Below are positions 1 through 57,720 of a stretch of DNA of 57,720 nt, piece by piece. The notes below the pieces were generated by a model that was not told the DNA's origin, ran no database searches, and saw only the letters and a list, made by a program, of their open reading frames with translations. The stretch is from Bacillota bacterium. GTDB lineage: Bacteria; Bacillota; Sulfobacillia; JACIYH01. A program made the position numbers and the translations under genes. The stretch lies in NCBI GenBank assembly GCA_030019365.1, contig JASEFA010000014.1, positions 1 through 57,720 on the forward strand. The letters run 5' to 3'. Within the stretch, counting starts at the first letter, position 1. Each line of letters begins with the position of its first letter.

Positions 1-327
1 CCGGGGTGGGTGAATTATTTGAAGCACCCCCGGGTGAATTTCTTGACCTCTGACAAAGGTATCTCGTGAGATCGAGGGTCTTGCTGGGCCTGACAGTTGT
101 CACCTCCTTGGTGATGTTTGCGGATTCCGCCGCTCTCGGCTGACCCTGAGCTAGTTGGCGAGCAGTCTGAGCAGGAATCCAGAGGTCGGGCGCGAATACG
201 TAGGGTAACCAGCCAGCAGCTTGTCGGACATCTGCTTCTCGTCTAACCAGCTCTCTGCCCATCCGCTGGCTAGCCTGGCGCCGGCTTTGAGGAAGCGGTT
301 TCTGACCGGCAGGAAGGTGGTGGAAGC
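1..327. other. Upstream flank without a confident gene
   Basis: No ORF here has convincing protein features. The sequence gggtgaatt occurs twice within the first 45 bases. At 91-102 there is a short palindrome (TGACA-gt-TGTCA) that could be a binding site for the GntR protein encoded just downstream. A minus-strand SD-like stretch at about 100-110 could belong to a gene leaving the left edge, but no recognisable protein follows it. Confidence 0.3.
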
Positions 328-1014
328 GTGGACTGGCAGGGGCTCCCCGGTCTGGAGCCCATCCACTCGATCCGCCTGTACAAGCAGGTGGAGGAGAGGC
401 TGCTGCAACTCATCAATGCCGGGGTGGTGAAGCCCGGGGACAGATTGCCTTCCGAGAAGGTTCTCCAGGAGCAGTTGGGTATCAGCCGTGCCGTGCTGCG
501 GGAAGCGCTGCGCATCCTGGAGGCGAAGGGCCTGCTGGTGTCCCACCAGGGGAGGGGCCGGTACCTGCGGGGTCCGGAACCCGACCACTACGTGGCCATC
601 CAGAGGACAACGCTGGAAGAGATATACGAGACCAGGCTGGTCATGGAGCCGGCCGTGGCTGCCTGGGCGGCGGAGCGGGCAGGGCCGGAACACATTGCCC
701 GCATGGAAGAAGTGCTGGATCGGATGGGGCGGGCACCGCGCGGCGAGGCGGACGATTTCCCGTTTCACCTCGCCCTTGCGCAGGCGTGCGGAAACGAGTT
801 CGCGTGCAAACAGCTCAGCGAGCAGATCAAGCTCTTGAGCCGCGTCCATGATGAGGCATTTCCCAGGGCCCTGCTCGAGATGCCGCTTGAACCCTGGCTT
901 GAGGAGCACCGGGCGGTGCTGGAAGCGGTGAAGCGCAGAGACCCCGAGGGTGCACGTCGGCTCATGTACGAGCACCTGCTTTCGAGCTACCGGCAGATCA
1001 AAGCCGAAGGCTGA
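328..1014 (+). CDS. GntR-family transcriptional regulator, FadR/FCD subfamily
   Basis: A 228-residue DNA-binding regulator. Residues ~12-75 are a winged helix-turn-helix of GntR type (LYKQVEERL, PGDRLPSEKVL, then the recognition helix ISRAVLREALRIL), and the remainder is an all-helical FCD ligand-binding domain with a conserved FHLALA segment. The GTG start at 328 follows a purine-rich aggaaggtgg. It lies directly upstream of a peptidase and peptide-transport genes on the same strand, so it probably controls them, with a peptide-derived or carboxylate effector; that is inference. A TGACA-gt-TGTCA palindrome upstream (91-102) may be its operator. Confidence 0.88.
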   Translation: MDWQGLPGLEPIHSIRLYKQVEERLLQLINAGVVKPGDRLPSEKVLQEQLGISRAVLREALRILEAKGLLVSHQGRGRYLRGPEPDHYVAIQRTTLEEIYETRLVMEPAVAAWAAERAGPEHIARMEEVLDRMGRAPRGEADDFPFHLALAQACGNEFACKQLSEQIKLLSRVHDEAFPRALLEMPLEPWLEEHRAVLEAVKRRDPEGARRLMYEHLLSSYRQIKAEG

Positions 1015-1078
1015 GGCTGAGGTTTTCGAGAGGGCTGGAGCCCGCCGGTGCCGGCGAGGGCGGCAACCCGGCGCGAGC

Positions 1079-2923
1079 GTGTTGGACGCGGGGAAAGGCA
1101 TCCCCGTCCCGGAGAGGGAGGGAGAAGCCACGGGCAAGGGCAGCGGGGAGCGGGGATCATTGGCCTCGTATCTGCTCGAGGGGATCGACCTCGGACGCGT
1201 GCAGCGCCATGTCGCCTGGTTCACCGGGCACGCTTCGGGCCGCATATCTGGCACGGCCGATATGGAGCGGGCCGCAGCTTACGTGTGTGGCGAACTGCGG
1301 GAATACGGGCTGGAGCCTCTCCGGCGGCGTTTCCGCGCGTACACCTCCATACCTGGACCGGCGGCCCTGGAGGTGGGCGGAAAGGCTCCGTCGCGGATCA
1401 AGGCAGTAAGCGTGGCCTTCACCCGCGAACTGGGGGAGGGCGAGGCAACCTGGGTCGATCTGGTCGATGGCGGGGCGGGGGAGGATGGCGACTACCGGGG
1501 GCGGGACGTGCGAGGTAAGGCCCTGCTGGTGGAAGCCCACGGTTCCGCAACACCGGAACGAGCCCGGCTGGCGGCGGCCCGCGGTGCTGCCGCGCTCGTC
1601 CTGGCGACCTGGCCTGCCCCGGTCCCGGACGTGGTGACGTTCCGGGCCATGAAGGGCGTGTGGGGATTGCCCGGGCCCGAGACGCTGCGGGAAATCCCGG
1701 ACATTGTCGCGCTGTGCGTGTCCCACGACGATGCCCGTCGCCTGCGTGTGATGATCAGCGAGAACGGCGGCGCCCTGCCGGTGAGGGTGAGCGCCACCGC
1801 CACCACCGGCTGGATGCCCCTGGAGGAGGTGACCGTACGCATCGTGGCCCCGGGGCCGGAAGGGGATGACTTCGTACTTGTTCATGGCCACCTGGACGCC
1901 TGGTGTCCCGGGGTCACCGACAATGCCTCCGGAAATGCTCTCATGCTGGAACTGGCGAGGTTGCTGGGGCGGTGTGGAGGGAACATGCGCCGATCGGTGG
2001 TGTTGGCGTTCTGGGACGGCCACGAGATTGCAGAGGCCACGGGTTCCAGTTACTTCGTGGCGCGCAACTGGGACCTGCTGCGAGACCATTGCGTCGCCCA
2101 GGTCAACGTCGATTCCCCGGGAGTGCGCGGGACGCGGCGCTTCCTGGCGGCGAGCAGCCCCGAGTTGGAGGCCTTCCAGCGCCTTGTTCATGCCACCATC
2201 GGTGCGCCGGCCCGCTACCTGTCCCCGGGGCGCACGGCGGACCAGTCCTTCCTCATGGCCGGGGTGCCGGGGCTGCTGTGCTTCCCCGACGGCGAACCCG
2301 AGGGCGAGGTCCCCTTCTTCTGGTGGAGTCACACCGGAGAGGACACCCTGGACAAGTTTTCGCCCGAAGCGTTTCTGGCCCAGGCCCGGGTGATCGTCCA
2401 TTACCTTGACGGGCTGCTCCGGTCGACCGCGTGGCCGATGGATTTCGCGCCGATGCTGAGATCTGCAGCCCGGGTGATCGACCGCATTGTGGTTCAGTCG
2501 GCACGTGTCCCAATGCGCGGGCTGCCGGGGGAGGAAGCCGTGGCGGTTCTGGCGGAGGCGCTGGCGGATGCCAGGCGGGTGCTCGGCGAGGTGGCGGTGC
2601 TCTACCGCAGGGCGCGCAGGGTGGCCCGGGAGGCTTCCCGCGGCCGGGAGTGGCTCTACCGGGAACACAACCGCCTGGCGCGGGACCTGAGCCGCATCCT
2701 CCTGCCGGTCCTCGGTACGGTGGGGGGCAGATACCACCAGGACCGTTACGCAGACCCGCGCTACACGCAGCGCCTTCCGGGCCTCTCCCACCTGCGGGCG
2801 GTGGGGGATGCGGCGGGGGAGGAAGCACTCCTCTCGCTGGGTCCTGCCCTTATGGAGAGGAACCGCCTGACCGACGCGCTACTGGCAGCCCGGGAGAGAC
2901 TGCGGGTGCACTTGCAGTCGTGA
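1079..2923 (+). CDS. M28-family zinc aminopeptidase
   Basis: A metallopeptidase that should remove N-terminal residues from peptides. The catalytic half carries the M28 signatures in order: HGHLDAW (zinc ligand H and D), VTDNASGNA (bridging D), the region FWDGHEIAEATGSS where M28 enzymes place their catalytic acid, VNVDSPG (D) and SHTGEDTLDK (last zinc His). A PA-like inserted domain precedes it and an Arg-rich helical extension of ~150 residues follows. The open frame extends back into the regulator gene, so the start is uncertain: GTG at 1079 is chosen, and TTG at 1160 behind a G-rich stretch is the main alternative. No signal peptide is visible, so a cytoplasmic enzyme acting on imported peptides is likely. 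Confidence 0.85.
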   Translation: MLDAGKGIPVPEREGEATGKGSGERGSLASYLLEGIDLGRVQRHVAWFTGHASGRISGTADMERAAAYVCGELREYGLEPLRRRFRAYTSIPGPAALEVGGKAPSRIKAVSVAFTRELGEGEATWVDLVDGGAGEDGDYRGRDVRGKALLVEAHGSATPERARLAAARGAAALVLATWPAPVPDVVTFRAMKGVWGLPGPETLREIPDIVALCVSHDDARRLRVMISENGGALPVRVSATATTGWMPLEEVTVRIVAPGPEGDDFVLVHGHLDAWCPGVTDNASGNALMLELARLLGRCGGNMRRSVVLAFWDGHEIAEATGSSYFVARNWDLLRDHCVAQVNVDSPGVRGTRRFLAASSPELEAFQRLVHATIGAPARYLSPGRTADQSFLMAGVPGLLCFPDGEPEGEVPFFWWSHTGEDTLDKFSPEAFLAQARVIVHYLDGLLRSTAWPMDFAPMLRSAARVIDRIVVQSARVPMRGLPGEEAVAVLAEALADARRVLGEVAVLYRRARRVAREASRGREWLYREHNRLARDLSRILLPVLGTVGGRYHQDRYADPRYTQRLPGLSHLRAVGDAAGEEALLSLGPALMERNRLTDALLAARERLRVHLQS

Positions 2924-3055
2924 GAACACAGCGAAGGGAGGTAAGAGGGGCGAGATCGAGGCGTAATGAGTCATGCCGGTGGTGGCAGGAGCAGCGGGAA
3001 GACCGTCGAATAGGCCTGACAACCCAATGGGTCGTACTGACTAGGAGGTGAACCC

Positions 3056-4654
3056 ATGTTGCGGCGAGGCTGGGTGTTGATATCGGTGCTGGTGGTGGCG
3101 TTACTGCTTTCCTCTTGTGCCAGAAAAGGTCCCGAGCCCGCGAGCCCGCAAACGGGTGGCCCCCGCTCAGGCGGGGAGTATGTAATTGGGCTGGAAGATG
3201 CCTGGTCGCTGGACCCAGCGACCTGGGGCAACCAGGGGCCGATGAGGAACATTTTCAACGGACTACTCCGTTATACGGCAGACGGCAAGCAGTTGGAGGG
3301 CGACCTGGCAGAGGACTGGTCGGTTAGTCCGGACGGCAAGACGTACACGTTCAAACTGCGCCAGGGGGTCAAATTCCATAACGGGCGCGAACTCGTTGCG
3401 GATGATGTGAAGTACAGCATAGAGCGGGTGCTGAACCCCAAGACCAAGTCGGACGGCGCCTTTGCGTTTGCGGACGTCGTGGGGGCGCAGGAGTTCAACC
3501 AGGGGAAGGCTAAGGAAGTCTCAGGGATTCAAGTCGGTGATCCCCACACTGTGCAGATCACTCTCAAGGAGCCCTTGGCCATCTTCCCGTATTTTCTAGC
3601 CATGAACTTCGGGTACGTGGTGCCACGCGAGGCAGCGGAGCAATATGGGGATAACTTCGCTCGTCACCCCGTTGGCACCGGTCCCTTCAAGTTCGAGGAG
3701 TGGAAAGAGGGAGAGTACATCAAGCTGGTCAAGAATCCTGATTACTTTGAGAAGGGTCTTCCGTACCTGGACAGCTTGGTGTACCGTATCATCCCCGATT
3801 CCGCCACTCTGGCCATGCAGTTTGAAGCCGGGCAGATCCACGAGATGTACCCTATTCCAGATTCGGTCTTCCAGCGTGTGGTCTCAAGTGGGAAGTACCA
3901 GATCCTCGAGCAGAGTCGCCCTGACGTGTTCGGGCTGGCCATGAATGTCAGGAAAAAGCCCTTTGACGATGTGCGGGTGCGCAGGGCCATCGCGTATGCG
4001 ATTAACCGTGAAAAAGTGGTACAGGTCCTGTTCTCCGGGGGGCGCGCCCGACCTGCCCTGGGACCTATACCGCCAGGGCTGCTGGGGTACGATCCTCAGA
4101 TCAAGGCCATAGGGTACGATCCGGAGCGTGCAAAGCAGCTTCTGGCAGACGCAGGCTACAGTAAGGGACTTGAGTGCGAGCTTTGGACCCTCTCCCGCGA
4201 CTCCGAGAAACGCTTTGCCGAGTTCATCGCGAGCCAGCTTGCGGAGGTGGGCATCAAGGTCCAAATACGGCTCATGCAGACAGGTGCATTCTTCGATGCC
4301 GTGTCCAGGGGAGACGCTGGCCTGTTCTGGTGGGGCTGGACTGCCGACTACGCCGACCCCGACACGTTCATGTACAGCTTGTTTAACTCAGCCAACTGGG
4401 GGATCAACAACCCTTGCTTTTACAAGAACCCCCGGGTGGACGAGTTGACCAGCCAGGCGAGGCACATCATGGATCAGGCCCGTCGAGAAGCCATGTACAA
4501 GGAGGCGGCGCAGATAGTGGTCGACGAGGCCCCCTGGGCCTTCATCTACCACACGACCGCTTTCTGGGCTGTCAACCCAGGGGTTCGGGGTGCTGATGCT
4601 CAGCTGCACGTGTACGGCTACCTTTCCCGCGCCAGGACGTGGCTGGAGAAGTAA
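3056..4654 (+). CDS. Peptide/nickel-type ABC transporter substrate-binding lipoprotein (SBP family 5)
   Basis: 532 residues, the normal size for a DppA/OppA-type receptor. The N terminus is a lipoprotein signal (hydrophobic stretch ending LLLSSC, Cys ~21). Mature features are typical of SBP_bac_5: LDPATWGNQGPMRNIFNGL, LAEDWSVSPDGKTYTFKLR, GVKFHNGRELVADDVKYSIERV, and the C-terminal DPDTFMYSLF segment. ATG at 3056 follows a strong aggaggtga. It captures oligopeptides or a similar ligand outside the membrane and delivers it to the two permeases encoded next. The ligand cannot be read from the sequence; the flanking peptidases favour peptides. Confidence 0.92.
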   Translation: MLRRGWVLISVLVVALLLSSCARKGPEPASPQTGGPRSGGEYVIGLEDAWSLDPATWGNQGPMRNIFNGLLRYTADGKQLEGDLAEDWSVSPDGKTYTFKLRQGVKFHNGRELVADDVKYSIERVLNPKTKSDGAFAFADVVGAQEFNQGKAKEVSGIQVGDPHTVQITLKEPLAIFPYFLAMNFGYVVPREAAEQYGDNFARHPVGTGPFKFEEWKEGEYIKLVKNPDYFEKGLPYLDSLVYRIIPDSATLAMQFEAGQIHEMYPIPDSVFQRVVSSGKYQILEQSRPDVFGLAMNVRKKPFDDVRVRRAIAYAINREKVVQVLFSGGRARPALGPIPPGLLGYDPQIKAIGYDPERAKQLLADAGYSKGLECELWTLSRDSEKRFAEFIASQLAEVGIKVQIRLMQTGAFFDAVSRGDAGLFWWGWTADYADPDTFMYSLFNSANWGINNPCFYKNPRVDELTSQARHIMDQARREAMYKEAAQIVVDEAPWAFIYHTTAFWAVNPGVRGADAQLHVYGYLSRARTWLEK

Positions 4655-4658
4655 CTCA

Positions 4659-4699
4659 GAGGGGGTGAGAGCTCCGCCCCGGATGGGGCTCTCACCCTC
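4659..4699 (+). terminator. GC-rich intercistronic hairpin after the binding-protein gene
   Basis: The arms at 4659-4672 and 4688-4699 pair (GAGGGGGTGAGAGC with GCTCTCACCCTC, one bulge). No T-tract follows. Located between binding protein and permease, it may act as a partial terminator or 3' mRNA stabiliser that raises receptor over permease expression. Confidence 0.6.
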
Positions 4700-4723
4700 A
4701 AGAAAATCGCTGGAGGTATTGGA

Positions 4724-5647
4724 TTGTCTACCTACGTGGCACGACGCCTTCTTTGGGTTCCCGTGACCGTGTGGGGCGTCATCACGATCACCTTTTTTCT
4801 CATGTACATCATCCCGGGGGACCCGGCACGGATATTGATCGGAGGGCATGTGGCGACAGCGGAAGGCCTGGCGCAACTGCGCCACCAGATGGGGCTCGAC
4901 CGGCCTGTCCTGGTCCAGTATGTGGACTATCTCACCAAAGCATTGCGCGGAGACTTAGGCAGGTCCTTCCGGCTCCGCGTACCCATTTCTACCCTGATAC
5001 TTCAGCGCGTGCCCAACACCGCTCTCCTGGCAGCCGCATCAGTTCTCATAGCGCTGCTGGTCGCGGTCCCGCTGGGGGTGCTTGCCGCGACCTCTCGGAG
5101 CAGGGCTTTCGACCGCCTGGTAATTGCCCTTTCCACCGCGGGTGTCTCTGCGCCGGCCTTCTGGGTGGGGGTAGTTTCGTTATACTATTTGGCCTTTCGT
5201 GCGCGGTGGCTTCCCATCGGGGGTACCGGTACCGTTGCCCACCTGGTCCTGCCTGTCCTGGTGCTGGGCCTGCGGCCTACCGCCGTGCTGGCCCGGCTGA
5301 CGCGTTCCAGCATGCTCGACGTGGTTCGTGCTGACTATGTACGTACCGCGAGGGCAAAGGGACTAGGCGAGCGCACGGTCATTTACCGCCATGCGCTCAG
5401 AAACGCCATCAACCCAGTTCTCACGTACTCCGGACTCCTCCTTGCCTACCTGCTAGGAGGGGCGGTGGTCATCGAGAACGTGTTCGCCTGGCCCGGCCTG
5501 GGCAAGTTGCTGGTAGACGCCATGGGATCGTACGACTTCCCGCTTGTGCAGGGGGTCGTGTTGTTCAGTGCTTCCGTGATTGTCCTGTTCAATTTGCTTG
5601 TCGACGTGTTGTATGCAGTGTTGGATCCCCGCGTGTCGTACCGATAG
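4724..5647 (+). CDS. Dipeptide-type ABC transporter permease (DppB-like)
   Basis: 307-residue integral membrane protein with about six transmembrane helices. It shows the DppB N-terminal pattern (YVARRLLWVPVTVWGV, then FFLMYIIPGDPAR) and the EAA loop with VRTARAKGLGERTVIYRHALRNA, where the ATPase docks. The TTG start at 4724 is supported by ggaggt at 4712-4717. It forms the membrane channel with the next gene product. No ATPase gene of the Dpp type follows, so the ATP-hydrolysing subunits must be encoded elsewhere or shared with another transporter. Confidence 0.93.
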   Translation: MSTYVARRLLWVPVTVWGVITITFFLMYIIPGDPARILIGGHVATAEGLAQLRHQMGLDRPVLVQYVDYLTKALRGDLGRSFRLRVPISTLILQRVPNTALLAAASVLIALLVAVPLGVLAATSRSRAFDRLVIALSTAGVSAPAFWVGVVSLYYLAFRARWLPIGGTGTVAHLVLPVLVLGLRPTAVLARLTRSSMLDVVRADYVRTARAKGLGERTVIYRHALRNAINPVLTYSGLLLAYLLGGAVVIENVFAWPGLGKLLVDAMGSYDFPLVQGVVLFSASVIVLFNLLVDVLYAVLDPRVSYR

Positions 5648-5669
5648 CTGTGTTGGAGGACTTGACGTC

Positions 5670-6521
5670 GTGCGCAAGGTGTGGAAGCTTGTGGACCCGG
5701 TCACCGTTGCTGCCGCCGCCGGTATCGTCTTGCTGGCCGCGCTCGCCATCTTCGCCGGCCAGGTTGCCCCGTACGACCCGACACTGATAATGGAGGCGGG
5801 TCTGACGGAAACCGGGATGCCGCGTCCACCCTCAATGCAGTTCCCTCTGGGTACCGACCTCCTGGGGCGAGATGTATTGAGTCGCATCATCTATGGTACC
5901 CGCGTCTCGCTAACTGTGGGAATGTTTGCGGTGGCCACTAGCGCCAGTATCGGAACGGCGATCGGCCTGGTGTGCGGGTACGTGGGCGGAACGCTGGACA
6001 ACCTGGTTATGCGCTTCACGGATATCATTATGTCGTTCCCCAGTTTACTGCTGATCATGGCTATCGTGGCCACGCGTGGGCCGAGCCTGACCATTATCTT
6101 CCTGGCGATAGGGCTGGTGGACTGGCCTACGACCGCCCGGGTGGTTAGGGGCGAGGTCCTCTCGCTGCGCCAGGCGAATTTCGTGGAGGCGGCCAGTGCT
6201 GCAGGTGCCTCTCACTGGCGTGTGGCCAGACGCCATCTCCTCCCCAACGTCCTTGGTTCTGTGATCGTGCTGGCCACTACCGGGATAGCAGAGGCCATTC
6301 TGGTGGAAGCCTCTCTCAGCTTCCTTGGTTTCGGGGTCCGCCCGCCCCTTCCCACCTGGGGTGGCATGGTAAGTGAAGGTTTCAGGTACATCATAACGGC
6401 TCCGTGGCTGAGCCTTTTTCCCGGCCTTGCAATTATGGTGACCGTCGTGTGCTTTAACATTGTGGGCGAGTGGCTCCGCGACCGGTTTGACCCGCAGAGA
6501 AAGTTACTGGCAGGAGGATGA
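5670..6521 (+). CDS. Dipeptide-type ABC transporter permease (DppC-like)
   Basis: A 283-residue permease partner of the preceding gene. After an N-terminal helix come the DppC hallmark FPLGTDLLGRDVLSRIIYGTR and an EAA motif (FVEAASAAGASHWRVARRHLLPN). The open frame begins inside dppB at 5580, but GTG at 5670 with ggagga at 5655-5660 is the credible start. It ends at 6521, four bases before the peptidase start, so the transporter and peptidase are translationally close and probably co-transcribed. Confidence 0.92.
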   Translation: MRKVWKLVDPVTVAAAAGIVLLAALAIFAGQVAPYDPTLIMEAGLTETGMPRPPSMQFPLGTDLLGRDVLSRIIYGTRVSLTVGMFAVATSASIGTAIGLVCGYVGGTLDNLVMRFTDIIMSFPSLLLIMAIVATRGPSLTIIFLAIGLVDWPTTARVVRGEVLSLRQANFVEAASAAGASHWRVARRHLLPNVLGSVIVLATTGIAEAILVEASLSFLGFGVRPPLPTWGGMVSEGFRYIITAPWLSLFPGLAIMVTVVCFNIVGEWLRDRFDPQRKLLAGG

Positions 6522-6524
6522 TGG

Positions 6525-7592
6525 GTGATGGTCGCCGATTTCGACGGGCGCGTGACCAGGGTTCGGGAGAAGATGCAGGTGCTAGGTGGGCAGGGCTGGT
6601 TACTGACAGACCCCGGGGATGTCAGATATGTTTGCGGATTCACCGGCTCTTCACCTGCCCTGGTTGACGGGGCCGGGGTTACTGTCTTCCCGCATGGAGT
6701 CGATCTCGCCCAGGCGCTTGATGACGTGCCGTGGTGCACGTGTATTCGCAGGAAAGGCCTGCAACCGTGGCCCGAGGTGGTGCAGGTGCTGCAGGAGAGA
6801 GGGATCAGGCAGCTGGTTGCAGCGCGGCAAAGCCTGACGGTGCTTGCTTTCGAGAGTGTCACCCAGGCGGGCGTGGAGATCGTCGACGCAGGCCAGGGGA
6901 TGAACGACCTGCGCGGGGTGAAAGACCCGGGCGAGATCGAATCTCTCAGGCGAGCGGCTGAGATTGCCTCGGAAGCCTTCGGGGATCTGCTCGAGGCTAT
7001 TCGCCCGGGCATGTCTGAAAAGGAGATTGCGGCCCACCTTGAACACGCGATGCTCAGCAAAGGTGCAGACGGTTTCTGGTTCCGCACCATAGTGGTGTCA
7101 GGACCGCGTTCGGCATACTGCCACGGTGCACCGACTGAGCGAAGGGTCCGGGAAGGTGACCTGGTGACCATAGATTTCGGGCCGGTGTGGCAGGGATACC
7201 CCGCCGACTGCACCCGGACCATCGTCGTGGGAAATCCGTCTTCGGAGCAACGGCGGGTGTACGCTGCGGTGCTGGCCGCGCAGGAAGCCGCCCTGGGGCT
7301 GGTTTCTGCGGGTCGTTCTGCTCGGGACGTGCACCTGGAGGCTGCGCGGGCAATAGAGCAGGCGGGGTACGGGCCCTATTTCGTGCACGCGCTGGGTCAC
7401 GGCCTGGCAGGCGGGCCTCTCCTGGACGAGGACAGCACGGATGAATTGGTGGTGGGTAACGTGTTCACGGTGGAACCGGGGATCTATATTCGGGGCTGGG
7501 GCGGGGTGCGAATCGAGGACGACGTCCTGGTGGCCCCCTCGGGCAAGGAGATCCTGACCACGTGTACACGCGAGTTGATAGCCATCACGTGA
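6525..7592 (+). CDS. M24-family metallopeptidase (Xaa-Pro dipeptidase/aminopeptidase P-like)
   Basis: 355 residues: an N-terminal creatinase-like domain (~1-125) and a C-terminal pita-bread catalytic domain. All five metal ligands of the M24 family can be placed: D217 in TIDFGP, D228 in YPADCT, H292 in ALGHGLAGG, E317 in FTVEPGIYI and E331 in GVRIEDD. It should hydrolyse Xaa-Pro bonds in imported peptides in the cytoplasm. Start is GTG 6525 or ATG 6528 behind caggagg. A rearranged partial copy of this gene lies at 18.1 kb. Confidence 0.92.
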   Translation: MMVADFDGRVTRVREKMQVLGGQGWLLTDPGDVRYVCGFTGSSPALVDGAGVTVFPHGVDLAQALDDVPWCTCIRRKGLQPWPEVVQVLQERGIRQLVAARQSLTVLAFESVTQAGVEIVDAGQGMNDLRGVKDPGEIESLRRAAEIASEAFGDLLEAIRPGMSEKEIAAHLEHAMLSKGADGFWFRTIVVSGPRSAYCHGAPTERRVREGDLVTIDFGPVWQGYPADCTRTIVVGNPSSEQRRVYAAVLAAQEAALGLVSAGRSARDVHLEAARAIEQAGYGPYFVHALGHGLAGGPLLDEDSTDELVVGNVFTVEPGIYIRGWGGVRIEDDVLVAPSGKEILTTCTRELIAIT

Positions 7593-7727
7593 GTTGCGTT
7601 GCGGTGTCTGGCACAGCTTGGGCCCATCCCGGCTATCCGGGAAGCACCCGACAGATCAATACTTCACCGTAAAATGCTTTCACTACGGTTTTTCGATTCC
7701 GGCGGGAAGGAATGGCGCCATTGCTAA

Positions 7728-7755
7728 GTTTTCGGCCTGTCGAGGGGCCGAAAAC
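7728..7755. repeat. Perfect 10-bp inverted repeat (hairpin)
   Basis: GTTTTCGGCC at 7728-7737 is matched exactly by GGCCGAAAAC at 7746-7755 around an 8-base loop. It could be a terminator remnant for the upstream operon or the end of a decayed element; no T-tract follows on either strand. Confidence 0.6.
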
Positions 7756-7850
7756 GGCCTTCCGCTGTTCAAGTTGGGCTCCAGGCAATCCGCTGTCTCG
7801 CACAGATGTGGGGTCTCGGGCCCGGCGGTGTCCTGGACAGGCGTTTGGCT

Positions 7851-7880
7851 GCGGCGCCCCCGTTCTGCGGGGGGCGCCGC
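7851..7880. terminator. GC-rich hairpin, possible terminator of the peptide operon
   Basis: GCGGCGCCCCC (7851-7861) pairs with the GGGGGCGCCGC end of 7869-7880 across the loop gttctgc. It is very stable but lacks a clear T-run, so assignment as a factor-independent terminator is tentative. Confidence 0.45.
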
Positions 7881-8177
7881 CGTTGTGCGCCCGGCACGGC
7901 GGCAGGACGAGCCCGCTAGCCAAAGGCGAGGGCTGCTGCCGGGAGGCGGGGTCTGAAAGCGCGGAAGGGTCCGTGGTGAAAAATGTCCCCCGCGGACCCG
8001 CTTCATTTCAAGGTCGGTGTTCAACTCGGGCTTCACTACTCGTCGGTCGAGGGCCATGTGGGACAACTGCTATTCGTCGGCAGCGGAGCCCGGGAGGCCG
8101 CGGGGAAGTGGGTTTGGGCGTCATGGTGGTAGCCGCAGCGCAGGGCTGGTGTACCGGTGGCGCCGGCGCCGCGGCGC

Positions 8178-8282
8178 TCATCCTTCGTAAAACTCCATGC
8201 GGAACCAGAAGCCCTCGTGGGTTCGAGCTTCTCGCCGTCAATCAGGATGCAGATCTCGCCTTCCTCGCAATCAAACTCGATC
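8178..8282 (-). pseudogene. Remnant of a small minus-strand coding sequence
   Basis: Read on the minus strand, the segment gives GRIEFDCEEGEICILIDGE-KLEPT in one frame and EGFWFRMEFYEG followed by a stop (8178-8180) after a one-base shift. The acidic, protein-like composition differs from the surrounding low-complexity frames, suggesting the 3' end of a decayed gene. No family was recognised. Confidence 0.3.
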
Positions 8283-8310
8283 CTGCCCACGCCGCAATCC
8301 CCGCCCCAAA

Positions 8311-8423
8311 GCGGGCGCCCGCGCCCCGATGCCGGGCCGGATCGGGGCGCCCACGGCGCAGTTCCTGCCCCAACCCGGGCGCCCACGCCACGATGGCCCC
8401 AGGGACTGCGGCGCCCACGCCAG
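8311..8423. repeat. Imperfect ~33-bp tandem direct repeat
   Basis: The core GGGCGCCCACG(C/G)C recurs at about 8314, 8346, 8379 and 8410, a period of 32-33 bases, with intervening CCCCA/GATG-type sequence that is also partly conserved. Not CRISPR-like: the repeats are short, imperfect and contiguous with similar spacers. It sits just upstream of the Wadjet promoter. Confidence 0.6.
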
Positions 8424-8481
8424 GGTGCCGCGGTATGCCTGCCTGATTCGTTTCCTGATGGATGAGGACGTGCCTCGTGCT

Positions 8482-8491
8482 CTGGTATAAT
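8482..8491 (+). promoter_or_regulatory. Probable extended -10 promoter for the Wadjet operon
   Basis: A consensus TATAAT lies at 8486-8491, preceded by TG in extended -10 position (TGGTATAAT). No good -35 hexamer is visible 17 bases upstream, as expected for an extended -10 site. The start of jetA is ~55 bases downstream. Confidence 0.6.
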
Positions 8492-8546
8492 CGAGAGCGG
8501 AACCGCATGGTTACAACAGTTGCCAGGACTCCGGGCGAGGGAGGAC

Positions 8547-9944
8547 ATGACTCTCAGCAACGAGGACATAACTCACCGCGAGGAGGGCATAACTGTCCAC
8601 GACGAAGCGGGGCGGACGGGCGAGCGCGTGGTTGTTGATGTGTTCACTCAGGCCACACCCGAGCAGTTGGACCGGGTGATGGCCGACGCCGCCGACCTGG
8701 CCAATTTCATCTTCAGCGTGAGCGGTGACGGGAAAGAGCCCCTGAAACTGGCCGACGCCATCCGCATGTTGCTCATCGTGCAGGAAGAAGAATTCGCCAC
8801 CGGGCGGGGGGTTTCCAGTCCCCAGGGATTGGGCCGGCGGTTCGCCGAGGCCTATGGGCGGGAGCCGGCGGCGGACGGAGGAGTGGTGATGACGGGGGTC
8901 CGCCTGAGCCTCCTCACCCGGGACTGGTCCATCCAGCTGACGAGCAAAGGGCTGCGCCTGTTGGGATCGCTGCACAAGGTCTTGCAGGATTGGTTCTCGT
9001 ACCACCGGGCCAGCGAGCTGGAGCGCACCATGTACCTCAGCCAGCGAGAACTGGAGCTGGAAGAGGCCTACGATCGCCTGGGATACCGAACCAACGCCGT
9101 GCAGCGGGCTCTCGCCTACCTGGTCAGAGGCTACGAAGAACTCAAGCGCCACCGGGACGAGTTCATCGTGCAGGGGATCGCCACCGAGAAGGTGCGCTCG
9201 ATCCTGGACAGGTACGACCTGCTGGCGGATGCCATCCGCCAGCGCCAGGCAGAGGGGGCAGAGCTGGGCCTGCAGGCCATGGAACGCATCGAGATGGCGC
9301 GGGCGGAAGCGTTCACGGTGCTGTACGATTCCCTGGCCGGCGTGGTTTCCAGCGTGGCGGGCAAGGCACGGGCGGAGAGCAGCCCCATCAGCAAGGCCCG
9401 CTTCTATCGGTGGTTGGTGGAGGCTTTTTCCAACGGCGAACTGCTGGCGGTGGCGCGGGAAGCAGGGGATCTCTTGCTGCCCGTACACCTGCCCGCGCCT
9501 CCCGACTGGCCCGGGTTACTGGACTCCATCCTGGAAGTGACCGGGCGCGCGCCTTTCTCCGAGGGAGATGTGGTCGCCGAGAGCGGGCCTACGGCTACCG
9601 AGGAGGGAGCGCTGGACGAGCTGGAGGAGGCCTTTGATCCCGGGCTGCAGCCCTTTGTGGACAGGGTGCTGGAGTGGATCCCGGAAGAGGGACGGGACCT
9701 GGAGTCGAACCTGATGCACCGCCATACCCGCTGGGAGGACAAGCTGTTGCTGGCGGCGGCGCTGGCCGAGGTGTACACCCGTCACTGGGCCGACTTCTCT
9801 CCTACGGGTGAAGCGTACGAGCGGCATCGGGTGAAGGTATCTACCGATGCCTGGGCCTACCGGGATCACGCGGGGGCAGAGGGGCGGCGGGAAGTGGCTG
9901 CCGCCCATGATCGTGCGGTAGCCGGGGAGGACAGGGCGAGGTGA
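8547..9944 (+). CDS. jetA: Wadjet protein JetA (kleisin-like subunit)
   Basis: First gene of a four-gene SMC-like operon; ~465 residues. JetA is the kleisin (MukF/MksF-like) subunit that bridges the SMC heads. The N-terminal ~130 residues look like a winged-helix segment (LADAIRMLLIVQEEEFATGRG), followed by a helical region (~150-280) rich in Glu/Arg that can form coiled coil, and a C-terminal helical part with EWIPEEGRDLES. ATG 8547 with gagggagg just before it is preferred over TTG 8520. It overlaps jetB by four bases (GTGA). The subunit assignment rests on gene order and on unmistakable JetC and JetD neighbours rather than on a motif. Confidence 0.8.
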   Translation: MTLSNEDITHREEGITVHDEAGRTGERVVVDVFTQATPEQLDRVMADAADLANFIFSVSGDGKEPLKLADAIRMLLIVQEEEFATGRGVSSPQGLGRRFAEAYGREPAADGGVVMTGVRLSLLTRDWSIQLTSKGLRLLGSLHKVLQDWFSYHRASELERTMYLSQRELELEEAYDRLGYRTNAVQRALAYLVRGYEELKRHRDEFIVQGIATEKVRSILDRYDLLADAIRQRQAEGAELGLQAMERIEMARAEAFTVLYDSLAGVVSSVAGKARAESSPISKARFYRWLVEAFSNGELLAVAREAGDLLLPVHLPAPPDWPGLLDSILEVTGRAPFSEGDVVAESGPTATEEGALDELEEAFDPGLQPFVDRVLEWIPEEGRDLESNLMHRHTRWEDKLLLAAALAEVYTRHWADFSPTGEAYERHRVKVSTDAWAYRDHAGAEGRREVAAAHDRAVAGEDRAR

Positions 9945-11206
9945 CTGCTCCCAGCGAGCGCATAGACAGAGGAGTGCGGGCAGTGCTGGCGGGAAACTCC
10001 TCTGGACGTCCCCTCAGCCGGGGGGCGCTGCTGCGCCTGCTGGGGGAGGAGGACCTGGACCTGTTCCTGCCCTACGTCGAGCGTGGTGCCCTGGGCCGGC
10101 TCGGGCGCATCCTCACTGACGGCCGGCATGTGGTTTTTGCCGTGCAGACGAGGGAGATCGACCCCGACGAACCCCAGGTGAGCAGCCACGCCCTGGCCGT
10201 TTTCCTGTACATATGGAAGTGGACGGGCGAGTACAGGGTCCCCATCCCCCATCAAAAGCTGGTGGAGGAGTTTGCCACGGGCCACCGCTCGGCCTCCCGT
10301 CTGGTGAGAAGGGCACTGGAAGAACTGATGCGGCTGTGCTGGGTGGAAGAGGCGGCGGGCGCGGCGGGATCCGCCTATTGGCCCACCCGCGTGGGGGTCG
10401 GTTCCCTGGGGCCCCGGTTCCTCAAAGGAGTGGTGGCGCGCAGCCAGGGGCGTGAGTATCGACCGGCAGAGGTGCGTGCCTTCTTCGGCCTGCCTGAGGA
10501 GCAGGATAGTCCGCCTCCACCGGTGAGCCTGTTCGACTTCGCCGCGCCCCATCCCCGTTATGACCGGGCCCTGCGCCTGATACTGCGGGGCACGGGCGCA
10601 GGGAGCCCTCCCACCGTGAACCGCGTGTTGCGGGTGGTGCAGGAGGAATCCCTCGAGGGGCTCGAGCGGTACATGGTTACCACCGGCATGGACCGGTTCT
10701 TTCACCTGGCGCGCGACGGCAAGCACGTGGTGGCCGTGGTACCGGCCGCCTCCCTGTATGCCTCCGGTTGGGCTCCCATGATGGCGGTTCTGGTGGTCCT
10801 GGCAGTACTCACCTGGTGGTGGGAGCTGGAGTACGCCGAGCCCATCCCGTTCCCGGTGCTCACCAGCGTGGTGGGGGCGAGTTTCCGGGATCCCGGACGC
10901 ACGGTGCGCCGCTATCTGACCGTGCTGGAGAGGAAGGGGTGGATAGAACGCGCCCGCGGGGGCTCCCGCGGAAGCGCCGTCCGGGGAGGGTCTTACCGTA
11001 CGACCGCCCTGGGGCGGGCTGCCCTCAGGTATGTGGTGGGATCTCGCGGGGAGGAAGGCTTGCGGGGCCTGGGGGAATTCTTCCGCCCAACGGAGGAGCC
11101 TGCCCAGGGACTTGCTGAGGAGCCTGGCGGGGGTCTTCTCGAGGAGCCTGCCGAGGTTTTTGCTGAGGAGCCTGCCGGGGGTCTTGTCGAGGGGGATGGC
11201 CTGTGA
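9941..11206 (+). CDS. jetB: Wadjet protein JetB with two tandem KITE-like domains
   Basis: 421 residues, encoded with GTGA overlaps on both sides (start GTG 9941; stop shared with the jetC start). JetB/MksE proteins are winged-helix KITE subunits that normally dimerise on the kleisin. Here the chain contains the domain twice: residues ~9-165 and ~208-366 align along their length (GRHVVFAVQ vs GKHVVAVVP; YRVPIPHQKLV vs YAEPIPFPVLT; LVRRALEELMRLCWVEEA vs TVRRYLTVLERKGWIERA). A Pro-rich linker (~188-195) separates them. The last ~40 residues are an acidic tail of EEPA-x-GL-type repeats. This appears to be a natural single-chain KITE dimer. Confidence 0.8.
   Translation: MTAPSERIDRGVRAVLAGNSSGRPLSRGALLRLLGEEDLDLFLPYVERGALGRLGRILTDGRHVVFAVQTREIDPDEPQVSSHALAVFLYIWKWTGEYRVPIPHQKLVEEFATGHRSASRLVRRALEELMRLCWVEEAAGAAGSAYWPTRVGVGSLGPRFLKGVVARSQGREYRPAEVRAFFGLPEEQDSPPPPVSLFDFAAPHPRYDRALRLILRGTGAGSPPTVNRVLRVVQEESLEGLERYMVTTGMDRFFHLARDGKHVVAVVPAASLYASGWAPMMAVLVVLAVLTWWWELEYAEPIPFPVLTSVVGASFRDPGRTVRRYLTVLERKGWIERARGGSRGSAVRGGSYRTTALGRAALRYVVGSRGEEGLRGLGEFFRPTEEPAQGLAEEPGGGLLEEPAEVFAEEPAGGLVEGDGL
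11085..11195 (+). repeat. Imperfect short repeats encoding the acidic JetB tail
   Basis: The unit GAGGAGCCTG-CC/GC-GGGG-CTTNTNGA recurs about four times in frame at the 3' end of jetB and is translated as repeated EEPA(G)GLxE blocks. Such repeats are prone to slippage, so tail length may differ between strains. Confidence 0.6.
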
Positions 11207-14200
11207 TTCCGCGCTGGTTGCGCCTGGTGAACGTGCGCAGCTTCCGTGACCACCTCATCGACCTGGGTGAGCCCGACGAAAAGGAGGTCCTCATCTTCGG
11301 TCCCAACGGTTCCGGGAAATCGACCATCGCCCGAGTGCTGCAAGCGCATTGCGGAGACCTGGGGGACGACTTCCACGAGCAGTTTTTGCCCGAGCACCTG
11401 CCGGTCCTGAACCGGCGAGCCCGTTCGGAGCTGACGGTCCTCAATCCCCGCGACAACTTCCACTTCCCGGAGTGGCCGGCAGAGGTCGTTTTGGGACTGG
11501 AATTCGGATACCGGAACAACAGGCCTTTCACCCAGTTCTACCTGGTCAGCGACGGGCAGCGGACCAACTTCGCCTCTGGTGAACAGTATCTGGCCCACCT
11601 GAGCCATTTCGCCTTCAAACGCCACGATCAGCTCATGTTCGTGGAACAGGGGCGGGCCACGGGGCTTCTGAAGCTGAAGCCGCGCCAGCGCTATCTTGAG
11701 ATCAAGGACTTGCTGGGAGTCAACCAGCTGGAAGACCAGTGGGAAGAGGCTATCCGCAACCGGGAGCAAGTAGAACGGGAGCTCCGCCAGGCGGCCATCG
11801 AGCAGGAGCGGGCCAAAGAGGCACTGGCCCTGAAGGAAGTGCTGGTGCAGCGATTGCGCCGGGTGCGGGCCCTGGAGGCAGAGATCGGGGAACTGAGGAT
11901 GCGCCACCGCGATGAGGTGGTGCGGCGGGTAGCTTTCCTGGAGGAGGAAACCCGGGGGCGCCTGCGCGAGCTGGAGGGCAGGATGGCGGCCTGGCGTGAG
12001 GAAGACGCCCAGCTGGCAGAGCGGCAGGCGGCCCTGGAGGAAGGAAAGGCATGGGCGGCCGAGGAACGCCGTCGTTACCCGCAGTTGGTGCGGGAGCAGG
12101 AGGAAGCACGCCGGCTGGCCAACGAGGAGCGCGGCCTGGCCGAGGCAGAGGCGGAGCGGTTGGCGGGAGAGATCCGTCGTATCCGTGCCGCCCTGGGGGA
12201 AGGCCTGACCCCGGAGGAGTTGCAGCGGCGCCTGGAGGCGGCTCGGGCCAGGGCTCAAGAGCTGGGGCAGGAGCGCGAACGGCTGCACACGGAAAGGGAA
12301 CGCCTCCAGGGAGAGGCGGGCGAGGCGGAGCGGCAACTGGGGGCTGTGCAGGAGCGGTGCCGGCGAGCTCGAGAAGAGGGGGAGTCGGCAGGGCGGGAAC
12401 TCCAGGGCCTCCCCGCCCTGGAGGAATTCGAGCGGCGGCAGGCGGCACTGCGCCCGCGCCTCCAGGCGGAAGAAGAGGCCTGCGCTGCTCTACGCGCGGA
12501 CCTGCAGCGCGCGGAGTCGGCCCTGACCGCACTGCGGGAACGGCAGGTGGCTACTCCGGAAGAGGCAATACGGGTACGAGACCACTATCGTGCCCAGGGC
12601 CTGGCCGCCTGCGTACTGGGTGAGGTTCTGCGGTTCCCCGAGCCGGGTACCGGCCCTGGCCTTCCGCTCTACCTCGATCCCGCGGAGCGGGAGGCTGTAG
12701 AAGGGGCTCTCGGCCCCTTGCGCCAGGCGGTGGTCGTGGAAGATGGGCGGGTTCTGGTGGAGTACCGCCATCTCCTCGTGGATAGCTTTCCCGATCCCGG
12801 GGATCTGGCGCTGCCTTCCGTGCTGTCCGGGGTGCAGATCACCCAGGACTGTCCGCCCTGCCTGGTGCCGTTGATAGAGCGAATGTTGCGGGCGGTGGTA
12901 TTTGCCCCCGATCACGCCACGGCCAGGGCTGCTGTCGCCCGGACCGGCCATAGCGGCCGTACCGGTCGGGCAGCCGTAGCTTACACCCCGGATGGTTTCC
13001 GCTACGACATGTTCGGTCGCACTTACGCCCGACCCGAGGACTTCTTCATCGGGCCGGAGGCATACCGCGAACGGCTGGCGTCCCTGGAGGAGACGTGCCG
13101 GCGGCTGCGGGAGGAGCTGCAGGTGACCGAAGAGAGGTGCCGGGCCCTGGCCTCCGAGTTGGATGGCGTGAACCGGAGCATGTCCAGGCGGCGGCAACTG
13201 GAGGCGGATCTGCGGCGGTCCCGGGAAGAGGAGGACTCTGCCCGGGCTCTGGTAGGGGCTCTCGAGCGGCGGGTTTCTTCCTTGCGGGAAGCGATCGGCA
13301 TGCTCGCCGACCGCACGGAGAACCTGATTCGGGAAGAGGAGGAGGTCCACCGAGAGATCGAGCGCCTGACCGCTCTCTGGCAGGAGGTGGCGCGGGCGCG
13401 GGAACTGCCCGACCTGGAAAGGGCTCTGCAGGAAGCACACTGGCGGGTGAACCGGGCGCGGGACAAAGCTCAAACGGCGCTGGAGCTCAGCAGGCGGTAT
13501 CAGGCGGAGCAGGCCTGGTGGGAACGGACGGGGCGGTGTCTGGAATCGGAGGCGAGGGACGTGTCCCACCGCCGGGAGATCCTGCGCCGCGACCTGTGTG
13601 AAGCGCAGCAGGAGCGCGACAACGTGGCACGGGCCTGGGAACTGGCGTTGGCCGAAGCGCGGGAGGCTCTGGCCGCTTTCGCTGCCGCCATCCTGCCCGA
13701 GGCGCCCCGGCCGCCGGGGGCGCCACAGCTACCCGAGCGGTTCGAGGCGGGGATCGACGTGACGGCCGTGTGCCAGGAGGCCCGCCGCGTTCTTGGGGAA
13801 CTGACCCCCTTGAGCGAGCCGGAGATAGGCCTCCTCCTGGCGGAGATAGAGAGGAAAGAAACGGAGTGCCGGCGGCTGGCGGAAGATGTGGTTCCTACCG
13901 CAGAAGAAGACTACGCTGCGGCTCTGGATCAGTTCGAGGCCGCCGACCGTACCCTGTCGGAGGTACAGAGCGCTTTCCTGGAAGCCACCATGCGGGAAGA
14001 AGAGGCCCGCCGGGCCTTTCAAGGCGTGCTGGACAGTGCTTTTGGCCGTTTCAACACTCGCTTCAGCCGTTACCTTGAGAAATTCGGTTTCACCGGCTAT
14101 CTGAATCTGCAGCACGTGGGGGGTACTGTGTTCGACCTCAACGTGTATGTGTCGGTTAACCCGGCGGTCGAACCCAAGCCGGTGAAGGGCCGCTCAGGGG

Positions 14201-14487
14201 GCGAGATGGCCATCATCGGGGCTCTGCTGCTACTTTCCATCGTGGCAGAGTATCAGCGCCCTTTCTATGTGTTCGACGAGATCGACGAATCCCTTGACGC
14301 GGGGAATGTGATCCGCCTCTCTAACCTTCTCCGCCAGGAGCTGGGAGGCAAGTATTTCCTCATATCGCACCGTTTGACCAGGAGCCACCTGGAAGCCGCC
14401 CACTATGCTCTTGCCGTGCAGAAGTCCCAGGAGCAGGGTTCTTACACAAAAGCATTTCGGCGGCTGACACATCGGCCCTTGGGTTGA
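11203..14487 (+). CDS. jetC: Wadjet protein JetC (SMC/MukB-like ATPase)
   Basis: A 1094-residue SMC-type ATPase, the motor of the Wadjet complex that extrudes plasmid DNA loops. Walker A GPNGSGKST is at residues 33-41; long Glu/Arg-rich coiled coils run over ~165-440 and ~640-910, separated by a globular hinge-like region (~450-630, including AACVLGEVLRFPEPG and DGFRYDMFGRTYARPED). The C-terminal head has the ABC signature SGGE at 998-1001 and Walker B FYVFDEIDESLD near 1021-1030, ending with an H-loop in FLISHR. GTG 11203 overlaps the jetB stop. All ATPase motifs look intact, so the system is probably functional. Confidence 0.93.
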   Translation: MIPRWLRLVNVRSFRDHLIDLGEPDEKEVLIFGPNGSGKSTIARVLQAHCGDLGDDFHEQFLPEHLPVLNRRARSELTVLNPRDNFHFPEWPAEVVLGLEFGYRNNRPFTQFYLVSDGQRTNFASGEQYLAHLSHFAFKRHDQLMFVEQGRATGLLKLKPRQRYLEIKDLLGVNQLEDQWEEAIRNREQVERELRQAAIEQERAKEALALKEVLVQRLRRVRALEAEIGELRMRHRDEVVRRVAFLEEETRGRLRELEGRMAAWREEDAQLAERQAALEEGKAWAAEERRRYPQLVREQEEARRLANEERGLAEAEAERLAGEIRRIRAALGEGLTPEELQRRLEAARARAQELGQERERLHTERERLQGEAGEAERQLGAVQERCRRAREEGESAGRELQGLPALEEFERRQAALRPRLQAEEEACAALRADLQRAESALTALRERQVATPEEAIRVRDHYRAQGLAACVLGEVLRFPEPGTGPGLPLYLDPAEREAVEGALGPLRQAVVVEDGRVLVEYRHLLVDSFPDPGDLALPSVLSGVQITQDCPPCLVPLIERMLRAVVFAPDHATARAAVARTGHSGRTGRAAVAYTPDGFRYDMFGRTYARPEDFFIGPEAYRERLASLEETCRRLREELQVTEERCRALASELDGVNRSMSRRRQLEADLRRSREEEDSARALVGALERRVSSLREAIGMLADRTENLIREEEEVHREIERLTALWQEVARARELPDLERALQEAHWRVNRARDKAQTALELSRRYQAEQAWWERTGRCLESEARDVSHRREILRRDLCEAQQERDNVARAWELALAEAREALAAFAAAILPEAPRPPGAPQLPERFEAGIDVTAVCQEARRVLGELTPLSEPEIGLLLAEIERKETECRRLAEDVVPTAEEDYAAALDQFEAADRTLSEVQSAFLEATMREEEARRAFQGVLDSAFGRFNTRFSRYLEKFGFTGYLNLQHVGGTVFDLNVYVSVNPAVEPKPVKGRSGGEMAIIGALLLLSIVAEYQRPFYVFDEIDESLDAGNVIRLSNLLRQELGGKYFLISHRLTRSHLEAAHYALAVQKSQEQGSYTKAFRRLTHRPLG

Positions 14488-14529
14488 GCAGCCGCGGCTT
14501 GACCACAAGGCCTGCCTGAGCAGGGGGGG

Positions 14530-16038
14530 TTGCCATTGGGCACGGGCTTCACCGCCGAAGAGATACGGGATGGCGTGTGCGCACGTACCGAGTACGTTCC
14601 GGCGCGCCGGGGAGTACGGCCCCACCGCCGGTGTCTGGTCGCCGCCCCCACCACCGATGCCGCCGGTGCCACGGCAACCTTCACCGCCAGTGTTGCCGGC
14701 CCGGGTGCGACCCGGGCGGCCGACGAGGTGGTGACTCGGGCCATGCGCGTGCTGTGGGTTCTGGCCCGGCAAGGGCAGGACTACACTTCGGAAAAGACGC
14801 TGCGCGGTCGCCTCCGCGGACACCTTGACTCCGGCCAGGGATCCGAGGTGCTGCTGGACCTGGTACGGCTGGGGTGGGTGACGATCGAGCAAACCCTTAC
14901 CCCCGTGGGAGACGTGAAGAGGTCAATCATACGCCTCACTCCGGCCGGTCGCCAGGCAGTGGAGTCACGGTTTGGATCCCTGGAGCCGGATGCGAGGGGC
15001 CTGTTGCTTCGGCAGATAGAGTCGTGGTTGTCCTCCTGCCGTCGTCCCCAGGTGGGGATGGTGTTGCGTCGGCAGGCGGAAGCGCTGGCTCGAGGCGATA
15101 TCCCCGTCCTGCGGACCGGTCCCGGGCCGGAGGAGGGCCTCGCCTGGCACCCGGCCGAGCGGGCCAGGCGGTATGAGAAAGTCCTGGCCTTTCTTGCTCT
15201 TCTGGGCAGCCTGCCGGAATGGGAAACCCTGGATTTCAGAGAGGCAGCTTCGCGTCTCTTCCCCGGCCAGGTCGACTCGGTGAAGGCTCTGGAAGATGTG
15301 CGGCCGCTGATCGCGGCAGCGGTACGATACGAGTTGGGGTGTGAACTCGAGGAGGCAGGAGTAACCGCCGACACTCTGTACTCCCTCATGTTCTGCGGGG
15401 TGCTGGTTCCCGACGGGAGCGATCCGCTGTGGGGGGAAGTGGCCTGCCTTTCCACGTACGATCTCAAGCGCATCCCCCACCTGCACACCCCCGCCCACAC
15501 CCTGCTTATGGTAGAGAATGCGGCTCCGCTGGCCGCCGCCGCGCGGGACGGCCTCGGCCGCGAGGGCTACCTCGTGGCTTATCTGGGAGGCATGCCCCAA
15601 TCGGCGTTCTTCCAGTTCCTGACCAAGCTAAAGGCTCCGGCTCTGCAGGCGGCCTTGCTGTGGGTGGACTGGGACATGGGAGGCCTGCGCATCCTGCGCT
15701 ACCTGCGACAGCACTGGCCTTCTCATTTGCCGGACCTCCAGGTGGTTCCCCACCCCCACGCTTGCCCCTATGCTGCCGTTGACGATTACTCCCGGGCGAG
15801 AGAGGCGAGGCTGCGGTTTCCCTCACCGGGGAAGCCACAGGTCACGGCGGTCGGGGGGTGTCCCTCACCGGGGAAGCCACAGGTCACGGCTGTGCGGAGA
15901 GAGGAGGTGCCGGAATCCTACCTGGAGAGCGCCGACCCCCTGGTGGCCGGTTTTGCGGCTGGCTTGCGAGAGTACGGTTGCCTTTACCAGGAGGAGGTTC
16001 TCTCGATCTATCGGGACCTGTTGCCGCCACGAAGTTAG
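14530..16038 (+). CDS. jetD: Wadjet protein JetD (Toprim nuclease subunit)
   Basis: 502 residues with a C-terminal Toprim-like nuclease domain: conserved Glu in LMVEN (E329) and the metal-binding DWDMGG (D380, D382). JetD cleaves the plasmid that the JetABC motor has stalled on. The N-terminal half looks winged-helix (LLDLVRLGWVTIEQ...RLTPAGRQAVESRFG). The start is uncertain: TTG 14530 after a G-run, or ATG 14743, which begins MRVLWVLARQG just before the first recognisable domain. Residues ~431-457 contain an in-frame 14-residue duplication (PSPGKPQVTAV twice). A GC-rich hairpin closes the operon at 16154. Confidence 0.87.
   Translation: MPLGTGFTAEEIRDGVCARTEYVPARRGVRPHRRCLVAAPTTDAAGATATFTASVAGPGATRAADEVVTRAMRVLWVLARQGQDYTSEKTLRGRLRGHLDSGQGSEVLLDLVRLGWVTIEQTLTPVGDVKRSIIRLTPAGRQAVESRFGSLEPDARGLLLRQIESWLSSCRRPQVGMVLRRQAEALARGDIPVLRTGPGPEEGLAWHPAERARRYEKVLAFLALLGSLPEWETLDFREAASRLFPGQVDSVKALEDVRPLIAAAVRYELGCELEEAGVTADTLYSLMFCGVLVPDGSDPLWGEVACLSTYDLKRIPHLHTPAHTLLMVENAAPLAAAARDGLGREGYLVAYLGGMPQSAFFQFLTKLKAPALQAALLWVDWDMGGLRILRYLRQHWPSHLPDLQVVPHPHACPYAAVDDYSRAREARLRFPSPGKPQVTAVGGCPSPGKPQVTAVRREEVPESYLESADPLVAGFAAGLREYGCLYQEEVLSIYRDLLPPRS
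15819..15890 (+). repeat. In-frame 42-bp tandem duplication within jetD
   Basis: Thirty identical bases at 15819-15848 recur exactly at 15861-15890, a period of 42 bases (14 codons), so the reading frame is kept. The translation repeats PSPGKPQVTAV. Near-perfect identity indicates a recent slip or duplication in a surface loop beside the Toprim core. Confidence 0.85.
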
Positions 16039-16153
16039 TTGACACAAAGGGGCGCCACGCGCGGGCACGCACGCCGCGCGCGTGTGCGTGTACAGCGTGC
16101 GTTCATCGCACACCGGCAAGTCGCCGGACAGCCTGAGGCACCATACGAAATTC

Positions 16154-16188
16154 CAGGGGCCCCGGGACGCAGTGCCCCGGGGCCCCTG
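16154..16188. terminator. Bidirectional terminator-like hairpin between convergent genes
   Basis: CAGGGGCCCCGGG (16154-16166) pairs perfectly with CCCGGGGCCCCTG (16176-16188) around a 9-base loop. It lies between jetD and the convergent minus-strand gene, where a bidirectional terminator is expected. No long T-tract flanks it. Confidence 0.75.
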
Positions 16189-16206
16189 CTCGGAGCGGGC
16201 ACAAGC

Positions 16207-17259
16207 TCAGTTGATCGCCACCACCTGGCCGGTCCCGAACCAGTCCACCAGCGCTCCCAGGCTCTCGGAGACGAACCGCAGCGGGATCAGGGTCCGGTTC
16301 CCCACAATCATCGCCGGTACGTCCAGAGCCACCTGCGTGCCGTCAACGCGGGCCTTGAGGGAGCCAATCGGAATCAGCACCACCTTGCCAGCCTTCAGCA
16401 CGATGACCGTCCGGGTCTCGCCGTCCCACTTGACCTCGGCACCCAGCGCCTCCGCTATGGCCCGCACGGGCACCATGGTGCGGTTCTGGACGATCATCGG
16501 CTGCACGTCAAAGGCAACCTTCTTCCCCTTGAGGAACACCTTCACGTCCTCACCCTTGCCGGCTTTCTCGTACAGCTCGCCCAGCTTCTCGTACAGCTCC
16601 TTTTCGGCCGGGCTGCCCGAGACGGCGCCCTCCATCTCCTCGGCGGCCTTGTCCAGATCGCCCAGCTCCTCTCTCAGGATAGCCCGGTAGGCATACACGG
16701 TGCCCGGCACGGTCGCACCCAGCTCCTCCAGCTCCGTTAGGGCAGCTTCGGAGTCACCCTTGGCCCGCAGGCACAGGGCCAGCATGACCGCCACCTTCGC
16801 GCCCTGCGGGGAGAGCTTCTCCAGCTCCTTCAGCACGCCGATGGCCTTGTCGTACTCCCCGGCTGCGCGGTAAGCCACCGCCAGCTTCCAGAGAAGGTTG
16901 GTGTCGCCAGGGCTCTTCGCCAGCTCGGCCTCCAGTTTCGCTATCCGATTGGCCAGGCCCTCGTGCCCTTCCTCAACCTCTTTCTCCTCTTCCTCCTCCA
17001 CTTCCGCACGCAGGCGCTCCTCCAGCCGCAGGCGGAACTCATTCCCTTTGTTGCGTTCGTGCTCCTGGGCCTGGTGCTTGGTCGGAGCTGCCGCACCCTG
17101 ACCAGGTGACGCGTCACCGCCTGCCGGGGCAGGCGCAGACTGGTCGGGGGTAGCCGAAGGCGTTGTCTCTTCGCCCGCCGCCAGGGCAGCACCCACCACC
17201 CCTACCAGGAAAAGTAGGGCCAGGCCCAGCACCGCAACTGCCTTAAGTGATTTCTTCAT
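16207..17259 (-). CDS. Exported TPR protein with C-terminal copper-amine-oxidase N-terminal-like domains
   Basis: 350 residues. A Sec signal peptide (KKSLKAVAVLGLALLFLVG...ALAAG) is followed by a Pro/Ala/Gly linker, an acidic coiled coil (~75-115), TPR-like helical repeats (~115-235, e.g. NLLWKLAVAYRAAGEYDKAIGVL) and a C-terminal Cu_amine_oxidN1-type module with two NRTMVPVRAIAEALGA / NRTLIPLRFVSESLGA repeats. In Bacillota such modules occur in surface proteins and are not oxidases. ATG 17259 is preceded by aaggagga. A c-di-GMP-I riboswitch lies upstream, so a role in surface attachment or a sessile lifestyle is likely. Confidence 0.85.
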   Translation of the reverse strand: MKKSLKAVAVLGLALLFLVGVVGAALAAGEETTPSATPDQSAPAPAGGDASPGQGAAAPTKHQAQEHERNKGNEFRLRLEERLRAEVEEEEEKEVEEGHEGLANRIAKLEAELAKSPGDTNLLWKLAVAYRAAGEYDKAIGVLKELEKLSPQGAKVAVMLALCLRAKGDSEAALTELEELGATVPGTVYAYRAILREELGDLDKAAEEMEGAVSGSPAEKELYEKLGELYEKAGKGEDVKVFLKGKKVAFDVQPMIVQNRTMVPVRAIAEALGAEVKWDGETRTVIVLKAGKVVLIPIGSLKARVDGTQVALDVPAMIVGNRTLIPLRFVSESLGALVDWFGTGQVVAIN

Positions 17260-17318
17260 ACTGAACTCCTCCTTATCGAGTCATGGTGTTACCGCTACCG
17301 GAAGCACACAACACGAAT

Positions 17319-17360
17319 CCCGGCTCGCCACACCTCCTTCCGGGCAGCCGGCAAGCCGGG
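17319..17360 (-). promoter_or_regulatory. Possible expression-platform hairpin and mini-ORFs between riboswitch and gene
   Basis: CCCGGCT/AGCCGGG arms (17319-17325 and 17354-17360) could form a stem downstream of the aptamer on the minus strand. Its loop contains aaggaggtgtgg, which could start a 12-codon ORF (MWRAGIRVVCFR). A second three-codon ORF (ATG ACT CGA TAA) abuts the gene's own SD. No U-tract is visible, so translational control is as likely as attenuation. Confidence 0.35.
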
Positions 17361-17371
17361 AACTCTGCTTC

Positions 17372-17455
17372 CCCAGCAGCCGGGCTACCATAGCATTGTG
17401 CCTTAGGCCCCATAGCTTTGCGCCCCCGGCTTTCGCCGGATTTGCCCTTGATGGG
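17372..17455 (-). ncRNA. Cyclic-di-GMP-I (GEMM-I) riboswitch
   Basis: Read on the minus strand, the segment shows the GEMM-I consensus in order: AGGGCAAA-uCCGGCGAAAGCCGG, then GGCGCAAAGC, then GGGCCTAAGGC, then ATGGTAGCC and a closing stem with GCTGC. The GAAA tetraloop, the cgCAAAGC junction and the ccTAA receptor are all present and correctly spaced. It lies ~110 bases upstream of the exported TPR/Cu-amine-oxidase-N gene on the same strand, so it should couple that gene to cellular c-di-GMP. Confidence 0.92.
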
Positions 17456-17688
17456 GGGTCCTGATATAAGTATTCGCCAGAACCTCCGCGTTTGTGGGGA
17501 GGCAGGCGGTCAAGGCCGTCTGCGAGCGGGTCTTTCGACCGCTCCCCGGCTCCTGCTCCGGCCCGTGTGACGTACGTATATAGCACTGGGCCCGTCGGAA
17601 GTGATCCCTCGCATAAGTATGGAGCCTACCGTAAGAACATGCAGGAGGCAGGGGGCGTCGCGGCGAACCTCATCTCAGGGGTGAGAGC

Positions 17689-17904
17689 GTGCAAACCTCG
17701 CACGATCTGATTGCCAAGCAGTGGTGGGAGGTATACCGTGAAGTGCTGGGCCAGCCGTACGATTGGGACACGCTGCCTCCCCGACATCGGGAAGCGGTGG
17801 CGCTAGCTTGCAGGGCCATAGTGGAATCGGTGCAGGCGGGGGGGAAGGAACCGGGCGAATGGACGAAGGCGGCCGAGCGCGACACCCAGCACTCGGCCCT
17901 CTAG
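17689..17904 (+). CDS. Small hypothetical protein
   Basis: 71 residues starting at GTG 17689 behind aggggtgag. The product is amphipathic and Trp-rich at the N terminus (HDLIAKQWWEVYREVLGQPYDWDTLPPRH...) with a helical middle; no family was recognised and there is no signal peptide. Composition is ordinary for a soluble protein and GC3 is high as in neighbouring genes, which favours a real gene. It is isolated, between the riboswitch gene and a scrambled region. Confidence 0.5.
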   Translation: MQTSHDLIAKQWWEVYREVLGQPYDWDTLPPRHREAVALACRAIVESVQAGGKEPGEWTKAAERDTQHSAL

Positions 17905-18077
17905 CATCCCGAGCTTATCGGGCCCGATCTGACACGCCCGGCCCGGCGCGCCTGGATGATGTCATGGTGGACCCCGAACTGGTTAAGCAAGTAGCAGCCT
18001 CCGGCCAGTACCTCGAGTTTGAGGACTTCAAGCGCAGGCTTTTCGGCCACGAGGCACCATTCGGTATCCTTGGGACG
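17905..18077 (+). pseudogene. Short coding remnant of unknown origin
   Basis: A segment around 17963-18075 reads VDPELVKQVAASGQY-LEFEDFKRRLFGHEAPFGILG, which looks like natural protein but lacks its 5' end (only a chance in-frame start precedes it) and runs straight into the displaced M24 peptidase fragment. I read it as part of a mosaic of gene pieces. No family was identified. Confidence 0.35.
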
Positions 18078-18210
18078 TGCGCGGGGTGAAAGAGCCGGGC
18101 GAGATCGAATCTCTCAGGCGAGCGGCTGAGATTGCCTAGAGCAGGCGGGGTACGGGCCCTATTTCGTGCACGCGGTGGGTCATGTCTGGCACAGCCTGGA
18201 CCCATCCCGG
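18078..18210 (+). pseudogene. Scrambled partial copy of the M24 peptidase gene
   Basis: 18078-18137 matches 6909-6969 with a single mismatch (codons for RGVKDPGEIESLRRAAEIA). It jumps directly to 18138-18181, which matches 7355-7398 (EQAGYGPYFVHALGH), and then to 18183-18210, which matches the sequence just after the peptidase stop (7604-7632). Two internal deletions and the near identity show a recent duplicate or recombination scar that cannot encode an enzyme. Confidence 0.85.
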
Positions 18211-18275
18211 GTGCACCGGAGAGCCGCACCACTACCCAGACGACCCCGCTGGAGCAGGTCCGGGGCGTACTTCCA

Positions 18276-19574
18276 TCAGCGGTCGCCCCCGGGGGTCCCC
18301 GGACGCATGGGAGACTTGGTGGTGAGCCCCTCCCACCGCAACACCACCTCCACGCGCACGTCGACCGGGAGGTGGCTGTAGACCTCGTGCCAGCTCTCGC
18401 GTACCGCGAACCACTCCCGGGGCCGCTCGCGGTACAGCCACCAGCCAAACCCGAATACGTCTGCCCCCACCTCCTGGGTGTGCCGGAGCACACTCCGCAG
18501 GTCGGCAGCCAGGCTTTCAGCCAGAGCAGTCTCAAGCTGCCTGGCCCGGGACGGCTCCAGGAAGTAGGTAGGAGTGAGTTCCTCCCTCAACTCGCAGGCA
18601 ACGCGCAGGCGCACCAGACCCGTCCAGCCCGCAGGCCCCGGGACCAGTTTCACCTCCGGGCGGTAAGACAGCACCCGCGCTGTCACCGGCGCACCCGAAT
18701 CTGGCGCAACCGCCCGGATGAGGGGCCGCCGGGCCCGGCGGAGCACGAACGAGAGGGCACGGGATTCACGCTCGCTGAGGGTGGTTACCATGCGGTCTCC
18801 CCGGAAAACGGCCAGCCCTGCGGCGCGCAAGTCCGGGGTCGCGGGTACAGCGCCGCGGGCCGTGTCGCCCCCCTGGCCTGTGGTCCGTTCCGGGCCCGAA
18901 GGCTCGCCTCCGGGCGCGAGCTTGCTTTCCGGGGGAGCCAGTTCCACCATGGCGGCAACACCCTGGATACCCTCGGTGTGCACAGCGATCCCGAACCGGC
19001 CGACCGGGGTGGATATGGTACTGCCGGTGTCGGCGGCGTGCTCGAGCAGGGCGACCAGGCCGGTCGCCGGGATGTCGGCCAGCCTGGGCTGAAACCGGAG
19101 GACCTCCTCTGCGCTACCGCGGCACACCACGAGCTGCGCCGCCCGGCGCGCCTGCACGTCCCGGGTCAGGAAGTCCCACAGGGGTCCCATGGACTTCTGC
19201 CGCGCAACGCGCTCCGAAATCACGACCACCTGAAGGTGGGACAGGGCCGGCGCGCGGGGCAACCGGTCGCCCAGCGACCGCAGCGCATCGCTGACGGTGC
19301 CCGCCTCTACCGTCTCCACCCACACCCGCGGCACCTGTCCCGCTGCCCCGCCTCCGCCACCCCCCGCGCCCCCTGCGGCGCCTCCACCGCCGGCCAGGGC
19401 AGCGGGGACCGGCACCTGGAAGGTGAAGCGCAGCATCCCGCCGGCACCCGCATCCATGCCGATGGCTACCACGTGAGCGGTGCGCTCGGGGTCCTCGGCA
19501 TCCCAGCAGCCCGCAAGGAAGAGGCAGGCGGCCAGGCACTGTAGGAGGAGCACGAGCCGGGGGTGGCGCCTCAA
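18276..19574 (-). CDS. gerC: Spore germination lipoprotein GerC, Ger(x)C family
   Basis: Third gene of a germinant-receptor operon; about 432 residues. The N terminus is a lipoprotein signal (LVLLLQCLAACLFLAGC) followed by the family hallmark WDAEDPERTAHVVAIGMD (compare GCWD...E in GerBC proteins). The middle carries a Gly-rich insertion and the SHLQVVVISERVA segment; the C-terminal third matches the GerC fold. TTG 19574 is preferred because cggaggtga sits eight bases before it; GTG 19583 overlaps gerB by four bases but has no SD spacing. The protein is anchored to the outer face of the spore inner membrane and is needed for germinant response. Confidence 0.88.
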   Translation of the reverse strand: MRRHPRLVLLLQCLAACLFLAGCWDAEDPERTAHVVAIGMDAGAGGMLRFTFQVPVPAALAGGGGAAGGAGGGGGGAAGQVPRVWVETVEAGTVSDALRSLGDRLPRAPALSHLQVVVISERVARQKSMGPLWDFLTRDVQARRAAQLVVCRGSAEEVLRFQPRLADIPATGLVALLEHAADTGSTISTPVGRFGIAVHTEGIQGVAAMVELAPPESKLAPGGEPSGPERTTGQGGDTARGAVPATPDLRAAGLAVFRGDRMVTTLSERESRALSFVLRRARRPLIRAVAPDSGAPVTARVLSYRPEVKLVPGPAGWTGLVRLRVACELREELTPTYFLEPSRARQLETALAESLAADLRSVLRHTQEVGADVFGFGWWLYRERPREWFAVRESWHEVYSHLPVDVRVEVVLRWEGLTTKSPMRPGTPGGDR

Positions 19575-19579
19575 CTCTT

Positions 19580-20686
19580 TCACCTCCGTGGACGCGCGCG
19601 GCGACGGTTCGCCAGGTGGCGCCGGCCCAGGGCCAGGACCAGCACCGCGGGCACCAGTAACGCCAGGAAGCCTGCAGCAGCGGCACCCCAGACCAGCACG
19701 CGGCTGTATACCACCTGCCGCGACGGGAAGTTGAGGGCGACCACGGTGGCCGCTACCGCCAGGACGGGCACCAGCGGCCGGTAGTCCGAGAGCCCGAGCA
19801 CCCGCGCGGTCGCCAGGGCCTGGGCGATGAACAGGACAGCTACCTTGCAGAACGACACCAGTACCCACGTGCTGGCCACCGCCACCTCGATCCGCTCCAG
19901 CAGCGGAGGTGCCCGCACCACCCGCAGGGATTCCAGGAGAGAAAGGGGCTGCCGGGAGATCCCGTACCAGCCCAGGATGCCCTGGGTCACGGCCATCAAT
20001 CCTCCCGTGACGACCCAGGCCGCACCCAGGCCGGCGAGCAGGGGCGCCGAGCATCGCTTGCCCCGTAGGGCAGGGAGCAGCATACCCAGGACCACCAGCT
20101 CGCCCAGAAAGGAGGCCGACTGGGAGGCTCCGCGGAGGACGGGAGCAAACCCCCGGGCCAGGACGGGGAAGAGCAGGCGGGGGTCGAACTGGGAGAACAT
20201 GAGCACCGCGCTGGGCCCGAGCGCCCCAAACAGCAAGACAAGCGTGATACCCGCTGACCTCGACACCGCCTCCAGGCCGTACAGGGCACCGAGTATCCCC
20301 TGCGTTGCCACCAGTGCTCCAATCGACCACTGGGGCGTCACCGGCAGGAAGACCTCCTTGATGAAGACCGTGCTGGAACGCAGCGTGGTGTAGGTTGCAA
20401 ATGAGATTACCAGGAGGATGGAGCACCCTGCGACCTTACCCCCAACCCTCCCCAGCGCTTCCTCCGCGGCCTGGACCAGATCCTTTCCGGGGGCGAGCCC
20501 GACCAGCCCCAGGAGGAGCAGGAGCACCGCCAGCCCCTCCATGCCCCCTAACAGGTTGGCCAGCCAGGCGTCCTGCTCCGCCGCCTCGGCCACCAGGCTG
20601 GGTCCCATCAGCAGGTAAGTCGGCCACACCAGTACGAACAGCAATGAGGCAGCCTGGCCCGGCGAGATCCGTCCGCTACCGCCCAC
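19580..20686 (-). CDS. gerB: Spore germination protein GerB (GerAB/APC-type membrane subunit)
   Basis: 368 residues with about ten hydrophobic segments, the size and topology of GerAB proteins, which bind amino-acid or sugar germinants in the spore inner membrane. Recognisable features are the N-terminal GRISPGQAASLLFVLVWPTYLL (family: ISxxQ...) and FATYTTLRSSTVFIKEVFLP. It starts at GTG 20686, 11 bases inside the 3' end of gerA, and ends at the start of gerC, giving the canonical gerA-gerB-gerC order. The germinant cannot be inferred. Confidence 0.9.
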   Translation of the reverse strand: MGGSGRISPGQAASLLFVLVWPTYLLMGPSLVAEAAEQDAWLANLLGGMEGLAVLLLLLGLVGLAPGKDLVQAAEEALGRVGGKVAGCSILLVISFATYTTLRSSTVFIKEVFLPVTPQWSIGALVATQGILGALYGLEAVSRSAGITLVLLFGALGPSAVLMFSQFDPRLLFPVLARGFAPVLRGASQSASFLGELVVLGMLLPALRGKRCSAPLLAGLGAAWVVTGGLMAVTQGILGWYGISRQPLSLLESLRVVRAPPLLERIEVAVASTWVLVSFCKVAVLFIAQALATARVLGLSDYRPLVPVLAVAATVVALNFPSRQVVYSRVLVWGAAAAGFLALLVPAVLVLALGRRHLANRRRARPRR

Positions 20687-22199
20687 GTCGCGGCCTTCCT
20701 CTCCCGGGCGGCGGCTTCCGAAACCGCCTCCTGGCTCCAGGCTCGCTGGGGCGGCGCGCCATCCCCCTCCAGGAAACCCTGGTGAGAAAGTCCTTCAGGT
20801 CACTGGCGATGACGGGACCGATGGGAGCCAGGTAGGGAGTGTCCAGGGGGCGCAAGGGGCTCAGGTAGTACAGGCCTACCATCATACCCCAGCCTATGCC
20901 GATCAGCCCGAACATCCCGGCCAGCAGGGTGAAGGCAAACCGCGGTACCCACAGCGAGGCTCCGCCGGTGTAAAACGGCACCAGAAACGAGGTGATGGCG
21001 GTAACGGAAAGCACGATGAGCATCAGGGGGCTGATGATGGACGCCCGGATGGCCGCTTCACCCACGACAATGGCACCCACCACGCTCACCGCCTGCCCCA
21101 CCTGCCTGGGCAGCCTGGATCCAGCTTCCCGCAGAAGCTCAAACGCCACCCCCATGAGCAGCGCTTCTCCCAGCGTGCTGACCGGGATCCCCTCCCGCCC
21201 CGCCGCCACCCGGAAGAAAAACGTGGTGGGGATGAGCTCGTGGTGGAAGGCGGTCAGGGCAACGTACAGCGCGGGCAGCAGAACGGTCATCAGCAGTCCC
21301 GTGAATCTCAGGATCCGCGCCAGCGATGCCACGGGTGGGGGCAGGTAGTAGTCGTCGGCGCTCTGCAGCATGATGCTGACCGTAACCGGCAGGACCAGAG
21401 CTGCGGGCGTACCGTCGGCCAGGACCGCCAGCCGCCCCTCCAGGAGGTTCCCCACCACCCGGTCGGGCCGCTCCGTTACCAGTGCCAGCGGGAACACGGC
21501 CAGCCTGGTCCCTACCATGTGCTCCTCCAGGTACGCGGTGTCGACGACGCCGTCCAGCGTGATCTTACCGAGCCGCGTCATGACCTCGCCCACGATGTCC
21601 GGTCTAGCCAACCCGTCCAGGTAAGTCACGGCCACCCTGGTCCGCGACAGGTCGCCGACCCGCAGGAGCGCAATCCTGAGGCTCGGGTGGGCCAGCCGGC
21701 GGCGGATTTGAGCCAGATTGTTGTCGAGGTTCTCGGTAAAACCGTCGTGTGGGCCCCTCAGCGTTCCTTCCAGCGTCGGCTCTTCCACTGCCCGGCCGCG
21801 CGGGCCGCTGGTGTCGGCCAGGAGGGCCGTGCCTGCGCCCTCGGCAAATACCGCCGTGCGCCCGCGGCAGATCTCTTCCAGGACCTCCGCCCCGTCGGAC
21901 GCCTCGCGTACGTCCCCGGTCCCCACGGGCAGGAGGGGTAGCTTGCCACCCCGCCCCACGAGGCCGCGCGGCCTGGCGTCCTCACCCGTCCCGCCGGCCA
22001 GCAAGGGCTTGACCACCGCCGTCGCCACCAGCTCCTTGGGGACCAGTGAAGCAAGATAGGTAATCAGCACGGCCCCACCCCCGCCCGAGCCACCCGGCAG
22101 AGTCCGGATAACCAGGTCCGGCGGCGAGCCCAGGTTTTCGCGCAGCCACCGCTCGACATCGGCAAGAGACGCGGGAATTCTATCCGGTCGCGTACTCAT
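20676..22199 (-). CDS. gerA: Spore germination protein GerA (GerAA family)
   Basis: About 507 residues. The N-terminal soluble domain begins near SLADVERWLRENLGSPPDLVIR, as in GerAA proteins, and contains ENLDNNLAQIRRRL and VAVTYLDGLARPDIV. The C-terminal half has several transmembrane helices around FTGLLMTVLLPALYVALTAFHHELIPT and GEALLMGVAFELLREAGSRLP, both strongly conserved in this family. The open frame extends to 22445, but ATG 22199 fits the usual N terminus. GerA is the oligomeric ion-channel subunit of the receptor. Together the three genes show the organism forms endospores. Confidence 0.93.
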   Translation of the reverse strand: MSTRPDRIPASLADVERWLRENLGSPPDLVIRTLPGGSGGGGAVLITYLASLVPKELVATAVVKPLLAGGTGEDARPRGLVGRGGKLPLLPVGTGDVREASDGAEVLEEICRGRTAVFAEGAGTALLADTSGPRGRAVEEPTLEGTLRGPHDGFTENLDNNLAQIRRRLAHPSLRIALLRVGDLSRTRVAVTYLDGLARPDIVGEVMTRLGKITLDGVVDTAYLEEHMVGTRLAVFPLALVTERPDRVVGNLLEGRLAVLADGTPAALVLPVTVSIMLQSADDYYLPPPVASLARILRFTGLLMTVLLPALYVALTAFHHELIPTTFFFRVAAGREGIPVSTLGEALLMGVAFELLREAGSRLPRQVGQAVSVVGAIVVGEAAIRASIISPLMLIVLSVTAITSFLVPFYTGGASLWVPRFAFTLLAGMFGLIGIGWGMMVGLYYLSPLRPLDTPYLAPIGPVIASDLKDFLTRVSWRGMARRPSEPGARRRFRKPPPGRGRPRRGR

Positions 22200-22480
22200 C
22201 TTTCCGGCGTGCACCCGGGGCGCAGGCTGGCCCCGTCTGACCCTTTCCCCGGTGGCCTGCCCGCCCCTGGCCCGCGGCAGGGCCCGGCGCGATCTGCAGC
22301 CGGCAAGCCTCCGCATCATGCGCACCACACAGGCTAGCATGGGTTCCAGGGTCAGCCTCCCCTGCGTAGTATTCCCGGCAGGTAAGTCTAGCTCGCCTCG
22401 CGCTTGCGGCCTGTCCGAAAGCTGCAGGCAGGACTCCACGTTCATCGGTCGTCACATGGGCCGGGACCTTGCTGAATGTG

Positions 22481-22489
22481 TGGTAGAAT
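22481..22489 (+). promoter_or_regulatory. Possible extended -10 promoter for pucR
   Basis: TGG-TAGAAT (hexamer 22484-22489) resembles an extended -10 element and lies ~100 bases upstream of the pucR start, in the divergent region between gerA and pucR. No matching -35 is seen. Confidence 0.35.
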
Positions 22490-22589
22490 TATTGCGGCGA
22501 ACCGCACGGGGTTGACTTTGCGTTTTCGTGTGGAGCCGGGCATGCCGCCTGCGCACCCCGGATGCGCGGTTCGGTTAGGGCGAAGGGGG

Positions 22590-24263
22590 ATGTTGAGCGT
22601 GCCGGTCACGGTGCGCGACGCCTTGATGATGGAGTCCCTGCGCCGCGCTCGCCTGGTGGCAGGATCGGATGGCCTGGACAGGGAGATCACGTCGGTAAAC
22701 GTGATGGAGGTGCCGGACATAATCAACTGGGTGAGGCCGGGTGCGCTTCTCCTCACCACGGCCTACCCCATCAAGGATGACCCGGAAGCGCAGGCCAGGC
22801 TGGTGCCCCAGCTTGCCGAAAAGGGGCTGGCGGGGTTGGGCCTGAAACCGGCCCGGTACCTGTCCAGTATCCCCGACGTAATGATCGCGGCTGCGGACGC
22901 GGCCGCTTTCCCGCTCATCGAACTCCCTCCAGACGCTTCCTTCAATGACATCCTTCACCCCCTGCTGAGCGAGATCCTGAATCGGCAGGCATACCTGCTC
23001 AAGCGGTCCGAAGAAACTCACTCCCGATTCACAGCGGTGGCCCTTGCCGGTGGGGGCTTCCAGGAGGTCGCCGTGACCCTGGCGGAAATCGTTCGGGCCC
23101 CGGTAACCGTAGAGGACCAGGACTTCGGAGTTCTGGCCTGCGCCATCCCCGAAGGCGTTACGGGTATGACGGAGGCCGATTTCCGGGGCGCTTTGGAAGG
23201 GTTCAGGCATGAGCACGTACCCGGCCTTCCCCATTCCCATTTTCGCAAGGAGACGCTGCTGGGGGGCCTGGTGGTTAACCAGCTCCTTCAGCCAATCCGT
23301 AGTTCGGGACAGGTGTACGGTTATCTGTCGGTTTGGGAGATCGAACGCTCCCTTCAGGAGGTAGACATCGTGGCAGTTCAGCACGCTGCCACCGTCACCG
23401 CTTTGGCCATGATGAAGGAACAGGCCGTGGCCGAGATCGAAAAGCGGTTCCGTGACGAGTTCTTGAACCGTGTGCTCATGGGTGATTACGAATCGGTAGA
23501 GACCATGGTGGCCCGGGGTCGGGTGTTCGGATGGGATTTGGCCCGCAGCTACGCCGTCCTCCTGGTGATGGTAGACGGCCTTGAAGAGCAGTATGTCAGC
23601 GGGCAGGAGAACGGAGAGTTGCGCCTGCGAAGGCTGGAACGGCTAGCCCTGCAGGTCGTGGAGTCAGTACTCCGCTCGGGGGCGGATGACGCGATAGTGG
23701 TTGGCAAGGGTGGGGGTGTCCTGCTGCTCCATCACTCAGACTCGCCGGCCGCCTCGGTTGAGGCGACCAAGAGGCTGGCGGAATCTATCCTGCGGGTGGC
23801 GAGGGCGGTGCTGCCGGATGCGACGCTTTCGGTCGGGATCGGACGGCTGTACCCCAACCCCGGGCACCTGAAGCACAGCTACCGGGAGGCGAAGCGCGCC
23901 ATCGAGGTGGCCCGGCGAGTTTGGGGGGGCAACTGCGCGCTGCACTTCAACGAACTGGGGGCTTATCGTCTCCTGGCCCGCTTCTCTGATCGAGGGGAGC
24001 TGACCGCCTTCTATCAGGACACGGTGGGGAAGCTTGTGAAATATGACGAGGAGAACGGGAGTGATCTCGTTGCCACCCTGGAGGCGTTTCTCGCGTGCAA
24101 CGGCAACCTGCAGCAGACGACGGAGAAGCTGTATGTCCACTACAACACGCTGCGTTACCGGCTCAAGCGGGCTGAACAGATTCTGGGCACCGATCTGGGC
24201 AACGCCGACGTACGGTTGAATCTGCAGCTTGGACTGAAGATCAGGAGGCTGCTTTCGCCTTGA
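22590..24263 (+). CDS. PucR-family transcriptional regulator
   Basis: 557 residues. The N-terminal PucR domain (~1-130: VTVRDALMMESLRRARLVAGSDG, INWVRPGALLLTTAYPI) is a ligand sensor found in purine and ureide catabolism regulators. The middle has a GGDEF-like CdaR fold, and the C-terminal HTH_30 shows the diagnostic FLACNGNLQQTTEKLYVHYNTLRYRLKRAEQILG. ATG 22590 with gaaggggg just upstream fits; the earlier part of the open frame has no PucR homology. It precedes a carbamate kinase/FdrA-type operon and very likely activates it in response to a ureide or purine/pyrimidine breakdown product. Confidence 0.92.
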   Translation: MLSVPVTVRDALMMESLRRARLVAGSDGLDREITSVNVMEVPDIINWVRPGALLLTTAYPIKDDPEAQARLVPQLAEKGLAGLGLKPARYLSSIPDVMIAAADAAAFPLIELPPDASFNDILHPLLSEILNRQAYLLKRSEETHSRFTAVALAGGGFQEVAVTLAEIVRAPVTVEDQDFGVLACAIPEGVTGMTEADFRGALEGFRHEHVPGLPHSHFRKETLLGGLVVNQLLQPIRSSGQVYGYLSVWEIERSLQEVDIVAVQHAATVTALAMMKEQAVAEIEKRFRDEFLNRVLMGDYESVETMVARGRVFGWDLARSYAVLLVMVDGLEEQYVSGQENGELRLRRLERLALQVVESVLRSGADDAIVVGKGGGVLLLHHSDSPAASVEATKRLAESILRVARAVLPDATLSVGIGRLYPNPGHLKHSYREAKRAIEVARRVWGGNCALHFNELGAYRLLARFSDRGELTAFYQDTVGKLVKYDEENGSDLVATLEAFLACNGNLQQTTEKLYVHYNTLRYRLKRAEQILGTDLGNADVRLNLQLGLKIRRLLSP

Positions 24264-24294
24264 ACTGCAAATAGCGCGGCTGACCTGGCAGGCG

Positions 24295-24328
24295 TGGGGG
24301 GCGGCCTGAGCCAGCCCCCTTTGTGTTC
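24295..24328 (+). terminator. Rho-independent-type terminator after pucR
   Basis: GGGGGGC (24296-24302) and GCCCCC (24314-24319) form a stem with a short inner GGCC/GCC pairing, followed by TTTGTGTT. It separates pucR from the carbamate kinase gene, so the catabolic genes probably have their own promoter in 24330-24450. Confidence 0.65.
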
Positions 24329-24454
24329 CCTTGCCATCTGAGGGGCGTTTGATTCGTCAAGATTATACGAAGGTCTCCCGCTCGTGCAGAAGAATTCTCT
24401 GAAGTAGAACAGAGGCACGAGTGTGGTTGCCGTCGTTCTGGAGGGCGCGAACGC

Positions 24455-25423
24455 GTGGAAACTGTGGTTATCGCTCTGGGCGGGAATGCCGTGTTGCAGC
24501 GAGGGCAGAAGGGGACCATCGAAGAGCAGTTGGCGAATGTGGACGTGACCGCCCAGGCCATCCGCTCGGTTCTCGAGGATGGGTATCGGGTGGTGGTAAC
24601 TCATGGGAACGGGCCTCAGGTGGGCAATATCCTGCTGCAAAACGAGGAGGGCGCAGGTGTAGTGCCGCCGCTACCGCTGGATGCATGTGGTGCGGAGAGT
24701 CAGGGACTGCTTGGCTACATGCTTGCCAGGTCGCTGCGCAACGAGCTGCGTGCCCACGGGATTGGCCAGGAGGTGGTGGCCCTGGTTTCCATGACCATCG
24801 TGAGCGCCACGGATCCTGCTTTCCGGAATCCCACCAAGCCGATCGGGCCGTTTTACGGGCAGATCAGGGCCCTGGAGTTGATGGCGTCCAAGGGTTATGG
24901 AATGCGAGAGGACAGCGGAAGGGGATGGCGACGTGTTGTACCCTCCCCGGACCCGCTGGAAATAGTAGAAGCCCGGACCATCCGGCAGTTGGTCGACGCA
25001 GGCGTGGTGGTGATTGCATCCGGGGGGGGCGGTATCCCGGTCGCCTGTGAAGCAGACGGGCAGCTGGCGGGCGTGGAAGCCGTCATCGACAAGGATCTGG
25101 CGGCCCAGCGGCTGGCCGAGGTTGTCGGGGCTGATGCCCTCCTCATTCTGACCGACGTGGAGGCGGTGGCGCTGAACTATGGTGCCCCTGACCAGAGGAA
25201 CCTGGTGGGCCAGGTAGCGGTGTCGGACATGCTCAGGTATCAGCGCGAGGGCCATTTCCGGGCCGGGAGCATGGGTCCCAAGGTAGAGGCAGCGATTCGC
25301 TTTGTTGCCTCCGGGCGGGGCTGCAACCGGCGGGCCGTGATCGCGTCGCTGCACAGGGCTCGAGAGGCTCTCCGCGGGCAGGCAGGGACCTGCGTGGTCC
25401 CCCGTGGGGCGGGCTGCCCATGA
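24455..25423 (+). CDS. arcC: Carbamate kinase
   Basis: 322 residues, normal length. It interconverts carbamoyl phosphate + ADP with carbamate + ATP. Motifs: [17 protein letters not shown] at the N terminus, [63 protein letters not shown] and [13 protein letters not shown], all typical of ArcC/YbcF. GTG 24455 follows ggagggcg. It overlaps the DUF2877 gene by four bases (ATGA), tying the ATP-yielding step to a carbamoyltransferase module instead of to arginine deiminase genes, which are absent. In function it matches AllK of the allantoin pathway. Confidence 0.95.
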
Positions 25424-26388
25424 CCGGGTCGTACCTCAGGGGCACTTCCGTATCTGCTTACGCCGACAACCTGGTGAGCGGGCCGCGCCAGGAGGGCCGG
25501 GTATTGGCCGTGTTCGAAAAGACCAGCTATATGGAGTTCCCCGGAAACCGGCTTCTGTGTGCGGCCGTTCCTTCCGTGGGCAATGGACCCTTCACCATCC
25601 TGGTCGAGTTGCACCCCAGGAAGCCACTCTCCTCTTTGCTCAGGCCCGGGGACCGGTGTGCGGTGGGAGACGGAAGTCTTGAGGTAGGGGGCCTGTATGC
25701 GGACCTTACGGGCGCGCCGCGGTGGGTTTCCTCGTGGCAGGCGTGTTCCGGAAGGCCGGAGGGGTGCGTGGGGGCGGTGCGGACCCGGCTGAGCGCGGCG
25801 GCAGAGCTCTTTCGCCGGGAAGGCCGCAGAGACAAGCCGGGCTGGTTGCTCACCTTCGCCGGTGATGGGGTGCCTGGGGAGATGGAGGGGGAATCATTTA
25901 CGGGTTTGATGCTGGGAGCGGCCAGGAAGGGTCTGGCGTTGCTCAGGCAGGGGGTTCTGCAGGGGAGCCCGGCGTTACTGACGGCAGGGGCGTCCTCCCT
26001 GGTGGGGCTGGGGCCGGGGCTCACCCCCTCGGGAGATGACCTGCTGGCAGGGTTTATGCTGGGTGTCCAACTGGCCTCCCGGGCGGCAGGCCGGGATGCG
26101 GCCGGCTCGCAGGACGTCTGGGAGCCGGTGGTGATGAGCCTGGGGCGGTCCACGACTGTAGTGGCGGCGGCCTTCTTGCGGTTTGCCGCCCGAGGAATGG
26201 TTTCAGAACCAATCGAGCGCCTGTTGCGAGCTCTCCTGGGATGGGGAGAGGTGGACGAAGCTAGCCGGGGGGTGTTGCGTTTGGGCGGCTCTTCCGGAAA
26301 CGATTTCATGGCCGGGTTGCTGGCGGGAGCCCAGGCAGGAATGGCCGCCTGCGACGGGTGTCGGTCGGATGCGGAACGGCGGAGGTGA
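25420..26388 (+). CDS. DUF2877 family protein, AllH-like carbamoyltransferase subunit
   Basis: 322 residues. The C-terminal half carries the DUF2877 signature [20 protein letters not shown] and a second [20 protein letters not shown]. The Escherichia coli member YlbF (AllH) is one of three subunits of oxamate carbamoyltransferase, with FdrA (AllF) and YlbE (AllG). Both other subunits are encoded immediately downstream here, so the same enzyme type is inferred. ATG 25420 overlaps the carbamate kinase stop. The substrate may differ from oxalurate, given the ring-opening hydrolase in the operon. Confidence 0.85.
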
Positions 26389-26395
26389 TCCACGG

Positions 26396-27961
26396 TTGGT
26401 AGTGCGATCCGTGGTGGTGAGCCAGACCTACTTCGACTCTGTGACGCTCATGAAGATTTCCTCTGTGCTCACGGGCTTGACCGGAGTCAGGCAGGCAGTG
26501 GCCATCATGGCGACGGAGGCCAATAAGCAGACGGTGAGGGAAGCCGGGCTGCTCGTGGAAGGGCTCGACGGGCTGGGCGCCACCGACCTGCTGATCGCGG
26601 TCGAGGCTGACGAGGAGGCGTCTGCGGAGGCGGCCATTACGCGGGCCCGAGAGCTGCTCAAGGGTGAAGCGCCGGGCTCTACACCCGCGAGGCGCGCCGC
26701 CCCCAGGACCCTGGACTCGGCTCTGGGAATCCTGCCCGGGGCGAATCTGGCCCTGATTTCAGTGCCGGGGGTTTATGCGGCTGCCGAGGCTGCCAGGGCC
26801 CTGCGCAGGGGCCTCCACGCCATGGTCTTCAGCGACAATGTGACCGTGGAAGATGAGTTGCGGCTGAAGATCCTGGCCCGGGAGAAGGGGCTTCTCCTCA
26901 TGGGACCCGACTGCGGAACGGCGATCCTGAACGGTGTGCCCCTGGCGTTTGCCAATGCCGTGAGGCGAGGTTCCATCGGGATCGTGGGGGCGGCGGGGAC
27001 CGGGATTCAGCAGGTTTCCGTGCTAGTTGAAAGGCTCGGATCGGGGGTGTCGCAGGCCATTGGTACCGGGGGGCGCGACCTATCCGCCCGTGTGGGCGGC
27101 ATCACCATGCTCCAGGGTCTGGCGGCACTGGAAGCCGATGAGGAAACCCGTGTGATCGTCCTGGTCTCCAAGCCACCCGCAGGCGAAACGGCGAGGGCCG
27201 TGCTGGCCGCGGTCCGCGGATGCTCGAAGCCCGTCGTGGTGGTATTCCTCGGCGGTGATCGCCGCCCGATCGAAGAGGCGGGCGCGTACGCAGCCACGAC
27301 GCTGGCGGAAGCTGCACGCCTGGCCGTGGTGCTGGATCGAGGGGAAACGGTGGTGCGGGGCGACGAGGGCTGGGATGAGGAAGGCGAGGCTGTTGCGCGG
27401 CGCGAGGCCGAGCGTATGGCCGGGGTCCAGCGTTACCTGCGCGGCCTTTACTCCGGAGGCACCCTGTGCGACGAGGCGATGCTCATACTTCGCGAGTTGA
27501 TAGGTACGGTGTACTCCAATGTCCCGCTCGACCCTCGGCTGCGCCTGCCCGACGCCTGGACAGGCGTTGCCGATACGGTGGTAGATCTCGGCGACGATCA
27601 GTTCACGCGGGGCAGACCCCATCCTATGATCGATCCCGCCCTCCGGGTAGCCCGGTTGGAGCGGGAGGCAGCCGATCCGGAGGTGGCCGTCGTCCTGCTG
27701 GACGTGGTGCTGGGCTACGGAGCGCACCCTGATCCTGCGGGCGCGCTGGCCGCGGCCATAACCAGGGCCAAGGAACGGGCCGCGGCGGAGGGACGTTACC
27801 TCAGTGTGGTGGCCTCCGTGTGCGGTACCCCTGCTGATCCCCAGGGCCTGGATGAACAGGAGGCGACGCTGCGTAGCGCAGGGGTCATCCTGCAACCCAG
27901 TAATGCCCTTGCTGCGCGCATGGCGGGGCTGATATGCCGGATAGCGCGTGGCCGGCGGTAG
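26396..27961 (+). CDS. FdrA family protein, AllF-like carbamoyltransferase subunit
   Basis: About 521 residues. FdrA proteins combine two succinyl-CoA-synthetase-like CoA/nucleotide-binding lobes. Seen here: TYFDSVTLMKISSVL at the N terminus, LLLMGPDCGTAILNGVPLAFAN, then SIGIVGAAGTGIQQVSVLVERLG with Gly-rich SQAIGTGGRDLSARVGGITM, and VIVLVSKPPAGETAR. The open frame extends back to 26183 inside the previous gene, but TTG 26396 behind ggaggtgat (26381-26389) is clearly the start. It likely forms one complex with the DUF2877 and DUF1116 proteins, transferring a carbamoyl group from a ureide to phosphate. Confidence 0.88.
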   Translation: MVVRSVVVSQTYFDSVTLMKISSVLTGLTGVRQAVAIMATEANKQTVREAGLLVEGLDGLGATDLLIAVEADEEASAEAAITRARELLKGEAPGSTPARRAAPRTLDSALGILPGANLALISVPGVYAAAEAARALRRGLHAMVFSDNVTVEDELRLKILAREKGLLLMGPDCGTAILNGVPLAFANAVRRGSIGIVGAAGTGIQQVSVLVERLGSGVSQAIGTGGRDLSARVGGITMLQGLAALEADEETRVIVLVSKPPAGETARAVLAAVRGCSKPVVVVFLGGDRRPIEEAGAYAATTLAEAARLAVVLDRGETVVRGDEGWDEEGEAVARREAERMAGVQRYLRGLYSGGTLCDEAMLILRELIGTVYSNVPLDPRLRLPDAWTGVADTVVDLGDDQFTRGRPHPMIDPALRVARLEREAADPEVAVVLLDVVLGYGAHPDPAGALAAAITRAKERAAAEGRYLSVVASVCGTPADPQGLDEQEATLRSAGVILQPSNALAARMAGLICRIARGRR

Positions 27962-27973
27962 AGGAGGGTACGG

Positions 27974-29398
27974 TTGTTGTCGCGAGTAGCGGGTCTCTTT
28001 CGGCAGGAGCTGAGAGTGGTGAACATTGGCCTCGAGGGGTTCGCCGAGACCCTGGAGGCCTTGCGCGTACCGCACGTACACCTTGACTGGCGTCCTCCGG
28101 CGGGAGGGAAAACGGAACTGGGTGCCGCTCTGGCCGTCCTGGACGGGCACTTTGATGCCGTCGAGGAGGCCAACCAGGAGGCCTTCGGGCGGATCTGCTC
28201 TGCCCAACCCGTCTGGACGGAGGTGACGCAGGCCGACGCGGTCATCCCCGCGTTAAGAGAAGACGTGGTTCTGCATGCCGGCCCGCCTCTCGACTGGGAG
28301 CGGGCATGCGGCCCCGTCAGGGGGGCAGTTATAGGGGCGTTGCTGTTCGAGGGCATGGCCCGTTCCGCGAAGGAAGCCGAACGTCTGGTGGCGACCGGAC
28401 GGGTGCGGCTGGAGCCCTGCCACCATCACGGTGCGGTGGGGCCCATGGCCGGCGTCGTGTCCAGGTCCATGCCGGTTGTGGTGGTGGAGAATCGGACCCA
28501 CGGCAACCGGGCATTTGCCACTCTCAACGAAGGTCTGGGCAAGGTGCTGCGTTTCGGAGCTTACTCGGAAGAGGTCCTGGTGCGGCTCCGTTGGATGGGG
28601 GACGTGCTCGCGCCGGCGCTGCGGGCGGCCGTGAGGGCGAGCGGGGGTATTGACCTGAAACAGATCATGGCCAGGGCGCTTCACATGGGAGATGAATGCC
28701 ACAACCGGAACGTGGCGGCCACTTCGCTCCTGGTGCGGGAGTTGCTACCGCATCTGGGCCGCGCGGGGCTTGGCGGTGCGGCGGTTGCCGAGGTGGGGGA
28801 ATTCCTCAGGCGGAACGATCACTTTTTCTTGAACCTGTCGATGGCTGCGTGCAAGGCCACCATGGATGCCGCCCATGGCATACCACACTGTACGCTGGTA
28901 ACGGCGATGGCCCGGAACGGCACTGACTTCGGGATACGGGTCAGCGGGACCCGCGACCGGTGGTTTACGGTTCCTGCCCCGCGGGTGGAGGGGTTGTACT
29001 TCGTTGGCTTCACCGCCGAGGACGCCAGTCCCGATCTGGGGGACAGCAGCATCACGGAAACGGCGGGCCTGGGGGGCTTTGCCATGGCGGCCGCCCCCGC
29101 CATCGTCCAGTTCGTGGGTGGCACCCCCGAGGATGCCCTGGGCTTCACGCGGGAAATGGCGGAGATCACGTTCGGCCGCAACCAGACCCTGACCATCCCT
29201 GCCCTGGGCTTTGGGGGAACCCCCACGGGAATCGATGTGAGGAAGGTGGTGGAAACTGGGATTGCTCCTGTCATCAACACCGGCATCGCTCACAAGGAGC
29301 CGGGAGTGGGGCAGGTAGGTGCGGGGCTTACACGAGCACCCGTGGAGTGCCATGCTCAAGCGCTGCTTGCCCTGGTTGAGGAGGAGCGGGCCGGGTAA
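27974..29398 (+). CDS. DUF1116 family protein, AllG-like carbamoyltransferase subunit
   Basis: 474 residues, the usual size for YlbE/DUF1116. Conserved blocks include [60 protein letters not shown] and [21 protein letters not shown] 27974 is supported by gaggaggg overlapping the fdrA stop. With the two preceding genes it completes the three-subunit oxamate-carbamoyltransferase-type enzyme (AllFGH). The assignment of family is firm; the substrate is inferred. Confidence 0.9.
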
Positions 29399-29435
29399 GG
29401 GCTTTCCGCGTACCTGGCGAGAGGAGGTTGTCACG

Positions 29436-30542
29436 GTGCAGAAGATCGAGGTGTTCAGGATCGCGACCGGCTCGCCGGATGATGTCTCCGGGCTGGCGCG
29501 GCTCCTGGACGAAGGGACGCTGAAGGCAGAGGATATCATCTGTGTTCTGGGCAAGACCGAGGGAAACGGCTGCGTGAACGACTTCACCCGCGGTTTTGCC
29601 ACCCTGGCGTGCGCGTTGCTCCTGGCGGAGAGAATGGGTGTTTCGCCCGAGGAGGTGACTCGCAGGGTAGCGTTCATCATGTCGGGTGGGACGGAAGGTG
29701 TGATGAGTCCTCACCTCACCGTGTTCGCGCGCCGCGAGGTGCCGGCCGCGCCCGCGAAGGGAAAGCGTCTGGCGGCGGGGACTGCGTTCACGCGGGATTT
29801 TGTGCCCGAGGAAATCGGTACCATGGTCCAGGTGCGGGAAGTGGCGCGCGCGGTCAGGACCGCCATGGGGGACGCCGAAATCCACGATCCGGCCGATGTC
29901 CACTTCGTGCAAATCAAGTGCCCGCTGCTGACGGCAGACCGCATCCAGGAGGCGGAGCGCAGGGGCAAAGAGGTGGTGGTGCATGACACCTACAAGTCGA
30001 TGGGGTATTCCCGGGGAGCCTCCGCGCTGGGTGTTGCCCTAGCACTCGGCGAGGTGGACGGGGCACGTCTTGGCGACGAAGCTATCTGCAGGGACTTCAG
30101 CCTGTACTCGGGTGTGGCCTCGACTTCGGCGGGCGTGGAGCTCAAGAAGTGCGAGATCATCCTGCTGGGCAACTCGGCGGACTCGGCCAGCGACCTGTTG
30201 ATCGGACACGCGGTGATGAGAGATGCCATTGATGCCGATGCTGTGAAGGAAGCGTTGCGGAGCGCGGGCCTGAAGTTCGACTGTTGCCCGTCCCGGGGCG
30301 ACCTGGCGAGGGTGGTTAACGTCTTCGCGAAGGCTGAGGCCAGTACCAGTGGGACGGTGCGCGGCCGCAGGCATGTCATGCTGGACGACTCGGACATCAA
30401 CCACACCCGCCACGCCCGGGCCGTGGTTAACGCCGTGATCGCGTCCATCGTGGGAGATCCCATGGTCTACGTGTCCGGCGGCGCTGAACACCAGGGTCCC
30501 GACGGCGGCGGACCGGTGGCGGCGATCGTCCGCGCCGGATAG
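29436..30542 (+). CDS. Ring-opening amidohydrolase (cyanurate hydrolase/barbiturase family)
   Basis: 368 residues, typical length. The family has three pseudo-repeats, each giving a Ser and a Lys around the active site, and all can be placed: K40/S83 ([22 protein letters not shown]), K161/S229 ([18 protein letters not shown]) and K299/S347 ([25 protein letters not shown]). Such enzymes open cyanuric acid to carboxybiuret or barbiturate to ureidomalonate. GTG 29436 lies behind gaggagg, ~40 bases after the DUF1116 gene, so it is co-transcribed with the AllFGH-like set. Sequence alone does not separate cyanurate from barbiturate specificity. Confidence 0.9.
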
Positions 30543-30570
30543 AGTCATAGGTAAGGGAGGAGTGACGGGA

Positions 30571-31863
30571 ATGCACGCGTTGCTCACAGTGCTACCCTTG
30601 CTGCTGATCCTCGTACTGCTGCTTCCCCCCTTCAGGTTCCACATCCTGGTGGCGGGGTTGGCGGGCGGGGTGCTGGCGGCCATTGTCGGAGGCCTTGACC
30701 TGGGGAAGATAACCCATCTCTACCTGGGCGGGCTCTCGCAAATGCTGAGCATAGTCTCGGTGGCTATCTTCGCTGCCACGGCGATGGTCTTGGCGAAGCT
30801 CGGCGCCACCCAGGCCTGTATGAAGCTGATCCAGCGTACGTTCAAGGGACGGCTCGGTCTGGTGGCTGCGGCCATGGTCCTGGTGCAGGCGGCAGCGGTG
30901 TACGTGGCTGGCTGCGGGGCTGCCAACACCCTGGTTACCGCTCCGCTGATATACAGCGTGGTCGGGTTTGTGCCCCATGTGGTGGCCGGCCTCTCCATCG
31001 TGTCGGGGGCGTCCTGGGCGACCTCACCTGCTTCGGCGGAGAGTGCCTATATCTCCAAGGCTATGAACATCCAGCCGGGCGAGTACGCCGAGTTCATGCG
31101 TCCCTTCACCATTGCTTTCTGGGTGATCGGTGCTCTCCTGGCGTGGTATGGTGTTAGCCGCTATGCGGCGGCCCGCAAAATCAAGCCGGGCGGGAACGGG
31201 GAATCCGCGGGACAGGCTGGTGCGACAACGGACGGCGATGGGGAAGCTCTGGGCGCCGTTGCGCGTCGGGCGCTGCCGTTCCTGCTGTTGCTGCTCCTTA
31301 TCTTGATCGGTCCGCCTCTCAACAGAGCGCTGGGAGTAAACCTGTTCACCACCGTTACCACCCCGCTGTTTGTGCTCATTACCGCCGCGATCACTGCCCG
31401 CGTGAATCCGAACAGGATGTGCGAGATGCTGGTGGACGGCTCGGTCACCATTCTCCGATACCTGTTCCTGGTGGGGCTCTTCCTGGGCTTCATCAACCTC
31501 CTGGGTGAGATCGGGACGTTCAAGACGCTGGCCTCCCTTGCCGGAGCTGCTCCCGCCGGTCTGCTGGTAGTAGCGGCCCTGATCATCGCCTTTCTCATCG
31601 CGGTGCCCTCTGCAGCCTATACCGTGGCCATCGATGCCCTGATCATACCGGTGCTGGCCCAGGCGGGTGTTCCCGTATGGGCGTTCGGTTTCGTGGGCAT
31701 CGCCGTCGCCCAGGGCGCGATGATAAGTCCGGCACAGATCAACGTGGCGGCGACCGCGCATGGGTTCCAGACCGACATCATGCGCATCATCAGGAACAAC
31801 CTGCCTTACATGCCGGTCGCCCTGGTCATCACCATGTTGATGGCCGTCCTGTTCCTGAGGTAG
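30571..31863 (+). CDS. Membrane permease of the ion-transporter (CitMHS/GntP/DcuC-like) type
   Basis: About 430 residues with 11-12 hydrophobic segments and Gly/Ser-rich re-entrant loops (GAANTLVTAPLIY, GASWATSPASAESAYIS, and in the second half QGAMISPAQINVAATAHG) that resemble anion-binding motifs of the IT superfamily. A hydrophilic loop (~200-230) separates the halves. ATG 30571 with gggaggag at spacing eight is preferred over GTG 30562. As last gene of the ureide operon it probably imports the substrate (barbiturate, cyanurate or a ureide) or exports a carboxylate product; this is inference. A strong hairpin follows. Confidence 0.75.
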   Translation: MHALLTVLPLLLILVLLLPPFRFHILVAGLAGGVLAAIVGGLDLGKITHLYLGGLSQMLSIVSVAIFAATAMVLAKLGATQACMKLIQRTFKGRLGLVAAAMVLVQAAAVYVAGCGAANTLVTAPLIYSVVGFVPHVVAGLSIVSGASWATSPASAESAYISKAMNIQPGEYAEFMRPFTIAFWVIGALLAWYGVSRYAAARKIKPGGNGESAGQAGATTDGDGEALGAVARRALPFLLLLLLILIGPPLNRALGVNLFTTVTTPLFVLITAAITARVNPNRMCEMLVDGSVTILRYLFLVGLFLGFINLLGEIGTFKTLASLAGAAPAGLLVVAALIIAFLIAVPSAAYTVAIDALIIPVLAQAGVPVWAFGFVGIAVAQGAMISPAQINVAATAHGFQTDIMRIIRNNLPYMPVALVITMLMAVLFLR

Positions 31864-31867
31864 GATG

Positions 31868-31907
31868 CCAAGGGGGGGCAGCAGCGATGCTTGCTGCCCC
31901 CCCTTGG
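31868..31907 (+). terminator. Strong hairpin ending the ureide operon
   Basis: CCAAGGGGGGGCAGCA (31868-31883) pairs with TGCTGCCCCCCCTTGG (31892-31907), a perfect 16-bp stem. No T-tract follows, like several other hairpins in this window. Confidence 0.7.
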
Positions 31908-31939
31908 ACGCGGATACAGGGGCGCCGGGGGGTATCGGT

Positions 31940-32545
31940 GTGGCAGAGTACGGAAGATGGGGTTTGGCCTTGTGGAACGTGGTCGCTTTCGCCCTCTTCC
32001 TCCTCCTGCTGCCTTTTCGTAAGAGAGCGAACGCGACTCAGGTCAAGGGGATCTACATGGGCTTCATCGTTTCCCTCTTCCTGGAAATGTACGGGTTTCC
32101 CCTGAGCGCGTATATCCTTAGCTGGGGCCTGGGAAGGGCGCCGGAACCGGGAGTGCTGCCGCCCATCTACCGCTATGGACTGACGCGACTCTACCCGATG
32201 CTCGGTAACCTCGGCCTCACGCTACTGCTGGCGGGCATGTTGTTGGTCGTCTGGGGGTGGACGGCCATCTATCGGGCTCAGGGCGAGCTGGTGACCCGGG
32301 GAATCTACGGGTGGGTGAGGCATCCTCAGTACCTGGGGTTGATCGTGATGACCTTCGGGATGCTGCTGCAGTGGCCCACTCTGCCCATTCTGGTGATGTG
32401 GCCGATACTGACCTGGGCGTACTGCCGCCTGTGTCTGATAGAGGAACGAGAGCTGGCGGCTACCTTCGGCGAGCAGTATCGCGTTTATAGACAAAAGGTA
32501 CCCATGTTGTTTCCCTTTCGTACCGGAAGTGTGTTAAAATTCTAG
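31940..32545 (+). CDS. Isoprenylcysteine methyltransferase-like membrane protein
   Basis: About 201 residues with four to five transmembrane helices. The C-terminal region shows the ICMT/phospholipid-methyltransferase pattern: LVTRGIYGWVRHPQYLGLIVM then a long hydrophobic stretch and LIEERELAATFGEQYRVYRQKVP. Family members are SAM-dependent membrane methyltransferases or relatives of unknown substrate. GTG 31940 is chosen because it begins the recognisable N terminus; the SD is weak. It stands between hairpins on both sides, so it is likely a separate transcription unit. Confidence 0.75.
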   Translation: MAEYGRWGLALWNVVAFALFLLLLPFRKRANATQVKGIYMGFIVSLFLEMYGFPLSAYILSWGLGRAPEPGVLPPIYRYGLTRLYPMLGNLGLTLLLAGMLLVVWGWTAIYRAQGELVTRGIYGWVRHPQYLGLIVMTFGMLLQWPTLPILVMWPILTWAYCRLCLIEERELAATFGEQYRVYRQKVPMLFPFRTGSVLKF

Positions 32546-32547
32546 AG

Positions 32548-32573
32548 GCACTGGCCGGTTCGTAGGCCAGTGC
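32548..32573 (+). terminator. Perfect 9-bp hairpin after the ICMT-like gene
   Basis: GCACTGGCC (32548-32556) and GGCCAGTGC (32565-32573) flank an 8-base loop, three bases after the stop codon. It can serve as a terminator of the upstream gene or, being ~30 bases before the next start, as a regulator site for the ABC operon. Confidence 0.55.
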
Positions 32574-32604
32574 GCTGCGGGCAGGTGAGTACCGGGGTAT
32601 CAGC

Positions 32605-33723
32605 ATGAGCAGTTCAAGCAAGCTGGTTGCAGTGGGGTTACAGCTGTTGGCCCTGGTGCTGGCGGTGGTGGGCGCCCTCGCCGTGGGGGCCTTGTTGTTG
32701 CTCATGGTGGGTGCCGATCCGGTGAAAGCCTACCGGGCCATGTTCTTGGGTCCGCTGGGCGGGCGATACGGGGCCACTGAGTTGCTGGTGCGAGCTACGC
32801 CCCTGCTTCTGGTCAGCCTGGGTATCGTGGTGTCGTTTCGTGCCAGCGTATTGAACATCGGCGCAGAAGGACAGATCATAGCCGGGGCAGTGGCCGGGAC
32901 TGCGGTGGCGCTGGCCATTCCCCAGTGGCCCGGGTGGATGCTGTCGCCCCTTGTGTTTCTGGTTGGTGCTGCCGCCGGAGCTGGGTGGGGTGCCCTGGCC
33001 GGGTGGTTGAAGGCCCGGCTGGCTGTCAACGAAATCCTCAGCACGATCATGCTCAACCAGATCGCCCTGCACCTGTCAACGTTCTTGATCCGCGGGCCCC
33101 TGATGGATCCCGCGCAGACCGCATACGGTGCGGGATATCCTCAGACGGCCCTCTTGCCGCGGCAGGTATGGCTTCCTCGCCTGATTTCCGGCAGCAGGGC
33201 GCACGTGGGCTTCTTGCTGGCGATCGTCGCTGCGGTCCTGGTCTTCGTTCTTCTGTGGCGGACCGTGGTCGGCTACCGGTTGAGAGCGGTGGGAGCCGGG
33301 CCTGAGGCGGCCCGCTATGCGGGCATAAACGTGGGGCACTACCTGGTTCTGGCCATGGCTCTGGCGGGTGCGTTTGGGGGATTCGCCGGCGTCGTGGAGG
33401 TCGTGGGCGTTCACCATCGCCTGCTCGACGGGATCTCCGCCGGGTACGGGTTCAGTGGTATCGTGGTGGCGCTTCTTGGCCGCCTGCACCCCTTGGGCTG
33501 CCTTCCCGCCGCTCTGTTCTTCGGTATGCTCGTCCTGGGAGCCGACATGATGCAGCGGGCAGTCGCCATTCCTGCAGCCATCGTGATGGCCATCGAGGGC
33601 CTCGTGATCCTGTCCGTGGTGAGCACGGACTTCCTCGTCAGCCACCCTGAGCGGCTGCTCGCTCTGGCCGCTCGCCTTGCGCGCATACGTCCGTCCCGCC
33701 GCTTGAAGGAGGCTGCCAGGTAG
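32605..33723 (+). CDS. Nucleoside-type (BMP-associated) ABC transporter permease
   Basis: 372 residues, ~10 helices, BPD_transp_2 family as in YufP/NupP. Characteristic segments: AMFLGPLGGRYGATELLVRATPLLLVSLGIVVSFRASVLNIGAEGQ, LNEILSTIMLNQIA-type loop, and the coupling region VGAGPEAARYAGINV. It forms the membrane channel with the next gene. The four genes 32605-37356 encode a complete importer (two permeases, receptor, double ATPase). Transporters of this family usually carry nucleosides or related bases. Confidence 0.9.
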   Translation: MSSSSKLVAVGLQLLALVLAVVGALAVGALLLLMVGADPVKAYRAMFLGPLGGRYGATELLVRATPLLLVSLGIVVSFRASVLNIGAEGQIIAGAVAGTAVALAIPQWPGWMLSPLVFLVGAAAGAGWGALAGWLKARLAVNEILSTIMLNQIALHLSTFLIRGPLMDPAQTAYGAGYPQTALLPRQVWLPRLISGSRAHVGFLLAIVAAVLVFVLLWRTVVGYRLRAVGAGPEAARYAGINVGHYLVLAMALAGAFGGFAGVVEVVGVHHRLLDGISAGYGFSGIVVALLGRLHPLGCLPAALFFGMLVLGADMMQRAVAIPAAIVMAIEGLVILSVVSTDFLVSHPERLLALAARLARIRPSRRLKEAAR

Positions 33724-33726
33724 GGC

Positions 33727-34659
33727 ATGGAAGAGCTGCTGCGTCAAGGTGTCGTTGTGGGCATTGTGGCTACCGGGGTCCGACTGGCCGCCCCCTTTCT
33801 TTTCGCCGCCCTCGGGGAGATGTTCAGCCAGCGCTCGGGTGTGTACAACCTGGGCGTGGAAGGCATCATGATGCTGGGAGCCTTCAGCGGTTTCCTGGTT
33901 ACGTGGACCACGGGTTCCGCGTTACTGGGGACGATATTCAGCGTGGCCATAGGTGTGCTGATGGGATTGCTGATGGCCCTGGTCAGCGTGACCTTGCGTG
34001 CGGAGCAGGGCATAAGCGGGATCGGAATGTACCTGCTCGGCTGGGGGTTGTCGGGGCTCCTGTTCCGGCGGTATGTCGGTTTCATCACCGGCGTGAAGGG
34101 CTTCGCTTCCTGGCACGTCCCGGTAGTGAGTGACGTGCCTGTACTGGGACCGGTACTGTTTCAGCACAACTGGATGGTTTACGCGGCGCTGTTACTGGTG
34201 CCGGTCTCTGCCTTCGTTTTGTATCAGACGACCTGGGGCTTGAAGGTCAAAGCGGTGGGGATGACGCCGGAGGCTGCCGATTCACTGGGTGTGAATGTTA
34301 ACGTGATCAGATACCAGTGCGTGGTCCTGGGCAGCGCACTTGCCGGCCTCGCCGGCGCGGCCCTGACCCTGGGCCAGGCCAACATGTATGCCGACAACAT
34401 CACGGCAGGACGGGGCTTTATCGCGGTTGCACTCGTTTACTTTGCGCGCTGGAACCCGTGGGGAGTGCTGGCAGGTTCCCTCTTGTTCAGTACGGTGAGC
34501 GCTTTCCAGCTCTGGGTTCAGGTCCTCGGGATCAGATTCCCCTATGAATTCGTCGTAATACTGCCCTATGTTATGACCATTGCCGCGCTGGCCATGGTCA
34601 GTCGACGGGTCTGGGCCCCGGCGGCGCTGGGCAAGCCGTTCCGGAGGGGGGCCTACTGA
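33727..34659 (+). CDS. Nucleoside-type (BMP-associated) ABC transporter permease
   Basis: 310-residue second permease, YufQ/NupQ-like, BPD_transp_2 family. It begins with the usual pattern for this subunit: APFLFAALGEMFSQRSGVYNLGVEGIMMLGAF, and has the coupling segment KAVGMTPEAADSLGVNVNV and ITAGRGFIAVALVYFARWNP. ATG 33727 starts three bases after the preceding stop, indicating tight translational coupling. Confidence 0.92.
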   Translation: MEELLRQGVVVGIVATGVRLAAPFLFAALGEMFSQRSGVYNLGVEGIMMLGAFSGFLVTWTTGSALLGTIFSVAIGVLMGLLMALVSVTLRAEQGISGIGMYLLGWGLSGLLFRRYVGFITGVKGFASWHVPVVSDVPVLGPVLFQHNWMVYAALLLVPVSAFVLYQTTWGLKVKAVGMTPEAADSLGVNVNVIRYQCVVLGSALAGLAGAALTLGQANMYADNITAGRGFIAVALVYFARWNPWGVLAGSLLFSTVSAFQLWVQVLGIRFPYEFVVILPYVMTIAALAMVSRRVWAPAALGKPFRRGAY

Positions 34660-34701
34660 ATCGATGATCCGTCATGTGGTGTGCTGAGGAGGCAAGGTAC
34701 G

Positions 34702-35724
34702 ATGGCAGCGAACCGAAAACTCCATAATGCCCTGGCCCTGTTGCTGATCGTCGCGCTCGGGTTGGTTGGCTGCCGGGGAGCAGGAGGAGGGGCAGAGCCT
34801 TCGTCCAAGATCAGGATTGCTCTGGTGCTCCCCAGCACGGTGGACGATATGGCCTGGAGCCAGTCCATGTACGAGGCCCTCAAGGCAGTGCAGAAGGAGA
34901 TGGGGGAAAACCACCTGGAGATTGCCATCAGCGAGCGCCTGGGGACCCCGGTTGAGGGTGGGGCAGCCATCCGCCAGTATGCCGAGCAGGGATATGACAT
35001 CGTGATTGCCCACGGGGCGCAGTTCCAGCAAGTAGTGCTGGAGATTGCCCCTGACTTCCCGAAGACCACGTTCGCCTACGGAGCCGGATTTGAGGCGGGT
35101 GACAACGTCTTCGCCTACGACGTAGAAGCTCAGGAAGGGGGCTATCTCCTGGGCATGCTGGCCGGCCTGCTGAGCAAGGCCGGTGTCGTGGGGATCGTGG
35201 GACCCGTGGAGGCCGGTCACACCGTGAAGTATAACTGGGGTTTCCGTCAGGGTGTGGCCAGCGTGCGGCCGGGAATCAAGGTGAATGTGGCTTACACGGG
35301 CTCTTTCAACGATGTGGTGGGCGCCGGCGATCTGGCCAAGGTGCAGATGGATGCGGGAGCTGATGTACTGACAGGCTCTTCCCAGCAGGCGGTGGGAGCA
35401 ATCCGGGCTGCGGCCGAGCGACCGGGGGTACTGTGGTTGTCTACCGAGATGGATCAGAGCCGCCTGGCCCCCAAGACGGTGGTGGCTTCCCAGGTGTACC
35501 GGTGGGAGAAAATCGTGAAGAGGATGATAGACCTGAGAAAGCAGGGCGTGGTGGGAGGAGAACACATGACCGCCTCCTTTGCGGATGGGACCCTCGAGCT
35601 CAGGTACAATCCTGAATTGGTGGGTAAGGTGCCCCAGCAGGTAAAGGATCTGGTCGAGGAAACGCGCCGCAAGATTGCCGACGGTACCCTCAAGATCGAA
35701 CTCCCCCGGGAGCAGGGGAGGTGA
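34702..35724 (+). CDS. BMP-family substrate-binding lipoprotein
   Basis: About 340 residues. A lipoprotein signal ends in LGLVGC; the mature protein has the BMP (PnrA-like) fold markers: IALVLPSTVDDMAWSQSMYEAL, YDIVIAHGAQFQQVVLEIAPDFPKT, AYDVEAQEGGYLLGMLAGLLSK and GVVGIVGPVEAGHTVKYNWGFRQG. ATG 34702 is preferred (gaggagg nine bases upstream) over GTG 34681. PnrA-type receptors bind purine nucleosides, while related ones take other ligands. Nearby PucR and ring-opening hydrolase genes hint at a purine- or pyrimidine-like ligand. Confidence 0.9.
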   Translation: MAANRKLHNALALLLIVALGLVGCRGAGGGAEPSSKIRIALVLPSTVDDMAWSQSMYEALKAVQKEMGENHLEIAISERLGTPVEGGAAIRQYAEQGYDIVIAHGAQFQQVVLEIAPDFPKTTFAYGAGFEAGDNVFAYDVEAQEGGYLLGMLAGLLSKAGVVGIVGPVEAGHTVKYNWGFRQGVASVRPGIKVNVAYTGSFNDVVGAGDLAKVQMDAGADVLTGSSQQAVGAIRAAAERPGVLWLSTEMDQSRLAPKTVVASQVYRWEKIVKRMIDLRKQGVVGGEHMTASFADGTLELRYNPELVGKVPQQVKDLVEETRRKIADGTLKIELPREQGR

Positions 35725-35730
35725 GCGTGC

Positions 35731-37356
35731 TTGGGCAGGGATGGGCGCTCCGGGACGGTGACAGAGGCCGTAAAGAGCCTGGAAATGCGGGGCATAGTAA
35801 AGCGCTTCCCGGGTGTGGTGGCCAACGACGGGGTCGGCATCGAAGTGCGGGCCGGTGAGGTCCTGGCCATACTGGGTGAAAACGGTGCCGGGAAGAGCAC
35901 GCTGATGAAGATACTGTACGGCCTCTACCGCCCGGACGCGGGTCAGATTCTGGTCAACGGGCGGCCGGTTCGGATATCCTGTCCTCGTGATGCCATTGCT
36001 CTTGGCATCGGTATGGTTCACCAGCACTTCACGCTGGTGCCCAGCCTGACGGTGGCCGAGAACGTGGTGTTGGGGTTGCCTTCGGGCCGTGGCCCTCTGC
36101 TGGATCTGCGTGCGGCTGCGCAGCAATTGCGGCAGTTGTCACAGGCATACCACCTGCCGGTCGACCCCCGGGCGTTGGTGTGGCAGCTTAGCGTAGGAGA
36201 GCAGCAGCGGGTGGAAATTCTGAAGCTGCTCTACCGGGGTACAAGCGTGCTGGTGCTGGATGAACCGACAGCGGTGCTGAGCCCGCAGGAGTCGACGGAG
36301 CTGATGACGGTGTTGAGGGGCATGGCGGACTCGGGCCGCGCCATCATACTCATTACCCACAAGCTTGGGGAGGTCATGACCGTCAGCGACCGCGTCACGG
36401 TCTTGCGAGGCGGCCGGGTAGTGGGTACGCTGCCGACTTCGCAGGCCGACGCGCAGTTGCTGGCGAGGATGATGGTGGGCGCGGAAATGACTCAGCCGTC
36501 CGGGGTTCCCCGGGGGACGGGCGGGGCGCCGGTGCTGGAACTGCGGAGGGTTTGGTCCAACGGTGATAAGGGGGTCCCGGCACTGCGGGGCGTGTCCCTG
36601 CAGGTGAATGCGGGCGAAATCCTGGGCATAGCCGGAGTATCGGGGAACGGCCAGAAAGAGCTGGCTGAAGTCGCTGCAGGTCTACGGAAGGTTGTCGGTG
36701 GTTGCGTCCTGGTGAACGGTCGGGATGTCACCAGGACGCCTCCGGCCGCGCGCATAGAGGGCGGCCTGGCATACGTGCCGGAGGACCGTATCACGGTCGG
36801 GACTATACCTTCGCTTACGGTTGCCGAGAACGTGGTACTCAAGGACCATCACCGGCCCCCTTACGCGCGGTGGCTGCTCCTGCGGCCAAAGGCCATCAGG
36901 GGACATGCTTGTGAACTGGTGCGGTCGTACGAAATCAGGACTCCCGATGTTGACACTCCCGTCGCCCATCTTTCGGGCGGAAACCTCCAGCGCCTTATCC
37001 TCGCCAGGGAGTTGTCGGGCAATCCGCTCGCTCTGGTAGCCGCGTATCCCACTCGGGGCCTCGACATCCGGGCTACCGGGTTCGTCCACCGCCGGCTTCT
37101 GGAAGCAAAGGCCAGGGGCACAGGGGTATTGCTGATCTCCCATGATTTGGACGAAATCCTCAGCCTGAGTGACCGCGTGGCGGTGATGTACGGAGGAGAG
37201 GTGCTGGCTGTACTTCCCAGAGAGGAAGCCGATGTTCACCGCCTCGGCCTGCTGATGGCAGGTATGCGGAAGGATGACAACGGCTCACCCGAGATCGAAA
37301 GGCCTTCCGCCTGTCCCTGGGATGCCGCGGCCTGGCGGGGTCAACGTTCGTCATAG
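35731..37356 (+). CDS. Nucleoside-type ABC transporter double ATPase, abnormal C terminus
   Basis: 541 residues with two ABC domains. N-domain: Walker A GENGAGKST, signature LSVGEQQRVEI, Walker B VLVLDEPTAVL. C-domain: degenerate P-loop GVSGNGQKEL, signature LSGGNLQRLILAREL, and AAYPTRGLD, as usual for YufO/RbsA-type proteins. TTG 35731 follows gggaggtga. The last ~25 residues (after GLLMAGMRKDD) do not look like family sequence: the frame reads into DNA that in another frame encodes the end of a short-chain dehydrogenase. The gene's 3' end was probably replaced by a rearrangement, though the core should remain active. Confidence 0.9.
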   Translation: MGRDGRSGTVTEAVKSLEMRGIVKRFPGVVANDGVGIEVRAGEVLAILGENGAGKSTLMKILYGLYRPDAGQILVNGRPVRISCPRDAIALGIGMVHQHFTLVPSLTVAENVVLGLPSGRGPLLDLRAAAQQLRQLSQAYHLPVDPRALVWQLSVGEQQRVEILKLLYRGTSVLVLDEPTAVLSPQESTELMTVLRGMADSGRAIILITHKLGEVMTVSDRVTVLRGGRVVGTLPTSQADAQLLARMMVGAEMTQPSGVPRGTGGAPVLELRRVWSNGDKGVPALRGVSLQVNAGEILGIAGVSGNGQKELAEVAAGLRKVVGGCVLVNGRDVTRTPPAARIEGGLAYVPEDRITVGTIPSLTVAENVVLKDHHRPPYARWLLLRPKAIRGHACELVRSYEIRTPDVDTPVAHLSGGNLQRLILARELSGNPLALVAAYPTRGLDIRATGFVHRRLLEAKARGTGVLLISHDLDEILSLSDRVAVMYGGEVLAVLPREEADVHRLGLLMAGMRKDDNGSPEIERPSACPWDAAAWRGQRSS

Positions 37357-37385
37357 ACGGGGGCTGGTCCGTTACCCGGCTATCC
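37332..37385 (+). pseudogene. 3' remnant of a short-chain dehydrogenase (SDR) gene
   Basis: In the frame of 37332 the DNA reads LAGSTFVIDGGWSVT, the near-invariant C-terminal motif of SDR enzymes (GxxxxVDGGWS). The rest of the SDR gene is missing and the ABC ATPase frame runs over this segment. It marks a deletion or recombination junction at the ATPase 3' end. Confidence 0.65.
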
Positions 37386-37494
37386 AGCTTTGCCACGGCA
37401 GAGCCCGCGGCCCGCCGGTACGGCCTGGCCTCGGGTGTTCAAGCCCGGCTACGGGAGGTTGCGATTGCGAAGAAGGATTTCTTCGGTCAGCGTC

Positions 37495-37522
37495 GTATAC
37501 AACTGATGAACAGGTTGTATAC
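37495..37522. promoter_or_regulatory. Probable GntR operator (inverted repeat GTATACAAC/GTTGTATAC)
   Basis: GTATACAAC (37495-37503) and GTTGTATAC (37514-37522) form a perfect 9-bp inverted repeat 26 bases before the chosen start of the GntR gene at 37548. TTGTATACAA-like sites are typical of FCD-type GntR proteins, so autoregulation and control of the downstream cluster is likely. Because an ATG at 37506 lies inside the operator, the later start is preferred. Confidence 0.75.
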
Positions 37523-37547
37523 ACCCGCGCACGGACGGTGGTCGGAC

Positions 37548-38219
37548 ATGAGTTCCGGTCCCAGGATCACGGCGAAACACCGAGCCTACGAGTCGATAAA
37601 GCAGGGGATTCTCAACTTCGTTTACAAGCCGGGTGAATTCTTGACAGAAGCCGAGCTTGCCAGGCGGATCGGGCTGAGCCGGACTCCCGTGCGGGAGGCG
37701 CTGCTGCTTTTGCAGGCCGAGGGACTGGTCCAGTTGGTGCCTCAAAAGGGTGCCATAGTCCCCCCGATGGCCGTCAGGGACGTAGAGGAGGTCCTCGAGT
37801 TGCGTCTGCTGGTGGAGGTGTTCGCCGCCGGCAAGGTGCTGGCAGGCCGGCAGGACGCTCTACCGCGCCTACACCAACTGCTAAAAGAGCAGGAGGTTCA
37901 GCTGGAGGCCGGGTTCGACCCTGCTCTGTTCATTGGTGTCGACCGGGAGTTTCATCGCGTCTTTGTGGCTGCAGCGGGCAACCGACGGCTTCTCAAGCTC
38001 TACGAGGACTTGCGCGACCAGCAGATGAGGCTTGGCATTCAGGCCGTTCTGTCCTCGGCGGGTCGTGCTCGGGAGGTGGTGGAGGAACACCGGTATATCG
38101 TCAGGTGTCTGGAGGAAGCCGACGAGGCAGGTCTAAGGGCAGCGGTCGAAGACCACTTGATGCGCACGCTGGCAGCGCTGAGGCAGGATGGCGTAGTACA
38201 CACAGCTGTCCTTGGTTAG
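37548..38219 (+). CDS. GntR-family transcriptional regulator, FCD subfamily
   Basis: About 223 residues. Winged HTH ~10-75: AYESIKQGILNFVYKPGEFLTEAELARRIGLSRTPVREALLLLQAEGLV, then an FCD domain whose metal/ligand region includes DREFHRVFVAAAGN and RCLEEADEAGLRAAVEDHL (His residues in the usual FCD positions). It is the first gene of a catabolic cluster for an unidentified carboxylate, and the inverted repeat just upstream is its likely binding site. FCD regulators generally respond to the pathway's organic-acid substrate. Confidence 0.92.
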   Translation: MSSGPRITAKHRAYESIKQGILNFVYKPGEFLTEAELARRIGLSRTPVREALLLLQAEGLVQLVPQKGAIVPPMAVRDVEEVLELRLLVEVFAAGKVLAGRQDALPRLHQLLKEQEVQLEAGFDPALFIGVDREFHRVFVAAAGNRRLLKLYEDLRDQQMRLGIQAVLSSAGRAREVVEEHRYIVRCLEEADEAGLRAAVEDHLMRTLAALRQDGVVHTAVLG

Positions 38220-38240
38220 ATCTTGGGGGAGGGAATAGAG

Positions 38241-39656
38241 TTGCAGCAGCAAGAGAAAGGGTATCTGGCGGACGAGTTAGCAGGATACGTGGCAAAACTG
38301 AGCTTCGAGCACTTGCCGCCTGAGGTGAGCGAGAAGGTGAAGCTTATGGTTCTGGACACGATCGGTGTCACCATATACGGCTCGTCGATGCCTTGGGCGC
38401 AAGCGGTCTACCAGTTTGTTAAGCAACAGGGAGGCGAGCCGCAGGCCACGATCGTGCGGTTTGGCGGGCGTACGTCGGCCACCCTGGCAGCGTTCGTGAA
38501 CGGCACCTTTGCCCACAGCAATGACTTCGATGACCAGTACGCACTGGGTCCGCTTCACTCCTCTGCTTCGGTTTGGACCGCCATACCGGTGGCCGAGATG
38601 CTGGGGCAGGGCGGCAAGGACGTGATCACGTCGATCGTCATCGGCTACGACATTACCACCAGGTTAGCGGAGGCGTGTTTCAGCGCGCCCTCGGGAGAAA
38701 GGGCCTTGACCAACCGGGGGTTTCAGGGCCAGGCGGTCTGCGGGGTCCTGGCATCAGCGGCTCAGACGGGAAAGCAACTCGGGCTCGACCCAGCCAGGGT
38801 TGCCTCCGCCCTGGGCATTGCCGGGAGCTACCCGGGCGGAACCATAGAATTCCTCCAAGATGGGTCGGACACGAAGCGCTTCCACTTCGGCAAGGCCTCC
38901 CAGCAAGGCATTACGGCGGCGATGCTCGCCCAGCATGGCTTTAAGGGACCTCGCAGCATCATCGAGGGGCACAAGGGGTTCCTTCATGCGTACTCGGGGG
39001 ACTATGACGCCAGCAAGGTGACAGAGGACTTGGGAAAACGCTTCGACGTGATGTGGGCTTCTATCAAGTATTTCCCTGTGATGTATGGGAATGAAACCGC
39101 GATCGAAGCCTTCCTGGCGCTGGTTAAGCGGCACAATATCAAGGCCGAGGACGTCGAGGAGGTCGACGTCAAGATTCGTACCATGTTCGTCCCGTATTCC
39201 ATTGCGTATGGGGGCGACACGAGCGAAAAGTACGACCCGTCGACCAGCTTCTCTGCCCAGATGAGTATTCCCTACAACCTGGCGATCGCGATGGAGCACG
39301 GCACCGTCCGCTTGGAACACTTCGAGGGCGAGAACTGGCGGAGCCCTGGGGTTAGCGAGTTCGCGAAGAAGGTGAAGGTGGAGGCCATCGAAGATTTCGA
39401 CCGCCTCTCCAGGAGGGATGCCTATACGCCGTCCCGGGTGACCATCAAGCTCAAGGATGGGCGCAAGCTCGTCGAGACCAGGTTCCACCCCAAGGGTGAT
39501 CCCCGGAATCCCATGACCTACGACGAAGTGTGTGCCAAGTTCTTCGATGCGTCCACCCGGTTCATTCCTCGTTCCAAAGCGGAAAGCATCGTCAGTCTCG
39601 TCGGCCGGTTGGAGGAGATAGACGACATTCGGGAACTCACCTCTCTTCTTCACTGA
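38241..39656 (+). CDS. MmgE/PrpD family protein
   Basis: About 471 residues, normal for the family, which contains 2-methylcitrate dehydratase, cis-aconitate decarboxylase and iminodisuccinate epimerase. Typical features: LADELAGYVAKLSFEHLPPEVSEKVKLMVLDTIGV at the N terminus, GTFAHSNDFDD (the conserved H/D-containing segment), ALGIAGSYPGGTIEFLQDG and KYFPVMYGNETAIEA. TTG 38241 with gggggaggg nine bases upstream is taken as start. The specific reaction is unknown; no 2-methylcitrate synthase gene is present, so propionate metabolism is not implied. Confidence 0.9.
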   Translation: MQQQEKGYLADELAGYVAKLSFEHLPPEVSEKVKLMVLDTIGVTIYGSSMPWAQAVYQFVKQQGGEPQATIVRFGGRTSATLAAFVNGTFAHSNDFDDQYALGPLHSSASVWTAIPVAEMLGQGGKDVITSIVIGYDITTRLAEACFSAPSGERALTNRGFQGQAVCGVLASAAQTGKQLGLDPARVASALGIAGSYPGGTIEFLQDGSDTKRFHFGKASQQGITAAMLAQHGFKGPRSIIEGHKGFLHAYSGDYDASKVTEDLGKRFDVMWASIKYFPVMYGNETAIEAFLALVKRHNIKAEDVEEVDVKIRTMFVPYSIAYGGDTSEKYDPSTSFSAQMSIPYNLAIAMEHGTVRLEHFEGENWRSPGVSEFAKKVKVEAIEDFDRLSRRDAYTPSRVTIKLKDGRKLVETRFHPKGDPRNPMTYDEVCAKFFDASTRFIPRSKAESIVSLVGRLEEIDDIRELTSLLH

Positions 39657-39740
39657 ATGAGTCAGGTGGGCGGAGGGGCGCGGTGCTCTGGCTTCACCGT
39701 CCCCTCCGCTCAATCGATTGCTGCGAAGGAGGTCGTTACG

Positions 39741-40445
39741 CTGAGAAACCTTGGTGTGCTGGTTCACGGTACCGATGGTTCTTTCCGAGCACGTCAGATC
39801 CGCGTGTCGCGGTTCCTGTACGGGGGGTTTGCCGGCAGGGATGAGAGGGCAGTTCAGGCCCACATTGAGGAACTGAGGAGAATCGGGGTCAGTCCTCCCA
39901 TGGAAACCCCCACACTCAACGCCCTCCCGGCTTCGCTTCTCACGACTGGCGGTGTGGTCGAGGTGCTAGGGCACAACACGTCTGGGGAAGTGGAGTATGT
40001 GATTGTTTTTGACGGAGACGAGATCTTGGTGGGGGTGGGCAGCGACCATACTGATCGGGAGCTGGAAAAGCAGGATATACGTGTGTCAAAGCAGGTGTGT
40101 GCAAAGGTCCTTGCGCCGGTGCTCTGGGAATACGCCGCCGTGGAGAACCACTGGGATGAGCTGGTTATCAGATCGTGGGTACACGAATCTGGCGAGAGCG
40201 AGCCTCGGCTCTACCAGGAGTCATCGGTGGCCGAGTTACTTGACGTTCGTGCGTGGATGGAGGTGCTGAGCAAGCGCCTCGGGGACCGCACGGACGGGGT
40301 CGTGTTGTTTTCGGGCACTGTTCCGGTTTTTGGCGGCGCTCTCGTGTGCGGAGAGTCGTATGCGATTGGCCTCGAGGACCCTGTCCTGCGAAGGGAGATC
40401 AGGTACTCCTACCGGGTGAAGTTCGTGGCGTGCCATGGGAGGTGA
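39741..40445 (+). CDS. DUF2848 family protein, possible CTG start
   Basis: About 234 residues. The family signature GDEILVGVGSDHTDRELEK is clear, as are FSGTVPVFGG and the C-terminal DPVLRREIRYSYRVKF. DUF2848 proteins resemble the fumarylacetoacetate-hydrolase fold and occur in carboxylate-catabolism clusters. The only strong SD (aaggaggt, 39726-39733) is seven bases before CTG 39741, with no ATG, GTG or TTG in frame at proper distance; ATG 39657 lies far upstream and GTG 39756 is 22 bases from the SD. Function is inferred only as part of the GntR-controlled pathway. Confidence 0.82.
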   Translation: MRNLGVLVHGTDGSFRARQIRVSRFLYGGFAGRDERAVQAHIEELRRIGVSPPMETPTLNALPASLLTTGGVVEVLGHNTSGEVEYVIVFDGDEILVGVGSDHTDRELEKQDIRVSKQVCAKVLAPVLWEYAAVENHWDELVIRSWVHESGESEPRLYQESSVAELLDVRAWMEVLSKRLGDRTDGVVLFSGTVPVFGGALVCGESYAIGLEDPVLRREIRYSYRVKFVACHGR

Positions 40446-40449
40446 AAGG

Positions 40450-40899
40450 GTGGTTGTCCGCAACGAAGCGGTCACTACCGGATTGATCGGGATAACCCTG
40501 GGCGCGTTTGGCCTTGCGCAAGCCTGGAGCCTTCCAGTCTTCGCGAGGGGTGTGCCGCAGGAAGGTTTCATGCCACTGCTAATCGGTGGGGCCCTGTTGA
40601 TCACGGGCGTTAGCCTGCTCGTGGGAGGGCTCGTGCGGGGGCAGCTGACGACCACGGTCTCCTCCGCGGCTCCGCGTACAACTCTCTATCTCATGTGCCT
40701 CGTGGTGGCCTACGTCTTTTTGCTTCAGATAGTGGGGTTTCTTCTCAGCACCTGGATCCTTTGCACCGGCACGATCAGGGCCTGGCGTCGGTACGGGTGG
40801 CCGGCGGCGCTTCTTTATGGTGGCATCATCTCGCTACTGTTGCATCTGTGCTTTTCAGCCTGGATGAAGATGCCGCTGCCTAGACCCTTTTGGGCATAG
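40450..40899 (+). CDS. tctB: Tripartite tricarboxylate transporter small membrane subunit TctB
   Basis: About 149 residues with four hydrophobic segments (TGLIGITLGAFGLAQAW, EGFMPLLIGGALLITGVSLLVGG, LYLMCLVVAYVFLLQIVGFLLSTWILC, YGGIISLLLHLCFSAWMKMPLP), the usual TctB pattern. GTG 40450 follows ggaggtga. With TctA and TctC encoded next it forms a secondary, binding-protein-dependent carboxylate importer. Confidence 0.88.
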   Translation: MVVRNEAVTTGLIGITLGAFGLAQAWSLPVFARGVPQEGFMPLLIGGALLITGVSLLVGGLVRGQLTTTVSSAAPRTTLYLMCLVVAYVFLLQIVGFLLSTWILCTGTIRAWRRYGWPAALLYGGIISLLLHLCFSAWMKMPLPRPFWA

Positions 40900-40914
40900 G
40901 AGAGGTAACGAGCC

Positions 40915-42429
40915 ATGGAAGCACTTGGTCACTTGTGGCACGGTTTTTCGGTAGCCCTGTCTCCCATTAATCTGCTGTACTGCGCCATAGGCTCCCTGGT
41001 GGGTACGCTGGTGGGGGTGCTTCCCGGGCTTGGATCTACGGCAACCATTGCCATCCTGCTGCCGGTGCTGTCCGGGCTTCCCCCGGCGACCGCCATCATT
41101 GCCCTTGCCGGGATATACTACGGGGCTATGTATGGGGGCTCCACTACCGCGATTCTGATCAATACTCCTGGGGAAGCAGCGAGTGTCATCACCGCCGCAG
41201 ACGGCTACGCCATGGCCCGGCAGGGAAGGGCAGGTCCCGCCCTGGGTATGGCGGCGGTGTCTTCGTTTGTCGCGGGAACGCTGAGCCTGTTCGGACTTGT
41301 ACTGTTGGCGCCACCGCTTGCGGATGCTGCTTTGACGTTCGGTCCTGCCGAACGATTCGCGCTCATGGTGTTGGGATTAAGCATGGTGATCAGCCTGGCT
41401 GGCAAGTCTCTGCAAAAGGGCTTGCTGTCGGGGCTCGCGGGGCTTCTGGTGGGTATGGTAGGCCTGGATCCCATGACCGGGGTGCCGCGCTTCACCCTGG
41501 GTAGTCCGACCTTGCTGGGTGGGATCGACTTCATAAGCGTGATCGTGGGTCTCTTCGCGATAGCAGAGATCTTCGTAAATGTGCAGGAGCAGACGAGGAG
41601 CATATATGAGGGCAAACTAAAGGGGCTTTTGCCCACGCGCAAGGATCTCAGGGACTGCACGGGCGCGATGGGGAGGAGCACCATCGTGGGGTTCTTGTTA
41701 GGCCTGCTTCCCGGGGTTACCCCTGCCGTGGCTTCCTTCCTCACCTATGACATAGAGAAGAAGTTTGCGCGGGACCCGAGTCGGTTTGGCCATGGCGCTA
41801 TAGAAGGAGTTGCGGCAGCGGAAGGAGCCAACAATTCGGCGACCAGTGGAGGTCTGGTGCCGCTGTTCACACTGGGCATTCCTACTACGCCGGCTCTCGC
41901 CGTCCTGCTGGGCGGGCTCATGATTTACGGACTGCAACCCGGGCCGCTGCTCTTTGAGCAGCATGCCGACTTTGCCTGGCCGGTCATCGCAAGCATGTAC
42001 ATCGGCAACGTGATGCTCCTAGTCCTCAACTTGCCGCTGGTGGGTCTGTGGGCCAAACTCACTCAGGTACCGTATCCGATCCTGTCAGCCGGGATCCTTG
42101 GAGTTTGTGTGATCGGGACGTATGGCGTACGAAACAACGTGTTCGATGTGTGGATGATGGTTGTGTTTGGGGTAGTTGGCTTCCTGATGAAGAAATGGGA
42201 CGTTCCCGCAGTGCCCCTGGTGATCGCCTTGGTGTTGTCCGAAGCGTTGGAGACTTCCCTCAGGCAGGCCCTCAAGATCTCGGGGGGAAGCCTGATGATT
42301 TTCACAAGGCCCCTGAGCTTGGCGATTCTGCTTCTCGCCCTTGCCTCGTTTGGTGTTTCGCTGTACAGCAGGGCCAAGGAAGGGAGGCTGGCCGGCGCTA
42401 TCGAGGCGGGCGGAGAAGACGTCGGATAG
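40915..42429 (+). CDS. tctA: Tripartite tricarboxylate transporter large membrane subunit TctA
   Basis: 504 residues with ~12 transmembrane helices. Strong TctA markers: LVGVLPGLGSTATIAILLPVL, YYGAMYGGSTTAILINTPGEA, and the repeated GLLPGVTPAVASFLTYDIEKKFA and FTLGIPTTPALAVLLGGLMIYGLQPGP, which are the two inverted-repeat signature loops. ATG 40915 follows ggagaggta. It is the translocating channel; the carried compound is likely the di- or tricarboxylate degraded by the surrounding enzymes. Confidence 0.95.
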   Translation: MEALGHLWHGFSVALSPINLLYCAIGSLVGTLVGVLPGLGSTATIAILLPVLSGLPPATAIIALAGIYYGAMYGGSTTAILINTPGEAASVITAADGYAMARQGRAGPALGMAAVSSFVAGTLSLFGLVLLAPPLADAALTFGPAERFALMVLGLSMVISLAGKSLQKGLLSGLAGLLVGMVGLDPMTGVPRFTLGSPTLLGGIDFISVIVGLFAIAEIFVNVQEQTRSIYEGKLKGLLPTRKDLRDCTGAMGRSTIVGFLLGLLPGVTPAVASFLTYDIEKKFARDPSRFGHGAIEGVAAAEGANNSATSGGLVPLFTLGIPTTPALAVLLGGLMIYGLQPGPLLFEQHADFAWPVIASMYIGNVMLLVLNLPLVGLWAKLTQVPYPILSAGILGVCVIGTYGVRNNVFDVWMMVVFGVVGFLMKKWDVPAVPLVIALVLSEALETSLRQALKISGGSLMIFTRPLSLAILLLALASFGVSLYSRAKEGRLAGAIEAGGEDVG

Positions 42430-42502
42430 GAGGTGGGTAAGCGGTCGAAGTCATTCTCGGGGCATCTCATGGCAAGGATTAACGTTCAAGGGGGAGTGAC
42501 TG

Positions 42503-43501
42503 ATGAAATTACGGATTGCGGCAGCCGTGTTGCTCGTAGCCATCCTGCTTGGAGTAACGGCGGGGTGCGGCGGCACGGCCAGTAGAGAACCGGAATCTCC
42601 GAAGTATCCCACCAAACCGATTGACCTTATCGTGGCGTTCCCGCCGGGTGGCTCGTCGGATATGACGGCCCGCCTGTTGGCAGAGCGCCTTTCGAAGGAA
42701 TGGGGTGTTCCTATCAACGTGGTTAACAAGCCTGGGGGAGGGGGCACCGTCGGCACTCTGGATGTCGTGCAGGCGAAGCCGGACGGATACACCATGCTGA
42801 CCCACTCGATCACGTGCACCCTGGCGGCGGCGACCAGCACCCAGTGCCCCTATAAGTGGGATCAGATGACGCCTGTCTCCCTCGTGATGGCCAATGCTCT
42901 GGTCCTGACCATTTCGCCGGATCTGCCCTACAGTTCGGTGGCAGAATTGCTTGATGCTATCAAGAAGGATCCCTCGAAGTTCAAGGCGGGCGTGGGCTCG
43001 GCAGGGGCCCCGGCTGTCTTTGGGTTGGTCAAGCTATTCGATGCTACAGGGATCGACCCCAAATCGGTGGAGATGGTGGTATTCCAGGGCGGAGCGCCGA
43101 CCCTGGCGGCCGTCGCCGGGGGGCATGTCCAGCTTGCGTCCCAAAACCTGCCTGAGGCTGTGTCACTGATCAACGCGGGTAAATTGAAGGCCCTTGCTGT
43201 GACTACGGACACCAGAGGCAAGTCAGTCCCCAACGTTCCCACTGCCAGGGAAGCAGGGTTTCCAGCGTACGACCAGCTGGGCTGGAACGGGATTTCCGGT
43301 CCTCCGGGCCTTCCAGATTATGTGGTGAAGAAGTGGGCTGAAGGCATTCAGAAGGTTGTGCAGGACCCCTCTTTTGTCGAGAAGATCGAGAGCATGGATG
43401 CGGTCGTGATCTACAAGGGACCGGATGATTTCAAGCAGTTCGTAGAGCAGGAGTACAAGAGCGCGCTGGCGATTGCAGAGCGGGTTGGGATAAGGAAGTA
43501 G
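42503..43501 (+). CDS. tctC: Tripartite tricarboxylate transporter substrate-binding lipoprotein TctC
   Basis: 332 residues. A lipoprotein signal (AAAVLLVAILLGVTAGC) precedes the Bug-family fold: YPTKPIDLIVAFPPGGSSDMTARLLAERLSKEWGVPINVVNKPGGGGTVG, the canonical N-terminal ligand-binding region, and later VPTAREAGFPAYDQLGWNGISGPPGLP. ATG 42503 follows aagggggagtga. It captures a carboxylate at the cell surface and passes it to TctAB. In this window its gene follows tctBA, the reverse of the common order. Confidence 0.94.
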   Translation: MKLRIAAAVLLVAILLGVTAGCGGTASREPESPKYPTKPIDLIVAFPPGGSSDMTARLLAERLSKEWGVPINVVNKPGGGGTVGTLDVVQAKPDGYTMLTHSITCTLAAATSTQCPYKWDQMTPVSLVMANALVLTISPDLPYSSVAELLDAIKKDPSKFKAGVGSAGAPAVFGLVKLFDATGIDPKSVEMVVFQGGAPTLAAVAGGHVQLASQNLPEAVSLINAGKLKALAVTTDTRGKSVPNVPTAREAGFPAYDQLGWNGISGPPGLPDYVVKKWAEGIQKVVQDPSFVEKIESMDAVVIYKGPDDFKQFVEQEYKSALAIAERVGIRK

Positions 43502-43519
43502 TCAAAGGGGTGTACGAGC

Positions 43520-43852
43520 GTGCCCAAGCCAGAGATAGAGTTCTCGTTGCTGGCGGATGCGGAGTGGAGGGCGGCCGAAGGGTACCCTCCGGGAGTGAAG
43601 GAGAAGGTCCTTGCTAACGATCCTGAGACGGGTGCCTTAACCAGGCTGTTGAGGTTCGAACCGGGGGCCCGGACGACCCAGGTGCTAGCGCACGACTTCT
43701 GGGAGGAGGTGTACATCCTGGAGGGAAAGCTCATCCAGGGTGAGAGCGTCTTCGAGCAGGGTAGCTATGCGTGCCGGCCGCCGGGCATGCTGCACGGCCC
43801 GTACTATGCGCCGGAAGGCTGTACGACCTTCGAAGTTCGCTACTATCTGTGA
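43520..43852 (+). CDS. Small cupin-domain protein
   Basis: 110 residues, a single cupin barrel of ChrR/anti-sigma-like type: LLRFEPGARTTQVLAHDFWEEVYILEGKL supplies the His/Glu residues of the first cupin motif and GSYACRPPGMLHGPYYAPEG the second. The metal-binding residues look present (H, E, E... and H in LHGPY). GTG 43520 is preceded by aaagggg. In a catabolic cluster such proteins may be isomerases, dioxygenases or stabilising factors; the exact role is unknown. A very stable hairpin follows. Confidence 0.82.
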   Translation: MPKPEIEFSLLADAEWRAAEGYPPGVKEKVLANDPETGALTRLLRFEPGARTTQVLAHDFWEEVYILEGKLIQGESVFEQGSYACRPPGMLHGPYYAPEGCTTFEVRYYL

Positions 43853-43865
43853 TGAGCCAGAATAA

Positions 43866-43897
43866 GCCTTGGCGCGGAGGTTGCTCCGCGCCAAGGC
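43866..43897 (+). terminator. Perfect 14-bp hairpin between cupin and dehydrogenase genes
   Basis: GCCTTGGCGCGGAG (43866-43879) pairs with CTCCGCGCCAAGGC (43884-43897) around a gttg loop. There is no T-tract. It probably reduces or stabilises transcript between the transporter part and the enzyme part of the cluster. Confidence 0.65.
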
Positions 43898-43918
43898 CAG
43901 TCGAGGGAGCGGAGCCCG

Positions 43919-44980
43919 ATGGAGTATGTGCTGGTTAGTGCTGGCGCGCTGCGTGCAGCCTGTGCCAGGTTGTTGGAGGCGAATGGGGTGCCGCGGGATA
44001 AGGCGGCGCTTGTCGCAGACGCATTGGTTGACTCGGACCTCAGAGGCGTTGAGAGCCACGGGGTGCTCAGGCTGGAGACCTACCTGGAGCACGTATCGGT
44101 GGGCAACATTGACCCCCACGGTGATTGCTTGGTGGTGAGTAGTCGAGGGGTGGTCATGGTTGCGGACGGCAACAACGGGTTTGGACAGGTGGTCGGTCGG
44201 CAGGCAATGGGCACGGCGATTGAAGTAGCCAGGCAACACGGCGCCAGTCTGGTGTTGGTCAAGAATAGCAATCACCTCGGTAGCCTGGCCTATTATGCTG
44301 GTCTGGCGTGTGAACACGACATGATCGGAATCGCGCTTTCCAACGCTTCTGCCGTTATGGCTCCCTGGGGCGGTATGGGAAACCACATTGGCAACAACCC
44401 ACTTGCGGTGGCCGTACCTCTGGATGGAGAGCCAGCCATCATTCTGGACATATCCATGAGCGTGGCAGCGCGGGGGAAGATCATGGATCTGTTCAACAAG
44501 GGGGAGCGCATTCCCGCCGGCTGGGCGTTGGGCCCTGACGGCAGGGCGACCACCGATCCCGGGGAGGCACTTGCCGGCTCTCTGATGCCTTTCGGCGGGC
44601 ACAAGGGGTCAGGGTTGGCAGTAATCGTCGAGGTCCTAACGGCAGTGCTCAGTGGCTCGCCATTCGGCAGGGAGTTGGGGCGTGTGTTTCCGGTCGAACG
44701 CGGGAAGCGACAGTCCTTCTCCCATCTTATTGGGGCGGTGGCCATCGAGTCGTTCGCGGCTGTTGCGGGTTTCTACAGGCACTTGCGCCAGTACTTGGAC
44801 TATGTCAAAGCCTGTCCGGTTGCCCCGGGGCACGCTGAGGTGTTGCTGCCCGGCGAGCTTGAGCTGCGGACAAGGGAACGCAGACAGCGAGAGGGTATTC
44901 CGGTGCCGGTTGAGGTCTGGCGCAGGCTGGAGGCGCGTGCGGCTCGCCACGGCTTCGCCCTGAGTCCGGGTGAAATGTGA
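43919..44980 (+). CDS. Malate/L-lactate/ureidoglycolate dehydrogenase family oxidoreductase
   Basis: 353 residues, Ldh_2 family (AllD, MdH, DlgD-like), NAD(P)H-dependent 2-hydroxyacid dehydrogenases. Markers: ADALVDSDLRGVESHGVLRLETYL (catalytic-region His in SHG), VKNSNHLGSLAYYAGLA, NNPLAVAVP, and the C-terminal FGGHKGSGLAVIVEVLTAVLSG. ATG 43919 behind gagggagcgg. It would oxidise a hydroxyacid intermediate to the 2-oxoacid. AllD activity is worth considering because AllFGHK-like genes lie 14 kb away, but the immediate neighbours are carboxylate genes, so malate- or tartrate-like substrates are equally plausible. Confidence 0.9.
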   Translation: MEYVLVSAGALRAACARLLEANGVPRDKAALVADALVDSDLRGVESHGVLRLETYLEHVSVGNIDPHGDCLVVSSRGVVMVADGNNGFGQVVGRQAMGTAIEVARQHGASLVLVKNSNHLGSLAYYAGLACEHDMIGIALSNASAVMAPWGGMGNHIGNNPLAVAVPLDGEPAIILDISMSVAARGKIMDLFNKGERIPAGWALGPDGRATTDPGEALAGSLMPFGGHKGSGLAVIVEVLTAVLSGSPFGRELGRVFPVERGKRQSFSHLIGAVAIESFAAVAGFYRHLRQYLDYVKACPVAPGHAEVLLPGELELRTRERRQREGIPVPVEVWRRLEARAARHGFALSPGEM

Positions 44981-45004
44981 ACGCGGGGAGGAAGTAGTCT
45001 CGCA

Positions 45005-45832
45005 ATGCGGATAGCGCTACTGCAATTCAGCCCAAAGGTAGGATGCCCCGACTGCAACCGGGACAAGGTTGTAGCGCTTATGGGGCAAGCGGCGGCCTCC
45101 GAAGCGGATGTGGTCGTACTTCCAGAGCTCTGGAATACGTCGTACGCGGGCGAAAGGCTCGCGAGCCTTGCCGACAGCCACGGGCGGGAGACCATGCGCT
45201 TTCTCGGTGAGCTGGCGCGGCAATACAGGGTCAACATCGTGGGTGGATCGATTGCCGAACTCCGTGACGGCCGCATTTTCAATGTGTGTTATGTGTTTGA
45301 CCGAGCGGGATACGTCGTGGCACGGTATGCAAAGGTCCACCTATTCCAGGGCATGGACGAGAAGCGCTGGTTCGCGGCTGGTGAGGCGATGCCCACCTTC
45401 TCATTGGACGGGATCTGCTGCGGAGTTATGATCTGCTACGATTTACGGTTCCCTGAGGTCGCACGCAGGCTGGCGGTTGCGGGCGCGGAGATCATATTCA
45501 TGCCCGCTCAATGGCCCAATCCGCGGCTGCACCACTGGCGTACTCTGGTTCAGGCCAGGGCGATCGAGGACCAGGTTGCTGTTGTGGCGTGCAACCGCAC
45601 GGGAGTCGAGGGTACCAACAGCTTCTTTGGCCACTCCATGGTGGCCGACCCCTGGGGACAAATCATAGGGGAGGCAGGGGATACCGAGCAAGTGCTGTGC
45701 AGCGATGTTGATGTCCAAGATGTTCGAAGGGTGAGAGAGATGTTTCCGGTACTGAGTGACCTGGCGCCGTTCCTGCGCGGAGAAGAACGGGGGGTTGGAA
45801 GTGGTGCGGAAAGCGATTGTTCTTCATTCTGA
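45005..45832 (+). CDS. Nitrilase-superfamily carbon-nitrogen hydrolase (omega-amidase-like)
   Basis: 275 residues. The Glu-Lys-Cys triad is complete: E41 in VVLPELWNTSY, K110 in ARYAKVHLF and C144 in GVMICYDLRFPE. PAQWPNPRLHHWRTLVQARAIEDQ and ACNRTGVEG fit the omega-amidase/YafV/Nit2 branch, which hydrolyses the amide of 2-oxosuccinamate-type substrates. ATG 45005 lies behind ggggaggaag. Its place in the cluster suggests that the pathway includes an amide or releases ammonia. Cytoplasmic; no signal peptide. Confidence 0.92.
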   Translation: MRIALLQFSPKVGCPDCNRDKVVALMGQAAASEADVVVLPELWNTSYAGERLASLADSHGRETMRFLGELARQYRVNIVGGSIAELRDGRIFNVCYVFDRAGYVVARYAKVHLFQGMDEKRWFAAGEAMPTFSLDGICCGVMICYDLRFPEVARRLAVAGAEIIFMPAQWPNPRLHHWRTLVQARAIEDQVAVVACNRTGVEGTNSFFGHSMVADPWGQIIGEAGDTEQVLCSDVDVQDVRRVREMFPVLSDLAPFLRGEERGVGSGAESDCSSF

Positions 45833-46115
45833 AGACAATGTGGCCACGGCTTTGAAAGAGCTCCACCCTGGTGAGGAAGTCCAGCTCGAGTTGGGCACGG
45901 TTACTGTCGCGCAGGACGTTCCTTTTGGGCACAAGTTTGCCGTTAGATCCCTGCCGAAGGGATCGCCGGTGGTGAAGTACGGCCAGGTGGTCGGCCGGGT
46001 GACCCAAGATGTCTTGGTGGGGCAACATGTGCACGTACACAACGTGGAAAGTTGCAGGGGCCGGGGAGATCTGGCCCAGCGTCACGACGGAGGGGCGACT
46101 GATGCAAGGGGGTAA
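45801..46115 (+). CDS. UxaA-type hydro-lyase small subunit (SAF domain)
   Basis: About 104 residues forming the N-terminal SAF/AFP-like domain of altronate/galactarate dehydratases: RKAIVLHSEDNVATALKEL, VAQDVPFGHKFAVRSLPKGSPVVKYGQVVG, and a terminal HVHNV ESCRG. In many bacteria it is fused to the large domain; here it is a separate gene overlapping the next by 14 bases, as in SuyA/SuyB sulfolactate lyases and split UxaA proteins. The start is GTG 45801 or 45804, within the 3' end of the nitrilase gene. Confidence 0.85.
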   Translation: MVRKAIVLHSEDNVATALKELHPGEEVQLELGTVTVAQDVPFGHKFAVRSLPKGSPVVKYGQVVGRVTQDVLVGQHVHVHNVESCRGRGDLAQRHDGGATDARG

Positions 46116-47265
46116 CGCATTCTGGGGGTATGTGCGCGAAGACGGGCGCGTGGGAACGCGGAATCATATTGTTGTATTGGCCTGCATGGACAATGTCAAT
46201 CCGGTTGTCAGGGCCATATCCCAGCTCGTAGCCCATACGGTGCCCATCACCGTGTGGTATGGCAGGGGTCAGTTTGGGCGGGATGCGGACATTACCACGA
46301 GGGCACTGGTCGGTTTGGGCAGTAACCCCAATGTGGCCGGTGTTTTGGTGGTGGGGCTTGAGCCCGTGGCCACCTGGCGCATTGCTTCGGGCATTGGTGA
46401 AACAGGCAAGCTGGTCGAAGTCGTCACCGTCCAGGAAAGCGGGGGCAGCATCAGCGCCGTAGCCGAGGGTGCCCGTTTGGCGGCAAAACTGGTGAAAGAG
46501 GCATCGCGGCTCCATCGGGAACGAGTCGGCGTGGAACACCTGGTGGTCGGCGTGGAGTGTGGTGGCTCGGATACGACCTCGGGAATTGCCGCGAATCCGT
46601 GCATCGGAATGATCAGCGACCACGTGGTTGACCACGGGGGTACCGTGTTGCTGTCCGAAACATCCGAGTTCATGGGTGCCGAGCACTTGCTTGCGCAACG
46701 TGCATCAACCCCGGCAGTGGCCCGGAAGATCCTCGAGGCGGTCAGACGAATTGAAGAAGAGGCGCTCCGGCGCGGGGTGGATATTCGCGGAGCGAACCCC
46801 GTCCCCGACAACATCCGGGGAGGGCTGACGACCATTGAGGAGAAGTCGTTGGGGGCGATAGCCAAAGGAGGCACGCGCCCGATTCAAGATGTCCTGGAAT
46901 ATGCCCAACGTCCAACGGGGCGCGGTCTGTACATCATGGATACCCCGGCTCCTGCTTGCGAGTCGATGACCGGCCTTTCGGCGGGAGGCGCTACATTGAT
47001 TCTCTTTGCTACGGGTGTAGGCAACGTGATCGGTGACGTACTTTGCCCCACCGTCAAGGTGTGCGGTAACCCGCAGACCGTCGCGGCAATGCAGGACAAC
47101 ATCGACGTGGATGTGAGTGGAATCATCGTTAGCGGGACCACGATGGAGGAAGCGGCTGAACGATTGCTCGTCCAAACCCTAGACGTCGGTTCTGGCTTGC
47201 TCACCGCGTCTGAGGTTTTCCGGCAGCAGGAAACAGCCATTGCGCGCTTCGAACCCACGGTGTAG
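46102..47265 (+). CDS. UxaA-type hydro-lyase large subunit (altronate/galactarate dehydratase-like)
   Basis: About 387 residues. Family hallmarks: WGYVREDGRVGTRNHIVVLACMDN, GLGSNPNVAGVLVVGLE, VGVECGGSDTTSGIAANPCIG, VLLSETSEFMGAE, ADNIRGGLTTIEEKSLG-like segment (here PDNIRGGLTTIEEKSLG) and MDTPAPACESMTGLSAGGATLILFATGVG. The Cys residues in VECGG, NPC and PACES could bind the metal. ATG 46102 follows ggagggg. With the small subunit it should dehydrate a sugar acid or eliminate from a 3-carbon acid such as sulfolactate; the choice is open. Confidence 0.9.
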   Translation: MQGGNAFWGYVREDGRVGTRNHIVVLACMDNVNPVVRAISQLVAHTVPITVWYGRGQFGRDADITTRALVGLGSNPNVAGVLVVGLEPVATWRIASGIGETGKLVEVVTVQESGGSISAVAEGARLAAKLVKEASRLHRERVGVEHLVVGVECGGSDTTSGIAANPCIGMISDHVVDHGGTVLLSETSEFMGAEHLLAQRASTPAVARKILEAVRRIEEEALRRGVDIRGANPVPDNIRGGLTTIEEKSLGAIAKGGTRPIQDVLEYAQRPTGRGLYIMDTPAPACESMTGLSAGGATLILFATGVGNVIGDVLCPTVKVCGNPQTVAAMQDNIDVDVSGIIVSGTTMEEAAERLLVQTLDVGSGLLTASEVFRQQETAIARFEPTV

Positions 47266-47278
47266 GTGGCCACCGGTT

Positions 47279-47616
47279 TCAGAATGTGGGCGGCGTCACC
47301 ACCGTGATGTAGACGCATTCGCCCTTTCCGCTGTTCTTGAACCCATGCGGGATGTTGCTTCGGTGGTATATGGTGTCGAACTCCTGTAACACAAACTCCT
47401 GGTTGTTGAGGGTGGCTGAACATGCGGGCGAGTTCGGACTCCGGTGGTAGCAAGTCCCCCGGCTCGATCTCCGCTCCTGACGTGACGTTCGATGATCTGG
47501 GCTAGCTGGTAGTACGGGGGCACGAAAGAACCCCGGTCTATGCGCTCGCGGGCAAGCGCCTCCCAGCCGTTCCTTGTTTGTCCGGTTGCTTCTCGTTGCT
47601 GCTTCAATATCGACAC
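47279..47616 (-). pseudogene. Broken GntR regulator fused to a cupin 3' end
   Basis: Minus strand. From ~47616 the frame reads a GntR winged-helix start (RGSFVPPYYQLAQIIERHVRSG), a one-base shift continues it (AEIEPGDLLPPESELARMFS), then a further shift or deletion switches into NNQEFVLQEFDTIYHRSNIPHGF ... CVYITVVTPPTF and the stop at 47279, which is the C-terminal half of a cupin domain. The gene has lost most of its middle and has at least two frame changes, so it is not functional. Confidence 0.75.
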
Positions 47617-47949
47617 CCCGTACTGGACACGGGTCCATTGCAACGGGCCTGGCCGAGGAAGTCCAGCACTGATGTGGTCCTGCCCGCAGGGAAGGTGGTG
47701 ATCCTGTCAAGGCGTGTTCACCCGGGCGACCGTCGATCGGCTGCTGGAGGTAGTCTCGAAGGCGGGGCGGGGACCGGTGGAGCGTGCTGTCGACCAGGTG
47801 CAATCGGGCGCCGCCCGGGGACAGCAGTGAACTGGCATTCTGGGGCCGCCTGGAGACAGGCGGCCCCGAGGAAGAAGCAGCGAGCTCGCCCGGGCACGGG
47901 CGGAGCAGTGGAGGTGGCTGAAGTTGAAGCTGCTCGGCATGCAGGACTT
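47617..47949. other. Spacer before the corrinoid cluster
   Basis: About 330 bases without a convincing gene. A short plus-strand frame (FTRATVDRLLEVVSKAGRGPVERAVDQVQ, ending at a stop near 47831) looks protein-like but has no identified family or start. The hairpin at 47842-47867 follows it. Confidence 0.35.
47842..47867. terminator. Perfect 10-bp GC hairpin
   Basis: GGGGCCGCCT (47842-47851) and AGGCGGCCCC (47858-47867) enclose ggagac. It lies just before the leader of the corrinoid operon and could insulate it from the upstream region. Confidence 0.6.
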
Positions 47950-48046
47950 CGGGGTGGGGCGGAGTAATGTATAGACGAGTATGGAACCCAGGGCGGTAAT
48001 GGGTCGCCTTGAAAGGCGCGTCCGCTCCGGGGCGCCTGAAGGGGGG
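47950..48046 (+). promoter_or_regulatory. Conserved structured leader, copy 1, before a corrinoid protein gene
   Basis: This segment closely matches 53168-53272, also upstream of a corrinoid protein gene. Shared blocks in order: AGTATGGAACC, GTAATGGGTCGCC, TGAAAGGCG, CCGCTC and GGGG(C/T)CGCCT, ending in the SD of the gene here (gaagggggg). It can fold as an inner hairpin CGCC-(yTGAAA)-GGCG enclosed by a longer stem (CCCAGGGCGG with CCGCTCCGGG). I do not recognise a known riboswitch class; it may be a new ligand- or protein-binding leader. Confidence 0.55.
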
Positions 48047-48053
48047 ATATCGA

Positions 48054-48698
48054 TTGGACGGGTCCGTGAGGGCGCTTGTCGAGGCTATCGTAGGGATGCG
48101 GGAAAAGGAGGCCGTCGAGCTCGCCCAGGCTCTGTTGGACGCCGGGGGCAATCCACTTGAGCTTCTTGACGCTTGTCGGGAAGGTGTGGAGGCCGTCGGG
48201 CAACGATTTGAGAAGGGGGAGTACTTCCTCCCCGAACTCATGCTGGCGGGGGAGATTCTCGCCCAGATATCCGGCATGGTGAAGGCGCGGGTTGCCGCCG
48301 AGGCATCGGCACGGGAGAAACGTCTGGGCAGGGTTGTAATCGGCACGGTGAAAGGGGATATACACGACATTGGCAAGAGCATAGTCTCCTTCTTGCTGGA
48401 CGCGAATGGATTTGAGGTAATTGACCTGGGTGTGGACGTGCTGCCCGAGCGTTTTGTGGAAGCGGTGAGGCAGTTCGAGCCTCAGGTGGTCGGGATGAGC
48501 TGCTTGTTAACCCTTGCTTATGACCCCATGAAGGAAACCGTCCGGGTTTTGGAGGATGCTGGTCTGAGAGATCGCGTCAAGGTCATGATCGGTGGGGCGG
48601 CGACCAACGACCAGATCAGGGTGTACACCGGGGCGGATGCCTGGGGCAGGGACGCCATGGAGGCTGTCTCTCTGGCCCGCGCCTGGGTGGGGAGGTGA
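48054..48698 (+). CDS. Methyltransferase corrinoid protein (MtbC/MttC-like)
   Basis: About 214 residues. N-terminal four-helix cap (B12-binding_2: LAQALLDAGGNPLELLDACREGVEAVGQRFEKGEYFLPELM) and C-terminal Rossmann B12 domain with the cobalt-ligand motif GTVKGDIHDIGKSIV (DxHxxG) followed by IDLGVDV and MIGGAA. It carries the methyl group between the substrate methyltransferase encoded next and the tetrahydrofolate methyltransferase. TTG 48054 is seven bases after gaagggggg; GTG 48063 is the alternative. It overlaps the next gene by GTGA. Confidence 0.92.
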   Translation: MDGSVRALVEAIVGMREKEAVELAQALLDAGGNPLELLDACREGVEAVGQRFEKGEYFLPELMLAGEILAQISGMVKARVAAEASAREKRLGRVVIGTVKGDIHDIGKSIVSFLLDANGFEVIDLGVDVLPERFVEAVRQFEPQVVGMSCLLTLAYDPMKETVRVLEDAGLRDRVKVMIGGAATNDQIRVYTGADAWGRDAMEAVSLARAWVGR

Positions 48699-50050
48699 GC
48701 ACAGTGTTCCCTGAGAGCTGGCAGAAGCTGTCGGCGCATGAGAAGTACGAGGAGCGGTTTAAGGCATGGATTTCTCCTCCGAATGTGCGCTTCGCGAATC
48801 CGGAGGTGGAGAAGAGCTTCAAGCAGCGCGTTCAGCGGATCAAAGATGTCGTGGAGTTGAAGAAGCCTGACCGCATCCCTGTGTGCCCGAATATCGGGTT
48901 TTTCCCGGCAAAGTACGCGGGCATTACGGCCCAGGAGGCTATGTACGACTACCAGAAGCTGGGTGCCGCCTGGAAGAAGTATCACCAAGACTTTCTGCCC
49001 GATTCCCTGGCCAGTTGTATGCTGGCGACGCCGGGGAAGGTGTTCGAGATACTTGACTACCGGCTTTACAGGTGGCCGGGGCGCGGGACTCCACCCGACA
49101 CCCCTTACCAGTGCGTCGAAGCCGAGTACATGCGCGAAGATGAATACGACGCACTGATTCGAGACCCCTCGGCTTACTGGATGCGTGTCTATCTCCCACG
49201 GGTCTTCGGTGCTCTGGAAGCATGGGGACTTCTGCCGCCGTTCACTGATGTGGTTGAGATGCCGTTTACGGGTGCCTTCATGGTACCGATCGGCATGCCC
49301 CAAGTGCAGCGGTCATTTGAAGTGCTGCTGGAGGCCGGTCGGGCGGCCGTGGAATGGGTGCAGGCGGCCGGTGCCGTTGACGCCGAGATCATGGGTACGC
49401 TTGGGGTGCCGTCGGTACTGGGCGGTTTCAGCAAGGCCCCGTTTGACACCCTTGGTGACACGCTGCGGGGAACGCGGGGCATTATGCTTGATATCTACAG
49501 GCGCCCCGGCAAGCTGCTGGAGGCATTGGAGAGGCTGGTACCGGTGATGGTGGAGTTGGGCGTGCGCACTGCCGCCATGAGCGGGAATCCGATGGTGTTC
49601 ATCCCTCTGCACAAAGGGGCCGATGGCTTCCTTTCCCGGGAGAACTTCTCCAGGTTCTACTGGCCGACCCTCAAGGCAGTGCTCCTCGGTCTTATTGACG
49701 AAGGGTTGGTACCCTGGGTCTTCGTGGAGGGCAGCTACAACCAGCGGCTGGACTTCCTGGCCGATCGGGATCTGCCCCCCGGCCGGATAGTCTGGATGTT
49801 TGATCAGACCGACATGGTCAGGGTTAAGGAGATGCTCGGCGGGGTCGCTTGCTTTGCCGGGAACGTACCCGTCACCATGCTCAAAGCGGGGACTCCGGAG
49901 GAGGTCAGGCGGTACGTCAGGGACCTGATCGAGAAGGTAGCTCAAGATGGCGGTTTCATCCTCGCCACCGGCGGGGTGGTGGACGACGCCGAGCCGGAGA
50001 GCTTCCGGGCGATGATCGAGGCCGGCAAAGAGTACGGCGTGTATCGCTGA
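48695..50050 (+). CDS. UroD-family substrate:corrinoid methyltransferase (MT I)
   Basis: 451 residues, uroporphyrinogen-decarboxylase-like TIM barrel as in MtaA/MtbA and O-demethylase-type methyltransferases. Candidate zinc or catalytic residues conserved with the paralogue at 54161 are His in IPLHKG, Glu in VFVEGS and Cys in ACFAGN. GTG 48695 overlaps the corrinoid gene stop. The ~60-residue N-terminal extension (FKQRVQRIKDVVELKKPDRIPVCPN) is typical of these methyltransferases, not of heme-pathway UroD. It should transfer a methyl group from an unidentified methoxy, amine or sulfur compound to the corrinoid protein. Confidence 0.88.
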   Translation: MSTVFPESWQKLSAHEKYEERFKAWISPPNVRFANPEVEKSFKQRVQRIKDVVELKKPDRIPVCPNIGFFPAKYAGITAQEAMYDYQKLGAAWKKYHQDFLPDSLASCMLATPGKVFEILDYRLYRWPGRGTPPDTPYQCVEAEYMREDEYDALIRDPSAYWMRVYLPRVFGALEAWGLLPPFTDVVEMPFTGAFMVPIGMPQVQRSFEVLLEAGRAAVEWVQAAGAVDAEIMGTLGVPSVLGGFSKAPFDTLGDTLRGTRGIMLDIYRRPGKLLEALERLVPVMVELGVRTAAMSGNPMVFIPLHKGADGFLSRENFSRFYWPTLKAVLLGLIDEGLVPWVFVEGSYNQRLDFLADRDLPPGRIVWMFDQTDMVRVKEMLGGVACFAGNVPVTMLKAGTPEEVRRYVRDLIEKVAQDGGFILATGGVVDDAEPESFRAMIEAGKEYGVYR

Positions 50051-50137
50051 ACCCCCGGGGCGGGTGCATCAATCTCGGTGTCATCGAGCGGGCAGTACAG
50101 GGGCCGGTCGGCGCGGAGCGGCGGGAGGTGGAGGCGT

Positions 50138-50938
50138 TTGCTGATCGTGGGAGAAAGGATCAATACCAGCAGAAAAGGCGTGGCTGCGCTCGTTTGCCTG
50201 CGGGACGGCGAGGCCGTGGTGCGGGAGGCGGTCCAGCAACGCGAGGCCGGGGCTGACTTCATCGACGTGAACGCGGGGACGTTACTTGCGGAGGAGCCGG
50301 AGGCGCTACGCTGGCTGGTGACCACCATCCAGGCGGCGGTTGCGGTTCCACTCTGTGTGGATAGCCCCAACCCGGCGGCCATGGCAGCTGCCCTTGAGGT
50401 GCACCAGGGCAAGGCGCTTTTGAATTCTATCACTGGCGAACGGGAACGCTTTCGTGCAACGCTTCCGCTGGTCAAGCGGTACGGGTGCGGGGTGGTGGCG
50501 CTTTGCCTGGATGATTCCGGGATGCCGTCTTCGGCTGAGGAAGCGGTGCAAAAGGGCAGCCGGCTGGTCGAGGACTTGCTGGAGGCAGGGGTTCCTGCTG
50601 AGGACATCTACGTGGATCCCCTGGTGCGCCCGGTGAGCACGGATTCTCGGGCGGGTGTCGCGGTGGTGGAGGCGATCCGCATCCTGCGGGAGAAATACCC
50701 GGGGGTGCACACGATCTGCGGCCTGAGCAACGTTTCTTTCGGGCTCCCCCAGCGTCGCCTGCTGAACCAGGCCTTCCTGGTAGCCACGATGACTGCCGGT
50801 CTTGATGCGGTGATCCTTGACCCGCTGGATACCAGGTTGATGGCGCTCCTTAGGGCGGCGGAGGCGGTGCTGGGCCGGGACGAGTACTGTGCGCGGTACC
50901 TGCGCGCATATCGCGAGGGCCGGCTGGCGGAAGGTTGA
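50138..50938 (+). CDS. DHPS-like methyltetrahydrofolate:corrinoid methyltransferase (MT II)
   Basis: About 266 residues, the length of AcsE/MtgA-type enzymes. Pterin-binding TIM barrel features: LLIVGERINTSRKGV at the N terminus, AGADFIDVNAGT, VPLCVDSPNPAAM, KALLNSITGE, and HTICGLSNVSFGLPQR, with NVSFG the usual C-terminal signature. TTG 50138 follows gggaggtggagg; the open frame before it is not conserved. It should move the methyl group from the corrinoid protein to tetrahydrofolate for the Wood-Ljungdahl pathway. Confidence 0.92.
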   Translation: MLIVGERINTSRKGVAALVCLRDGEAVVREAVQQREAGADFIDVNAGTLLAEEPEALRWLVTTIQAAVAVPLCVDSPNPAAMAAALEVHQGKALLNSITGERERFRATLPLVKRYGCGVVALCLDDSGMPSSAEEAVQKGSRLVEDLLEAGVPAEDIYVDPLVRPVSTDSRAGVAVVEAIRILREKYPGVHTICGLSNVSFGLPQRRLLNQAFLVATMTAGLDAVILDPLDTRLMALLRAAEAVLGRDEYCARYLRAYREGRLAEG

Positions 50939-51022
50939 AGGGGTGGTTGGGTCGGCTCTTACGCAGTCCGTTGGGTTGTCAAGATCGTCCTGGGACGGCT
51001 GGCGGGGGAGGGTGACCATGGG

Positions 51023-51238
51023 TTGGCGACTGCCCGACTCGAATTGACGGGACGGACGTGGCTTGAGGAAGTTGGTTATCGGGCGGGCCGTGACCTTTTC
51101 GTGTGGGCCGTTGTTGGCGGGCCCTGGCAGGGCCTGGCGCGCGCGGTGGGATGCCTCCTTGTGGCATATCGGGCGGTGACTGCTCCGGGTGCGCCTGAGG
51201 GCCGGGCGGGGGAGGCGGGCTGCTATGCCGGTGGTTGA
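51023..51238 (+). CDS. Small hypothetical protein between MT II and activase
   Basis: 71 residues from TTG 51023, nine bases after a strong gggggagggtga. The product has a hydrophobic middle (DLFVWAVVGGPWQGLARAVGCLLVAYRAV) that could be one membrane-associated helix. It overlaps the activase gene by 14 bases, consistent with a real small cistron in the operon. No family recognised; a spurious ORF in GC-rich DNA remains possible. Confidence 0.4.
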   Translation: MATARLELTGRTWLEEVGYRAGRDLFVWAVVGGPWQGLARAVGCLLVAYRAVTAPGAPEGRAGEAGCYAGG

Positions 51239-53000
51239 ATTTCAGCCCCTTGGCCGGCGGGTGCAGGTGGCAGGGGGAGCGACGGTGCTTGAGGCGGTCC
51301 AGTTGCTCGGTCGTGAGCTGGGTGACTGGGGTGTGGTTGCCACCTGTGGGGGTCAGGGCAGGTGTGGTCGGTGCCTGGTGCGGGTTGTGAGTGGGGCCGT
51401 ATCGGGTGCCGATGAGCAGGAGCTGGAGCTTCTGGCGCGGCAGGGTGCTGTGGGGTACCGGCTGGCCTGTCGGGCGAGGGTGCTGGGGGACGTCCGGATG
51501 GAGCTTGACCGCGTCCGGGGTGGGGACCGGCTGCAGGTGGGGGGAGTAGTGGGGCCGGGAGGGCTGCGGCCCGAGCCTGCGGTGAGGCAGGTGGAGTTCA
51601 GGGTTGAGCCTCCTGCGGTGGGCGAGCGTGCGGGCGATGCGGACAGGGTGGCCGCGGCGGTGGGTGCCGGGCTGCGGTATGACCTGGAAGTATTGCGGTC
51701 ACTGTCGGACGATCTCGGGCGCTGGGGTTTTGGGGGGTGGGCGGTGGTCCGCGGTGATGAGGTCATCGCCGTGCAGCCCCGGCGTGCGCCTCTTTGGGGT
51801 CTGGCCGTCGACCTGGGGACGACGAAGGTGGCGGCGTACCTGGTCGACCTGGACAGCGGTGAGATCATGGAGTCGGGGGCCGTCCTCAATCCCCAGATAG
51901 CTTACGGCGAGGACGTGGTATCGCGGCTGGGCTATGCCTCCGTGTCGGCGGATAACTACCGCCGCATCCGGGGTGCGGTGGGGGAGGGGCTGAACGGTCT
52001 GGCCGGGGAGCTCTGCCGCCGGGCCGGATGCGAGACGGCTGACATTTACGAAGCGGTGGTATGCGGCAACACGGCCATGCACCACCTGCTCCTGGGCCTG
52101 CCGGTGGGGCAGCTGGTGCGCGCGCCCTATGTGCCGGCCCTGACCGGTCCCGTGGACGTGAAGGCGAGGGAGCTGGGTTTCGGTTTTGCGGCGGGGGCGT
52201 ACGTGCACCTCATGCCCTGCGTAGCGGGTTACGTGGGTGGTGACCACGTGGGGGTGATCCTTGCCACGCGGCTTCTGGAGCACCGGGGGGTGGCGCTGGC
52301 CATAGACGTGGGGACCAACACGGAGATTGCGCTGGTGAGGGAGGGCGGGGTGACCTGTTGCTCCTGTGCGTCCGGTCCTGCGTTCGAGGGGGGTCATGTT
52401 TCCCGGGGGATGCGGGCGCTGGCGGGTGCTATCGACCGGGTGTGGCTGGAGGGGGAGGAGATCAGGTACACGGTGGTGGGGGGTGGGGATGCGGCCGGGT
52501 TCTGCGGGGCCGGGCTCATCGACCTCTTGGCCGTGCTCCTGCGTGCCGAGGTCATGGATGCTGGCGGCCGGCTGCGGGCCGGTGCCCCGGGGGTGGAGGA
52601 GGGTCCTGACGGGCTCCAGTTCCGGCTGGGCGGGGCACCTCTCACCCAGCGGGACATCCGGGAGCTTCAGCTGGCCAAGGCGGCGGTTCGTTCCGGGATC
52701 GAGGGCCTGTTGCGGACCACGGGCACCCGGGTGGAGGAAGTAGAGACGGTTTATCTAGCGGGGGCGTTCGGGGTGGCCATAGATCCCGAGAGTGCCATGG
52801 CCGTGGGCATGTTTCCGCGGTTGCCCCGGGAGAGGTTTGAGCCGGTGGGGAATGCGGCGGGCATGGGAGCGTACCTGGCTCTTGTCTCCGAGAGTGAGCG
52901 CCGGGAGGCCTCCCGGGTGGCGCAGTCCGCCGGTTACCTGGAACTGATGACCCTGCCCGGGTACCAGGAGTTATTCCTTTCCTGCCTCAGCTTTTCCTGA
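51225..53000 (+). CDS. Corrinoid reductive activase (RACo/RamA-type ASKHA ATPase with ferredoxin domain)
   Basis: About 591 residues. An N-terminal [2Fe-2S] ferredoxin-like domain has the cysteine pattern CGGQGRCGRC...RLACRARV; a linker follows, then the DUF4445 ASKHA ATPase domain with GLAVDLGTTKVAAYLVDLDSG (phosphate loop), VVCGNTAMHHLLLGLPV, LAIDVGTNTEIAL and VYLAGAFGVAIDPESAMAVGMFP. Such activases reduce oxidised Co(II) corrinoid to Co(I) using ATP. ATG 51225 behind gggggaggcggg. It completes a four-component methyl-transfer system and may serve both corrinoid proteins in the window. Confidence 0.93.
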   Translation: MPVVEFQPLGRRVQVAGGATVLEAVQLLGRELGDWGVVATCGGQGRCGRCLVRVVSGAVSGADEQELELLARQGAVGYRLACRARVLGDVRMELDRVRGGDRLQVGGVVGPGGLRPEPAVRQVEFRVEPPAVGERAGDADRVAAAVGAGLRYDLEVLRSLSDDLGRWGFGGWAVVRGDEVIAVQPRRAPLWGLAVDLGTTKVAAYLVDLDSGEIMESGAVLNPQIAYGEDVVSRLGYASVSADNYRRIRGAVGEGLNGLAGELCRRAGCETADIYEAVVCGNTAMHHLLLGLPVGQLVRAPYVPALTGPVDVKARELGFGFAAGAYVHLMPCVAGYVGGDHVGVILATRLLEHRGVALAIDVGTNTEIALVREGGVTCCSCASGPAFEGGHVSRGMRALAGAIDRVWLEGEEIRYTVVGGGDAAGFCGAGLIDLLAVLLRAEVMDAGGRLRAGAPGVEEGPDGLQFRLGGAPLTQRDIRELQLAKAAVRSGIEGLLRTTGTRVEEVETVYLAGAFGVAIDPESAMAVGMFPRLPRERFEPVGNAAGMGAYLALVSESERREASRVAQSAGYLELMTLPGYQELFLSCLSFS

Positions 53001-53167
53001 CGGCGGTTTTTCCGGCTGTGCACACGCCGGCTCGGCGGTTGGGTGTACCGCTGCCCCCAGCGTCCCGGCCGCCGGTGGCAGAGTTCCTGGGGGCTCTTTG
53101 CCCGCCTGGTGGATGAGGGAGACTGCGCGGGGATCGTTGCGCCGGGGTGGTCTGCAGGATTTCCGGG

Positions 53168-53272
53168 CGGGGTGGCGTATATATAGATACGACTAGACAA
53201 GTATGGAACCGAGGGGCCGTAATGGGTCGCCCTGAAAGGCGTACCCGCTCGGGGTCGCCTAGAAGGAGGGGG
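53168..53272 (+). promoter_or_regulatory. Conserved structured leader, copy 2
   Basis: The same ordered blocks as at 47950-48046 are present: AAGTATGGAACC, GTAATGGGTCGCC, TGAAAGGCG, CCGCTC and GGGGTCGCCT, ending in agaaggaggggg. The outer stem is kept by different bases (CCGAG-x-GG with CC-x-CTCGG), suggestive of RNA-level conservation. Here the leader is separated from the next corrinoid gene by ~240 bases of debris, so it may be orphaned. Confidence 0.55.
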
Positions 53273-53274
53273 AT

Positions 53275-53430
53275 GTCGGTGGTGCGCAGGATCTGGGCCC
53301 GCCGGGTGATGCTGAAGATGCGCTAGTGGGCCATGAGTGCGAGGGAGCGGAGGATTTCGGGCCGGTAGCGGGCGGGTCGGGCGCTGTGGGAGTAGAGGGG
53401 GCTGAGGACGGGCAGGAGGCGTGAAACCGG
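53275..53430 (-). mobile_element. Transposase N-terminal fragment (IS1182/IS4-like)
   Basis: Minus-strand reading gives RLLPVLSPLYSHSARPARY, RPEILRSLALMAH, an in-frame stop, then RIFSITRRAQILRTTDI, a pattern typical of the N-terminal domain of DDE transposases of the IS1182-like group. It lacks start and catalytic region and has a stop, so it is a dead fragment. Confidence 0.6.
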
Positions 53431-53513
53431 TCAGGGCAAATCGGCAAGTTGGCCTCTGACAGCCTAAGGAGTTTGCGAGAGGCCGCACGGAAGATACCAG
53501 GGGGGATTTAGAG

Positions 53514-54146
53514 ATGGTTGAAGATCTGGTTAAGAGTATGGTGGATATGAACGAACAAGAGGCGCTGAGGATAACGATGGAAATGCTGGAGGGTGGTAAG
53601 GATCCTCTTAAGGTCTTGGAGCTATGCAAGGATGCCATGGCTGCTGTCGGAGAGAAGTTCGAGAAGCGAGAGTACTTCCTGTCGGAGCTTGTCTTCGCCG
53701 CCGAGGTACTTAAGAAGATCATGGAGTTGACCCTACCCAAGCTGGAGAAAGAGGAGGTTAGACGGGTAGGCACTATTGTACTGGGCACCGTCCAAGGAGA
53801 CGTCCACGACATAGGCAAGAACATTTTCAAGGTGCTCGCTGAGGCGTCCGGTTTCGAACTAATCGACCTTGGTATCGATGTCCCTTGTGAGCGGTTTGTC
53901 GAAGCCGTCAGAACCCGCAATCCCGATATCGTCGGTATGTCCGGCCTGGTAACGGCAAGTGTCGGATCCATGAAGAAAACCATTGATGCACTGAAAGACG
54001 CTGGGCTGAGACATGGGGTTAAAGTGATTATCGGCGGTGGAAGAGCGGACGAATCGGTCAAGCAGTACAGCGGAGCAGATGCCTGGGCAGACGATGCAGC
54101 GAAAGGTGTAAGGCTATGCAAGGAACTAATAGGAATAAAGGAGTAA
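53514..54146 (+). CDS. Second methyltransferase corrinoid protein (MtbC/MttC-like)
   Basis: 210 residues, paralogous to the protein at 48054: cap domain (EALRITMEMLEGGKDPLKVLELCKDAMAAVGEKFEKREYFLSELVF) and B12 domain with QGDVHDIGKNIF, IDLGIDV and IIGGG, so the cobalt-binding His is intact. ATG 53514 follows aggggggat. Codon use is visibly richer in A/T and AGA/AGG than in neighbouring genes, as is the next gene, indicating transfer from a lower-GC source. Confidence 0.93.
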   Translation: MVEDLVKSMVDMNEQEALRITMEMLEGGKDPLKVLELCKDAMAAVGEKFEKREYFLSELVFAAEVLKKIMELTLPKLEKEEVRRVGTIVLGTVQGDVHDIGKNIFKVLAEASGFELIDLGIDVPCERFVEAVRTRNPDIVGMSGLVTASVGSMKKTIDALKDAGLRHGVKVIIGGGRADESVKQYSGADAWADDAAKGVRLCKELIGIKE

Positions 54147-54160
54147 GGGGTGAGGGTTTT

Positions 54161-55396
54161 ATGACCATAAAGACCGCTTCGGAACTATCCAAAGAACGCC
54201 TTGAACGTATCGAGAGAGTCATCGAGTTAAAAGAACCTGATAGGGTACCTCTGGCCGGCGTAATGGGTGATATGGTACCAGCATACTCTGGCATTACACA
54301 ACACGAATATTGTTATGACTACGAGAAATCGCGTGAGGCTACTGTGAAGTTCCTCCAGGACTTTCCATGCGATATGTCGTTTGCGGGCATCACCGGAGTT
54401 GGAGAGCTTCCACTCAGCATTGCCTTCTCGGATTATCCCGACATATCTCCAAGTATATCATTCGTATCCGGTCCACTCCACGACGTTTTAGGTGATAAAT
54501 ACGCGAGATTCCCCGGCAGAGAGCTTGCTGAAGACAGCTCGCCACAGTTCATTGGTGGAGAATGGATGCAGCCTGGCGAATATGAGGACTTAATCGAGGA
54601 TCCAGTAAGATTTGTAGCCGAGACCGTACTTCCAAGGGTATGTCGTAACCTGGAGAAACCGGGGTCTCGCCAGACAATGGCAACCATGGCAAGGCTTGGG
54701 ATGGAACTCAGCAAGCTCGCAGCCTTCGGGCAAGCCTTAGCCGCAGACCTGGCAGAGTTAGGATACCCTCCTGCAGTAATGGCTTTTGCCTACTCGCCGC
54801 TAGACTTTATAGGCGACTTTCTGAGGGATGTTACAAATGTGTTGCTTGACCTTCGCAGATACCCTGATAAGGTTAAGCAAGCCTGTGAAGCGCTGGTAGA
54901 GCCTATTCTCAAAGTGGCGTTGGCGCTTAAGCCTGCGGGAGCCAAGCTCGCTTTTATCCCACTGCACCTTAATGAGTACCTCTCACCCGATCTCTACAAT
55001 GAGTTCTACTGGCCCCACCTGAAAAGGATTATTGCTGAGCTGGGCAATGAAGGCATGAAGTCGTTCGTGTTCTTCGAGGGTTACCATGACGCGCATCTGG
55101 AGACAATTCTCGAGCTGCCTGCGGGCTGGGGTATAGCGTACTTCGAGAAGACGGACGTGAGAAAGGCAAAGAAGATTCTTAAGGGACATACCTGTGTAAT
55201 GGGCGGGATACCGATGGGCCTGCTGATAAGCGGCACCCCCGAGAAGATAGATGAGTATGTTAAGAACCTACTTGAAGAGGTAAAGCCAGGGGGAGGCTTC
55301 ATTCTGGCGTCGGGGACCGCAATAGCCCCACGAGAGACTTCCGTGGAGAACATTAGGGCTCTGATAGACGCTGTGGAGAAATACGGAAGATATTAG
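54161..55396 (+). CDS. Second UroD-family corrinoid methyltransferase (MT I)
   Basis: About 411 residues, UroD-like TIM barrel related to the enzyme at 48695 but clearly diverged: shared IELKEPDRVPLAGVMG-type start, IPLHLNEYLSP (His), SFVFFEGYHDAH (Glu), TCVMGGIPM (Cys) and GGGFILASGT. ATG 54161 with ggtgagg at spacing six is preferred to 54116. It is the cognate partner of the preceding corrinoid protein and likely acts on a different methyl donor from the first pair. There is no second MT II or activase, so these functions are presumably borrowed from the upstream cluster. Confidence 0.9.
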   Translation: MTIKTASELSKERLERIERVIELKEPDRVPLAGVMGDMVPAYSGITQHEYCYDYEKSREATVKFLQDFPCDMSFAGITGVGELPLSIAFSDYPDISPSISFVSGPLHDVLGDKYARFPGRELAEDSSPQFIGGEWMQPGEYEDLIEDPVRFVAETVLPRVCRNLEKPGSRQTMATMARLGMELSKLAAFGQALAADLAELGYPPAVMAFAYSPLDFIGDFLRDVTNVLLDLRRYPDKVKQACEALVEPILKVALALKPAGAKLAFIPLHLNEYLSPDLYNEFYWPHLKRIIAELGNEGMKSFVFFEGYHDAHLETILELPAGWGIAYFEKTDVRKAKKILKGHTCVMGGIPMGLLISGTPEKIDEYVKNLLEEVKPGGGFILASGTAIAPRETSVENIRALIDAVEKYGRY

Positions 55397-55559
55397 GAGG
55401 GATGTATACAGCCTGTCGTGCGAACCTGCCAGCACGCAACCACAGCGGGGCGAGAGCGGGGGGCTGGCTCCACAAGGTCACCGCCGAGTTCTCGTGGACG
55501 GCTTTATTGTCCGTTCCCTCCGTCACCCTGGTCACGCAGCCAAGGTCGTCTGCCTCTGC
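55397..55559. other. Junction after the lower-GC methyltransferase pair
   Basis: GC content rises again; no gene or recognisable RNA seen. It probably belongs to the end of the decayed insertion sequence that follows. Confidence 0.35.
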
Positions 55560-55880
55560 GGGGGCAGAGTAACCTCTTCGCCCCAGCCCATCGCGCCACA
55601 AGGTGCCGCCAGAGCTTGAGCAGGTTGTTGTGCGCGGCGCAGATCAGCCGCCATTCGCTCCGGCAGGCAAGATAGCGCCTCGGCATGAACCGGTCACAAC
55701 CCCGCGCCACTTTGATTTGCCCGAACACCGGCTTCGCCAGCTCCGTTTGTAAATCTCGCGCCCCCCGCTTGGTCAAGACCTTCCGCTCCATCCACTCCCG
55801 AAGCGGCATCCAGCGCGGGATCCGGCCCCACGGACACCCGCACTTCCTCATCGCGTTCCGTTGCTTCCAGTTGGTTTTTG
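55560..55880 (-). mobile_element. Transposase C-terminal fragment (IS1182-like)
   Basis: Minus strand: CGCPWGRIPRWMPLREWMERK, LTKRGARDLQTELAKPVFGQIK, VARGCDRFMPRRYLACRSEW, RLICAAHNNLLKLWRHL. The (E/K)PVFGQIK...RG...EW.LICAAHNLLKL pattern is diagnostic of the C-terminal end of IS1182-type transposases. The N-terminal part is missing and a Lys replaces the usual catalytic-region Glu before PVFGQIK, so the element is inactive. Confidence 0.8.
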
Positions 55881-56598
55881 CGCTTCTGTTGGTTATGTTC
55901 TGCATGTCCGGCTCGGCATTTGCGGCTGGCGCGTCCGACAGTGCTCGTAACGTGGCTGAACAGGCTCTTCAGATCTACAAGGGGAGAAGTTCAATTTCAA
56001 GAGCAGCTATGAGCTCCAAGACGCAAGCCTTGGCGAGTCGCTTCCAGTGTGCGTGTTCGATGTGGGCAAACTCGCGAATGGCGTACCCACGCTCGAGAGC
56101 GCGATGAACGACGCCAACATGGTGGAGTATATGGTTATGGCCAACGGACGGGCTGTGACCCGCCTCACCTTAAAAAGCGGCGATAGCTATGTCAGGTACC
56201 GCTTTGGCGGGTCGGGATCAAATCTCGCCCGTGGTCTGGCATCGCTACCCGAGACGGCCCGTCCGGACGCCAGGCTGGTGGTGCTGGGCGCAGCGGAGTT
56301 CCTGTACGTCAAGCTGCCGAACCAGGAGTTGGTCGTAGCAATAAACGCTGCGCCTGTCGGGGGCATCCCCAATTTCAAAGTTCATACGGGGCCTCAGGCG
56401 CTGGAGATGCTCAAGCAAGTGGCCACGGAGATGCTCAAGGATGGCGGCGTGCCTGGTGGCGGCCCTGGCCATTCGGGGCTGACCCCGGAGAAGCGGCCGG
56501 CAACTTCCCCGTGGGTGATGCCTTCCCTCCTGGGGACGGTCTTGGCGGGCTGCGGGCTTTACTTCTACCGGAGCCGGGCCAAGACGCACGTTGAGTGA
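55871..56598 (+). pseudogene. Exported membrane-anchored protein gene, 5' truncated and frameshifted
   Basis: Two frames join into one protein. The first (from ~55871) gives a signal peptide and mature start: FALLLVMFCMSGSAFAAG then ASDSARNVAEQALQIYKG. At AAGGGGAG (55979-55986) a -1 change leads into the second frame: EKFNFKSSYELQDASLGESL, then a ~150-residue domain with VRYRFGGSGSNL and a C-terminal transmembrane helix (SPWVMPSLLGTVLAGCGLYFYRS). The 5' end abuts the transposase fragment and no SD is visible, so the start is probably lost. A downstream start such as GTG 56047 could still make a 183-residue piece. No family recognised. Confidence 0.65.
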
Positions 56599-56679
56599 CT
56601 AATCTATATTTCCCGGACGTTCCATCCGGGACACCTCAACAAGGTACTGCACGTCTCTGAAGGCGGGAGATGGCAGGGG

Positions 56680-57132
56680 ATGAGGGCAAGGCTGGTCATT
56701 CTCATGTTAGCCGCGGGAGTGATCGTTGGGGTCGAGGCTTGCGGCGCGCCCAAGGCAAATGCGGTGAAGGACCTCTTTGCTCAGTTCGGGTGGATTGTCC
56801 TGGGAGAACCGGTGGAGGGTGAGGATATACTACCCGCCGAGTTCAAGGTTTGCCCCGGCTTCCCATGGCGTGTCTATGTGGATCTCTCTAAGGATGCCGG
56901 ACTCGACTTCAGCCCGCTTGCGGGGGCCAGGGTGAAGACGGTGCGGTTCCGGGTCGAGGACTCGCAGGGCGAGCGGCTGAAGGAGATTCGCGAGTATCTT
57001 CTCTGGGGAGTTGCTCTGCTTGACCAGGAAGGGAAGGTCGTGGGAGCGTGGCTGACTTACACGGACAAGCAGGGGAGCTTTGCACCAGGGATTCCGGGGT
57101 ACTCCTTGCAGGGAAAGACCCTTGAAGAGTGA
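56680..57132 (+). CDS. Small exported protein, DUF4830-like
   Basis: 150 residues. The N terminus is a signal sequence (RLVILMLAAGVIVGVEACGAP) with a Cys that may be lipidated, although the lipobox is atypical. The mature part has the pattern FGWIVLGEPVEGEDILPAEF ... VYVDLSKDAGLDFSPLAGARVKTVRF, resembling DUF4830/DUF4829 proteins of Bacillota (YxxL-Q-x-AGFDLSPYKGK type), function unknown. ATG 56680 follows a G-rich gcagggg. A factor-independent terminator lies downstream, so it is probably the last gene of its unit. Confidence 0.7.
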   Translation: MRARLVILMLAAGVIVGVEACGAPKANAVKDLFAQFGWIVLGEPVEGEDILPAEFKVCPGFPWRVYVDLSKDAGLDFSPLAGARVKTVRFRVEDSQGERLKEIREYLLWGVALLDQEGKVVGAWLTYTDKQGSFAPGIPGYSLQGKTLEE

Positions 57133-57197
57133 CGGGACTGACTTGGCCAGAGTACTCCCAGAAATACGCAGACAATTAGCAAGGCGCTTCATGCAAG

Positions 57198-57230
57198 CTG
57201 GTCGGCTGCCAACCGACCAGTCTTGTGTTT
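57198..57230 (+). terminator. Rho-independent terminator
   Basis: CTGGTCGG (57198-57205) pairs with CCGACCAG (57213-57220) around ctgccaa and is followed by TCTTGTGTTTT. This is the best classical terminator in the window and ends the DUF4830-like transcript. Confidence 0.8.
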
Positions 57231-57274
57231 TCGACGTCCGGTCTCCCACGCCTTCACCCAGGTTGTGGGCTGAC

Positions 57275-57720
57275 ATGGTGCGCTCGACACGGGTAAGCGA
57301 ACGTCGGCACGCAGCGGTGGGCCTTCAGGGTCTGGTGCTAGACATTCTTCGCGGCGGCTGGGTTGCTGTCATGTGGTCGGGGACGGGAAAGTTGGTCGAT
57401 ATGCCCGGGTTTCAAGCAGTCCTCAGGGTCTCGTATCCATTTGTGAATCCAGAAGTACGGCCTCTGCTCACGTGGATATTCGGCACGGCCGAGTTTCTGG
57501 TGGGTTGGGCGCTGGTTGCCGGTATCTGCCTGCCCGCCGCTACCGCTGGCGGTGCCGTGCTTACCACCAGCGATTCCGTCGGTCTCTGCCTCGCCTGGTA
57601 TCTGCAGCCCTGGATGCGCGATTGCGGGTGTCTGCCGGTGCTGTCCTCGCCCCCATTGGCAGCCTTGCCCTCGAACGTAGACCTGGTGGAGGACGTGCGG
57701 GGGCTGGCGCGGTTGGCAGA
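57275..57720 (+). CDS. MauE/DoxX-like integral membrane protein, truncated by the window end
   Basis: An open frame of at least 148 codons from ATG 57275 with no stop before the end. It reads as the MauE/DoxX pattern: GGWVAVMWSGTGKLVDMPGF (the conserved GxGKL...GF), then WIFGTAEFLVGWALVAGICLPAAT and a further hydrophobic helix, ending near DCGCLPVLSS, where the CGC resembles the CGCFG motif of MauE-type proteins. Such proteins move electrons or mature disulfides in redox enzymes. The frame stays open upstream to before 57260, so an earlier start is possible; no good SD is visible. Confidence 0.65.
   Translation, partial: MVRSTRVSERRHAAVGLQGLVLDILRGGWVAVMWSGTGKLVDMPGFQAVLRVSYPFVNPEVRPLLTWIFGTAEFLVGWALVAGICLPAATAGGAVLTTSDSVGLCLAWYLQPWMRDCGCLPVLSSPPLAALPSNVDLVEDVRGLARLA

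Follow-up and report, generated by a model that had tools for sequence, protein, structure and literature searches.

Linkage of a cyanuric acid hydrolase to an AllFGH-type carbamoyltransferase and carbamate kinase suggests an energy-conserving route for cyanurate breakdown

Results

Organization of the locus

The genes discussed here lie in a 57,720-nucleotide stretch of DNA from a Bacillota bacterium (hereafter the window). Profile searches of the window translations showed that all the genes named below are intact, on the + strand and at the positions given by a previous sequence-only reading. The operon begins downstream of a gene for a PucR-family transcriptional regulator (22476..24263, likely start about 22590; PF07905 121 bits, HTH_30 81 bits), its probable controller. 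The first gene encodes a carbamate kinase of the AllK/ArcC type (24455..25423; TIGR00746 407 bits, cut-off 358), a family that converts carbamoyl phosphate and ADP into ATP and carbamate. It is followed by AllH/DUF2877, the third subunit of an OXTCase-type carbamoyltransferase (25420..26388; PF11392 78 bits, cut-off 25), and by two further carbamoyltransferase subunits, AllF/FdrA, which has a CoA-ligase fold (26396..27961; PRK06091 505 bits, cut-off 433) and whose start is preceded by a perfect GGAGGTGATC ribosome-binding site, and AllG/DUF1116 (27974..29398; PF06545 338 bits, cut-off 27). Next come a ring-opening cyanuric acid amidohydrolase (CAH) of the AtzD/TrzD family (29436..30542; PF09663 545 bits; NF052395 568 bits, cut-off 360) and a permease (30562..31863) with a weak match to PF13726. 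From the carbamate kinase to the permease, the genes overlap or are separated by at most about 40 bp. The sequence-only reading had listed these six genes (carbamate kinase, DUF2877, FdrA, DUF1116, a ring-opening hydrolase and a permease) as mostly overlapping or closely spaced behind a PucR regulator; the profile scores, spacing and PF07905 and HTH_30 matches bear this out, the permease match being weak.

The permease, which probably belongs to the ion transporter superfamily (DcuC/Na-H antiporter-like), likely imports cyanurate or a ureide. The cluster ends with a gene for a small, ICMT/PEMT-like methyltransferase of the membrane (31865..32545; PF04191 35 bits). The operon may extend past the permease, via this gene, into a BMP/NupABC-type ABC transporter (32605..37356; PF02653, PF02608, NF047930), which comprises two permeases (32605-33723 and 33727-34659), a binding protein (34681-35724) and an ATPase (35731-37356). 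This transporter is a possible second uptake system, and similar sets also adjoin CAH in Rokubacteria and Nitrospinota contigs.

The ring-opening enzyme resembles cyanuric acid hydrolases

The hydrolase had been assigned to the cyanurate hydrolase/barbiturase family; the family is right, and the NF052395 score, which exceeds the curated equivalog cut-off, allows the assignment to be sharpened to cyanuric acid hydrolase. The protein is 72, 65, 58 and 57% identical to four crystallized CAHs, including that of Moorella (6BUM, 71.7%), TrzD (65%) and AtzD (58%). It contains the GGxEHQGPxGG metal loop, together with Lys40, Lys161 and Lys299, Ser83, Ser231 and Ser347, and Arg52 and Arg193, all at positions numbered identically in the Moorella enzyme (numbering from PMC6557486). 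Thus, the three Ser/Lys pairs noticed previously are present, as are all three Ser-Lys-Arg sets. Given its 72% identity to Moorella CAH and its intact catalytic residues, the window enzyme is expected to open the cyanurate ring to carboxybiuret, as shown for close homologues.

Barbiturase belongs to the same protein family, but in a PDB search with the window hydrolase it scored 329 bits versus 567 bits for Moorella CAH; our CAH tree was built without any barbiturase sequence. Barbiturate has been described as a tight-binding inhibitor of Moorella CAH (PMC6557486). Related clusters also contain ammelide/cytosine-deaminase-like and biuret-hydrolase-like genes, neighbors that indicate triazine chemistry. 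Altogether, the most likely substrate of the window hydrolase is cyanuric acid rather than barbiturate.

CAH and AllFG are linked in several phyla

AllF/AllG genes lie beside CAH in 33 of the 88 CAH loci compared, always on the same strand and within 5 kb in 29 of the 33. These loci come from Bacillota, Mycoplasmatota, Pseudomonadota, Chloroflexota, Nitrospinota and Actinomycetota. Two of the crystallized enzymes, Moorella CAH and TrzD, each have a 97%-identical copy inside such a locus, the TrzD copy being that of Melaminivora alkalimesophila. Among 398 sampled Bacillota genomes, AllG is present in 11 of the 13 with CAH and in 60 overall (Fisher p 2e-8, a value that is too small, related genomes being non-independent samples). 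Similarly, AllFG is found at 33 CAH loci and AtzF at 17, never both together (p 1e-4, too small for the same reason). To explain the pairing, the CAH tree requires about 12 changes and the AllG tree 9, of which starred branches force at least 3; it has therefore been made or lost repeatedly. A homologue of the window permease is found at 25 of the 33 AllFG-linked loci versus 2 of the 55 others, and PucR relatives are present at most of the linked loci. Two observations count against a coupling, namely that 55 of the 88 CAH loci lack AllFG in the stretch examined, and that no carbamate kinase was detected nearby at 9 of the 33 linked loci, some of which lie at contig ends.

Six of the 33 linked loci carry BiuH-like genes, the other 27 having none in the stretch examined. 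The isochorismatase-like neighbors were not accepted as BiuH or TrtA: although biuret hydrolases are their closest relatives in the PDB, they score 278-322 bits, below the BiuH cut-off of 370.

The co-localization statistics argue that this neighborhood is not due to chance and support the idea that CAH and AllFGH/carbamate kinase form a recurrent functional unit. Recurrence across genomes had been set beforehand as a refuting test of the sequence-only reading, and the pairing does recur.

The carbamoyltransferase subunits

The AllF, AllG and AllH genes are adjacent and all score over the profile cut-offs (PRK06091, PF06545 and PF11392, respectively); by these matches, the set is a predicted carbamoyltransferase of the oxamic transcarbamylase family. 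AllF and AllG are 43% and 53% identical to their E. coli counterparts. The AlphaFold model of AllH (pLDDT 86) gave no confident match to PDB folds, and the only PDB match of the AllG model was 3CLQ (TM 0.94), a structure of unknown function. Inspection of both models revealed no active site, and no substrate signature was found in the AllF and AllG sequences. A CAH-specific AllG clade, considered as a substrate marker, was rejected, as the CAH-linked AllGs are scattered over more than one clade of the AllG tree.

The rest of the host genome

Profile searches of the window's genome gave only matches below the cut-off for AtzF (best 218 bits, cut-off 511), BiuH (48 bits, cut-off 370), allantoinase (234 bits, cut-off 358) and the urease alpha subunit, and no match for the ureidoglycine aminohydrolase AllE. 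AtzE, AtzF and AtzH were not seen in the window cluster, nor was a uracil-oxidizing enzyme among the scanned neighbors of the ring opener. With allantoinase at cut-off and AllE missing from the window's genome, oxalurate derived from allantoin is an unlikely source for AllFGH; this substrate was set aside, its upstream enzymes not having been found. The two are likewise absent from the AllFG-type genomes examined. One genome (G163) contains CAH, a BiuH-like gene and AllFG in the absence of AtzF and a true urease, a gene set that fits allophanate as the AllFGH substrate.

Discussion

A proposed phosphorolytic pathway for cyanuric acid

We consider it probable that the products of the operon break down cyanuric acid by a phosphorolytic route in which AllFGH and carbamate kinase conserve ATP; the gene content is observed, and from it we infer the AllFGH substrate. 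Cyanurate would enter through the permease, perhaps also through the BMP/NupABC transporter, and be opened by CAH to carboxybiuret. AllFGH would then move the terminal carbamoyl group to phosphate, yielding carbamoyl phosphate and allophanate, and might act a second time on allophanate and phosphate to give carbamoyl phosphate and carbamate; biuret, converted to urea, would be a fallback substrate. Carbamate kinase, through its family function, would form ATP and carbamate, the latter giving ammonia and CO2. The yield would be 1-2 ATP per cyanurate, and AllFGH would fill the place held by AtzF in other organisms; the known AtzE/AtzF and BiuH/AtzF routes bring no ATP gain. Phosphorolysis of a ring-opened ureide, as the sequence-only reading had put it, thus stands as the best reading of a recurrent unit, and so does its cyanurate/biuret version, which it had listed as an alternative; the version it had listed first, from barbiturate via ureidomalonate to malonamate, does not.

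Several points count against the phosphorolytic model. Half of the carboxybiuret is decarboxylated within about 20 min (PMC7948467), and this is probably quicker in a thermophile; AllFGH must therefore compete with loss to biuret. E. coli AllFGH, which interconverts oxalurate plus phosphate and oxamate plus carbamoyl phosphate, binds oxamate weakly, to judge by its Km of 36.9 mM (PMC11326118). Finally, we found no report, in the openly accessible literature, of AllFGH activity on carboxybiuret, biuret or allophanate.

Among the other explanations, one has AllFGH act only after biuret hydrolysis, replacing allophanate hydrolase by converting allophanate and phosphate into carbamoyl phosphate and carbamate. 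AllFG indeed shares the CAH locus with BiuH-like genes (6 loci) and never with AtzF; in two CAH-less clusters (L182, L185), AllFG and carbamate kinase occur together with permeases and a BiuH-like enzyme, their AllG being sister to Moorella AllG; and allophanate is oxalurate less one carbonyl. However, the BiuH-like gene is missing from 27 of the 33 linked loci and from the window, and none reaches the cut-off in the window's genome, so that something else must first split carboxybiuret or biuret. We regard this explanation as unlikely.

Slightly less credence still is due to two independent nitrogen-scavenging modules sharing only PucR control, AllFGH-carbamate kinase serving for oxalurate from elsewhere and CAH for cyanurate. 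The sole assayed AllFGH uses oxalurate (PMC11326118), and the comammox allFGHK genes beside triuret/biuret genes have been read as a separate oxalurate pathway (PMC12625717), but the lack of allantoinase at cut-off and of AllE in the AllFG-type genomes examined, the mutual exclusion of AllFG and AtzF, the repeated, independent linkage and the fact that, AllFGH aside, the CAH product has no recognizable next enzyme all speak against it.

Very improbable, lastly, is a barbiturate route in which the hydrolase makes ureidomalonate and AllFGH phosphorolyses it to malonamate and carbamoyl phosphate: ureidomalonate is isosteric with carboxybiuret, and in one long-branch AllFG-linked clade (L153-L155), about 48% identical and accompanied by a CodA-like gene, the CAH specificity is putative, but the window hydrolase closely resembles a barbiturate-inhibited CAH, TrzD-type CAH is likewise AllFG-linked, oxidative uracil enzymes were not seen in the cluster, and other AllFG clusters, with a Mo-hydroxylase, a PF04199 cyclase and a nitrilase, fit such a route better.

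Implications

Cyanuric acid is mass-produced as a pool stabilizer, and the breakdown of triazine herbicides and of melamine converges on it as the end product. The cyanurate pathways that we found in the openly accessible literature are all hydrolytic, none with an energy gain, and we found no description there of the CAH-AllFGH pairing, although an earlier mention in older CAH papers is possible. The pairing with carbamate kinase suggests ATP formation from cyanuric acid, in place of hydrolysis alone, in some anaerobes. If the phosphorolytic pathway is correct, anaerobes would draw energy from cyanurate, Moorella CAH, thermostable and well studied, would gain a physiological partner, and the reactions of AllFGH, a newly identified carbamoyltransferase, would range far beyond oxalurate.

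A broader proposal, on which we are almost evenly divided but lean to doubt, is that of a third, energy-conserving cyanurate pathway, by which anaerobes could ferment cyanuric acid and in which carboxybiuret would be phosphorolysed twice to give up to 2 ATP, 3 ammonia and 3 CO2, AllFGH-carbamate kinase being a general ureide phosphorolysis module with interchangeable ring openers (CAH, biuret/triuret hydrolase, PF04199 cyclase with Mo-hydroxylase, allantoin enzymes).

Comparison with known systems

The E. coli AllFGH-kinase cluster has the same three subunits and kinase in one gene cluster, with the same proposed chemistry, in which an N-carbamoyl acid and phosphate give carbamoyl phosphate. 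It differs in containing AllB/C/D/E where the window operon has a ring-opening cyanuric acid hydrolase, in its substrate, oxalurate, which in the window is probably replaced by carboxybiuret, allophanate or biuret, and in a 45-residue module that is C-terminal on E. coli AllF but N-terminal on window AllG. The biuret route of the Rhizobium/Paenibacillus type consists of CAH, BiuH and AtzF. It shares its first enzyme with the window, and some AllFG-type clusters also carry BiuH-like genes; in the window, however, BiuH is absent and AllFGH plus carbamate kinase stand in place of AtzF. The atzDGEHF operon of Pseudomonas sp. ADP (PMC6219798) starts with a homologous CAH (58% identity to AtzD) and likewise breaks down carboxybiuret and allophanate, but its later steps are hydrolytic amidases that yield no ATP. 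Finally, comammox Nitrospira and ammonia-oxidizing archaea carry allFGHK, interpreted as an oxalurate pathway, next to polyurea (triuret/biuret) degradation genes and a BMP/NupABC transporter (PMC12625717); these nitrifiers have no CAH there, and no coupling to cyanurate was proposed. The pathway proposed here offers a testable reading of their allFGHK genes.

Organization of the operon and recurrence of its gene pairing

The core genes of the operon lie on the + strand in the order PucR regulator, carbamate kinase, AllH, AllF, AllG, ring-opening amidohydrolase (29436–30542) and permease, followed on the same strand by a small methyltransferase gene and a BMP/NupABC-type ABC transporter. The core genes are full length and score above curated cut-offs, the matches of the permease and the methyltransferase being weak or general only. 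Against the NCBIfam cyanuric acid amidohydrolase model (cut-off 360), the hydrolase reaches 568 bits. It shares 72% identity with the crystallised cyanuric acid hydrolase (CAH) of Moorella, and all catalytic residues have identical numbers in the two enzymes.

The linkage of a ring opener with AllF and AllG (AllFG), noted in the sequence-only reading, recurs in several phyla. Of 88 CAH loci (80 from a scan of bacterial and archaeal contigs and 8 from sampled Bacillota genomes, with a few near-duplicates among them), 33 carry AllF and/or AllG, always on the CAH strand and within 5 kb in 29; the sources are Moorella, Tissierella, Proteiniclasticum, Amphibacillus, Enterococcus, Acholeplasmataceae, Melaminivora, Naasia, Nitrospinota, Chloroflexota and Rokubacteria. 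Among 398 sampled Bacillota genomes, 13 contain CAH, 60 AllG and 11 both (Fisher p 2e-8, kinship uncorrected); in one of these 11 (G327), the AllG match is weak and lies 12 kb from CAH. The pairing changes about 12 times on the CAH tree and 9 times on the AllG tree, at least 3 of the latter on well supported branches. The permease is probably the uptake step, since its homologues accompany AllFG (25/33 AllFG-linked loci versus 2/55 remaining CAH loci). The BMP/NupABC-type transporter (32605–37356), which likewise adjoins CAH in Rokubacteria and Nitrospinota (L032, L045, L047 and L051), probably carries cyanurate or a ureide.

A 45-residue module forms the C-terminus of E. coli AllF but the N-terminus of AllG in the window (27974–28140) and in most linked loci; the module observation also covers L095, as well as L153 and L154, where it is apparently a separate reading frame of 57–60 residues. 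This varying position suggests that the module is located at the AllF–AllG interface.

The entering substrate

Barbiturate had been listed first as the substrate and cyanurate second; the comparison reverses this order. Moorella CAH is 97% identical to the AllFG-linked enzymes of L159/L015, as is TrzD to that of L021 (Melaminivora alkalimesophila), and barbiturate inhibits Moorella CAH (PMC6557486). A gene resembling cytosine deaminase/N-isopropylammelide hydrolase is found in 14 of the 33 AllFG-linked loci, a xanthine-type permease in 20, and BiuH-like (biuret hydrolase) genes in some related clusters; judged by sequence, these accessory functions are triazine chemistry. Because of these identities, the inhibition and the neighbouring genes, we take the substrate to be most likely cyanurate rather than barbiturate. 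Three loci (L153, L154, L155) combine a tandem AllG pair, AllF, a CAH of a divergent clade (47–48% identical) and a CodA-like gene; carbamate kinase was not detected near them.

The barbiturate proposal may belong to a gene set that is frequent among the CAH-free AllFG loci of Bacillota (L162–L192) and possibly encodes another ureide phosphorolysis pathway. The set comprises AllFG, carbamate kinase, a PF04199 cyclase, a nitrilase, a xanthine-dehydrogenase-like molybdenum hydroxylase of three subunits and sometimes a CoA-transferase. The combination of a ring opener, AllFGH and carbamate kinase may be a general design.

AllFGH as a proposed substitute for allophanate hydrolase

Known cyanurate routes finish with the allophanate hydrolase AtzF, preceded by AtzE or BiuH (PMC6219798). 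AtzF is present in 17 of the 88 CAH loci and AllFG in 33, never together, while BiuH-like genes accompany either (15 loci with AtzF, 6 with AllFG). Twelve CAH genomes were searched whole. Ten, including that of the window, have strong AllG matches and neither AtzF at cut-off nor a real urease, the short urease-model matches just over the Pfam cut-off in two of them resembling other amidohydrolases; only G163 among the ten has a clear BiuH-like gene. The one genome of the twelve with both BiuH and AtzF over cut-off, G219, lacks AllG. In the window's genome, which is 98% complete, profile searches gave neither an allantoinase over cut-off nor any match to AllE. By elimination, on these profile cut-offs, AllFGH with carbamate kinase is the sole recognisable onward route for the CAH product.

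Carboxybiuret and allophanate are, respectively, longer and shorter nitrogen analogues of oxalurate. E. coli AllFGH interconverts oxalurate plus phosphate and oxamate plus carbamoyl phosphate (PMC11326118). Following uptake of cyanurate or a ureide, probably through the permease, CAH would open cyanurate to carboxybiuret, an activity known for its homologues; the half-life of carboxybiuret is about 20 min (PMC7948467). By analogy, AllFGH would convert carboxybiuret and phosphate to carbamoyl phosphate and allophanate, and perhaps allophanate and phosphate to carbamoyl phosphate and carbamate, carbamate kinase then making ATP from carbamoyl phosphate. The gene content of G163 and of the CAH-free clusters L182/L185 (AllFG, AllH, a BiuH-like hydrolase, two related permeases and carbamate kinase) favours allophanate as at least one AllFGH substrate; L182/L185 are possible biuret or triuret phosphorolysis clusters.

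Other features of the window

A second cluster (37506–47265), behind a GntR regulator, encodes MmgE/PrpD, DUF2848, a TctA/TctC transporter, an Ldh_2 dehydrogenase, a nitrilase and an altronate dehydratase-like protein. Positions 48695–53000 encode a protein resembling corrinoid methyltransferases together with an AcsV-related corrinoid activation protein, and a c-di-GMP-I-GGC riboswitch lies at 17371–17455 on the − strand (64 bits, gathering score 59).

Relation to known systems

In the literature searched, on cyanuric acid in combination with oxamate, carbamate kinase, carbamoyl phosphate or Moorella, we found no paper putting forward a link between cyanurate, AllFGH and carbamate kinase, and to that extent the proposed link is new. 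None of the individual parts of the pathway is new: the identification of E. coli AllFGH dates from 2024, and in 2025 allFGHK was described beside biuret genes in nitrifiers, where it was interpreted as an oxalurate pathway (PMC12625717).
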